A stretch of 32,786 nt of DNA from an uncultured Prevotellaceae bacterium (GTDB lineage Bacteria; Bacteroidota; Bacteroidia; Bacteroidales; Bacteroidaceae): positions 1 to 32,786 of the forward strand of contig OMWH01000027.1 in assembly GCA_900314755.1 (NCBI GenBank), written 5' to 3'. Positions 1 through 32,786 of this stretch are shown piece after piece. The translations under genes and the position numbers were made by a program. Position 1 is the stretch's first letter. Every line of letters starts with the position of its first letter. The notes beneath the pieces are model-generated. The model was not told the origin of the DNA. It did not search any database and saw only the letters and a program-made list of their open reading frames with translations.

Positions 1-58
1 ATGCTACAGCCGATGTGCTGACAGGAATATTACCAATATGTTCTAAATCCGTAATCAT
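1..58 (-). CDS. N-terminus of an unidentified protein, cut by window edge
   Basis: An ATG at 58 on the minus strand opens a frame that runs off the window; the visible peptide is MITDLEHIGNIPVSTSAVA. The start is supported by a TATCTTTG promoter box only four bases upstream. The short N-terminus resembles the start of AbiEi-like transcriptional regulator/antitoxin proteins of Bacteroidota, which often begin with a similar 'IGNIPVST' stretch before a winged helix, but 19 residues are too few to assign a family. It lies downstream of, and in the same direction as, the cbiG-cobM gene with about 126 bp between them, and its own promoter suggests a separate transcript. Confidence 0.45.
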   Translation of the reverse strand, partial: MITDLEHIGNIPVSTSAVA

Positions 59-62
59 GATG

Positions 63-70
63 CAAAGATA
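63..70 (-). promoter_or_regulatory. Bacteroidota -7 promoter box (TATCTTTG)
   Basis: On the minus strand the box matches TAnnTTTG and ends four bases before the ATG at 58. A TTTG lies 16 bp further upstream, slightly short of the usual spacing. Transcription from here would give an mRNA with almost no leader. Confidence 0.5.
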
Positions 71-184
71 GCTATTTTTAGAATAACAAACTAATTATTT
101 CTTGTTTTTTTATTCCTGTTTTAGCTTTTTTAATACGGTTGACCTGATTTGTAATGTATGTTAGTCATGACCTCCACTTCTTCA

Positions 185-1957
185 TCATGCCTCTCCTTTT
201 CGGAAGAGGTGGGTGAAGTGTTTGTTATAGAGTTCGGAGAGTCCATGACGATTATCGATAGCCTCACCGACGACGAGCATGGTCGTGAGGGTAAGGTGGT
301 TGTCATGGACGATCTTCGCAAGGTCTTTTAGTTTGCCACGATAGATCTTCTGGTCTCCCCATGTCAGGTGATAGCAGGCAGCAACAGGAGTGTCCTCCGG
401 ATATTCCATCAGCAACTCCTTCTGTACCTCGTCGACAATGGCGGCACTGAGGAAGATACACATCGTCGACTGACTCCTGGCAAGCAGGTGCAGCTGTTCC
501 TTCTCAGGCATCGGAGTACGTCCCTCGCCACGAGTCAGGATAATCGTCTGACAACGCTCCGGGATGGTAAACTGACTGCGTAACTCGGCAGCGGCAGCCA
601 GGAAAGAGGAGATGCCTGGTGTGATATGATAGTCCATTCCCTGACGGTCGAAGAATGCCATCTGCTCTTGGATGGCACCGAAGATACAGGGGTCACCCGT
701 ATGCAGACGAACGATGTATTTCCCCTGGTCGTAGAACCTCTTCATCAGGTCACACTGCTCTTCCAGACTCATGTCTGCCGACGAGCGTACCATGGCTCCA
801 GCCTTATGACAGTCAGTGAGTTCCTTGGGAACAAGACTGCCCGCATACAGAATCAGGTCGGCACGCTCCAGCATCTTACGACCACGGACACTCACCAAGT
901 CAGGGTCACCAGGACCAGCACCCACAATCTCGATATGTCCTTTCTCCTCCCGCAGGTATTTATAGTCGATGGCAAGGGCTGCCGTCCAGTTCTTACCCTT
1001 CACCTTAGGAACGATGAGTTTTCCATGGTTAGAGCCGAGGATGGCAGCAGCCTCACAGACACTGGGAGTCCCCACATGCTTGTTGACCACATCGCTGGGG
1101 TTTGGTACCTCCACCTTCGCCAATTCCTCAGCAGAGTAAAACACCACCTCCTCGCCATAGTCCTCCAGAACATCAATGAACTCCTCATCCGCTTTCACGT
1201 CGATGGTGCAATAGTGTTTGTAGCAGGGTAATATTCCTATTCTGCTGAGTGTCTCGTCTATCTGGTCGTAGATATCCATGTAGTCATCGGGATGACTGGC
1301 AAGACCGAAACCCAAAGAAGCGATCATCGGGACGAAATGTAGTTCCAGTATTCCGGCAGGAGCACAGAGGTTGTAGGGCGACACGATGATGACAAGACTG
1401 TAATGTGCGGAATCGACCTCTGCAAGACTCTTGACGATGGTGACATGGTCGGGGAGGGTCTTCTCCAGATAGTCCGTACCCTCGTCACAGACTTCCATCA
1501 ACAAAGCTGTCGGTCTCTTATTGACGAAAGCATAGATACATTCGTTCATGTCATCCTCGCTGGCTATTGCCCAGTTGAAACGCTCCGCAAGCGTGTCAAG
1601 AGCCCATAGTCCGGCATTGTCGCTCTGCGTGGTGATGACCGCCCTTGCCCCGAGGATGGCGGCAACCTCAGAAGTGAGGTCGTTGGCACCTCCGATATGT
1701 CCGGACAACACAGAGACAGCATGCTGTCCGAAGGTGTCCACACAGACGACGGCAGGGTCCTCATGCTTATCCTTTATATAGGGAGCGATGGTGCGCACAC
1801 AGATACCCATGGCACCGATGAAGATGAAGCCGTTGAAGTTCTTCCATTGCTTGCCGACCTCGGAACGTTCTATTACCTTCGCCTTCAGTTCTCTGCACAG
1901 GTCGCTGGCGATATCCTTGCCAGCGTCACCGATTGGTATGATTGCTATTTTCTGCAT
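185..1957 (-). CDS. cbiG-cobM: CbiG-CobM fusion: cobalt-precorrin-5A hydrolase / precorrin-4 C11-methyltransferase
   Basis: A 590-residue two-enzyme fusion of the cytoplasmic corrin-ring pathway. Residues 1 to about 335 are CbiG, which opens the delta-lactone and releases the two-carbon fragment; typical CbiG features are GAMGICVRTIAP (48-59) and LSGHIGGAND (84-93). Residues 340-590 are the SAM-dependent CobM/CbiF methylase, with the tetrapyrrole-methylase motif IVGAGPGDPDLVSV near 344-357, YAGSLVP, and HTGDP(C)IFGA. The start overlaps the end of cobL by 13 bp, so the two are translationally linked. It is the last gene of the minus-strand unit that begins with cobJ-cbiC. The physical order CbiG then CobM brings consecutive steps together (C11 methylation, then lactone opening). 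The fusion is intact with no visible missing motif. Confidence 0.93.
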   Translation of the reverse strand: MQKIAIIPIGDAGKDIASDLCRELKAKVIERSEVGKQWKNFNGFIFIGAMGICVRTIAPYIKDKHEDPAVVCVDTFGQHAVSVLSGHIGGANDLTSEVAAILGARAVITTQSDNAGLWALDTLAERFNWAIASEDDMNECIYAFVNKRPTALLMEVCDEGTDYLEKTLPDHVTIVKSLAEVDSAHYSLVIIVSPYNLCAPAGILELHFVPMIASLGFGLASHPDDYMDIYDQIDETLSRIGILPCYKHYCTIDVKADEEFIDVLEDYGEEVVFYSAEELAKVEVPNPSDVVNKHVGTPSVCEAAAILGSNHGKLIVPKVKGKNWTAALAIDYKYLREEKGHIEIVGAGPGDPDLVSVRGRKMLERADLILYAGSLVPKELTDCHKAGAMVRSSADMSLEEQCDLMKRFYDQGKYIVRLHTGDPCIFGAIQEQMAFFDRQGMDYHITPGISSFLAAAAELRSQFTIPERCQTIILTRGEGRTPMPEKEQLHLLARSQSTMCIFLSAAIVDEVQKELLMEYPEDTPVAACYHLTWGDQKIYRGKLKDLAKIVHDNHLTLTTMLVVGEAIDNRHGLSELYNKHFTHLFRKGEA

Positions 1958-3189
1958 TTCAGTATTGTTATTGGATGATGGTCATTGAGTTGTATTCTGA
2001 CGGGTGGCTCCTGCTGGAGTCCTAATGCCTCGCAAGCCTCGTTCCATAGTTGCTGACTGTCAGTGGTCACCTTGGGAGCGATGACACTATTCATGACGAT
2101 GCAGCCGTCATCAGCAAGGACACTGACCACCTTCGTCATTATCTCCTTCAGATGTCCCCCATGCCCGCCAATGAAAACGGCATCAGGACGTTGTGATGGA
2201 GAATTGGCAACGGGGAATTGGCAATGGAGGAAATCGCCCATGTGGATATGGATGCCAGGGGCACCAAAGCGACGCATGTTCTCTTGGATGATAGACTCAC
2301 ACTCAGGACGGATCTCAAAGGCATCGATATGCAGATGAGGGAACAGCAGTCGCGCCTCTATCGAGATGCTTCCTGTGCAGAAGCCGATGTCCCATAGTGT
2401 ATGCCGTCTGGGAAGGTCGAGTGCCTGTAAGGTCATCAGGCGAATCGGCATTTTGGTAATCATCTTCGTCCTGCCGTCTAAGAGGGTGAAGGAACTGTCG
2501 GGGATACCGAAAGGTTTAGGAGAGCGTTGTGCGTCAAGTGTGGAGAGTATGAGACAGTTAGGGTGGGAGAACTCACACACGGCGGCTTCCTGGAGGGAGA
2601 GGGTCGTCACCCTTTCTTTCTCTGTGTTGCCGAGGTGTTCCCCCACATACATGGCATATTGGTCATAACCATACTCCAGCATCCTTTGGGCAATAGCGGA
2701 AGGGGTGTGCTCCCTGTCTGTCAGCACTCCTATCTTGTCTGCCCGTTCTATCAGGGCACGGTCGAACTCCTGCCAGGGTCTGCCGGTCAGTGAGACGATA
2801 CGCATGTCATGGTAGGGTATCACCAGACGGTGAGCCAACATCTGCAGGGAGTTGAAAGTAGGGTAGACCACTATCTCCGCATTCGGCATCTTCCGCTGTA
2901 CTGTATTGGCAAAACCGAAGAACAGCGGATCGCCACTGGCGAAAACGACTATGGATGGAAGAGTTGAAGGATGGAAGGATTGAAGTCTATATTGCTCGAA
3001 GACGGCATCAAGGGGTACGGTGATGTCAATCCACTGCGCATCAGCAGGGAGGTAGGGGGCGACAATCTCATGATGACGCTTGCCACCCGAGAATACCTTT
3101 CCGTTCTTGATGACCTCCATTACCTCAGGAGGAAAGAACGGCTTCGGATTATCCGTGATACCAATAATGATAAACTTCAATTCTTCCAT
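1945..3189 (-). CDS. cobL: CobL (CbiE-CbiT fusion): precorrin-6Y C5,15-methyltransferase (decarboxylating)
   Basis: A 414-residue protein. Residues 1 to about 200 are the CbiE tetrapyrrole methylase, with VFSGGKRHHE (33-42) and ASGDPLFFG; residues about 210-414 are the CbiT class-I SAM methyltransferase, with LWDIGFCTGSISIEA and PDAVFIGGHGG. Together they methylate C5 and C15 and decarboxylate the ring C acetate. Two short tandem repeats lie in frame inside the gene: one at about residues 67-79, in the loop before the ASGDP strand, and one at about 320-331, in the loop before the DAVFIGG strand. The first five codons are themselves part of an upstream 24-bp repeat. The start follows the cobJ-cbiC stop by 51 bp and the stop overlaps cbiG-cobM. 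Loop insertions look tolerated because all core motifs are intact. Confidence 0.92.
   Translation of the reverse strand: MEELKFIIIGITDNPKPFFPPEVMEVIKNGKVFSGGKRHHEIVAPYLPADAQWIDITVPLDAVFEQYRLQSFHPSTLPSIVVFASGDPLFFGFANTVQRKMPNAEIVVYPTFNSLQMLAHRLVIPYHDMRIVSLTGRPWQEFDRALIERADKIGVLTDREHTPSAIAQRMLEYGYDQYAMYVGEHLGNTEKERVTTLSLQEAAVCEFSHPNCLILSTLDAQRSPKPFGIPDSSFTLLDGRTKMITKMPIRLMTLQALDLPRRHTLWDIGFCTGSISIEARLLFPHLHIDAFEIRPECESIIQENMRRFGAPGIHIHMGDFLHCQFPVANSPSQRPDAVFIGGHGGHLKEIMTKVVSVLADDGCIVMNSVIAPKVTTDSQQLWNEACEALGLQQEPPVRIQLNDHHPITILKCRK
2196..2230. repeat. Short tandem repeat inside cobL (CbiT loop)
   Basis: Two imperfect copies of a GGGAATTGGCAA-type unit read on the plus strand. On the coding strand they give the low-complexity peptide HCQFPVANSPSQRP, in frame, between GDFLH and PDAVFIGG of the methyltransferase fold. 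Confidence 0.6.
2951..2987. repeat. Short tandem repeat inside cobL (CbiE loop)
   Basis: Units of ATGGAAG(A/G)RTTGAAG type are readable on the plus strand, the opposite orientation to the related repeat at 3175-3238. The coding strand gives QSFHPSTLPSI in a loop just before VVFASGDPLFFG. Confidence 0.6.
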
Positions 3190-3238
3190 TTTTCAACTCT
3201 TCATCTCTTCCATTCTTCAATTCTTCAACTCTTCCATT
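3175..3238 (-). repeat. 24-bp tandem repeat spanning the cobJ-cobL junction and the cobL start codon
   Basis: On the minus strand there are 2.7 copies of a 24-bp unit beginning AATGGAAGAG/ATTGAAG, with copies at 3238-3215, 3214-3191 and 3190-3175. Each unit contains an ATG at the same position (3237, 3213, 3189). The first two open six-codon frames that end in TGA; the third is the cobL start. Confidence 0.75.
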
Positions 3239-3240
3239 CT

Positions 3241-4653
3241 TCACAAGTCTCTCCCAGGTTTTAGTTGTGCGGCATCATCGTAACAAAGTATCGCATTACA
3301 GAGTGTGGCGGCAAGATTACTGCCACCCTTGCGCCCTTCGACAATGATTTTGGGAATGTCACGGAAAGGCTTCACCATGTGTTTCGACTCACAGACATGG
3401 ACGAAACCCACAGGAGCGGCGATGATACCAGCAGGATGCGCCTTGCCTTTACGGATCAAGTCGCAGAGTTCCATCAGTGCCGTCGGTGCGTTACCGAAAG
3501 CAAAGAGAGCGTCAGGATGCTCCTCGACGGCAAGACGAATACCCGCTTGTGTCCGGGTGATACCCTCTGCGGAAGCCATCTCAGCCACCCGTGGGTCTTG
3601 CAGGTAACACTTCGCCTCCATGCCCAGTCGTTGTAAGGCACCTTTACGTATGCCACTGGTCACCATCGTCACATCCGTCACAAAGGTTCTCAGACTGCCA
3701 TCCTTCACCATCTTATACAGATGCTCCACAGCCCCCTCGTCGGTATAGAGAATATGCTCCATCTCAAAGTCGGCAGTGGTATGGATGGCATGCAGCAGCG
3801 CCCATTTGCGGTCAAGAGGAATGTCCTTGTCCTGCAACTCAGACTCAATACGTCTGAAACTCTGTATCATAATCTGCTGACCGGGTTTTTCATTAGAAGT
3901 GAGAGGTGAGGGGTGAGAGGTGAGGTTATACCCACGGGGGGTAATTATCTTCCCGTCCTCGATATATGACTGGGAATTACCAATGAGGATGACGGTAAAC
4001 ATATCAACCTCCTCGGGATTAAAGTCATGAAGAGTCGTCACCTTTATGTTCTGCTCTGGTCTGCCAGCCTGGCGGACAAAACCCACAGGAGTGTTTCCTG
4101 AGCGTTCCTGCAGGAAGAGTTCTTGTAAGCGGTACAGTTGCCAGTAACGCTCATGACTCTTGGGATTATAGACAGCAGTGACGAAATCACCAGTGGCGGC
4201 GGCACGGATACGACGCTCTATCGTCTCCCAAGGTGTCATCAAGTCCGAGAGAGAGATGACACACAGGTCGTGTCCGATAGGAGCCCCTAACAGTGATGCC
4301 GCTTTCTGGAAAGCGGAGATGCCAGGCAGGGAGCAGACCTCAACATCGGAACCCCGTTCTTTCCGCATCTCATAGATCAGTGGTGTCATGCCATAGATAC
4401 CAGCATCACCAGACGATATCACGACGACCGTCTTCCCCTGTTCTGCCTGTATAAAAGCCAGCTCAGCCCTCTCACGCTCTTTCTTCATCCCTGTGTCGAT
4501 ACACTCACACTGCGGAGGAATGATGGGTTTGATGAACTGGAAATAGAATTTATAGCCGACAATCACCTCTGCCTCCTTGATGGCTTCCGTTACTGCCGGT
4601 GTCATGTCCTCAGGTCCTCCAGGACCTATTCCTGCAACAATAATTTTCTTCAT
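3241..4653 (-). CDS. cobJ-cbiC: CobJ-CbiC fusion: precorrin-3B C17-methyltransferase / precorrin-8X methylmutase
   Basis: A 470-residue fusion. Residues 1 to about 240 are CobJ/CbiH, which methylates C17 and contracts the ring; motifs are VAGIGPGGPEDMTP (6-19), SSGDAGIYGM, SLPGISAFQKAA and VTAVYNPKS. Residues about 257-470 are CbiC/CobH, which moves the C11 methyl to C12 to give hydrogenobyrinate/cobyrinate; visible motifs include HTTADFEM, VTDVTMVTSGI and FGNAPTAL, then GFVHVCESK. The two enzymes are joined by a linker that is a short tandem repeat (residues about 242-253). I chose the ATG at 4653 because MKKIIVAGIGPGG is the family N-terminus and an upstream in-frame ATG would read through the divergent promoter. 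First gene of the cobJ-cobL-cbiG unit; the leader is only a few bases. Confidence 0.93.
   Translation of the reverse strand: MKKIIVAGIGPGGPEDMTPAVTEAIKEAEVIVGYKFYFQFIKPIIPPQCECIDTGMKKERERAELAFIQAEQGKTVVVISSGDAGIYGMTPLIYEMRKERGSDVEVCSLPGISAFQKAASLLGAPIGHDLCVISLSDLMTPWETIERRIRAAATGDFVTAVYNPKSHERYWQLYRLQELFLQERSGNTPVGFVRQAGRPEQNIKVTTLHDFNPEEVDMFTVILIGNSQSYIEDGKIITPRGYNLTSHPSPLTSNEKPGQQIMIQSFRRIESELQDKDIPLDRKWALLHAIHTTADFEMEHILYTDEGAVEHLYKMVKDGSLRTFVTDVTMVTSGIRKGALQRLGMEAKCYLQDPRVAEMASAEGITRTQAGIRLAVEEHPDALFAFGNAPTALMELCDLIRKGKAHPAGIIAAPVGFVHVCESKHMVKPFRDIPKIIVEGRKGGSNLAATLCNAILCYDDAAQLKPGRDL
3895..3928. repeat. Short tandem repeat forming the CobJ-CbiC linker
   Basis: Plus strand reads repeated GAGAGGTGAGG/GTGAG units. 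On the coding strand they translate to NLTSHPSPLTSNEK, precisely between the methylase and the methylmutase domains, so the repeat is the inter-enzyme linker. Confidence 0.6.
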
Positions 4654-4655
4654 AC

Positions 4656-4694
4656 TTGCTGCAAAGTTACAGAAAATTATTAACTTTGCAGCAA
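4656..4694. promoter_or_regulatory. Palindromic divergent promoter for cobJ and cobU
   Basis: A perfect 14-bp inverted repeat (TTGCTGCAAAGTTA at 4656-4669 and its complement at 4681-4694, 11-bp spacer) fills the gap between the two divergent genes. Each arm carries a -7 box TAACTTTG for one strand and a TTG at -33 position for the other. Box to ATG distance is 20 bp for cobU and 8 bp for cobJ. Confidence 0.7.
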
Positions 4695-4708
4695 AATATA
4701 AAAAAAAG

Positions 4709-5215
4709 ATGAGACGTATCATTCTGATTACTGGTGGACAACGTTCGGGTAAGAGTCAGCATGCAGAGCAATTAGCTTTGCAGTTGGCTGAGAATCCTGT
4801 TTATCTTGCCACAGCCCATGTGTGGGACGAGGAGTTCCGGCAGCGGGTGCTCAGACACCAGGAGCGTCGCGGACCTCAGTGGACGAATATCGAGGAGGAG
4901 AAGTTCCTGAGCAGACACGAGCTGACGGGGCGTGTCATCGTGATAGACTGTGTGACCTTATGGTTGACGAATTTCTTTTTTGAGAATAATGAGGTAGAAC
5001 AGACTTTGGAACAGGCAAAGGCTGAGTTTGACCGCTTCACCTCACAGGAGGCTACCTTCATCTTCGTCACCAACGAGATAGGAAGTGGTGGTGTCAGTGA
5101 GAATGCCATCCAACGGAAGTTTACTGACCTGGAAGGGTGGATGAACCAATATATCGCAGCGAAAGCTGATGAAGTGATCCTGATGGTGAGTGGAATACCT
5201 TTGAAAGTGAAATGA
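4709..5215 (+). CDS. cobU: CobU: adenosylcobinamide kinase / adenosylcobinamide-phosphate guanylyltransferase
   Basis: A 168-residue cytoplasmic enzyme that phosphorylates adenosylcobinamide and then transfers GMP to make adenosylcobinamide-GDP. Seen directly: the P-loop GGQRSGKS at residues 9-16, the region RHQERRGPQW with His50 in the position expected for the guanylylated histidine, the Walker-B-like strand VIVIDCVTLWLTN, and FVTNEIGSGGV, a CobU hallmark. The ATG at 4709 is chosen because MRRIILITGGQRSGKS is the family start; longer in-frame starts lie in the divergent cobJ gene. Its stop overlaps the cobT start (ATGA), so it is the first gene of a cobU-cobT-cobS unit transcribed from the palindromic promoter just upstream. 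Confidence 0.95.
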   Translation: MRRIILITGGQRSGKSQHAEQLALQLAENPVYLATAHVWDEEFRQRVLRHQERRGPQWTNIEEEKFLSRHELTGRVIVIDCVTLWLTNFFFENNEVEQTLEQAKAEFDRFTSQEATFIFVTNEIGSGGVSENAIQRKFTDLEGWMNQYIAAKADEVILMVSGIPLKVK

Positions 5216-6252
5216 GAACATTTAATATATCATCTCCTGATGAGACATTACGTCCCTCCATTCAGGAGAGAATTGATAACCTGAACAAGCCGAAGGGTTC
5301 GTTGGGCAGACTGGAAGAGTTAGCGATGCAGGTCTGTCTGATTCAACAGACACTGTCCCCTTCGTTAGTGCATCCCTGCCATCTGCTGTTAGGTGGTGAC
5401 CACGGCATAGAGCGGGAGGGTGTCAGTGTGTCTCCCCGTGATGTCACATGGCAGCAGATGATCAACTTCACGCATGGTGGTGGCGGTGTGAATATGTTCT
5501 GCCGTCAGCATGGTTTCACTTTGCGCATCGTTGATGTGGGGGTGGATTATGACTTGTCCAAGGTTCCTGGCATCATCCACAAAAAGATAGCCTGCGGCAC
5601 CAGAGATTTCCTTCATGAGCCTGCCATGTCGGAAGAGGAGTACGACAAGGCGATAGAGACAGGAGCCTCATTGGTTGACGAGTGTGTCGCTGAGGGGTGT
5701 AACATCCTCTGTATCGGAGAGATGGGTATTGGCAATACGTCCCCGTCCAGTATCTGGATGCATCTGTTCTGTCATCTTCCTCTGGAAGAATGTGTCGGGG
5801 CTGGAGCCGGTCTGGATCATCCGGGTATTCGTCGTAAGTATGAGGTGTTGGCAGAGTCTGTCAGTCATGCTGCCTCCTCACTGCAGACCACTCAGGATAT
5901 CCTTCGCTATTTTGGAGGTTATGAGATGGTCACCGCTATTGGTGCTATGTTAAGAGCGGCAGAGCACCATGTCATCATATTGGTCGATGGCTTTATCATG
6001 ACCGCCTGTGCCTTAGCCGCTATCCGTTTGTGTCCCGAAAGCCAGTCATATATGATATTCACCCATTGTGGTGACGAGGGTGGTCATCGGAAGATGCTGG
6101 ATGCCATGGGAGCCTCACCACTGCTTCGTCTGGGTTTCCGATTAGGAGAGGGAACGGGAGCCTTGTGTGCTTATCCTATTATTGACTCTGCTGTAAGGAT
6201 GGTTAACGAGATGAACACTTTTCAGAAAGCTAATATTACCAAATACTTCTGA
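5212..6252 (+). CDS. cobT: CobT: nicotinate-nucleotide-dimethylbenzimidazole phosphoribosyltransferase
   Basis: A 346-residue protein of normal CobT length. It makes the alpha-ribazole phosphate (or another alpha-riboside) used as the lower ligand. Visible motifs: NKPKGSLGRLEELA near the N-terminus, GGDHGIEREGVSVSP, the glycine run HGGGGVNMF, GEMGIGNTS, and LGEGTGAL with Glu313 at the position of the catalytic base in this family. It overlaps cobU by four bases and is followed by cobS after three bases, so the three are co-translated. No lower-ligand base synthesis gene (bzaA/bluB type) is visible in the window, so the base used cannot be told from here. Confidence 0.95.
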   Translation: MRTFNISSPDETLRPSIQERIDNLNKPKGSLGRLEELAMQVCLIQQTLSPSLVHPCHLLLGGDHGIEREGVSVSPRDVTWQQMINFTHGGGGVNMFCRQHGFTLRIVDVGVDYDLSKVPGIIHKKIACGTRDFLHEPAMSEEEYDKAIETGASLVDECVAEGCNILCIGEMGIGNTSPSSIWMHLFCHLPLEECVGAGAGLDHPGIRRKYEVLAESVSHAASSLQTTQDILRYFGGYEMVTAIGAMLRAAEHHVIILVDGFIMTACALAAIRLCPESQSYMIFTHCGDEGGHRKMLDAMGASPLLRLGFRLGEGTGALCAYPIIDSAVRMVNEMNTFQKANITKYF

Positions 6253-6255
6253 CCT

Positions 6256-7053
6256 ATGGAGATATCTATTGACCAGACTCACTGGTACGACCGTATATGG
6301 GCATCATTGATCTTCTTCACCAGACTTCCTTTCTGGCGATTGCATGAACCACCCAAGGAATGTTATAAGACCGTTGTGGAGCATTGGCCCTTAGTAGGTT
6401 GGCTGACGGGGGGAGCGATGGCTGCCATCCTCTATTTCGGCAGTATGGTATTGCCATACCTGGTGGTTGTTATCACTGCGATGGCGGTGCGTCTGTTGAT
6501 GACCGGTGCTCTCCATGAGGACGGATTGGCAGATTTCATGGATGGTTTTGGTGGTGGCGGGAGAGACCGTCAGCGTATTCTTGACATCATGAAAGACTCC
6601 CGTATCGGCACCTATGGTGTGCTGGGACTGGTGTTCTATGAGTTGCTGTTAGGGACGACGCTCTATTCCCTGACTCCCGAACTGGCTGCCTTGGTGGTAT
6701 TTGCCGCCGACCCCTATAGTAAGATGGTGACCAGTCAGTTGATACTGATGTTGCCCTATGCCCGTAAGGAGGAGGAAGCTAAGTCAAAGACCGTCTACAG
6801 GAAAATGGAATGGAAGGCAGGGGTGAGTCTTGCCGTACAAGGGCTCCTCCCCATGGCTGCGTTCCTTTATCTGACCCGTCTGCCATGGACGATGATTATC
6901 TTTATGCCTTGTCTGGTGATGTATTTCCTTTACCTGCTTATCCGTCAGCGGCTACAAGGGTATACCGGTGACTGTTGCGGTGCTGTCTGCCTGTTGGTGG
7001 AACTGACTGTCTATCTGGTTGTGTGCAGTTTAGTAACACATCCACTGATATAA
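6256..7053 (+). CDS. cobS: CobS: adenosylcobinamide-GDP ribazoletransferase
   Basis: A 265-residue integral membrane protein that joins adenosylcobinamide-GDP to alpha-ribazole(-phosphate), completing the nucleotide loop. Family signs are FFTRLPFWR near residue 20, GALHEDGLADFMDGFGGG (the metal/phosphate-binding DGLAD..DG motif), the KDSRIGTYG segment, and GYTGDCCGA near the C-terminus. Several hydrophobic segments are present (about 48-75, 120-145, 185-235, 245-262). It is the last gene of the cobUTS unit. Its 3' end overlaps the convergent cbiB gene by 24 bp, and no hairpin terminator separates them. Confidence 0.94.
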   Translation: MEISIDQTHWYDRIWASLIFFTRLPFWRLHEPPKECYKTVVEHWPLVGWLTGGAMAAILYFGSMVLPYLVVVITAMAVRLLMTGALHEDGLADFMDGFGGGGRDRQRILDIMKDSRIGTYGVLGLVFYELLLGTTLYSLTPELAALVVFAADPYSKMVTSQLILMLPYARKEEEAKSKTVYRKMEWKAGVSLAVQGLLPMAAFLYLTRLPWTMIIFMPCLVMYFLYLLIRQRLQGYTGDCCGAVCLLVELTVYLVVCSLVTHPLI

Positions 7054-7941
7054 GATGATGAGTATGATCATCAGCACTTCAGCCATCCTGTTGATACGGA
7101 TGGCTTTTTTCATGTCACTCGTGTCCAGCAGTTTTTCATTTTCCCCAATGAAGGGTTTGTCAAAACGCTCCCCGAAATAATAATGAGGCCCCCCGAAACG
7201 ACAATGCAGGATGCCTGCGAGGGCAGCCTCAGGATAGCCACTGTTGGGACTGGCATGGTGACTACCGTATTTCCATACGAAACCAAAGAGGTTCCATTTC
7301 CCTGAGACGATAACCATCAACAGGGCGGTAAGACGTGCAGGGATGAAATTGACAATATCGTCGATCCTTGCGGCACAACAGCCAAAGTCCTTGTAGCGCT
7401 CTGTGTGATAGCCAATCATGGAGTCAAGGGTGTTGACCATCTTATAGGCAAGCATGCCAGGTGTTCCTAACAAGGCAAACCAGAACAGAGGGGCTATCAC
7501 ACCGTCGCTCAGGTTCTCTGCCAAGGTCTCCAATGCCGCTGTCCTTACCTCCTGTGCCGAAAGCTCTGAAGTGTCCCTTCCTACGATGCGTGCCACCTGT
7601 TTCCGCCCTTCGTCCAGAGACCTGTCCACGGCGAGGAATACTTGTCGTACTTCCCGGATAAGGGTCGTTCCTGCCAGACAGAAGAAGATGATGATGACAT
7701 TGAGGATGGGCAGATAACGGTTGAGCAGCCAACCGGCTGTAAAAACAAAGATGATGAGAACAAGAGCCAGCAGTGCTCCTTTCAGCATGCGGTGTCTTCC
7801 TTTGTTCAGACGATGCTCTCCCCATGCTATCATCTTCCCAAACCATACCACGGGATGGGGGAGACATGAAGGGTCACCCAGCAGCAGGTCCAGTGTCCAA
7901 CCTCCCAGTAGGGGTAATATGGCAATCAGGATATCAGGCAT
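7030..7941 (-). CDS. cbiB: CbiB: adenosylcobinamide-phosphate synthase
   Basis: A 303-residue membrane protein that attaches aminopropanol (phosphate) to adenosylcobyric acid. Seen: GGWTLDLLLGDPSCLPHPVVW at the N-terminus (read in pieces: LDLLLGDP and HPVVWFGK are family hallmarks), ETLAENLSDGVIAPLFW, KMVNTLDSMIGY and SPNSGYPEAALAGIL. Four or five hydrophobic segments fit an inner-membrane enzyme. It is the last gene of the cbiA-cobQ-cbiB unit and its start overlaps the end of cobQ by 8 bp. Its 3' end overlaps cobS tail to tail. No sign of damage. Confidence 0.94.
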   Translation of the reverse strand: MPDILIAILPLLGGWTLDLLLGDPSCLPHPVVWFGKMIAWGEHRLNKGRHRMLKGALLALVLIIFVFTAGWLLNRYLPILNVIIIFFCLAGTTLIREVRQVFLAVDRSLDEGRKQVARIVGRDTSELSAQEVRTAALETLAENLSDGVIAPLFWFALLGTPGMLAYKMVNTLDSMIGYHTERYKDFGCCAARIDDIVNFIPARLTALLMVIVSGKWNLFGFVWKYGSHHASPNSGYPEAALAGILHCRFGGPHYYFGERFDKPFIGENEKLLDTSDMKKAIRINRMAEVLMIILIILYQWMCY

Positions 7942-9403
7942 GGTGACTGATTATTTGATATACTTTCTCCACATCCACATATTGACGGATATGGTCGGCA
8001 AGACGGTTGTATTGCTCCTCTTTGAAAGCATGGTAGTCAAAGGGGGTGCTGTCCTTAGCCAACTGATCGGCAAAGGGCTTCAAAAGATAGTCGATGAAAG
8101 AGGTGTTGTCGAGAATGCCATGGACATAGGTACCCATACAGTGGTCGTCCACCAGGTAACCGTCTTCCGTGCCATCCTGCAAGTGCAATAGGGGAGACGG
8201 AGTTTCCAAAGGTGTCGTGATACCTTGGTGAATCTCGTAACCTTGTCCATATTCACAGGTCACCTGCCGGGTTGTCTTCTCACCATCGATGGTGGTGGTG
8301 ACAGGTAACAGTCCCAGTCCTGGTATACACTCAATATCTCCTTCCGTATGGTGAGGGTCACAGACCTCACGTCCCATCATCTGATATCCTCCGCAGATAC
8401 CCAGTACAGTGGCACCACGCCGACGAGCCTTGATGATTGCCTCTGCCATGCCGTTGCGCCGTAAATGATACAGGTCATCAATCGTTGACTTGGAACCTGG
8501 CAGGATAATGATATCAGCATCCTCGATATCTGACGGGTTACTGGCATAGTATAGATGTATGCGAGGGTCCTGCTCCAACACGTCGAAGTCAGTAAAGTTA
8601 CTCATGTGTCGCAGAAGGACGACGGCACAGTTTAATGAGGTGCCTTGTGCATGGTGCGCTTTATGTTCCAGCGACACGCTGTCCTCTTCCTCGATATGGA
8701 TGTCGGTGAAGTAGGGAAGGACACCCAGTACAGGGATATGACACAGATTCTCAATGATTTCAATACCTTCTTGGAAGAGTTGAATGTCACCACGGAACTT
8801 ATTGATAATAATCCCCTTAACATGTTTCCTCTCTTCTTCGGTCAAGAGCATGATACTGCCATACACACTGGCAAAGACACCCCCTCGGTCAATATCGGCA
8901 ACAAGGATGACATCAGCACCTGCATATATTGCCATGGGCATATTCACCAAGTCGACTTTCCGAAGGTTGATCTCGGAGATACTGCCTGCTCCTTCCATCA
9001 CAATAGGGTTATATTGGGAGGCAAGACGGTCGAAAGCCTCATGAACAGCTTGACGGAGATATTCCCTTCCTTCATGACGGAAATAACTGCCTGCCGATTG
9101 ATTGCCTACTGGTTTGCCGTTCAACACCACTTGGGACGTGTGGTCAGACTGTGGCTTTAATAAGATAGGGTTCATATCCGTATGACAGGGTATGCCTGCA
9201 GCCTCAGCCTGTACAGCCTGGGCACGTCCTATCTCCAGTCCTTCTGGTGTGGCATAGGAGTTAAGCGACATGTTCTGCGCCTTGAAAGGAGCGGGGGAGT
9301 AGCCGTCTTGTCTGAAGATACGGCAGAATCCTGCGGCAATCACACTCTTGCCGACATCACTGCCAGTACCTACGAACATCAGTGGGTGTAAATATGTTTT
9401 CAT
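7934..9403 (-). CDS. cobQ: CobQ/CbiP: adenosylcobyric acid synthase (glutamine-hydrolysing)
   Basis: A 489-residue cytoplasmic amidotransferase that amidates the b, d, e and g side chains of adenosylcobyrinate diamide. N-terminal dethiobiotin-synthetase-like ATPase domain: P-loop variant GTGSDVGKS (13-21), KAQNMSLNSY, QAEAAGI and MNPILLKP. C-terminal class-I glutaminase-like domain: LPGSKSTIDDL, CGGYQMMG with the nucleophile cysteine, and GTYVHGILDN with the histidine. Full length compared with the family. Its start lies 26 bp downstream of the cbiA C-terminal frame, the spacer being a short tandem repeat, and its stop overlaps cbiB. Confidence 0.95.
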   Translation of the reverse strand: MKTYLHPLMFVGTGSDVGKSVIAAGFCRIFRQDGYSPAPFKAQNMSLNSYATPEGLEIGRAQAVQAEAAGIPCHTDMNPILLKPQSDHTSQVVLNGKPVGNQSAGSYFRHEGREYLRQAVHEAFDRLASQYNPIVMEGAGSISEINLRKVDLVNMPMAIYAGADVILVADIDRGGVFASVYGSIMLLTEEERKHVKGIIINKFRGDIQLFQEGIEIIENLCHIPVLGVLPYFTDIHIEEEDSVSLEHKAHHAQGTSLNCAVVLLRHMSNFTDFDVLEQDPRIHLYYASNPSDIEDADIIILPGSKSTIDDLYHLRRNGMAEAIIKARRRGATVLGICGGYQMMGREVCDPHHTEGDIECIPGLGLLPVTTTIDGEKTTRQVTCEYGQGYEIHQGITTPLETPSPLLHLQDGTEDGYLVDDHCMGTYVHGILDNTSFIDYLLKPFADQLAKDSTPFDYHAFKEEQYNRLADHIRQYVDVEKVYQIISHHA

Positions 9404-9406
9404 CTC

Positions 9407-9436
9407 TCTAAACTCTCAACTCTCAACTCTAAACTA
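9407..9436. repeat. Short tandem repeat in the cbiA-cobQ spacer, including the cbiA stop
   Basis: Plus strand reads repeated CTCAACT/CTAAACT units. On the minus strand these are GAGTTGA/GAGTTTA; the cbiA stop codon TAG at 9431-9429 is formed inside this repeat. Confidence 0.6.
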
Positions 9437-9986
9437 AATAAAGGTGTGTGTAACTTGCCAACACATTATTATATATAAGGACGGGTGTGTCCACGGGATT
9501 CCCTTTGGCATCATAGACTTGCGTGACACTCTTGGGAGTCTCCCCCATGAACTGAGTGTAGTGGAACTCATGTCCCCTGTATTCCTTACCATCCAAGACG
9601 AAGCGGCGATAGCCTAATGTCAATCTGCGGTCTGCTTTCCGTGCCGTAATCTGGTAGGGAAGTACTCCACACATCGGAAACTCCCCCTCATCGGTTACTA
9701 TTGACTTACAGAGATACATCATCCCTCCACATTCGGCGATGATGTGTCCGCCCCGTTCCGCATATTCTCTGATGGCATGGCGAGTCCTCTCTGCCTTGAC
9801 CAACGCCTGCAAATGCTTTTCAGGATAACCTCCTGGCAGATAGAGTAAGTCAATTCCCTCCAGATGAGGAATCTCTGTTTCCGGATCAAAGAAACAGACA
9901 TGCTGGAATGAGTCAATCACCTCTTGATAAAGAAAAGAGAACGACTCACTATTCCGTGCTATCAGAACGTTAAGAGTCTTTCCCAT
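9429..9986 (-). CDS. cbiA: CbiA, glutaminase half (C-terminal part of cobyrinate a,c-diamide synthase)
   Basis: A 185-residue frame carrying only the glutamine amidotransferase domain of CbiA. Seen: LNVLIARNSESFSF at the N-terminus, which in intact CbiA follows the inter-domain linker; LPGGYPE (50-56); AECGGMMYLC with nucleophile Cys86; GHEFHY; and SYTHLY with His181. It is in the -1 frame relative to the ATPase half, overlapping it by 25 bp. An AGGAG lies 8 bases before its ATG at 9986, so independent or coupled initiation is possible. Alternatively a single lost A in the GGGAAAG run at 9984-9978 has broken one gene. The C-terminus ends just after the catalytic histidine because the stop is inside a short repeat. 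Confidence 0.85.
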   Translation of the reverse strand: MGKTLNVLIARNSESFSFLYQEVIDSFQHVCFFDPETEIPHLEGIDLLYLPGGYPEKHLQALVKAERTRHAIREYAERGGHIIAECGGMMYLCKSIVTDEGEFPMCGVLPYQITARKADRRLTLGYRRFVLDGKEYRGHEFHYTQFMGETPKSVTQVYDAKGNPVDTPVLIYNNVLASYTHLYLV

Positions 9987-10615
9987 CTCACTGTCTCCTC
10001 TAATAAATGAATAATGTCCTGGTCCTCTGGCATCGAACTATAGTCCAGTCCTAAGTAGCGGGAACCTTGTTCGAGGGAAGTCCTCTTGGGCAGATAGCCC
10101 AGGCACTCCACACCTTGTTCCTCACATACTTCTTGTAACATACGGAAATGTTTCCCAGACCCTACCTTATTGAATATGATGCCACAGAACTGGATGTCTT
10201 TGCGGAAGTTCAGGAATCCAGACAACAAAGCAGCCGTGGAATAGGCTGCCGACTTGGCATCGATGACTAATACGACAGGGATGTCCAGGACACTTGCTAT
10301 CTCTGCCGACGAGCCTTTGTCCTTGTCATAACCGTCAAAGAGTCCCATCATTCCTTCTACGACACATACATCTGCGTCTTTGCCATAGCGTTCAAAGAGT
10401 TCACGGACATGTTTTGGTGTCGCCATGAACGTATCGAGGTTGATGGATGGTCTGCCGCAAACATTCTCATGAAACTTGGTGTCGATATAGTCGGGACCGC
10501 ACTTGAAAGGCTGAACGCGATACCCCTTCTGTGTCATCAAAGCCATCAGCCCCCGGGCAATGGTTGTCTTGCCCGAGCCACTATGGGGTGCTGCTATGAG
10601 AAACTTGGCGTTCAT
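9962..10615 (-). CDS. cbiA: CbiA, ATPase half (N-terminal part of cobyrinate a,c-diamide synthase)
   Basis: A 217-residue frame holding the ATP-dependent domain of CbiA/CobB, which activates the a and c carboxylates. Seen: P-loop HSGSGKTT (11-18), QPFKCGPDYIDTKFH, NLDTF, VVEGMMGLFDG, the IIFNKVGS strand and GYLPKR. The frame ends with ...RWERLLTF and TGA, right where the glutaminase domain should begin. Intact family members are single chains of roughly 430-460 residues; the two halves here sum to about 394 if joined. It is the first gene of the cbiA-cobQ-cbiB unit, divergent from the riboswitch operon. Its ATG sits five bases after a TACTTTTG promoter box. Confidence 0.9.
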   Translation of the reverse strand: MNAKFLIAAPHSGSGKTTIARGLMALMTQKGYRVQPFKCGPDYIDTKFHENVCGRPSINLDTFMATPKHVRELFERYGKDADVCVVEGMMGLFDGYDKDKGSSAEIASVLDIPVVLVIDAKSAAYSTAALLSGFLNFRKDIQFCGIIFNKVGSGKHFRMLQEVCEEQGVECLGYLPKRTSLEQGSRYLGLDYSSMPEDQDIIHLLEETVRWERLLTF

Positions 10616-10620
10616 CCGTG

Positions 10621-10628
10621 CAAAAGTA
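10621..10628 (-). promoter_or_regulatory. -7 promoter box (TACTTTTG) for cbiA
   Basis: Minus-strand TAnnTTTG match ending five bases before the cbiA ATG, implying a nearly leaderless mRNA. No convincing TTTG at the -33 position, and no riboswitch fits between the box and the gene. Confidence 0.5.
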
Positions 10629-10671
10629 CAAATTATTTATGAATTATGCATGGTGAATTAAAAATATTTAG

Positions 10672-10679
10672 TACCTTTG
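10672..10679 (+). promoter_or_regulatory. -7 promoter box (TACCTTTG) for the riboswitch operon
   Basis: TAnnTTTG match immediately before the cobalamin aptamer, so the transcript would start near 10684. No clear TTTG at -33. Confidence 0.5.
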
Positions 10680-10683
10680 CAGC

Positions 10684-10850
10684 CGGAAAAGGCAATCTGG
10701 CGGTTGATACTGCCTGATGTAAGGGAATCCGGTGAGAGTCCGGAACTGTACCTGCAGCTGTAATCCTCCTTGAATGGTTTGCTTGTATAACGCCACTGAC
10801 GAATGTCGGGAAGGTAAAGCAGACTGAGGAAAGTCAGAAGACCTGCCATC
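10684..10850 (+). promoter_or_regulatory. Cobalamin riboswitch
   Basis: Conserved parts are present in the right order: AAGGGAATCCGGTGAGAGTCC (about 10721-10741; GGTG..A..TCC core), CCTGCAGCTGTAA (10751-10763), GCCACTG...TCGGGAAGG (10792-10814) and the B12 box AAGTCAGAAGACCTGCC (10831-10847). GGCA near the 5' end can pair with the terminal TGCC to close the structure. B12-bound RNA is expected to lower expression of the downstream receptor operon. No U-tract terminator is visible before the ATG at 10903, so translational control is more likely than attenuation. Confidence 0.95.
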
Positions 10851-10902
10851 CATCTTTGGTAAGCGCGCTCAGGAATAAGCGTTGCGGAAAAACGACATCG
10901 TT

Positions 10903-13011
10903 ATGAAGAAATGGGTTTTTGGGCTGGTGTTGTCATGCACGGCTCAGACACAAATGGCACAGAATGTTTTGATGACAGACTCTATTCAGGAGGTTGTCGT
11001 GACAGGTACTGGCACTCAGCATCTGCTCAAGGATGCTCCTGTGCAGACAGAAGTCATCAGTGGGAGACAGTTGCAGCAATATGCCGGCAAGAGCATCGAG
11101 GATATTCTCTCGGGACTGACGGCAAGTTTTGCCTTCAACGAGAACGACATGGGTTCTCATCTGCAGATGAACGGACTGGGAAACAGTTATGTACTGATTC
11201 TCATTGACGGTCGCCGACTGCATGGTGACAACGGTGGTGAGAATGACCTCTCCCTCATCGACCCTCATAACATTGAGAAGATAGAGATAGTGAAGGGAGC
11301 CTCGTCGGCACTCTATGGTAGTGACGCTATCGCCGGTGTTATCAATATCATTACCAAGAAACATCGTGAGCAGGGGGTGATGGTGGAGAATACCAGCCGT
11401 TTCGGCTCTTACGGAGATATCCGTCAGCATAACGGTATTGCCTTGAATTTCGGGAAGTTCTCTTCCTATACCAATTTTCAGTTACAGCACTCTGACGGTT
11501 GGCAGAACACCAGTGAGGAAGCACTCTCGCAGACAGAGTATCATATCACGGACTCACGGAACAAGACCGTCAACCGTCATACTAACTGGCAGATTGCTGA
11601 GCATCTCACTTACCAGCTGACTCCCAAGATTGAGCTCTATGCCGACGGCAGTATCTATTGGAAGCGTATCTATCGCCCCTGTGGCAAGCATCCCGGTGTG
11701 GATGTCAAGACCTATGATATGCAATACAATAACGCATCGGTATCGGTAGGTGGAAAATGGAAACTCAATGAGACAGATGTGATTACCCTGGATGCTGACT
11801 GGAAACGGCATGCCTATAAGTATGTCTATACGGACACCACACTGACTGACGGATACGTGAACGGACGCTTCACCAACTATTATCCGTATTTCCCCGGTGA
11901 CGTGGATTTGCAAAGTGACCAGCGGCTGACCCATATCACCCTGAAAGGTGTGTTTAGATTACCCTATCAGCAACAGCTGAGCGCAGGATTCGATTATCGC
12001 TATGACTGGTTAGAGGCTCCGATGAGAGTTAATGGTGGAAAAGCAACGGATAATACCCAGGCATTGTATGTGCAGGACGAGTGGGCACTCCTTAACCCGT
12101 TGTACCTGACAGCAGGACTTCGACTGACACGTAATGAGGGATTCGGTACCCGGCTGACTCCTAAACTCTCTGCGATGCTGAAGGTCAACGACCTGCGGTT
12201 AAGAGCTACATGGAGTCAGGGCTATAAGACTCCCACACCTAAGGAACTGCACTATCAGTATGTGCGTAATATGAACGGGGTGCTCCTCTATCTCGGAAAT
12301 AGTGATCTGAAGGCACAGACCTCCAACTATTTCGGACTCAGTGCGGAATATAGTATTGGCAATCTGACAATGACGCTTTCTGGTTATTATAATAAGGTGG
12401 ATAATATGATTGCGCTGGTGACGATACCAGCGAGTGAGGCACCAGGTGATCTGATTGTCCAGTACGACCCAAGGAGAGTGCGCCAATACCAGAACATGGA
12501 GGATGCCAAGACCTATGGTGTTGACTTCACGGCACGTTATCAGACCAAGCATTTCACGGTAGGAGGGTCATATAGTTATTTGGACTCCAAGGCGCATCAG
12601 TATGACACGGAAGATGAAGTCATGAAAGAAGTCACCATTGACGGTATGGCACACCATAAGGCAAACTGGTATGCGACATGGAACCATGACTTCACGAAAT
12701 GCTATCATCTTGGCATCGGTATCTATGGCCGTATGTCTAGTAAACGGTATTATCAGGTGGACGGTGACGGCAAGGGCTATCAGATATGGAGACTTTCGAC
12801 AACCCATCAGTTTGGAAAGAACTACCGCTTAGAGGCAGGTGTCGACAATATCTTCAATTATGTGGACAAGACACCGCATGGACTCCATCTGGGGACCACA
12901 ACGCCAGGGACTACTGTCTATGCGTCATTGACTATCCGTTTCAACAAAGGAAAGAAACTCACAAACAAATATAAGTATAACTTAAATCAAAGAAACAATG
13001 AAGAAAATTAA
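10903..13011 (+). CDS. btuB: BtuB-like TonB-dependent outer-membrane receptor (first copy)
   Basis: A 702-residue receptor directly under the B12 riboswitch, so its cargo is almost certainly a corrinoid. N-terminal signal peptide (MKKWVFGLVLSC...), TonB-box-like EVVVTGTG, plug domain with LYGSDAIAGVINIIT, then a beta-barrel whose last strand is SLTIRF. The ATG at 10903 is preferred to an in-frame TTG at 10882 because it begins the signal peptide. Oddly, 22 residues follow the expected C-terminal aromatic of the barrel (from NKGKK to NNEEN) and overlap the next gene by 14 bp. No BtuF/BtuC/BtuD transporter genes are next to it, so inner-membrane transport must be encoded elsewhere. Confidence 0.9.
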   Translation: MKKWVFGLVLSCTAQTQMAQNVLMTDSIQEVVVTGTGTQHLLKDAPVQTEVISGRQLQQYAGKSIEDILSGLTASFAFNENDMGSHLQMNGLGNSYVLILIDGRRLHGDNGGENDLSLIDPHNIEKIEIVKGASSALYGSDAIAGVINIITKKHREQGVMVENTSRFGSYGDIRQHNGIALNFGKFSSYTNFQLQHSDGWQNTSEEALSQTEYHITDSRNKTVNRHTNWQIAEHLTYQLTPKIELYADGSIYWKRIYRPCGKHPGVDVKTYDMQYNNASVSVGGKWKLNETDVITLDADWKRHAYKYVYTDTTLTDGYVNGRFTNYYPYFPGDVDLQSDQRLTHITLKGVFRLPYQQQLSAGFDYRYDWLEAPMRVNGGKATDNTQALYVQDEWALLNPLYLTAGLRLTRNEGFGTRLTPKLSAMLKVNDLRLRATWSQGYKTPTPKELHYQYVRNMNGVLLYLGNSDLKAQTSNYFGLSAEYSIGNLTMTLSGYYNKVDNMIALVTIPASEAPGDLIVQYDPRRVRQYQNMEDAKTYGVDFTARYQTKHFTVGGSYSYLDSKAHQYDTEDEVMKEVTIDGMAHHKANWYATWNHDFTKCYHLGIGIYGRMSSKRYYQVDGDGKGYQIWRLSTTHQFGKNYRLEAGVDNIFNYVDKTPHGLHLGTTTPGTTVYASLTIRFNKGKKLTNKYKYNLNQRNNEEN

Positions 13012-14164
13012 ATTCTTAATGATTGCTATGATGGCATTCGTCACCAGTGCCACATTTACTGCGTGTGGTGATGATGACAATAGCAGTAACAACAACAAAC
13101 GTTCAAATTACGACCGCTATCAGGAGACAGTGAATGGCATTGTCAACAGTCAGAAGAGCAGTGACAAAGTCATTCTGGTAGTTGCCTTCGGTTCTACCTG
13201 GGAACAGGCTTATGACACCTTCGACAAGGTGGTGGCTGACTATAAGAGCCAGTTCAGTGGCTGGGATGTGTATCTTTCCTTCTCTTCCGCCATCTGTATC
13301 AACAATGCACGTGCCGGTGAGAATGTAGCACCACGTGATTACTTCGATCCGGAGCACTGGTTGACCGCCATTGGTCTCGCTGGCTATAAGCAGATTGTCG
13401 TACAGTCATTGCAGGTGATTCCCGGTGAGGAGTATCGCCGTGTTCGTGACACTTATGTTAAGGACTTCATGAACAACCGTAACGGTGACTTCACCGATGC
13501 ATATATGAAGAGTCTCGACCTGAATGTCGTAGTAGGTACTCCACTGATGGCAGAGGAGAGTGATGCACAGGCACTTGCCACTGTTCTGAATAACGAACCT
13601 GATATCAAGGCTGCTGTCAATAAGGGTATTGTCGCTTTCATGGGTCATGGTAATCCTGAGGGTTATGACTACTATGGTGGTAACATCCGTTACCTGCAGT
13701 TGGAAGACGCACTCCGTAACCTCAACAAGAGCTACTATGTAGGTACTGTTGATATGAAAGAGACATACGCAGAGGATGTGCTGGCTCACATTGGAGGCGG
13801 CAAGTTCGATTATCAGGTTGGTGATATGGGAAAAACCTCTTACTATGACAAGAATACAGCCACCAAGGCACAGCTCTACCCGTTGATGTCTATTGCCGGT
13901 GACCATGCTCATAATGACATGGCTGATCCGGAAGACCCGGAGAGCTGGTACTCTTTGTTTAACGATGCTGGTATTGAGACAGAGGCTTACGAGACCAATT
14001 TCACAGAGGCATGTTGGAAAAAGTATAAGAGTGGTGATGAGTATATCCCTGCCCTTGCAGAGCGTGCCAAGGTTCGTGCCTTGTGGATGAACCACACCCG
14101 TGAGGCTATTAAGAAGCTGGGTACCCCCGATGCGTTGTCTACTCCAACCACAGCATCTGAGTAA
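12998..14164 (+). CDS. cbiK: CbiK-like cobaltochelatase as an outer-membrane/surface lipoprotein
   Basis: A 388-residue member of the CbiK (class II anaerobic sirohydrochlorin cobaltochelatase) family. Residues 1-23 are a lipoprotein signal ending in FTAC; Cys23 is followed by GDDDNSS, an acidic stretch like the lipoprotein export signal that sends Bacteroidota lipoproteins to the cell surface. The enzyme domain starts near 57: VVAFGST (61-67), MGHGNP with His217, GTVDMKE (249-255) and SIAGDHAHNDMA with His303. CbiK metal ligands are two histidines and a glutamate; here the family 'GTVE' glutamate is Asp252. The segment between 252 and 303 is longer than in cytosolic CbiK. It overlaps the first receptor gene and precedes the second, all under the riboswitch. 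It might insert cobalt, store a metal or tetrapyrrole, or remove metal. Confidence 0.88.
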   Translation: MKKIKFLMIAMMAFVTSATFTACGDDDNSSNNNKRSNYDRYQETVNGIVNSQKSSDKVILVVAFGSTWEQAYDTFDKVVADYKSQFSGWDVYLSFSSAICINNARAGENVAPRDYFDPEHWLTAIGLAGYKQIVVQSLQVIPGEEYRRVRDTYVKDFMNNRNGDFTDAYMKSLDLNVVVGTPLMAEESDAQALATVLNNEPDIKAAVNKGIVAFMGHGNPEGYDYYGGNIRYLQLEDALRNLNKSYYVGTVDMKETYAEDVLAHIGGGKFDYQVGDMGKTSYYDKNTATKAQLYPLMSIAGDHAHNDMADPEDPESWYSLFNDAGIETEAYETNFTEACWKKYKSGDEYIPALAERAKVRALWMNHTREAIKKLGTPDALSTPTTASE

Positions 14165-14195
14165 TTTTTGTAGTATTATTATATATGTTTGCAAA

Positions 14196-14225
14196 AGGAG
14201 GTGCGGTCGTGAGACGGCATCTCCT
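14196..14225 (+). terminator. Intercistronic hairpin between cbiK and the second receptor
   Basis: AGGAGGTGC (14196-14204) pairs with GCATCTCCT (14217-14225), one G-U pair, followed by CTTTTAAAAG. It could act as a partial terminator or as an mRNA-processing/stability element that lowers expression of the second receptor. A possible TAnnTTTG box (14184-14191) lies just before it. Confidence 0.5.
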
Positions 14226-14243
14226 CTTTTAAAAGAAAATATC

Positions 14244-16322
14244 ATGAAGAGATTACCTGTATTTTTTGCCTGTTTGCTGGCATGTTACACTACCTGTGAG
14301 GCTCAGATTCACAGAAAGGGAGATATAGACACAACCCAGACGAGTCGTTCGTATAACCTGAACCCGGTCGTGGTGACAGGCTCCGGTCATCATCAGCGAC
14401 TGAAATCCACGGCGACACCAGTCCATGTGATGAGTAAAAGGGAGATACAGGAGCAGGGAATTACGACGTTCGACCAGGCGTTGACACGAATGATGCCACA
14501 GACCTCCATGGCACCCAACTCCATGGGTACGTTCCTCCGTCTGAACGGACTGGGGAATAAATATATCCTGATCCTGATCAACGGACAGAAGGTGACAGGT
14601 GATATCTCTAATAATGTGGACCTGAACCGCATCGACATGTCTCGCATAGAACGTATCGAGGTACTCGACGGTGCTGCTTCCTCCCTTTATGGCAGTGATG
14701 CTATTGCCGGTGTGATTAATATCATCACCAGTCAACCGACTGACGCTTTAGTCCATGTGCATAACGACTTGAAAGTAAGTGGGAAAGGAGCGTTGACCGA
14801 AACGGTTGGTTTGGATATTTACAAGAATGGCTTTGGTTCTTATACCACCTTCACCCATGACCGTGCTGACAGTTATCAGAACAACAACTTGGAATACGTG
14901 AAGGGTTCTGATACGGAGACACAGGAGACGATTGCTCCTCTCTTTACCGGCTACCGCTCGAATGTGGTCAGTCAGAAATTCACCTATAAGCCAAACAAGA
15001 AGTTGGCATTCAATGCAGGACTCAGTTATTCCTATAAGATTACCGACCGTCCTGAAACCCGTGAGGATGTCACGGGAGGTACCGACTATGAGATGAGGTA
15101 TAAAGGCTTCCGTTGGAACTTAGGCGGTATCTATAAGTTCAGCAGGCGTAACTCATTACAGGCAGACTTCACGGTAGACCGTTTCCGTTATGGTAAGGAA
15201 TATGATATCGCTACCAAGTCTTATGAGGTAGGCGACTATGTGCAGTCGAAAAAACAACGCTCGATGGAGGGACAGCTGAAAGCGATTCTCGGTCTCACGA
15301 CAAACTCCACCACCATCTTCGGTGCTGATTGGCAGAAGAACTATCTGACAGCATCGTCTGGCAATATCGACCAGCACGTGTCGACTTTCGCTGCCTATGC
15401 ACAGCATGAGATGAAGTTCCTTCGTGACTTTACTGCTACCGTAGGTCTTCGCTGGACATATCATGAGACGTTCAAGAACCACCTGACACCCAAGGCGACC
15501 CTGATGTATGCACCGGGCAATTTCAGGTTCCGTGCCACCTATTCTGCCGGCTTCCGTGCACCTGGACTGGACGAGCTCTATTATCACTATTTCTCCGTCA
15601 ATCGCGGAAAGGCACAGATTATCTTTGGTAATCAGGACCTCTCACCGGAGAAGAGTCATTATTTCTCACTCAATGCGGAATATCATAACGACTATATCGT
15701 GGTGGGTGTAACGGGATTCCTGAACCGTATCAATGATATGGTGGTGAGAGAGAATATCGACGTGGATGCCAACTCCCTACAGATGCTACAGACAGAGTTT
15801 CCTGAGATGACTGCCGACCAGGCGGCGAAACTCGAACGCTACTCCCTCTACAGGAACAGTGACAAGGGTGATGTGAAGGGGGTACAGCTGAATGTGTCTG
15901 CCAATCTGTTTGAGGGCTTCAACCTCTCGGCAAACTATGCTTATACCTATGCACGCAGCAAGAGTGGGGAAGACTGGATGACTCTTGAGCGCAGTATCCG
16001 TCATGCTGCGACCATTGCGGCTAACTACCATCGCCAGTGGGGGAAATACAAGATGAATGTCAATCTGAACGGCAGACTACAGTCAAAGACTTACTATCCC
16101 GATTACGAGGATGCTCCAGGCTTCGGGGTGTGGAACCTCCATACCACCCATACTTTTAATGTGGCAAGATGGGCTGTCATTGAACCCAGTATCGGTGTCG
16201 ATAATATCTTTGACAGGGTAGACTGCCGTATCGACTCGTCATCGAGGAAATATGCGCTCTACACACCAGGCAGGATGTTAGTGGTAGGACTGAAGGTGAG
16301 ATTCCTCTCAAAACATGAATGA
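14244..16322 (+). CDS. btuB: BtuB-like TonB-dependent outer-membrane receptor (second copy)
   Basis: A 692-residue receptor. Signal peptide MKRLPVFFACLLACYTTCEA, TonB-box-like PVVVTGSG, plug with LNGLGNKYILILINGQ and LYGSDAIAGVINIITS, then a beta-barrel ending VGLKVRF plus five residues. It is clearly homologous to the first receptor over the plug and barrel, though the two are well diverged, so it is an old paralogue or an acquired second specificity rather than a recent duplicate. The ATG at 14244 starts the signal peptide; the longer in-frame opening from 14100 is inside cbiK. Position after the lipoprotein chelatase suggests it takes up a related tetrapyrrole, but the cargo cannot be told from sequence. 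Confidence 0.88.
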   Translation: MKRLPVFFACLLACYTTCEAQIHRKGDIDTTQTSRSYNLNPVVVTGSGHHQRLKSTATPVHVMSKREIQEQGITTFDQALTRMMPQTSMAPNSMGTFLRLNGLGNKYILILINGQKVTGDISNNVDLNRIDMSRIERIEVLDGAASSLYGSDAIAGVINIITSQPTDALVHVHNDLKVSGKGALTETVGLDIYKNGFGSYTTFTHDRADSYQNNNLEYVKGSDTETQETIAPLFTGYRSNVVSQKFTYKPNKKLAFNAGLSYSYKITDRPETREDVTGGTDYEMRYKGFRWNLGGIYKFSRRNSLQADFTVDRFRYGKEYDIATKSYEVGDYVQSKKQRSMEGQLKAILGLTTNSTTIFGADWQKNYLTASSGNIDQHVSTFAAYAQHEMKFLRDFTATVGLRWTYHETFKNHLTPKATLMYAPGNFRFRATYSAGFRAPGLDELYYHYFSVNRGKAQIIFGNQDLSPEKSHYFSLNAEYHNDYIVVGVTGFLNRINDMVVRENIDVDANSLQMLQTEFPEMTADQAAKLERYSLYRNSDKGDVKGVQLNVSANLFEGFNLSANYAYTYARSKSGEDWMTLERSIRHAATIAANYHRQWGKYKMNVNLNGRLQSKTYYPDYEDAPGFGVWNLHTTHTFNVARWAVIEPSIGVDNIFDRVDCRIDSSSRKYALYTPGRMLVVGLKVRFLSKHE

Positions 16323-16417
16323 ACAAAAATGAAAACCATAACTTGCATAATTGTAATCTAAGTTGATTTTATAGAATCCTAAGTTGTTGAACGAATCTTT
16401 TAAATAATGTCAAGGTG

Positions 16418-16449
16418 TTTGTAGGTTTCGTCTTTTTTATGTATTTTTG
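16418..16449 (+). promoter_or_regulatory. Promoter TTTG-N20-TATTTTTG
   Basis: TTTG at 16418-16421 and TATTTTTG at 16442-16449 match the Bacteroidota sigma-factor consensus closely. It starts the run of plus-strand genes from 16471 to 22533. Confidence 0.8.
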
Positions 16450-16470
16450 TAGCCAAAATAGTAAAGAAGA

Positions 16471-17421
16471 ATGGAATACGCATTGTTTAAGAGCCGAAGC
16501 TACCGGGGAGTCATCTCCAAGGGGCTCGGTTTATATTTCTCTCATTTCCGCCTGTTTCTGAAGGCTTCATGGTTGATGGCTGTCATCTTCGCAGTGGTTT
16601 TCGCTGCCTTGGAGATGCTGTTGTCCATACAGTTACCTGCACTCTCTGCAACCATCATGAAACAAGAGTTGGTGCTGAAGACAGAACTGTCACCAGAGAT
16701 AGCCCAACAATATTTAGAGTCTGTCGGTATCACCTTCCTGTTGGTATTGCTTTTCATGATTGCGGAGGCATTGACGGTAGGAACTGTAGTGAATAAGCTG
16801 AAAGAGCATCATGACACCAATACGATGACGGTTCCCAAACGCTGGTTCAGTATCAGTCGGCGGATGATGGGACGCACCCTGAAGGGTTATGTGTTCAACA
16901 CCCTGACGATACTGGTACCTGTCTTACTGCTTGCCGTCCTGGTGGCTGTCTTGCATCATTTCGCCCCCGATGCCATGATGACATGGATGATCATCGTCGC
17001 CCTGTGCTGCATGGTGTTAGGACTGATGGCTCTCCCCATGCTGTTTGTCTTCATGAAATATGTGATGAACACAGGCAAGTCGTATTTCTCCCAGCTTGGA
17101 GCATCGTATGCAAGAGGTTTGCGCCACTGGGGACATATCTTCACTACCATGTTGATAAGTTGTTTGATTGTCTGTGTGCTGGCAGGAATCTGTTGTCTGC
17201 CAACCGCCATCCTTGCCCAGGCACATTGGACATCGCAGGAAGGCTTCCTCAATGGTGACCCCTTAGGGATGCCCGGCTATATCACCACACTGTCGTTCAT
17301 CACCTATTTCCTGACAGGTTTTATACTGGTCTATATTTGCATGCCCATACTGATGATTGTTTATTTCATGTATGGCTCGATAGAGACCTATGAACAAGAG
17401 AAAAATAAACTAGATATATGA
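16471..17421 (+). CDS. Six-helix integral membrane protein, function unknown
   Basis: A 316-residue protein with six hydrophobic segments at about 27-52, 86-107, 140-163, 168-197, 218-244 and 270-300. No catalytic motif recognised. A long soluble loop with [20 protein letters not shown] lies between helices 2 and 3. It is the first gene after a strong promoter and overlaps hisB by four bases (ATGA), so translation is coupled. The overall pattern resembles conserved Bacteroidota membrane proteins without known role; a link to histidine synthesis is not implied by the overlap alone. Confidence 0.8.
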
Positions 17422-18476
17422 AAAGACTATTATTTATTGACCGTGACGGTACCATCATCGAGGAACCTGCAGACGAGCAGATAGACGCCTTTGAGAAACT
17501 GAAGTTCGTGGAGGGTGTTATCCGCAACCTTGTGTTCATTCGTCAGCGTCTCGACTTTGAGTTTGTCATGGTCAGCAATCAGGACGGGCTGGGTACCGAC
17601 TCTTTCCCAGAAGACACCTTCTGGCCTGTCCAGAACTTCATCCTGCAGACACTGAAAGGAGAAGGGGTGGAGTTTGATGATATCCTGATTGATCCCCATT
17701 TCCCAGAAGATCATGCACCAACCAGGAAGCCCAACACAGGACTGGTGGAGAAATACATGAACAATCCAGCGTACGATATCGCCAACAGTTATGTGATTGG
17801 TGACCGTGATACTGACCGCCAGTTTGCAGAGAATATCGGATGTAAGTTCCTGCAGATAGGCAGTTGGGACAAGGTGGCAGAGACCCTTTTTGCCGGTGAG
17901 CGTTACGCGGAGGTGAAACGTACCACGAAGGAGACAGATATTGAGATCAAGGTCTGTCTGGACGGTACCGGCAAGTGTGACATCTCCACAGGACTGGGAT
18001 TCTTCGACCACATGCTGGAGCAGATCGGCAAACATGGCATGATGGACCTGACGATACACACCAAGGGCGATTTGGAGGTGGACGAGCACCATACCATTGA
18101 GGATACCGCTATTGCTTTGGGTGAGTGCTTCCTCAAGGCATTAGGAGACAAACGAGGTATCGAGCGTTACGGCTACTGTCTGCCGATGGACGACTGTCTG
18201 TGCAGTGTCGCCCTCGACTTCGGAGGTCGTCCCTGGCTGGTATGGGATGCTGAGTTTCATCGTGAGAAGATAGGAGAGATGCCTACGGAGATGTTTCTGC
18301 ATTTCTTCAAGAGTCTGAGTGATGCCGCTAAGATGAACCTGAACATCAAGGCAGAAGGCACTAATGAGCACCACAAGATAGAGGGCATCTTCAAGGCACT
18401 GGCAAGAGCTCTGAAGATGGCTGTGCGCCGTGACATCTATCATTATGAGTTACCCAGTACGAAAGGAATGCTATGA
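17418..18476 (+). CDS. hisB: HisB: bifunctional histidinol-phosphatase / imidazoleglycerol-phosphate dehydratase
   Basis: A 352-residue cytoplasmic enzyme for two steps of histidine synthesis. Residues 1 to about 165 are a HAD-type phosphatase: FIDRDGTI with the nucleophile/acid pair Asp8 and Asp10, VSNQDG, and [10 protein letters not shown]. Residues about 170-352 are the dehydratase, with [25 protein letters not shown] and [11 protein letters not shown], the two HHxxE metal motifs. The cysteine/histidine-rich zinc loop of the phosphatase is reduced to [12 protein letters not shown], as in a C-less variant. It sits apart from other his genes, overlapping a membrane protein upstream and an oxidoreductase downstream by four bases each. 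Confidence 0.95.
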
Positions 18477-19450
18477 AATTGTTGAAATGGGGTTTTATCG
18501 GATGTGGTGAGGTGACAGAGATCAAAAGCGGTCCTGCCTTCTCGGAAGTGGAGGGCTCCAGTGTCGTTGCCGTGATGAGCCGTACCGAGGAGCGTGCCCG
18601 CACCTATGCCATCAAGCATGGTATTCCTAAGTGGTATACCGATGCCCAGGAACTGATCAATGACCCGGATGTCAATGCTGTCTATGTCGCTACTCCTCCC
18701 AGTAGTCATGCGACCTATGCCATCATGGCTATGAAGGCAGGGAAACCAGTATACGTCGAGAAACCCTTGGCATCGACTTATGAGGACTGTGCCCGTGTCA
18801 ACCGTGTCAGTGAGGAGACGGGGATGCCGTGTTTTGTCGCTTATTACCGTCGTTACCTTCCTTATTTCCAGAAGGTGAAGGATATTGTGAACAGCGGACA
18901 GATAGGAAAGGTCGTCAATGTGCATGTCCGTTTTGCTGTTCCACCCCGTGAGGAGGATAAGGCAAAGACGTTGCCATGGCGGCTGCAGCCCGATATCGCA
19001 GGAGGTGGCTATTTCTATGACCTTGCCCCTCATCAGTTAGACCTGTTGCAGGATATCTTCGGTGTCATCATCGAGGCTCGTGGCATCTGCTCCAACCGTG
19101 GCGGGCTGTATCAGGCAGAGGATAGTGTGAGTGCCTGCTTCCAGTTTGAGAACGGACTGCCAGGCAGTGGCTCGTGGTGCTTCGTTGCCCATGAGTCAGC
19201 TCGTGAGGACCGTATCGAACTGATAGGTGAACAAGGGTCTGTCAGTTTCTCGGTATTCGACTATCAGCCCATCAAACTGCATACCAGTGAGGGGGCGGAG
19301 AGTATCACGGTACCCAATCCACCCTATGTGCAGTATCCGTTAATAAAAAAAGTGATAGAGCATCTTCAAGGTCTTGACATATGCAATTGCACGAGTGTTT
19401 CGGCAACGCCCGTCAACTGGGCGCTAGACCGTATTCTTGGTAAATTCTGA
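18473..19450 (+). CDS. Gfo/Idh/MocA-family NAD(P)-dependent oxidoreductase
   Basis: A 325-residue protein. The N-terminal Rossmann fold shows [11 protein letters not shown] (dinucleotide loop) and [11 protein letters not shown], and the family signature VEKPLA. The C-terminal half has the substrate-domain pattern [16 protein letters not shown] with the catalytic-region histidine. Members oxidise sugars or inositols or reduce related compounds; the substrate is not predictable here. The start overlaps hisB (ATGA) and the stop overlaps the next gene by one base (TGATG), so it belongs to the same operon. Confidence 0.9.
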
Positions 19451-20547
19451 TGTCCATGCGAAAGGTTCTGCTCATCATACTGTTGCTGTCAGCTTTGGGT
19501 GTGAATGCCCAAGACTCATTGAGCGTGGAGACACCCAAAAAGGGATGGCTCGCACGTCTCATCGACAGTTTCAGTGAGATAGATACTAATTATGTGGAAC
19601 CACAGCATTACAACTGGGCGTTGATGCTTCAGTCCATCAACACCTATGACTATTATCGTATCAGTACTCCTGGTGACGACGGACAGTCGATTTCCTTTGC
19701 CCCCACGATAGGTGTCCGTATGGGACCATATTTCGGATGGCGCTGGATATTCTTAGGCTACACCATCGACCTTCGTAACATCCACTTCTTCAGCGGTCCC
19801 CGAAAGTTGGAGATTGACGGTAGTATTTATAGCTCCCGCTTCGGTGCGGATATCTTCTACCGGCGCTCAGTGGATGACTATAAGATCAGAAGGGTGTATC
19901 TGGGAAAGGATATTGATACAGAGGCATTGGAAGGACAGGAATTTAACGGTCTGAATGTCAGTATAACAGGTGTTAACTTCTACTATATCTTCAACCACAA
20001 GCGGTTCTCTTATCCTGCGGCTTTCGCACAGAGTACTTGTCAGAAAATAAGTTGTGGCTCATGGATGGTTGGTCTGGGCTATCTGAAAAATGACATCGAG
20101 TTTGACCATAAGCGGTTGGAGGCTCTTGCACAGGAGAAATTGGGACATGAGGTGGAACTGGACAGCGGTCTGATGTTCAACCGCATCAAGTATACAGATA
20201 TCAATGCGTCCGTAGGGTATGCCTATAACTGGGTCTTTGCCCGCAACTGGCTGTTATGCGGAAGTCTGTCGATGGCACTTGCCTATAAGACCTCGCTGGG
20301 TGAGACAGAGAAAAAGTATGATACTCAGAAAGACTCGGGCTTCGACTTCGGCAACTTTAATATTGATGGCATCGGTCGGTTCGGTATTGTATGGAATAAT
20401 ACGAAATGGTATGCGGGTGCCAGCGCTATTGTCCGTGCCTATAATTACCATAAGTCGCAGTTCGCTGCCAATAACATCTTTGGTGACCTCTGTATTTACG
20501 TTGGTCTGAACTTCGGACCCCGCGGACCGTATAGAAAGAAAAATTAA
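19450..20547 (+). CDS. DUF4421 family exported protein
   Basis: A 365-residue protein with a signal peptide ([21 protein letters not shown], cleavage after Ala-Gln likely). The mature part is rich in aromatic beta-strand segments (RMGPYFGWRWIFLGYTIDL region, VGYAYNWVFARNWLL, GLNFGPRGPYR) and looks like an outer-membrane beta-barrel or barrel-associated protein; DUF4421 is the family I recognise from these segments. An alternative start is Met3. It overlaps the oxidoreductase stop by one base. Function unknown. Confidence 0.82.
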   Translation: MSMRKVLLIILLLSALGVNAQDSLSVETPKKGWLARLIDSFSEIDTNYVEPQHYNWALMLQSINTYDYYRISTPGDDGQSISFAPTIGVRMGPYFGWRWIFLGYTIDLRNIHFFSGPRKLEIDGSIYSSRFGADIFYRRSVDDYKIRRVYLGKDIDTEALEGQEFNGLNVSITGVNFYYIFNHKRFSYPAAFAQSTCQKISCGSWMVGLGYLKNDIEFDHKRLEALAQEKLGHEVELDSGLMFNRIKYTDINASVGYAYNWVFARNWLLCGSLSMALAYKTSLGETEKKYDTQKDSGFDFGNFNIDGIGRFGIVWNNTKWYAGASAIVRAYNYHKSQFAANNIFGDLCIYVGLNFGPRGPYRKKN

Positions 20548-20566
20548 TCAATAAATAATAGATAAT

Positions 20567-20959
20567 ATGGAATTACCTGATTTTATGAGTTATGCCAATA
20601 AGTTTTCTCAATCGGATTTCGTTGAGAAGATTTCCCGCATCGCCAAGCGGGCTGGCTCAAAACTGGTGTATGCAGCCTTGATCCTGTACTATACCTTGCA
20701 GAGTGATAAGATTAGCAAGGCTGATAAGGCGATGATTATCGGAGCCCTGGGTTACATGATCAGTCCTCTTGACGTGCTGCCGGATGCGATCCCCATCGTC
20801 GGACTCACTGATGACTTAGCCGTACTTGTTTATGTATTGAAGAAAGTATGGACGGAAGTGGATCCTGACATTCAGGAGAAGGCAAAGTCGAAACTCTCCA
20901 AGTGGTTTGACGAGGATGAGATAGAGGAGATCGGCGATCTCTTCAAGGAAGAGCGATGA
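20567..20959 (+). CDS. YkvA/DUF1232 family small membrane protein
   Basis: A 130-residue protein with the DUF1232 core GYMISPLDVLPDAIPIVGLTDD (about residues 66-87, read as SPLDVLPD and GLTDD), preceded by a hydrophobic segment LVYAALILYYTL. The C-terminus is charged. The family is widespread and its role is unknown. It follows DUF4421 by 19 bp and overlaps the FAD dehydrogenase start by four bases. Confidence 0.88.
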   Translation: MELPDFMSYANKFSQSDFVEKISRIAKRAGSKLVYAALILYYTLQSDKISKADKAMIIGALGYMISPLDVLPDAIPIVGLTDDLAVLVYVLKKVWTEVDPDIQEKAKSKLSKWFDEDEIEEIGDLFKEER

Positions 20960-22533
20960 TACAGGAATACGATATCAGAGTGCTTCCGCCAGTGGCTGCC
21001 AACGAGCAGTCACTGAGAGACTTTATTGCTGAAGAGAAGGGCTTTGACGTTCGTACCATCTGCCATCTGCGTATTCTCAGGAAAAGTATCGATGCCCGTC
21101 AGCGTACCATTTTTGTCAACCTGAAGGTGCGTGTCTATATCAATGAGATGCCGGAGGATGATGCCTATCAGCATACAGACTATCCCGATGTCTCTGACAG
21201 TCCTCAGGTCATTGTGGTAGGTGCCGGACCGGGTGGTCTCTTCGCAGCCCTTAAACTCATTGAGTTGGGGTTACGCCCTGTTGTCCTGGAGCGTGGTAAG
21301 GATGTTCATGAACGTAAGAAAGACCTCTCGATGATTACCAAGACGCAGCAGGTGGATGGAGAGAGTAACTATTGCTTCGGAGAGGGTGGCGCTGGTGCCT
21401 ATTCGGATGGTAAGCTATATACCCGTAGTAAGAAACGGGGCAATAGTGAGAAAATCCTCCATGTGTTCTGTCAGCACGGTGCGTCGACGAATATCCTTTC
21501 TGATGCTCATCCGCATATCGGTACGGACAAGTTACCGAGGGTTATAGAGAACATGCGTAACACGATCTTACGCTGTGGTGGTGAGGTGCATTTCCAGACA
21601 AAGATGACACGCCTGCTCATAGAGCATGATACCGTAATAGGGGTAGAGGCAGAGAACATTTCTCATTCCTCACTTCTCATTTCTCATTTCAAAGGTCCCG
21701 TCATCCTCGCCACAGGACATTCGGCACGTGATGTCTATCGCTATCTTGCAGCAGCGAAGGTAGAGATAGAGGCGAAAGGTATTGCTGTTGGTGTACGCCT
21801 GGAGCATCCTTCGTTACTCATCGACCAGATACAATACCATAACAAACAGGGTAGGGGGAAGTACCTTCCCGCTGCCGAGTATTCGTTTGTCACACAGGTG
21901 GATGGACGTGGTGTCTACTCTTTCTGTATGTGCCCAGGTGGTTTTGTGATACCTGCAGCTACAGACAAGCAGCAGATTGTCGTCAATGGCATGTCACCCT
22001 CCAACCGTGGGGGACAGTGGAGTAATAGCGGAATGGTGGTTGAGGTGCGCGCTGAGGATATTGATGGTCATGATGCCCTGAGGGTTATGACTTTCCAAGA
22101 GCAGTTGGAAGAGAATTGTTGGCAACAGGGAAACAGAAAGCAGACAGCCCCTGCCCAGCGTATGGCAGACTTTGTCAACAAGCGTTTGAGTTACGACCTG
22201 CCTAAGAGCTCTTATGCGCCAGGACTCATCTCGTCACCACTGCATTTCTGGATGCCTGAGATGATTACCAAGCGGTTGCAAGAGGGTTTTAAGTATTTCG
22301 GGAAACACGCTCATGGCTTCCTGACTAATGATGCCGTGATGATTGGAGTAGAGACACGTACCTCCTCACCAGTGCGTATCATCAGAGATAATGAGACATT
22401 GATGCATGTCCGTATTCAGGGACTGTTCCCGTGTGGCGAGGGTGCTGGCTATGCCGGTGGTATCGTCTCTGCGGGTGTCGATGGAGAACGGTGTGCGGAG
22501 ATGTGTGCGGAATATATGAAAAAAGGAGCGTGA
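20956..22533 (+). CDS. FAD-dependent dehydrogenase (COG2509-type)
   Basis: A 525-residue flavoprotein. The dinucleotide-binding motif VVGAGPGGLFAALKL lies at about residues 85-99, followed by VVLERGKDV. Further signs are CFGEGGAGAYSDGKL, ILATGHSARDVY, and a C-terminal FAD motif GLFPCGEGAGYAGGIVSA. An N-terminal 75-residue domain precedes the Rossmann fold, as usual for this group. Residues about 234-245 (NISHSSLLISHF) are encoded by a short tandem repeat and look like an inserted loop just before the conserved FKGPVILATG strand. Substrate unknown. The gene ends inside a hairpin terminator. Confidence 0.9.
   Translation: MIQEYDIRVLPPVAANEQSLRDFIAEEKGFDVRTICHLRILRKSIDARQRTIFVNLKVRVYINEMPEDDAYQHTDYPDVSDSPQVIVVGAGPGGLFAALKLIELGLRPVVLERGKDVHERKKDLSMITKTQQVDGESNYCFGEGGAGAYSDGKLYTRSKKRGNSEKILHVFCQHGASTNILSDAHPHIGTDKLPRVIENMRNTILRCGGEVHFQTKMTRLLIEHDTVIGVEAENISHSSLLISHFKGPVILATGHSARDVYRYLAAAKVEIEAKGIAVGVRLEHPSLLIDQIQYHNKQGRGKYLPAAEYSFVTQVDGRGVYSFCMCPGGFVIPAATDKQQIVVNGMSPSNRGGQWSNSGMVVEVRAEDIDGHDALRVMTFQEQLEENCWQQGNRKQTAPAQRMADFVNKRLSYDLPKSSYAPGLISSPLHFWMPEMITKRLQEGFKYFGKHAHGFLTNDAVMIGVETRTSSPVRIIRDNETLMHVRIQGLFPCGEGAGYAGGIVSAGVDGERCAEMCAEYMKKGA
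21657..21690. repeat. Short tandem repeat inside the FAD dehydrogenase gene
   Basis: Repeated TTTCTCAT/CCTCACT units on the plus strand, in frame, giving NISHSSLLISHF. Same style as the repeats at 3895-3928 and 9407-9436. Confidence 0.6.
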
Positions 22534-22546
22534 CTAACGCTCCTTT
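22522..22546. terminator. Bidirectional terminator between convergent genes
   Basis: Perfect 10-bp stem AAAGGAGCGT / ACGCTCCTTT with loop GACTA, flanked by A-rich sequence on the left and TTTCTGTTTG on the right. The TGA stop of the upstream gene (22531-22533) spans the stem-loop boundary. It serves the plus-strand operon and the minus-strand rpiB. Confidence 0.85.
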
Positions 22547-22556
22547 CTGTTTGTTA

Positions 22557-23003
22557 TTACTTTGGTTGAACCGGTATCTTGTCGATACGCTTCTGATGAC
22601 GACCTCCTTCGAAAGTCGTCTTGAAGAACTCATCCATGATTTTCTCCGCCATCTTATTATCAATGAAACGTCCTGGCATCACCAGTACGTTAGCATCGTT
22701 ATGCTGACGAATCATGTGGGCAATCTCAGGAATCCATGCCAATCCGGCACGGATGCCCTGGTGCTTGTTCAGCGTCATAGCGATACCCTCGCCAGAGCCG
22801 CAGATACCAATGCCGGGATATACCTCACCGCTCTCCACACCTTCAGCCAAGGCATGACCAAAGTCGGGATAGTCGACGGAGGCATCACTCCATGTTCCAT
22901 AATCCTTGTAAGGATAACCATGCTCCTCCAGATACTGGAGCACATATTTTTTAAGGGGGTAACCTGCGTGGTCGCAGGCTACTCCAACAGTCTTAATCTC
23001 CAT
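22557..23003 (-). CDS. rpiB: RpiB: ribose-5-phosphate isomerase B
   Basis: A 148-residue cytoplasmic isomerase interconverting ribose 5-phosphate and ribulose 5-phosphate. Seen: GVACDHAGYPLK (7-18), DYPDFGHALA, GICGSGEGIAMTLNK with the active-site cysteine, and the phosphate-binding RAGLAW region with NDANVLVMPGR. The ATG overlaps the tkt stop by one base (TAATG), so it is translated together with transketolase. Both serve the non-oxidative pentose-phosphate pathway. Confidence 0.95.
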   Translation of the reverse strand: MEIKTVGVACDHAGYPLKKYVLQYLEEHGYPYKDYGTWSDASVDYPDFGHALAEGVESGEVYPGIGICGSGEGIAMTLNKHQGIRAGLAWIPEIAHMIRQHNDANVLVMPGRFIDNKMAEKIMDEFFKTTFEGGRHQKRIDKIPVQPK

Positions 23004-25018
23004 TAGGCAAGCAACTTTTTAACTTGTTCATAAACATTCTGTCCAGTGTAACCGAGTTTCTCGTCAAGAACCTTGTAAGGAGCAGAGAAACCGAAACTGT
23101 TCAGACCCCATACACAGCCGTCAGCACCAACAAGACCTTCCAAGGTCACGGGCAGACCAGCTGTCATACCGAACTTCTTCTTACCAGCGGGCAATACGCT
23201 CTCCTGATACTCCTTTGACTGACTGCGGAACAGTCCCTCCGAAGGAACGCTGACAACACGAACCTTGATACCATCCTTGCGGAGCAGGTCAGCACCAGCC
23301 TCCAAGGTAGATACCTCAGAACCAGAAGCAAGCAGGATAACATCATAGTCGGCATCAGAGCCAGCTACCACGTAAGCACCCTTTGTTGCCTGGCTGTAGT
23401 CATTGCCGGCAGGAAGCATGTCGATGTTCTGACGAGAGAAGATAAGTGCGGTAGGAGTCTCGGTGTTCTCCATTGCCATACGCCAGCATACGGTGGTCTC
23501 CTCAGCATCGGCAGGACGTAGAACGAGGACGGAGTTCTTACCGTGGTGGTTCTTCAGCTTCTCCATCAGGCGGATCTGTGCCTCCTGCTCAACAGGCTCA
23601 TGGGTAGGACCATCCTCACCGACACGGAATGCGTCGTGAGTCCAGATGAACTTCACGGGAAGCTCCATCAGGGCAGCCATACGTACGGCAGGCTTCATAT
23701 AGTCTGAGAATACGAAGAAGGTACCACATGCAGGGATGACACCACCATGCAGTGCCATACCGATACAGCAGCATGCCATTGTCAACTCTGCGACACCAGC
23801 CTGGAAGAAAGCACCGCTGAAGTCACCACGTACGATGTCGTGGGTCTTCTTCAGGAAGCCATCAGTCTTATCAGAGTTAGAGAGGTCTGCGGATGCGCAG
23901 ATCATATTAGGAACCTGCTCAGCCAATACACTCAGGACTGTTGCACTGGCACCACGGGTAGCGGCACCTGCCTTCTGCTCAACCTTGCTCCAGTCAATCT
24001 TTGGAGCCTTGCCGCTGAACCAGTCTTTCAACTGCTGTGCCTTCTCAGGATTAGCCTTTGCCCATGCCTCTTTCTTAGCATAACGCTCAGCACAAATCTT
24101 CTTCAATTCCTCAGCACGCTTAGCATACATCTCTTTTACTTCGGGGAAGATCTGGAAAGGATTCTCAGGATCAGCACCGAGGTTCTTCATGGTGTTGATG
24201 TATGCGTCGCCACCGAGAGGAGCACCATGAGTAGCACAGTTGCTCTCGTAGCTGCTGTTGTCAGCCTTACGGGCACCCTTACCCATGACACAGTGACCGA
24301 TAATCAGTGAAGGACGGTTCTGCTCCTTCTGAGCGTTCTTGATAGCCTCACGGATCTGGTCAACGTCATTACCGTTGATCTTCTGAACATACCAGCCCCA
24401 TGCCTCATACTTCTTAGCAGTGTCTTCTGTCGTAACGACCTCTGTCTTGGTACTGAGCTGGATATCATTAGCGTCATAGAACATGATGAGGTTGTCGAGT
24501 CCGAGGTTACCGGCGATACGGCCTGCACCTTGGGATATCTCCTCCTGGACACCACCGTCGGAAATATAGGCATAGATGGTCTGACCCATTACTTCCTCAC
24601 CGAGCTTTGCCTTCAGGAACTTAGCGGCAATAGCGGCACCGACAGCGAAAGTGTGTCCCTGTCCGAGCGGACCGGAGGTGTTCTCAATACCACGGGCAAT
24701 CTCACGCTCAGGATGACCAGGGGTCACAGAACCCCACTGACGAAGGTTCTTCAGATCCTCCAAGGTAAACTTGCCAATGAGGGCGAGCTGGCTATAGAGC
24801 ATTGGTGCCATGTGACCGGGGTCAAGGAAGAAACGGTCACGGCCTTCCCACTCGGGATGCTCTGGGTCATAAACAAGGAATTCACTGTAAAGGGTGTTGA
24901 TGAAATCTGCACCGCCCATTGCACCACCGGGGTGACCGGACTTTGCCTTTTCAACCATTGAGGCAGCCAGAATACGGATGTTGTCCGCTGCCTTGTTCAT
25001 AATTTTGTTGTCGTTCAT
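23003..25018 (-). CDS. tkt: Transketolase
   Basis: A 671-residue thiamine-diphosphate enzyme moving two-carbon units between sugar phosphates. N-terminal signature EKAKSGHPGGAMGGADF, GPLGQG, the ThDP motif region YISDGGVQEEISQGAG with the metal-binding YDAND, and the pyrimidine-domain motif DAFRVGEDGPTHEPVEQ. Full length and intact. The ATG at 25018 is chosen since family members start close to NKAADNIRILA; an in-frame ATG 72 bp further upstream lies at the promoter. A second possible start is Met7. First gene of a tkt-rpiB operon with a leader of about 55 bases. Confidence 0.95.
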   Translation of the reverse strand: MNDNKIMNKAADNIRILAASMVEKAKSGHPGGAMGGADFINTLYSEFLVYDPEHPEWEGRDRFFLDPGHMAPMLYSQLALIGKFTLEDLKNLRQWGSVTPGHPEREIARGIENTSGPLGQGHTFAVGAAIAAKFLKAKLGEEVMGQTIYAYISDGGVQEEISQGAGRIAGNLGLDNLIMFYDANDIQLSTKTEVVTTEDTAKKYEAWGWYVQKINGNDVDQIREAIKNAQKEQNRPSLIIGHCVMGKGARKADNSSYESNCATHGAPLGGDAYINTMKNLGADPENPFQIFPEVKEMYAKRAEELKKICAERYAKKEAWAKANPEKAQQLKDWFSGKAPKIDWSKVEQKAGAATRGASATVLSVLAEQVPNMICASADLSNSDKTDGFLKKTHDIVRGDFSGAFFQAGVAELTMACCCIGMALHGGVIPACGTFFVFSDYMKPAVRMAALMELPVKFIWTHDAFRVGEDGPTHEPVEQEAQIRLMEKLKNHHGKNSVLVLRPADAEETTVCWRMAMENTETPTALIFSRQNIDMLPAGNDYSQATKGAYVVAGSDADYDVILLASGSEVSTLEAGADLLRKDGIKVRVVSVPSEGLFRSQSKEYQESVLPAGKKKFGMTAGLPVTLEGLVGADGCVWGLNSFGFSAPYKVLDEKLGYTGQNVYEQVKKLLA

Positions 25019-25077
25019 AATATAATAATGTTTATAAACAATAATTAGTTGCGTTACATGTAATGTCAATGTTCCTG

Positions 25078-25085
25078 CAAATTTA
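25078..25085 (-). promoter_or_regulatory. -7 promoter box (TAAATTTG) for tkt
   Basis: Minus-strand TAnnTTTG match about 60 bp upstream of the tkt ATG; the -33 element is not clear. Confidence 0.5.
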
Positions 25086-25114
25086 CTCAATAATTTTTAT
25101 ATTCATGCCATTTC

Positions 25115-25147
25115 TTTGAAATATTTAGCAAAAATTTATTACCTTTG
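25115..25147 (+). promoter_or_regulatory. Promoter TTTG-N21-TACCTTTG for pepD
   Basis: TTTG at 25115-25118 and TACCTTTG at 25140-25147, with the pepD ATG 20 bp after the box. Confidence 0.75.
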
Positions 25148-25167
25148 TCCCATAAAACAATAAGAAC

Positions 25168-26610
25168 ATGCTAAAAACGTCTCATACAGAAAGAGTCTTT
25201 CAGATTTTCAGTGAACTTAATAAGATACCTCGTCCCTCACATCATGAGGAGCGTATTGCTGATTATCTGTGCCAATTCGCCAGTCGTTTGAATCTGGACT
25301 ACGACCGTGATGAACATAATTGTGTCGTGATCCGTAAACCTGCCACCAAAGGTTATGAGCATGCAGAGCCTGTCGTCCTGCTTAACCACATGGATATGGT
25401 TTGTGTCGGAATGAATGACCCCATACATCAGGCAGTGGATGCCTATATTGATAATGGATGGATGAAAGCTCATGGCACTTCCCTGGGAGCTGACAATGGA
25501 ATAGGCTTGTCAATGGCATTGACGGTCCTTGAGAGCAATGACATCGTGCATGGTCCTTTGGAGGTTATCACAACGACGAATGAGGAGGATGGTATGTCAG
25601 GTGCGGCAAACCTGTCGCCCACTTTTTTACGGGGACGTAAAGTGATTAATATCGACTCGGAAGACTATGACACCATAACCACAGCCTCCGCAGGAGCATG
25701 CCTGCAGTTTCACCGCATCCCTCTTGAACGCATGGCAGCTCCTGGCGGCAAACGACGCTGGTTCCGGATTTGTTTTAAAGGAGGACTTGGAGGTCATTCC
25801 GGTGTGGATATCAACAAGGGACGCTGTTCGGCTGTCATCCCTGTCTGGGCGGTACTTGCCGCTATATATAATGAATATGACTTCCATGTAGCCTCTATGG
25901 AGGTAGGTGAGGCGAATGCCTCTATTGCTTCCTCCGCAGAGGTCATTATCACCATTCCTTCTGGTGAGGCTGCGGAATTTGTGAAAGCCCAACAGGATAT
26001 GATGAACCAGTGGCTGTCCGAAGAATATCCGGATGATGCCGGCATGAGATGTGTTATTGAGAAATGCGAGCGTCAGGATACGGTGATCTCTACAGCGTCA
26101 TTCGAGGCGCTGATGTCTTCATTGGAGCAGATACCGCAAGGTGTCGTTAAGATGAGTGAGGTGATGAAAGGTGTTGTTGAGACTTCTAACAATGTTGGAC
26201 GTATCAGTACAGAAGAGGACCACATCTTTGTTTCTACGCATACACGAAGCTTTGTCGATGAGGACATGAGACAGTTGAGCAAGAAGATTGCTGACGTGTT
26301 CCAGTCCAATGGGGCTGCATCAGAAGTGGTGATGTCGGCACCTGCCTGGCAAGAAGACCAGCACTCTCCGTTTTTACAGATGGCATCTGACACGTTCCAG
26401 GACGTGTTAGGATGGAGACCCCGCATGGTGGCAATGCATTTTGTATTGGAGGCAGGCTTTTTCGTTGCCAAATATCCAGGTATACATATGATATGCATCG
26501 GTCCGCGCATCGTAGAGCCACACTCTACCAGTGAGCGCCTTGAGGTTGGTACGGTCGGTGATATATGGCAGGTACTGCAAAAAATGTTACAACGTCTTGC
26601 GGAGCAATAA
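25168..26610 (+). CDS. pepD: Aminoacyl-histidine dipeptidase (PepD, M20 family)
   Basis: A 480-residue cytosolic metallopeptidase that cleaves Xaa-His and other dipeptides. Metal-site motifs in order: LLNHMDMVC (histidine and aspartate), GTSLGADNGIG (bridging aspartate), TNEEDGMSGA (general base and metal glutamate), NIDSED, and the C-terminal EPHSTSERL histidine. A dimerisation/lid domain lies between, with GGLGGHSGVDI. Full length. Monocistronic: its own promoter upstream, and the next gene has another. Confidence 0.95.
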   Translation: MLKTSHTERVFQIFSELNKIPRPSHHEERIADYLCQFASRLNLDYDRDEHNCVVIRKPATKGYEHAEPVVLLNHMDMVCVGMNDPIHQAVDAYIDNGWMKAHGTSLGADNGIGLSMALTVLESNDIVHGPLEVITTTNEEDGMSGAANLSPTFLRGRKVINIDSEDYDTITTASAGACLQFHRIPLERMAAPGGKRRWFRICFKGGLGGHSGVDINKGRCSAVIPVWAVLAAIYNEYDFHVASMEVGEANASIASSAEVIITIPSGEAAEFVKAQQDMMNQWLSEEYPDDAGMRCVIEKCERQDTVISTASFEALMSSLEQIPQGVVKMSEVMKGVVETSNNVGRISTEEDHIFVSTHTRSFVDEDMRQLSKKIADVFQSNGAASEVVMSAPAWQEDQHSPFLQMASDTFQDVLGWRPRMVAMHFVLEAGFFVAKYPGIHMICIGPRIVEPHSTSERLEVGTVGDIWQVLQKMLQRLAEQ

Positions 26611-26629
26611 TCGTTTTTTTAAGGAAAAA

Positions 26630-26661
26630 TTTGTTTAATCAATCCTTTTTTCTTATTTTTG
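26630..26661 (+). promoter_or_regulatory. Promoter TTTG-N20-TATTTTTG for the membrane regulator
   Basis: TTTG at 26630-26633 and TATTTTTG at 26654-26661; the ATG follows at 26694. Confidence 0.75.
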
Positions 26662-26693
26662 CACCCAGTAGGTTGTAACCTTGAAAGAATGAT

Positions 26694-29138
26694 ATGAAAA
26701 ATATAGCACAGTTGTGTAGTTTCTTTTTGTCAATATTATTGACAATAGCTGTTCCTGTGCATGCAGCCGAGTCAGACCGGTTATTTGCTGTTCATGATAC
26801 CTCAGAGGGATTGGCGGATAATGGCGCACAAGTGATTGTCTGTACCAAAACCGGTCGTATGGTTATCTGCTCTATCGGTCATATCAATTTCTATAACGGC
26901 TCTTCCTTTGATCATATTGATGCGAGTACAGAAGACATTTATGAGTTGTCCAATTACGAAGGTCGCTATCAGTTGTATTTTGACAAAGCTCACCACCTGT
27001 GGGTAAAAGACAAAAATCAGGTAACCTGTGTTGACTTGCTGACAGAACGCTTCATCTCTGATGTTCAGGGCGTGTTCAAGCAGATGGGGTTTGATAAGAA
27101 GGTAGAAGACTTGTTTGTTGACGATGACGGTTGCCTGCTTTTGTTGTCCCATCATCAACTATATAATTGCAAGACAAAGAAATCATACCCTGTCAGGAAT
27201 GGAAAAAGGCTCCAGAATGTTGGAGAGTATAATGATTTGTTATTGTTGTTCTACGATGACAGCAGTATTGAGGCTTTCAACGCATTGACGGGCAGGCTGG
27301 TCTATATGAAGTCACCTTTTGACAAACATTTCTCCAGTAAATACAACAAGACATCCTTGTTATTTTTCGATAATGGCTATTTTTATCAGCTTCGGAATGG
27401 AGAAAAGGAAGCTGTGCTAATGCATATCAATATTGAGTCTGGTGAATGCCGTGTCTTGATGGAGTTACCATACCATATGAACAGTTTGGCAATCCATGAC
27501 AGCTTGTTGTATGTTGCCACTCAGAATGGGTATTGGACCTATCGTCCTTCGACAGGTGAGAAACAGCATTATGGCACTTTGAGAACCCTAAATTATCAGG
27601 ATATAGAAACGGACATCAATGATATCGCTTTTGACTTGCAAGGAGGAATGTGGGTAGGAACAGAGGAAAAAGGCTTGTTCTATTCAAAACCCTATGAATC
27701 CCCGTTTGTTGTCTATCCATGGACGGAACCAGAGTCAAAACGGTATGCGGAGATGCTAAGGCGACAGGTCAGTCAGAAGAAGGTCTCCTTGCCCCGCCGG
27801 GTCAATTGCGTATACCGTGATAGCCGCGGTTGGATATGGCAAGGTACATTCGTTGGACTAAAACGATACCTGACTGCTGATGACAAAAATCCCCTGGTGA
27901 TTAATAATCATGACGGTCTCAATAATAACGTTATTCATTCTATTATTGAGGATAACGACCATAATCTGTGGGTCAGCACCAGTAATGGTATTTCCTGTCT
28001 TCTCTTTGGGAAAGACACATTAGAGAGGGTGGTGAGTTTTAATGAGTATGATAATATCCCCACAAGCTCTTTTGTCAACGGACTGGCAATGAAATTGGAG
28101 GATGGCTCTATCATCATGCAGTCACTCGACTATATTGTCAAGTTTAATCCTGCCCAATTCCATACCACCAAGCGACCCAATATCAAGTTATATCCCAAAT
28201 TGATTCGCTTGTCTGTCAATGGTCGTACCATCCATGCAGGAATGGAACTCGACGGGAAGGTCATTCTGGACAGAGCAGTCACTCGTGCCAAGGAAATCAA
28301 TGTGAATTACAACCAGAACACAATCTCACTGCTGTTCTCCGGACTGAATTTCTTCCGTCCGACACAGACCTATTATCGTATTCGTGTGAAAGGATTTAAA
28401 AACGAATGGGAGGTCTTTTCCATGCACGATGGCTCTGGACGTGTGGATGAAAAAGGAATGCTTCATTATCCGATTATCGGAATACCTCCAGGAGAATATG
28501 AGATTGAGGTCCAGACCTCCATGTCTCCTGACGAGTGGACTGTTGACCCCTTTGTGTGGAAACTGAATGTCGACGAGCCCTGGTGGCGCATGACGATAGT
28601 TTATGTTACGCTTGCTCTTATACTTCTTGGTATGCTGATAGCCAATTTCGTGTACTTCAATAAGAACACCCGTCTGAAACTGAATCGTAATAACATAGAA
28701 GGTGGTGTCATACGACGTGTCAAGTCATTAGCTGAAATGTGTGAGAACATGGAGAAGGATGTTCTGTCTCCTGTCTCAGAACTTGAGAACATTCAAGAGC
28801 TGGATGACATGAATGCATTTACAGGTGCCATGATGAAGGTGTTACCTTATGTCGACAGTCATCCTCAAGATGTCTCAATGACTAAGTTGGCAAAGGTCGC
28901 ACAAATGGATTTAGATAAGTTCTATGGCATCATGTCTACCCATCTGTATAAAACGCCTCGTTCTCTGGTTCTGAGACTGCGTCTGCAGAAAGCAGCAGAC
29001 ATGCTGTCTTCTACTGATAAGAGCGTTGAGAAAATTGCAGAGGACTTGAATTTTGAGTCACCTAATTATTTAATAGCCAGCTTCTATCATCTGTATAGGC
29101 AAACACCAGATGGCTATCGGGCGACTAACCCCCGATAA
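26694..29138 (+). CDS. Membrane-spanning propeller sensor with direct AraC-type HTH (no kinase)
   Basis: An 814-residue protein. Signal peptide 1-25, a periplasmic beta-propeller of the two-component-regulator type (repeats such as IAFDLQGGMWVGTEEKGLF and SIIEDNDHNLWVSTSNGI), a Y_Y_Y-like domain at about 530-625, and one transmembrane helix at about 633-655. Only about 160 residues are cytoplasmic: a short linker and an AraC-like helix-turn-helix at about 725-812 (SMTKLAKVAQM..., KSVEKIAEDLNFESPNYLIASF). The histidine kinase, ATPase and receiver domains of the hybrid two-component systems are absent, so this is a one-component transmembrane regulator. Ligand and targets are unknown; no glycan-use genes adjoin it. 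Its 3' end overlaps the convergent plug gene by 25 bp. Confidence 0.85.
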   Translation: MKNIAQLCSFFLSILLTIAVPVHAAESDRLFAVHDTSEGLADNGAQVIVCTKTGRMVICSIGHINFYNGSSFDHIDASTEDIYELSNYEGRYQLYFDKAHHLWVKDKNQVTCVDLLTERFISDVQGVFKQMGFDKKVEDLFVDDDGCLLLLSHHQLYNCKTKKSYPVRNGKRLQNVGEYNDLLLLFYDDSSIEAFNALTGRLVYMKSPFDKHFSSKYNKTSLLFFDNGYFYQLRNGEKEAVLMHINIESGECRVLMELPYHMNSLAIHDSLLYVATQNGYWTYRPSTGEKQHYGTLRTLNYQDIETDINDIAFDLQGGMWVGTEEKGLFYSKPYESPFVVYPWTEPESKRYAEMLRRQVSQKKVSLPRRVNCVYRDSRGWIWQGTFVGLKRYLTADDKNPLVINNHDGLNNNVIHSIIEDNDHNLWVSTSNGISCLLFGKDTLERVVSFNEYDNIPTSSFVNGLAMKLEDGSIIMQSLDYIVKFNPAQFHTTKRPNIKLYPKLIRLSVNGRTIHAGMELDGKVILDRAVTRAKEINVNYNQNTISLLFSGLNFFRPTQTYYRIRVKGFKNEWEVFSMHDGSGRVDEKGMLHYPIIGIPPGEYEIEVQTSMSPDEWTVDPFVWKLNVDEPWWRMTIVYVTLALILLGMLIANFVYFNKNTRLKLNRNNIEGGVIRRVKSLAEMCENMEKDVLSPVSELENIQELDDMNAFTGAMMKVLPYVDSHPQDVSMTKLAKVAQMDLDKFYGIMSTHLYKTPRSLVLRLRLQKAADMLSSTDKSVEKIAEDLNFESPNYLIASFYHLYRQTPDGYRATNPR

Positions 29139-30325
29139 CCGACTAAGCGCCAAGTGCGGTCTCCCAAACCTTTATAATATACCAATGCTTGGTATTTATT
29201 CCGTGTCTGAAAGAAATTACCCTCTGTAGGTGCCACTTTACCATCACGGTTCACATACTGGTATGAATAATATCCTTGTTTCTGCATCAGTTGTGCCTGG
29301 TAGCATCCTTTTGAGGCATTATACTGTAACTGGTAGGCTGTCTGGTCCGCATTATTCGTCCATTGTCCTTGCAGGAATATATCTCCGCAATAGGGGGCTT
29401 CTATCGTATAGTTTACCCAGACATAATCACAGGTGTAGGCACTTTCGGACCAGTCGCTGTTCCTGATATAGAAAGCACCATTGGCAGACTCGTCCGTGAG
29501 GTAGTTCCGGCGCAGGGTAGTCGTGAAAAGAAATGCCTGGTATCGTTTGCCGTCCCATCCGATACGGTCAATACCCATGGTGGGATGGCTGACATCGAGA
29601 ATCTCGAATTTATGAAATTCATTACCACCATCGAAGATCAGTTCACGTTGATGTTCCCATCTCAACCCTTGATAATAGGAATACTGAGGACGGGGGTTGA
29701 GACGTGCGGTCTGCTCATTCCAGTTTTGCATGACAACCGTATATATCTCCTCCTCAGGACGTACGACCTTCAGGTCCTTGTATTCCAACGTCATGGTCAG
29801 TTGCTGATGACTTTTGTTAACGTCAATATCCGTGTTTGTCGACATACTCAGTCCGATATTGACGACAGGTTCAACGACGTAGAACTCTGCGTCAAGTACT
29901 TTCTCATGACCGTTATCCTCGTCAAAGACGGTCAGTCGGTAGTTCCCGCTCATGCGGATTCTGCATTGTTCATTAGGAATCTGGAATTCATAATGGGTAT
30001 AGCTGACCGTCGTGTTCAGCGAATTCTGGTAATCCTCTAAGGGATAGTCGTTGAAACCTTGCAGCCAGTCACTTTCAAACACATCAGTTGCCTCACTCCA
30101 GTCAGCCTCGCAACGGGTAAGATGGCAGATGTAACGATGGGAGTCATGTGATAGTTCGTCGAATCCGATACGTAACACATCCCGGCTGCCCAGTTCCATG
30201 ACAGGACGATTCTGCCAGTCGTTATTCACGATGGTCGTCAGTGTCTTGACCATTGGCGAGTATATCTTGTTGCCAGCAAGCACATCAGATGCTAAGAGTA
30301 GCAGTACGAAAATTAATTGTCTCAT
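29114..30325 (-). CDS. Type IX secretion system plug protein (DUF5103)
   Basis: A 403-residue exported protein. Signal peptide MRQLIFVLLLLASDVLAG, followed by the DUF5103/T9SS-plug pattern: NKIYSPMVKTL, PVMELGSRDVLRIGFDEL, HLTRCEADWSEA, SDWLQGFNDYPLEDYQNS, and near the C-terminus NRDGKVAPTEGNFFQTRNKYQALVYYK (read as TEGNF..T.N.Y..LVYY). In the type IX machinery a protein of this family closes the SprA translocon from the periplasmic side. The ATG at 30325 is preferred over one 36 bp upstream, because that lies in the promoter. No other secretion-system genes are in the window. Confidence 0.85.
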   Translation of the reverse strand: MRQLIFVLLLLASDVLAGNKIYSPMVKTLTTIVNNDWQNRPVMELGSRDVLRIGFDELSHDSHRYICHLTRCEADWSEATDVFESDWLQGFNDYPLEDYQNSLNTTVSYTHYEFQIPNEQCRIRMSGNYRLTVFDEDNGHEKVLDAEFYVVEPVVNIGLSMSTNTDIDVNKSHQQLTMTLEYKDLKVVRPEEEIYTVVMQNWNEQTARLNPRPQYSYYQGLRWEHQRELIFDGGNEFHKFEILDVSHPTMGIDRIGWDGKRYQAFLFTTTLRRNYLTDESANGAFYIRNSDWSESAYTCDYVWVNYTIEAPYCGDIFLQGQWTNNADQTAYQLQYNASKGCYQAQLMQKQGYYSYQYVNRDGKVAPTEGNFFQTRNKYQALVYYKGLGDRTWRLVGYRGLVAR

Positions 30326-30331
30326 TGCCTG

Positions 30332-30362
30332 CAAAAATACGAAATAATGCTGAAGTGGCAAA
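30332..30362 (-). promoter_or_regulatory. Promoter TTTG-N19-TATTTTTG, nearly leaderless
   Basis: On the minus strand TTTG (30362-30359) and TATTTTTG (30339-30332) with 19 bp between; the ATG at 30325 is only six bases after the box. Confidence 0.75.
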
Positions 30363-30598
30363 ACGATTTTGGAAGATTAACGCACACTTAAAAAAATTAA
30401 TTCCGATTGCAGACCGACGAACTGTTACACGGTCAGCGTATCAGTTAAGTGGATGGCTTCAATCCAAAGATTACAGACGCAATGTACTTGCCGATAATGT
30501 CACGGCACAAGTGATAAGGGACGAGAAAAAGAAACTTGTTTCTACACATCATTTGCATGTTTTTTTCTTGAAATGCTCATTATTTGGGAAACTTTTTG

Positions 30599-30606
30599 TA
30601 AATTTG
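30599..30606 (+). promoter_or_regulatory. -7 promoter box (TAAATTTG) for the DUF4160-DUF2442 pair
   Basis: TAnnTTTG match 21 bp before the ATG at 30628; -33 element not clear. The rest of 30363-30598 shows no gene that I can support. Confidence 0.5.
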
Positions 30607-30627
30607 CACCAAAATGTGCAAGTAATT

Positions 30628-30879
30628 ATGAGTCCAGTATTCCGTCGCGAGAACGAATATACATTCAAGATATTCTCCAATGAGGAGGAGCGAATGCACA
30701 TTCATGTGCTTTATAACCGACAGGAAGCCAAGTTCTGGCTGGAGCCGCACGTGGAACTGGCTAAGAACACAGGCATTCCCGAACATAAGTTAAACGAAAT
30801 CAAAAGAATCGTAGAGAAATATGCAGACAACTTCAAAGAACAATTCCGCCAGCACATCGGCAAGCGTATTGATGATTAA
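30628..30879 (+). CDS. DUF4160 domain protein
   Basis: An 83-residue protein with the family pattern FKIFSNEEERMHIHV and EAKFWLEPHVELA. The ATG at 30628 is the domain start; a longer in-frame opening upstream crosses the promoter and has no family match. It overlaps the DUF2442 gene by eight bases. DUF4160 and DUF2442 genes are often neighbours and have been discussed as a toxin-antitoxin-like pair, but which part would be toxic is not known to me. Confidence 0.85.
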   Translation: MSPVFRRENEYTFKIFSNEEERMHIHVLYNRQEAKFWLEPHVELAKNTGIPEHKLNEIKRIVEKYADNFKEQFRQHIGKRIDD

Positions 30880-31105
30880 CGCACAGGGCATCATGCTCTC
30901 CGTGCTGGGGCATGACTATTTCCTGTCATACAACCGCATCCCGTGGATGCAGGATGCGCCCATCCGTAGCGTTTTGAACGTACAGATGAGTGGCCCAGAG
31001 GCTATCGAGTGGCCCGACCTTGATGTCGATCTTGAAATCGACAGTCTTCAGCATCCCGAACGCTATCCGCTTGTTATCAAGCGCAATGCACTTGACTTTG
31101 TATGA
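30872..31105 (+). CDS. DUF2442 domain protein
   Basis: A 77-residue protein: SVLGHDYFLSYNRIPWMQDAPIRSV is the family core (read as DYFLSYNRIPW), followed by GPEAIEWPDLDVDLEIDSL. The ATG at 30872 overlaps the DUF4160 stop, a coupled arrangement typical of two-gene modules. Function unknown. Confidence 0.85.
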   Translation: MINAQGIMLSVLGHDYFLSYNRIPWMQDAPIRSVLNVQMSGPEAIEWPDLDVDLEIDSLQHPERYPLVIKRNALDFV

Positions 31106-31306
31106 TGCACATGTTTTATTAACATAGACAAAAGTTACTATATGAAAAGTGTTTCAGACGTAATCAACACCATTATTATGGAAGACATGAAGAAAAACTT
31201 AATTTGTTTCATATTTTTTATTTTAAGAAGTGAAGATTAGCCCGAAGAAAACTTTGGAATAACCTTCACTCATTAGACTTTTTTTGCTTGTGATGTCGGA
31301 TACGCC
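31106..31306. other. AT-rich stretch without a supported gene
   Basis: Only a 32-codon frame from 31142 (MKSVSDVINTIIMEDMKK...) is open on the plus strand; nothing recognisable. This is the point where base composition drops and the accessory region begins. Confidence 0.4.
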
Positions 31307-31717
31307 TCATTTTCTATCATAAAAGTTTGAAATACATTTATAATTAATCAAATTTTCTATCTTAACATTCTTTGTTTCATCAAAGACAACCCATCCTTTA
31401 TCAAAAACAGGTTTATTATCTTCATCAAAACAAAATACATAAATGCTGTCTTTATTGTAATAGTAACTTTTTATATAACTGATAACAAATTTTGTATTAT
31501 GAGAGTTTACAGGAATGGAACTTCCAGTTCCTGTAAACTCTAAACTATCCGTAATTAAATAGAACCTCTCTATCGGTACTATGGTGCCATTCTCTATAAT
31601 ATTGTCTTTGGTATAATACGGAGTTAGTCCATACGGCAGCTTATGATAATCAATATAACTTTTGCCATAAAAATAGTTATTGTAATCATGCAATACTGAT
31701 ATTATTATTTTCTTCAT
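31307..31717 (-). CDS. Small protein of unknown function, possibly immunity-type
   Basis: A 136-residue, AT-rich, tyrosine- and asparagine-rich protein with no signal peptide and no recognised domain (MKKIIISVLHDYNNYFYGK...). Its ATG overlaps a TGA that ends an out-of-frame gene tail (31714-31848), the arrangement of a toxin gene followed by its immunity gene. That reading is inference. Composition differs clearly from the B12 region. Confidence 0.6.
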   Translation of the reverse strand: MKKIIISVLHDYNNYFYGKSYIDYHKLPYGLTPYYTKDNIIENGTIVPIERFYLITDSLEFTGTGSSIPVNSHNTKFVISYIKSYYYNKDSIYVFCFDEDNKPVFDKGWVVFDETKNVKIENLINYKCISNFYDRK

Positions 31718-31848
31718 TTCACAGGCTTAAAATAGTATGTAACAGTTCGTGGCTTATAGTCATATGGAGTTCCTCCTGGTAATTCAAAGCCCATATCAAG
31801 AGGATCACTAAAAGAATCCATTTTCCCATTTGTAGGTGTACTGATGGC
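31714..31848 (-). pseudogene. C-terminal relic of an unknown gene
   Basis: In a frame different from the DUF1016 fragment, an open stretch encodes the peptide PTNGKMDSFSDPLDMGFELP followed by GGTPYDYKPRTVTYYFKPVK and a TGA that overlaps the next ATG. It looks like the real C-terminus of a longer protein whose 5' part has been replaced. Not identified. Confidence 0.45.
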
Positions 31849-32198
31849 TCATCTGACCGCCAGCTCGCTAATTCGTCAGTTGCAACTGACGAATTGGCTT
31901 CGATGATGTTCCATGCCCCATAAAATGTACGCATGTTCTTGAGATTGGTCTCGCTAAACCCACGTAAGCCAGGTAACTCCAACCTTAGCCGTTCACTTAT
32001 ACGCTTCAAGGCTCCTGTACCCCACTTCTTATTGCGGGTATTCTCGGAGATATACCTGCCCACGCCATAATACAGTGCAAGCTGCTCTTGATTGCCCCCT
32101 TTAACGGCACGAGCCTGACTTTGCAGGATTGCCGTCTTAATGGTCTGCACGGCAACGCTCAGTTCCGATGCTAATTGTATGTTACCAGTATTACTCAT
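31719..32198 (-). pseudogene. Truncated DUF1016 (YhcG-like PDDEXK nuclease) N-terminal domain
   Basis: The frame from ATG 32198 (MSNTGNIQLASEL) has 159 residues. Residues up to about 105 match the DUF1016 N-terminal domain: ALYYGVGRYISENTRNKKWG, GALKRISERLRLELPGLRGF, SETNLKNMRTFYGAW. After NSSVATDELASWRSDEPSVHLQ the homology stops and the frame continues as a hydrophobic tail (GKWILLVILLIWAL...) that is an out-of-frame reading of another gene's end. The C-terminal PDDEXK nuclease domain is missing, so the gene is most likely dead. Confidence 0.75.
31870..31895. repeat. 26-bp perfect palindrome in the DUF1016 fragment
   Basis: AATTCGTCAGTTG followed directly by its exact complement; after one mismatch two more base pairs extend it. 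In frame it encodes NSSVATDEL in the linker after the DUF1016 domain. Confidence 0.8.
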
Positions 32199-32227
32199 AT
32201 TCACAATTTCTTTCGAATGAATTACCC

Positions 32228-32572
32228 CTATTTTATCGGTCTGTTCCCAACAATAGTCGTGATACTCCACTTGACCACTTTTATTATTGCAAAACATAAT
32301 ATCGATTGTAATAGTATATTTGTTGGTAAAGAGATGAATATGAAGTTGGGTAATTCACGATATTCAAGATAAAAAGGAAGATTGTCGTTTAATAACGATA
32401 GTGGGAGACTTAGTATGTGTTGTAATATAAAAAAGAGAACTCTTGCAATGTCTGGAGATTTTGAATCCGACATTGATAAGAATACTATCATAATGAATAC
32501 AAGTATATCAATGGAAAATATTACTATTGATATTTTTATACATGTATAAATAAAACTTTTGAAATTTTGCAT
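32228..32572 (-). CDS. Small three-helix membrane protein, unknown
   Basis: A 114-residue, AT-rich protein with hydrophobic segments at about 9-34, 43-61 and 78-104. No signal-peptide cleavage site and no family recognised. It lies 30 bp after the ankyrin-repeat gene and 29 bp before the DUF1016 fragment, with no promoter box of its own, so it is probably co-transcribed with the ankyrin gene. Small multi-helix proteins beside toxins are often immunity proteins; this is only a possibility here. Confidence 0.6.
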   Translation of the reverse strand: MQNFKSFIYTCIKISIVIFSIDILVFIMIVFLSMSDSKSPDIARVLFFILQHILSLPLSLLNDNLPFYLEYRELPNFIFISLPTNILLQSILCFAIIKVVKWSITTIVGNRPIK

Positions 32573-32602
32573 AGATGAATAATTGGTTTAATGATAATAT
32601 GC

Positions 32603-32786
32603 TTATAGACAAATACAAATAGAGAATATAGCTGGAACTAATTTCATGACAATATTGTTTTCAATGACCCTTTCGTCCACTTCCTCTTTCAAAAGAATTT
32701 TTACCATATCAGAATCTTCAATTTGTTCTGCAAAATCAATAGGTGATCGACTGGCTTTATTTTTATTGTATGCATCAGCACCATAT
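32603..32786 (-). CDS. C-terminus of an ankyrin-repeat protein, cut by window edge
   Basis: The last 60 residues of a minus-strand gene. The peptide YGADAYNKNKASRSPIDFAE followed by QIEDSDMVKILLKEE is a terminal ankyrin repeat (GAD...N..G.SPIDFA pattern, then a helix ending in IL). The tail VPAIFSICICL ends at a TAA at 32605-32603. Ankyrin-repeat proteins are common in Bacteroidota accessory loci, some as immunity proteins. Confidence 0.7.
   Translation of the reverse strand, partial: YGADAYNKNKASRSPIDFAEQIEDSDMVKILLKEEVDERVIENNIVMKLVPAIFSICICL

Follow-up and report, generated by a model that had tools for sequence, protein, structure and literature searches.

Why would a bacterium keep a cobalt-inserting enzyme of B12 synthesis outside its cell? 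The question is raised by a locus in a stretch of 32,786 nucleotides from an uncultured Prevotellaceae bacterium (contig OMWH01000027.1; hereafter the window), where the only cobalt-inserting enzyme of the CbiK kind appears to be kept outside the cell beside importers. The arrangement suggests that the bacterium catches an unfinished ring from outside, gives it its metal there and completes B12 in the cell. Judging from the sequences, we consider it an evenly balanced proposition that a surface-exposed, catalytically competent cobaltochelatase opens an anaerobic B12 pathway that lacks its first steps. The locus itself comprises the following features.

10673..10864, + strand: cobalamin riboswitch aptamer RF00174 (77.8 bits, E 9.7e-18, full length)
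10903..13011, + strand: TonB-dependent receptor 1, called BtuBa here (barrel 3.7e-43, plug 1.9e-24)
12998..13011, + strand: stop/start overlap of 14 nt between receptor 1 and the CbiK lipoprotein
12998..14164, + strand: predicted exported CbiK-family class II chelatase lipoprotein (388 aa, ATG start)
12998..13066, + strand: signal peptide and lipobox FTAC with lipid Cys23, from the N-terminal sequence
13067..13078, + strand: acidic export-signal-like stretch GDDD after Cys23 (CGDDDN), from sequence and homologue comparison
14244..16322, + strand: TonB-dependent receptor 2, called BtuBb here (TonB plug and barrel domains)

Is the lipoprotein a chelatase? It matches the Pfam family CbiK (PF06180, E 5e-34; 118 bits, cut-off 26.2) over profile positions 1-261 of 262, with about 315 residues for the 262 model positions, and this is its sole Pfam family at E 0.001. 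Against the NCBIfam CbiK equivalog NF047852 it scores 86.3 bits, far below the 400-bit cut-off. Three solved structures are matched at E 0.1, namely FetB 9b86 (E 4.2e-23), which ranks first both by single sequence and by profile, CbiK 2xvx and CbiK 1qgo; we take these to come from Porphyromonas gingivalis, Desulfovibrio and Salmonella, respectively. The putative metal ligands E145, H217 and H303 align with the triads of CbiK 2xvx and 1qgo/2xwp, and their counterparts in the Salmonella enzyme are presumably the metal-ligand residues E89, H145 and H207. This E/H/H triad is intact in 79 of the 81 homologues in our tree; the two rows that have lost it are joined in the tree, and both come from genomes without CbiD (G107 and G235).

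Where does the protein reside? The lipoprotein signal with Cys23 followed by GDDDN, read in the first-pass annotation, is borne out by the open reading frame at 12998-14164. A lipobox was recognised in 95 of 97 CbiK homologues, and the lipid Cys is invariant in all nine aligned CbiK lipoprotein sequences. In Bacteroidota the surface lipoprotein signal (LES) consists of acidic residues behind the lipid Cys, with an S(D/E)3 class among its forms, as the available text of PMC6222051 describes it; the CGDDDN of the window protein carries acidic residues in this place. When a stretch was counted as acidic at a net acidic value of 2 or more over the six positions after the Cys, 88 of 95 CbiK homologues qualified vs 1 of 37 BtuF-like lipoprotein controls, which argues that the lipoprotein is probably surface-exposed, as had been proposed. 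It is highly improbable that we are dealing with an ordinary cytosolic cobaltochelatase mis-sorted by prediction, or with two forms of which one arises from an internal start. The best-known members of the CbiK family are cytosolic, residue 45 of the window protein is encoded by GTG, and 30 of the 95 homologues have a Met between the Cys and the core; these points are opposed by the lipobox and acidic-signal counts, by the Sec-type signals that the soluble CbiK homologues carry of their own, and by the window protein, where no ATG occurs between signal and core. We therefore set aside the idea that an internal ATG yields an additional, cytosolic form of this protein.

How constant is the company that the lipoprotein keeps? 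The cobalamin riboswitch announced earlier stands: RF00174 is the window's only Rfam match at gathering score, it lies just upstream of receptor 1 at the head of the receptor-CbiK-receptor run, and a cobalamin riboswitch occupies the equivalent place in 33 of the 34 genus loci scanned. Receptor 1, for which the start at ATG 10903 is preferred to the TTG at 10882 where the mechanical ORF begins, immediately precedes the CbiK lipoprotein in 94 of 95 loci, and exactly 14 nt are shared in 67 of the 94 adjoining pairs, so that the adjacency is not a matter of chance. Receptor 2 was counted in at least 51 of 83 loci, a lower bound because the 60-nt overlap tolerance missed the window's own locus. 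It is less constant than receptor 1, and therefore the near-invariant unit is a pair and not the trio first described. Both flanking receptors had been called BtuB-like: the TonB plug and barrel are there in each, but their sequences leave a BtuB identity insecure for either. With the BtuB model TIGR01779 (cut-off 599.7, which known Bacteroidota BtuBs may themselves miss) receptor 1 scores 126 bits and receptor 2 152; the top NCBIfam match is a hemin receptor family for receptor 1 (159 bits, cut-off 317) and the B12 receptor for receptor 2 (152 bits, cut-off ~600). The nearest solved structure for both is the colicin I receptor (Cir), and both resemble siderophore or heme receptors as much as BtuB.

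A receptor gene constantly paired with one for a surface-type lipoprotein is the hallmark of BtuBG, and the locus resembles the BtuB-BtuG and BtuH/J/K/L systems of B. thetaiotaomicron, where B12-riboswitch operons combine a TonB receptor with a surface lipoprotein (PMC10404256, PMC12751083, from the portions available). Could the CbiK fold merely serve as a BtuG-like lid that captures finished corrinoids for receptor 1 without catalysis? Pair, acidic signal and riboswitch all mirror BtuB-BtuG, and binding of finished cobamides is reported in the accessible text for several of the B. thetaiotaomicron Btu lipoproteins; neither ‘chelatase’ nor ‘CbiK’ is mentioned in the main texts searched on these systems. 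We judge such a role unlikely, since triad conservation goes beyond the needs of binding and since a lid would leave unexplained why CbiD-positive genomes have no other CbiK or CbiX (see below). Moreover, the tetrapyrroles bound by CbiK folds are flat and have no lower ligand.

Which pathway would a surface cobaltochelatase feed? The window also carries a corrin and cobamide cluster.

185..1957, - strand: CbiG-CbiF fusion, corrin ring synthesis (NCBIfam)
1945..3189, - strand: CbiE-CbiT fusion (NCBIfam)
3241..4722, - strand: CbiH-CbiC fusion (NCBIfam)
4577..7053, + strand: nucleotide-loop genes, with CobT at 5212-6252 by Pfam; 4577-5215 (+) is presumably CobU and 6256-7053 (+) presumably CobS
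7030-7941, - strand: CbiB (Pfam)
7934-9403, - strand: what we take to be CbiP
9429-9986 and 9962-10615, - strand: CbiA as two overlapping ORFs, with the GATase_3 and the CbiA domain, respectively (Pfam)

CbiH-CbiC is the earliest corrin-pathway enzyme detected in the bacterium's own genome, a 94%-complete draft that contains one CbiK-family gene together with CbiD and CbiJ-D. CbiX, HemC (the ring-precursor gene searched) and a CbiL-grade match were not found in this draft, and a separate CbiX or cytosolic CbiK was set aside on that basis; absence calls by the corrin-gene search that gave the CbiL result are imperfectly sensitive, because it missed the CbiE half of CbiE-T, which NCBIfam found. 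CobN-like proteins were set aside as cobalt inserters, as CobN acts late, in the aerobic B12 route, and what the genomes carry are CbiD/CbiG-type genes.

Over 299 genomes of the genus, CbiK and CbiD occur together in 111, CbiK alone in 13, CbiD alone in 10 and neither in 165 (Fisher p 4e-54, kinship ignored), the exceptions being 10 of 121 CbiD-positive genomes without a CbiK match and 13 of 124 CbiK-positive genomes without a CbiD match. Among the 46 CbiD-positive genomes that are at least 90% complete (five of them 6-10% contaminated), 45 have CbiK, always including a form with a signal peptide; in 44 the exported form is the only one seen, and one further genome also has a cytosolic form. 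No CbiX was found away from CbiK in the 46, where all 11 CbiX-model matches fall on CbiK matches. At least one corrin or cobamide gene lies in 80 of the 99 stretches around exported CbiK, which sometimes sits immediately 5' of cbiHC-ET-GF. The earlier contention that an exported CbiK cannot feed B12 synthesis directly becomes doubtful, because 44 of 46 CbiD-positive genomes show nothing else of the kind; of the functions then considered, metallation of scavenged tetrapyrroles before import is the one that the CbiD, CbiX and HemC content favours.

These same data bear on heme. A FetB/IhtB-type reverse ferrochelatase or heme binder might strip or exchange heme metal at the surface for iron acquisition, with the B12 link being secondary. 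In P. gingivalis, the CbiK-family lipoprotein FetB/IhtB is likewise associated with a TonB receptor (IhtA) and a transporter (IhtCDE), and a lipoprotein signal plus a CbiK domain beside a TonB receptor is precisely what the window contains. In the parts of the literature available, IhtB is proposed to take iron out of heme (PMC10913741; PMC6460266) and is termed a putative ferrochelatase/reverse ferrochelatase (PMC13227078), and FetB is reported to make Mn-porphyrin (PMC13402209); FetB being the nearest solved relative and the hemin-family match of receptor 1 point the same way. We nonetheless regard heme acquisition as rather unlikely, given the B12 riboswitch in 33 of 34 loci, the tracking of CbiD by CbiK over 299 genomes, the cbi genes that adjoin receptors and CbiK, and the lack of a CbiX match apart from CbiK in the 46 CbiD-positive genomes. 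In B. fragilis, disruption of a cobalt chelatase gene left heme-iron use unaffected (unpublished data quoted in the portion of PMC6460266 available). FetB/IhtB is still the nearest precedent of the window lipoprotein. The first-pass annotation had seen a surface lipoprotein working with paired receptors as a different arrangement; the combination of a receptor and a CbiK-like lipoprotein of the outer membrane is not new as such, IhtA with IhtB/FetB being an earlier case (PMC10913741, in the excerpt available). The accessible passages of PMC10913741, PMC13402209 and PMC6460266 discuss FetB/IhtB for heme iron and Mn-porphyrin and not as a way into B12 synthesis, whereas the window version belongs to a corrin-synthesis cluster, is preceded by a B12 riboswitch and has the CbiK domain of about 315 residues described above. 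None of the 79 loci listed bears the name of P. gingivalis.

Where, then, does the ring come from? HemC was not found in 42 of the 46 CbiD-positive genomes, so that the start of their ring is unexplained and no ring synthesis of their own can be seen. A CbiL-grade match was not found in most of the 46; with CbiL missing there and in the bacterium's own genome, Co-factor II by itself would not be enough to feed the cytosolic pathway. A similar ring gap in P. gingivalis is cited, in the texts available that name the species, as ‘the enigma of cobalamin’. The phrase reportedly goes back to Roper 2000. The tetrapyrrole precursor salvagers of Shelton et al., a class to which the bacterium of the window may belong, have a corrin pathway without ring-precursor genes (PMC6461909); according to the part of that paper available, P. 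gingivalis is without the steps to precorrin-2, three experimentally tested salvagers respond to ALA, and neither outer-membrane uptake nor external metallation is proposed. An external cobaltochelatase coupled to import would be a concrete answer to the missing start in HemC-negative genomes. Alternatively, Fe (or Ni) might be removed from scavenged siroheme-like rings and Co inserted afterwards, a B12 precursor thus being drawn from another cofactor. The HemC gap would suit such an exchange, and so would siroheme-class rings, plausible in gut and rumen, and strong methylase matches, possibly SUMT, in few of the 46 genomes, among the matches listed (to E 1.7e-32). In locus L102 exported CbiK adjoins a CobN-like protein (1238 aa, PF02514), and ORFs of the CobN-like length class lie beside it in L059, L065, L100, L101 and L104. 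We hold the exchange to be quite improbable, as demetallation by the window lipoprotein is without direct evidence and no neighbour resembling CobN appears in the ORF lists of the window.

Gene content, export signals, gene order, riboswitch, triad conservation and the early genes not found come directly from computation; from them we infer metal, reaction direction, substrate and hand-over as follows. A reduced tetrapyrrole, presumably of the sirohydrochlorin/factor III class, would be scavenged from outside. By analogy with BtuBG, the CbiK lipoprotein may form a catalytic lid on receptor 1, where it would bind the ring, insert what is probably Co2+ outside the cytoplasm and pass the cobalt isobacteriochlorin to the receptor. 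Receptor 2, BtuF-like binding proteins and FecCD permeases would import the cobalt ring or related corrinoids, and CbiH, CbiE/T, CbiG/F, CbiJ/D and later enzymes would complete the cobamide inside. The riboswitch presumably shuts the receptor-CbiK set off at sufficient B12. In genomes without HemC and CbiL, the imported ring would need prior trimethylation (factor III class). That an early committed B12 step is extracytoplasmic in this sense, an enzyme-lid on a TonB receptor placing cobalt in a foreign ring and the cell importing the metallated intermediate, strikes us as a real possibility somewhat short of an even chance.

Salmonella CbiK (1qgo/2xwp) shares with the window lipoprotein its family, the aligned triad and the link to the corrin pathway; it is cytosolic, and its substrate is made in the same cell. 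Closer in location is DvCbiKP of Desulfovibrio vulgaris (2xvx), an exported CbiK with an aligned triad, the periplasmic CbiK that Lobo 2008 is said to have described. We assume that this periplasmic enzyme is no surface-signal lipoprotein, has no TonB receptor partner and is accompanied by a second cytosolic CbiK in the same organism. For a rumen MAG, sirohydrochlorin cobaltochelatase is said, with reference to Lobo 2008, to transport sirohydrochlorin and to associate it with cobalt (PMC12654859); in the portion of the paper available this is one sentence of a gene list, and neither an export signal nor a receptor, a riboswitch or a lack of precursor genes is mentioned there.

What are the consequences if the proposed external insertion is correct? 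It would be a hybrid of salvage and synthesis, with the importer in the outer membrane belonging to the pathway. Such a hybrid would be common among Prevotella of rumen and gut and would also occur in relatives of Porphyromonas, and these species would be neither B12 producers nor auxotrophs but a third class in between. It would explain the use of a corrin pathway by Porphyromonas-type bacteria that do not make precorrin-2, predict cross-feeding of metal-free isobacteriochlorins in rumen and gut, suggest a corrin-enzyme origin for FetB/IhtB, and cast a family of periodontal heme-binding proteins in a new light.

Does the location of CbiK follow HemC? With localisation assigned by reading N-termini, cytosolic CbiK was found in 6 of 16 HemC-positive vs 0 of 61 HemC-negative genomes, an association that is not significant after kinship because the tree holds only two to three independent contrasts. 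Left out of the 16 were G310, G417, G670 and G184 (weak CbiK matches) and G087 and G008 (no CbiK match), and left out of the 61 were G256, G259 and G290 as well as HemC-negative, CbiD-negative genomes without a strong CbiK match; among the 61, G050 is only 78% and G084 only 68% complete. The other 10 of the 16 have exported CbiK only (G156 and G277 in the genus; G323, G373, G462, G535, G585, G621, G633 and G661 outside it), and these, like the missing CbiL, do not fit simply with external insertion. Four of them (G373, G462, G535 and G633) show short extra CbiK-model matches of 124-126 aa, which may be CbiX. G507 has a cytosolic CbiK and no CbiD match. A 101-aa CbiK fragment in G236 and one weak match in G228 were left unclassified, and G293 was scored as exported; its signal-like stretch is internal to a longer ORF and is not immediately preceded by a Met. 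In G382 a strong second CbiK is also exported. The high-scoring CbiKs of the genus were ruled out as a cytosolic class, since nearly all N-termini of L005-L030 are of Sec type, L030 (G252) being the cytosolic one. In G252 and G377, the two such loci that were Pfam-annotated, cytosolic CbiK adjoins CbiQO/SirC-like, HemA, HemC and CobA/HemD genes.

The draft genome to which the window belongs (3.0 Mb, 94% complete; the window is its complete contig C37) gave one CbiK match and no CbiX match in the genome searches. This sole CbiK is exported, as predicted from its lipoprotein signal, in which the lipid Cys23 is followed by GDDDN. Its gene overlaps by 14 nt that of receptor 1, the TonB-dependent receptor on the 5' side, and receptor 2, on the 3' side, starts 79 nt downstream, in this setting:

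10673-10864: cobalamin riboswitch (77.8 bits), 5' of the receptor 1 gene
12998-14164 (+): ORF of the CbiK-family lipoprotein (CbiKLP), 388 aa, single Pfam domain, CbiK
Left third of the window: CbiG-F, CbiE-T and CbiH-C fusions and cobamide genes
Contig C27, fetched locus L045, 10019-17437 (-): adjoining CbiJ-D, FecCD permeases and BtuF-like binding proteins (two of each), together with a third TonB receptor and a DUF5074 protein whose N-terminus resembles that of a lipoprotein

CbiJ-D of this genome lies on another contig, C27, and the transport genes around it may supply the remaining steps of import. The cobamide genes of the window include, as we presume from their sequence, CobU, CobS and CbiP. 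Window CbiA, 9429-10615 (-), consists of two overlapping ORFs with GATase_3 and CbiA domains; it is likewise two ORFs in L080, L086, L093 and L095, and a single ORF of 433-458 aa in L053 and L056.

Across the genus, Prevotella or a close neighbour of it, searches with the same genome handles detected the CbiK family in 124 and the corrin-pathway marker CbiD in 121 of 299 genomes, with both present in 111, CbiK alone in 13, CbiD alone in 10 and neither in 165 (Fisher p 4e-54, kinship ignored). The sample for close study comprised 46 CbiD-positive genomes at least 90% complete, five of them 6-10% contaminated, and 13 CbiD-negative genomes. CbiX matches were obtained in 13 of these 59, and the 11 in CbiD-positive genomes all coincide with CbiK matches. 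CbiK N-termini were read in the 45 CbiK-positive genomes among the 46: a signal-peptide CbiK is present in 45/45, in the form of CbiKLP, of a soluble Sec-type protein or of the two together, and only G252 has a cytosolic CbiK besides the exported one. The Sec-type form is the only CbiK in G018, G032 and G080, which suggests that the decisive point is extracytoplasmic location rather than display on the surface. G293 has its signal within a longer ORF; in G275 (locus L094) a frame break splits CbiKLP, the first piece keeping the signal within a surrounding cbi cluster, and reflects either an assembly error or a real loss. The 101-aa CbiK fragment of G236 was left unclassified, as was one weak, unlisted match in G228. 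G087 is CbiD-positive and gave neither a CbiK nor a CbiX match; it has HemC and a strong tetrapyrrole methylase match. The other nine CbiD-only genomes, with no CbiK-family match, are all less than 90% complete.

HemC, the marker for making the tetrapyrrole ring, was found in 4/46 CbiD-positive and 2/13 CbiD-negative genomes of the genus by a search that matched 11 of 14 control genomes. Scores of CbiL grade (>140 bits, a level below which divergent CbiL of the Porphyromonas-locus type could fall) were reached in 6 of the 46. In the genome of the window, the PF00590 search gave no CbiL and three tetrapyrrole-methylase matches, CbiF, CbiH and one on contig C24 that we take to be RsmI; CbiH is therefore the earliest corrin enzyme visible there. 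HemC was found neither in the one-contig G116 nor in the two-contig G060, and a CbiL-grade match was not found in the latter. The genome search opens with a loose first look and left the CbiE part of the window's CbiE-T gene unlisted, so that some doubt attaches to single absences.

In the order as a whole, 36 of 374 genomes have a CbiK match, 31 of them above the cut-off. CbiD was detected in 29 of the 31 handles tested, all save G507 and G620, and HemC in 16 of 38 handles tested. Strong CbiK matches occur in 28 genomes outside the genus: 15 are HemC-negative and hold exported forms only; of the 13 HemC-positive ones, five have a cytosolic CbiK and eight exported forms only. Where HemC status and CbiK location were both read, a cytosolic CbiK occurs in 6/16 HemC-positive versus 0/61 HemC-negative genomes (p 3e-5, kinship ignored; the second CbiK of G382, read later, is exported). 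On the tree of 81 CbiK sequences, three changes account for the cytosolic state and there are just two to three independent contrasts; the correlation alone is therefore no proof. Gene context, annotated at two of the six cytosolic loci, gives a clearer picture. After the cytosolic CbiK of G377 come CbiMN, CbiQO with a SirC-like domain, HemA, HemC and CobA-HemD, and that of G252 is adjoined by HemL-like, HemC-CobA-HemD, HemA and CbiQO-SirC genes; TonB receptors lie near exported CbiK in most of the HemC-negative loci opened. The P. somerae group (family code f79; genus codes g81 and g164) holds both states: G377 and G639 are HemC-positive with cytosolic CbiK, and G463, G591 and P. somerae itself (G536) are HemC-negative with exported CbiK.

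The first-pass annotation had proposed a receptor-CbiKLP-receptor order, and this was followed through 99 distinct CbiKLP loci, rumen MAGs being the source of many CbiK loci found. The upstream half holds: receptor 1 is immediately 5' in 94 of the 95 loci with room upstream, with overlaps of 14 nt in 67, 17 in 8, 20 in 5 and 11 in 4. Receptor 2 is less constant: in at least 51 of 83 loci it stands no more than three same-strand genes further on. The fetched stretch holds one or more corrin or cobamide genes in 80/99 loci, and several loci run receptor 1, CbiKLP, receptor 2, CbiHC, CbiET, CbiGF and CbiJD in succession. Of 34 scanned loci of the genus, 33 have a same-strand cobalamin riboswitch just 5' of receptor 1, L052 (P. 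koreensis) being the sole one without; it slightly overlaps the mechanical ORF start in L046, L061, L076 and L081, L062 (153-nt overlap) was counted by eye, and L050, which has no receptor 1, was scanned and excluded from the count. Outside the genus, the riboswitch precedes receptor 1 in L145, L152, L214 (P. somerae) and L215 (P. levii); it was not found there in L135 and L136, nor directly before it in L148.

Residues E145, H217 and H303 of the window protein, its putative metal ligands, align with the Glu/His/His ligand set of CbiK and are retained in 79/81 tree rows. In the other two, from G107 (L099) and G235 (L098), Met replaces the Glu; these exported proteins adjoin receptor 2, come from CbiD-negative genomes and group together in the tree, where a long-branch warning applies, and are perhaps binding proteins only. 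A recognised lipobox is present in 95 of 97 CbiKLPs examined, and a net acidic count of at least 2 follows the lipid Cys in 88 of these 95, versus 1 of 37 BtuF-like lipoproteins (38 examined) of the fetched loci. This stretch fits S(D/E)3, given in PMC6222051 as the surface signal of Bacteroides lipoproteins.

How would an exported CbiK serve B12 synthesis? This cobaltochelatase is exported and predicted to be catalytically intact, and no other CbiK/X was detected in cells that have a corrin pathway and in which HemC was not found; as the simplest account we propose that a scavenged ring receives its cobalt outside the cytoplasm. The coupled receptor would then import the metallated product, with CbiKLP perhaps acting as a lid, an idea borrowed from BtuB-BtuG (PMC10404256). 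Where a genome lacks CbiL, either the scavenged ring would need to be of the factor III type or another enzyme would perform the C20 methylation. An exported CbiK with a receptor is already known, and the CbiKLP locus is a variant thereof. The closest characterised protein is FetB/IhtB; PMC10913741 describes the Iht system as barely characterised and proposes that it takes the iron out of heme, and PMC13402209 cites another paper for synthesis of Mn-protoporphyrin by FetB. Tetrapyrrole precursor salvagers are defined in PMC6461909, according to which P. gingivalis is without the steps to precorrin-2. The nearest printed precedent found for external cobalt insertion is one sentence in PMC12654859, which cites a Desulfovibrio paper and states that a rumen MAG cobaltochelatase both transports sirohydrochlorin and associates this ring with cobalt; the titles, abstract openings and passages of open-access literature on CbiK/sirohydrochlorin in Bacteroidetes/Prevotella yielded no other such proposal for B12. 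If the mechanism holds, it would be a categorically new pathway step.

A second set also recurs, in which a Sec-type exported CbiK adjoins an ORF of 1238-1290 aa and an exported-looking protein of 427-454 aa (L065 258-8647, L059, L100, L101, L102 and L104), a TonB receptor being present in most loci. The large ORF of L102, the one tested, is CobN-like (PF02514). The smaller protein gave no Pfam match in L065, L049 and L102, and that of L065 no PDB match. Riboswitches adjoin the CbiK or receptors of this type of set in L061 and L134.
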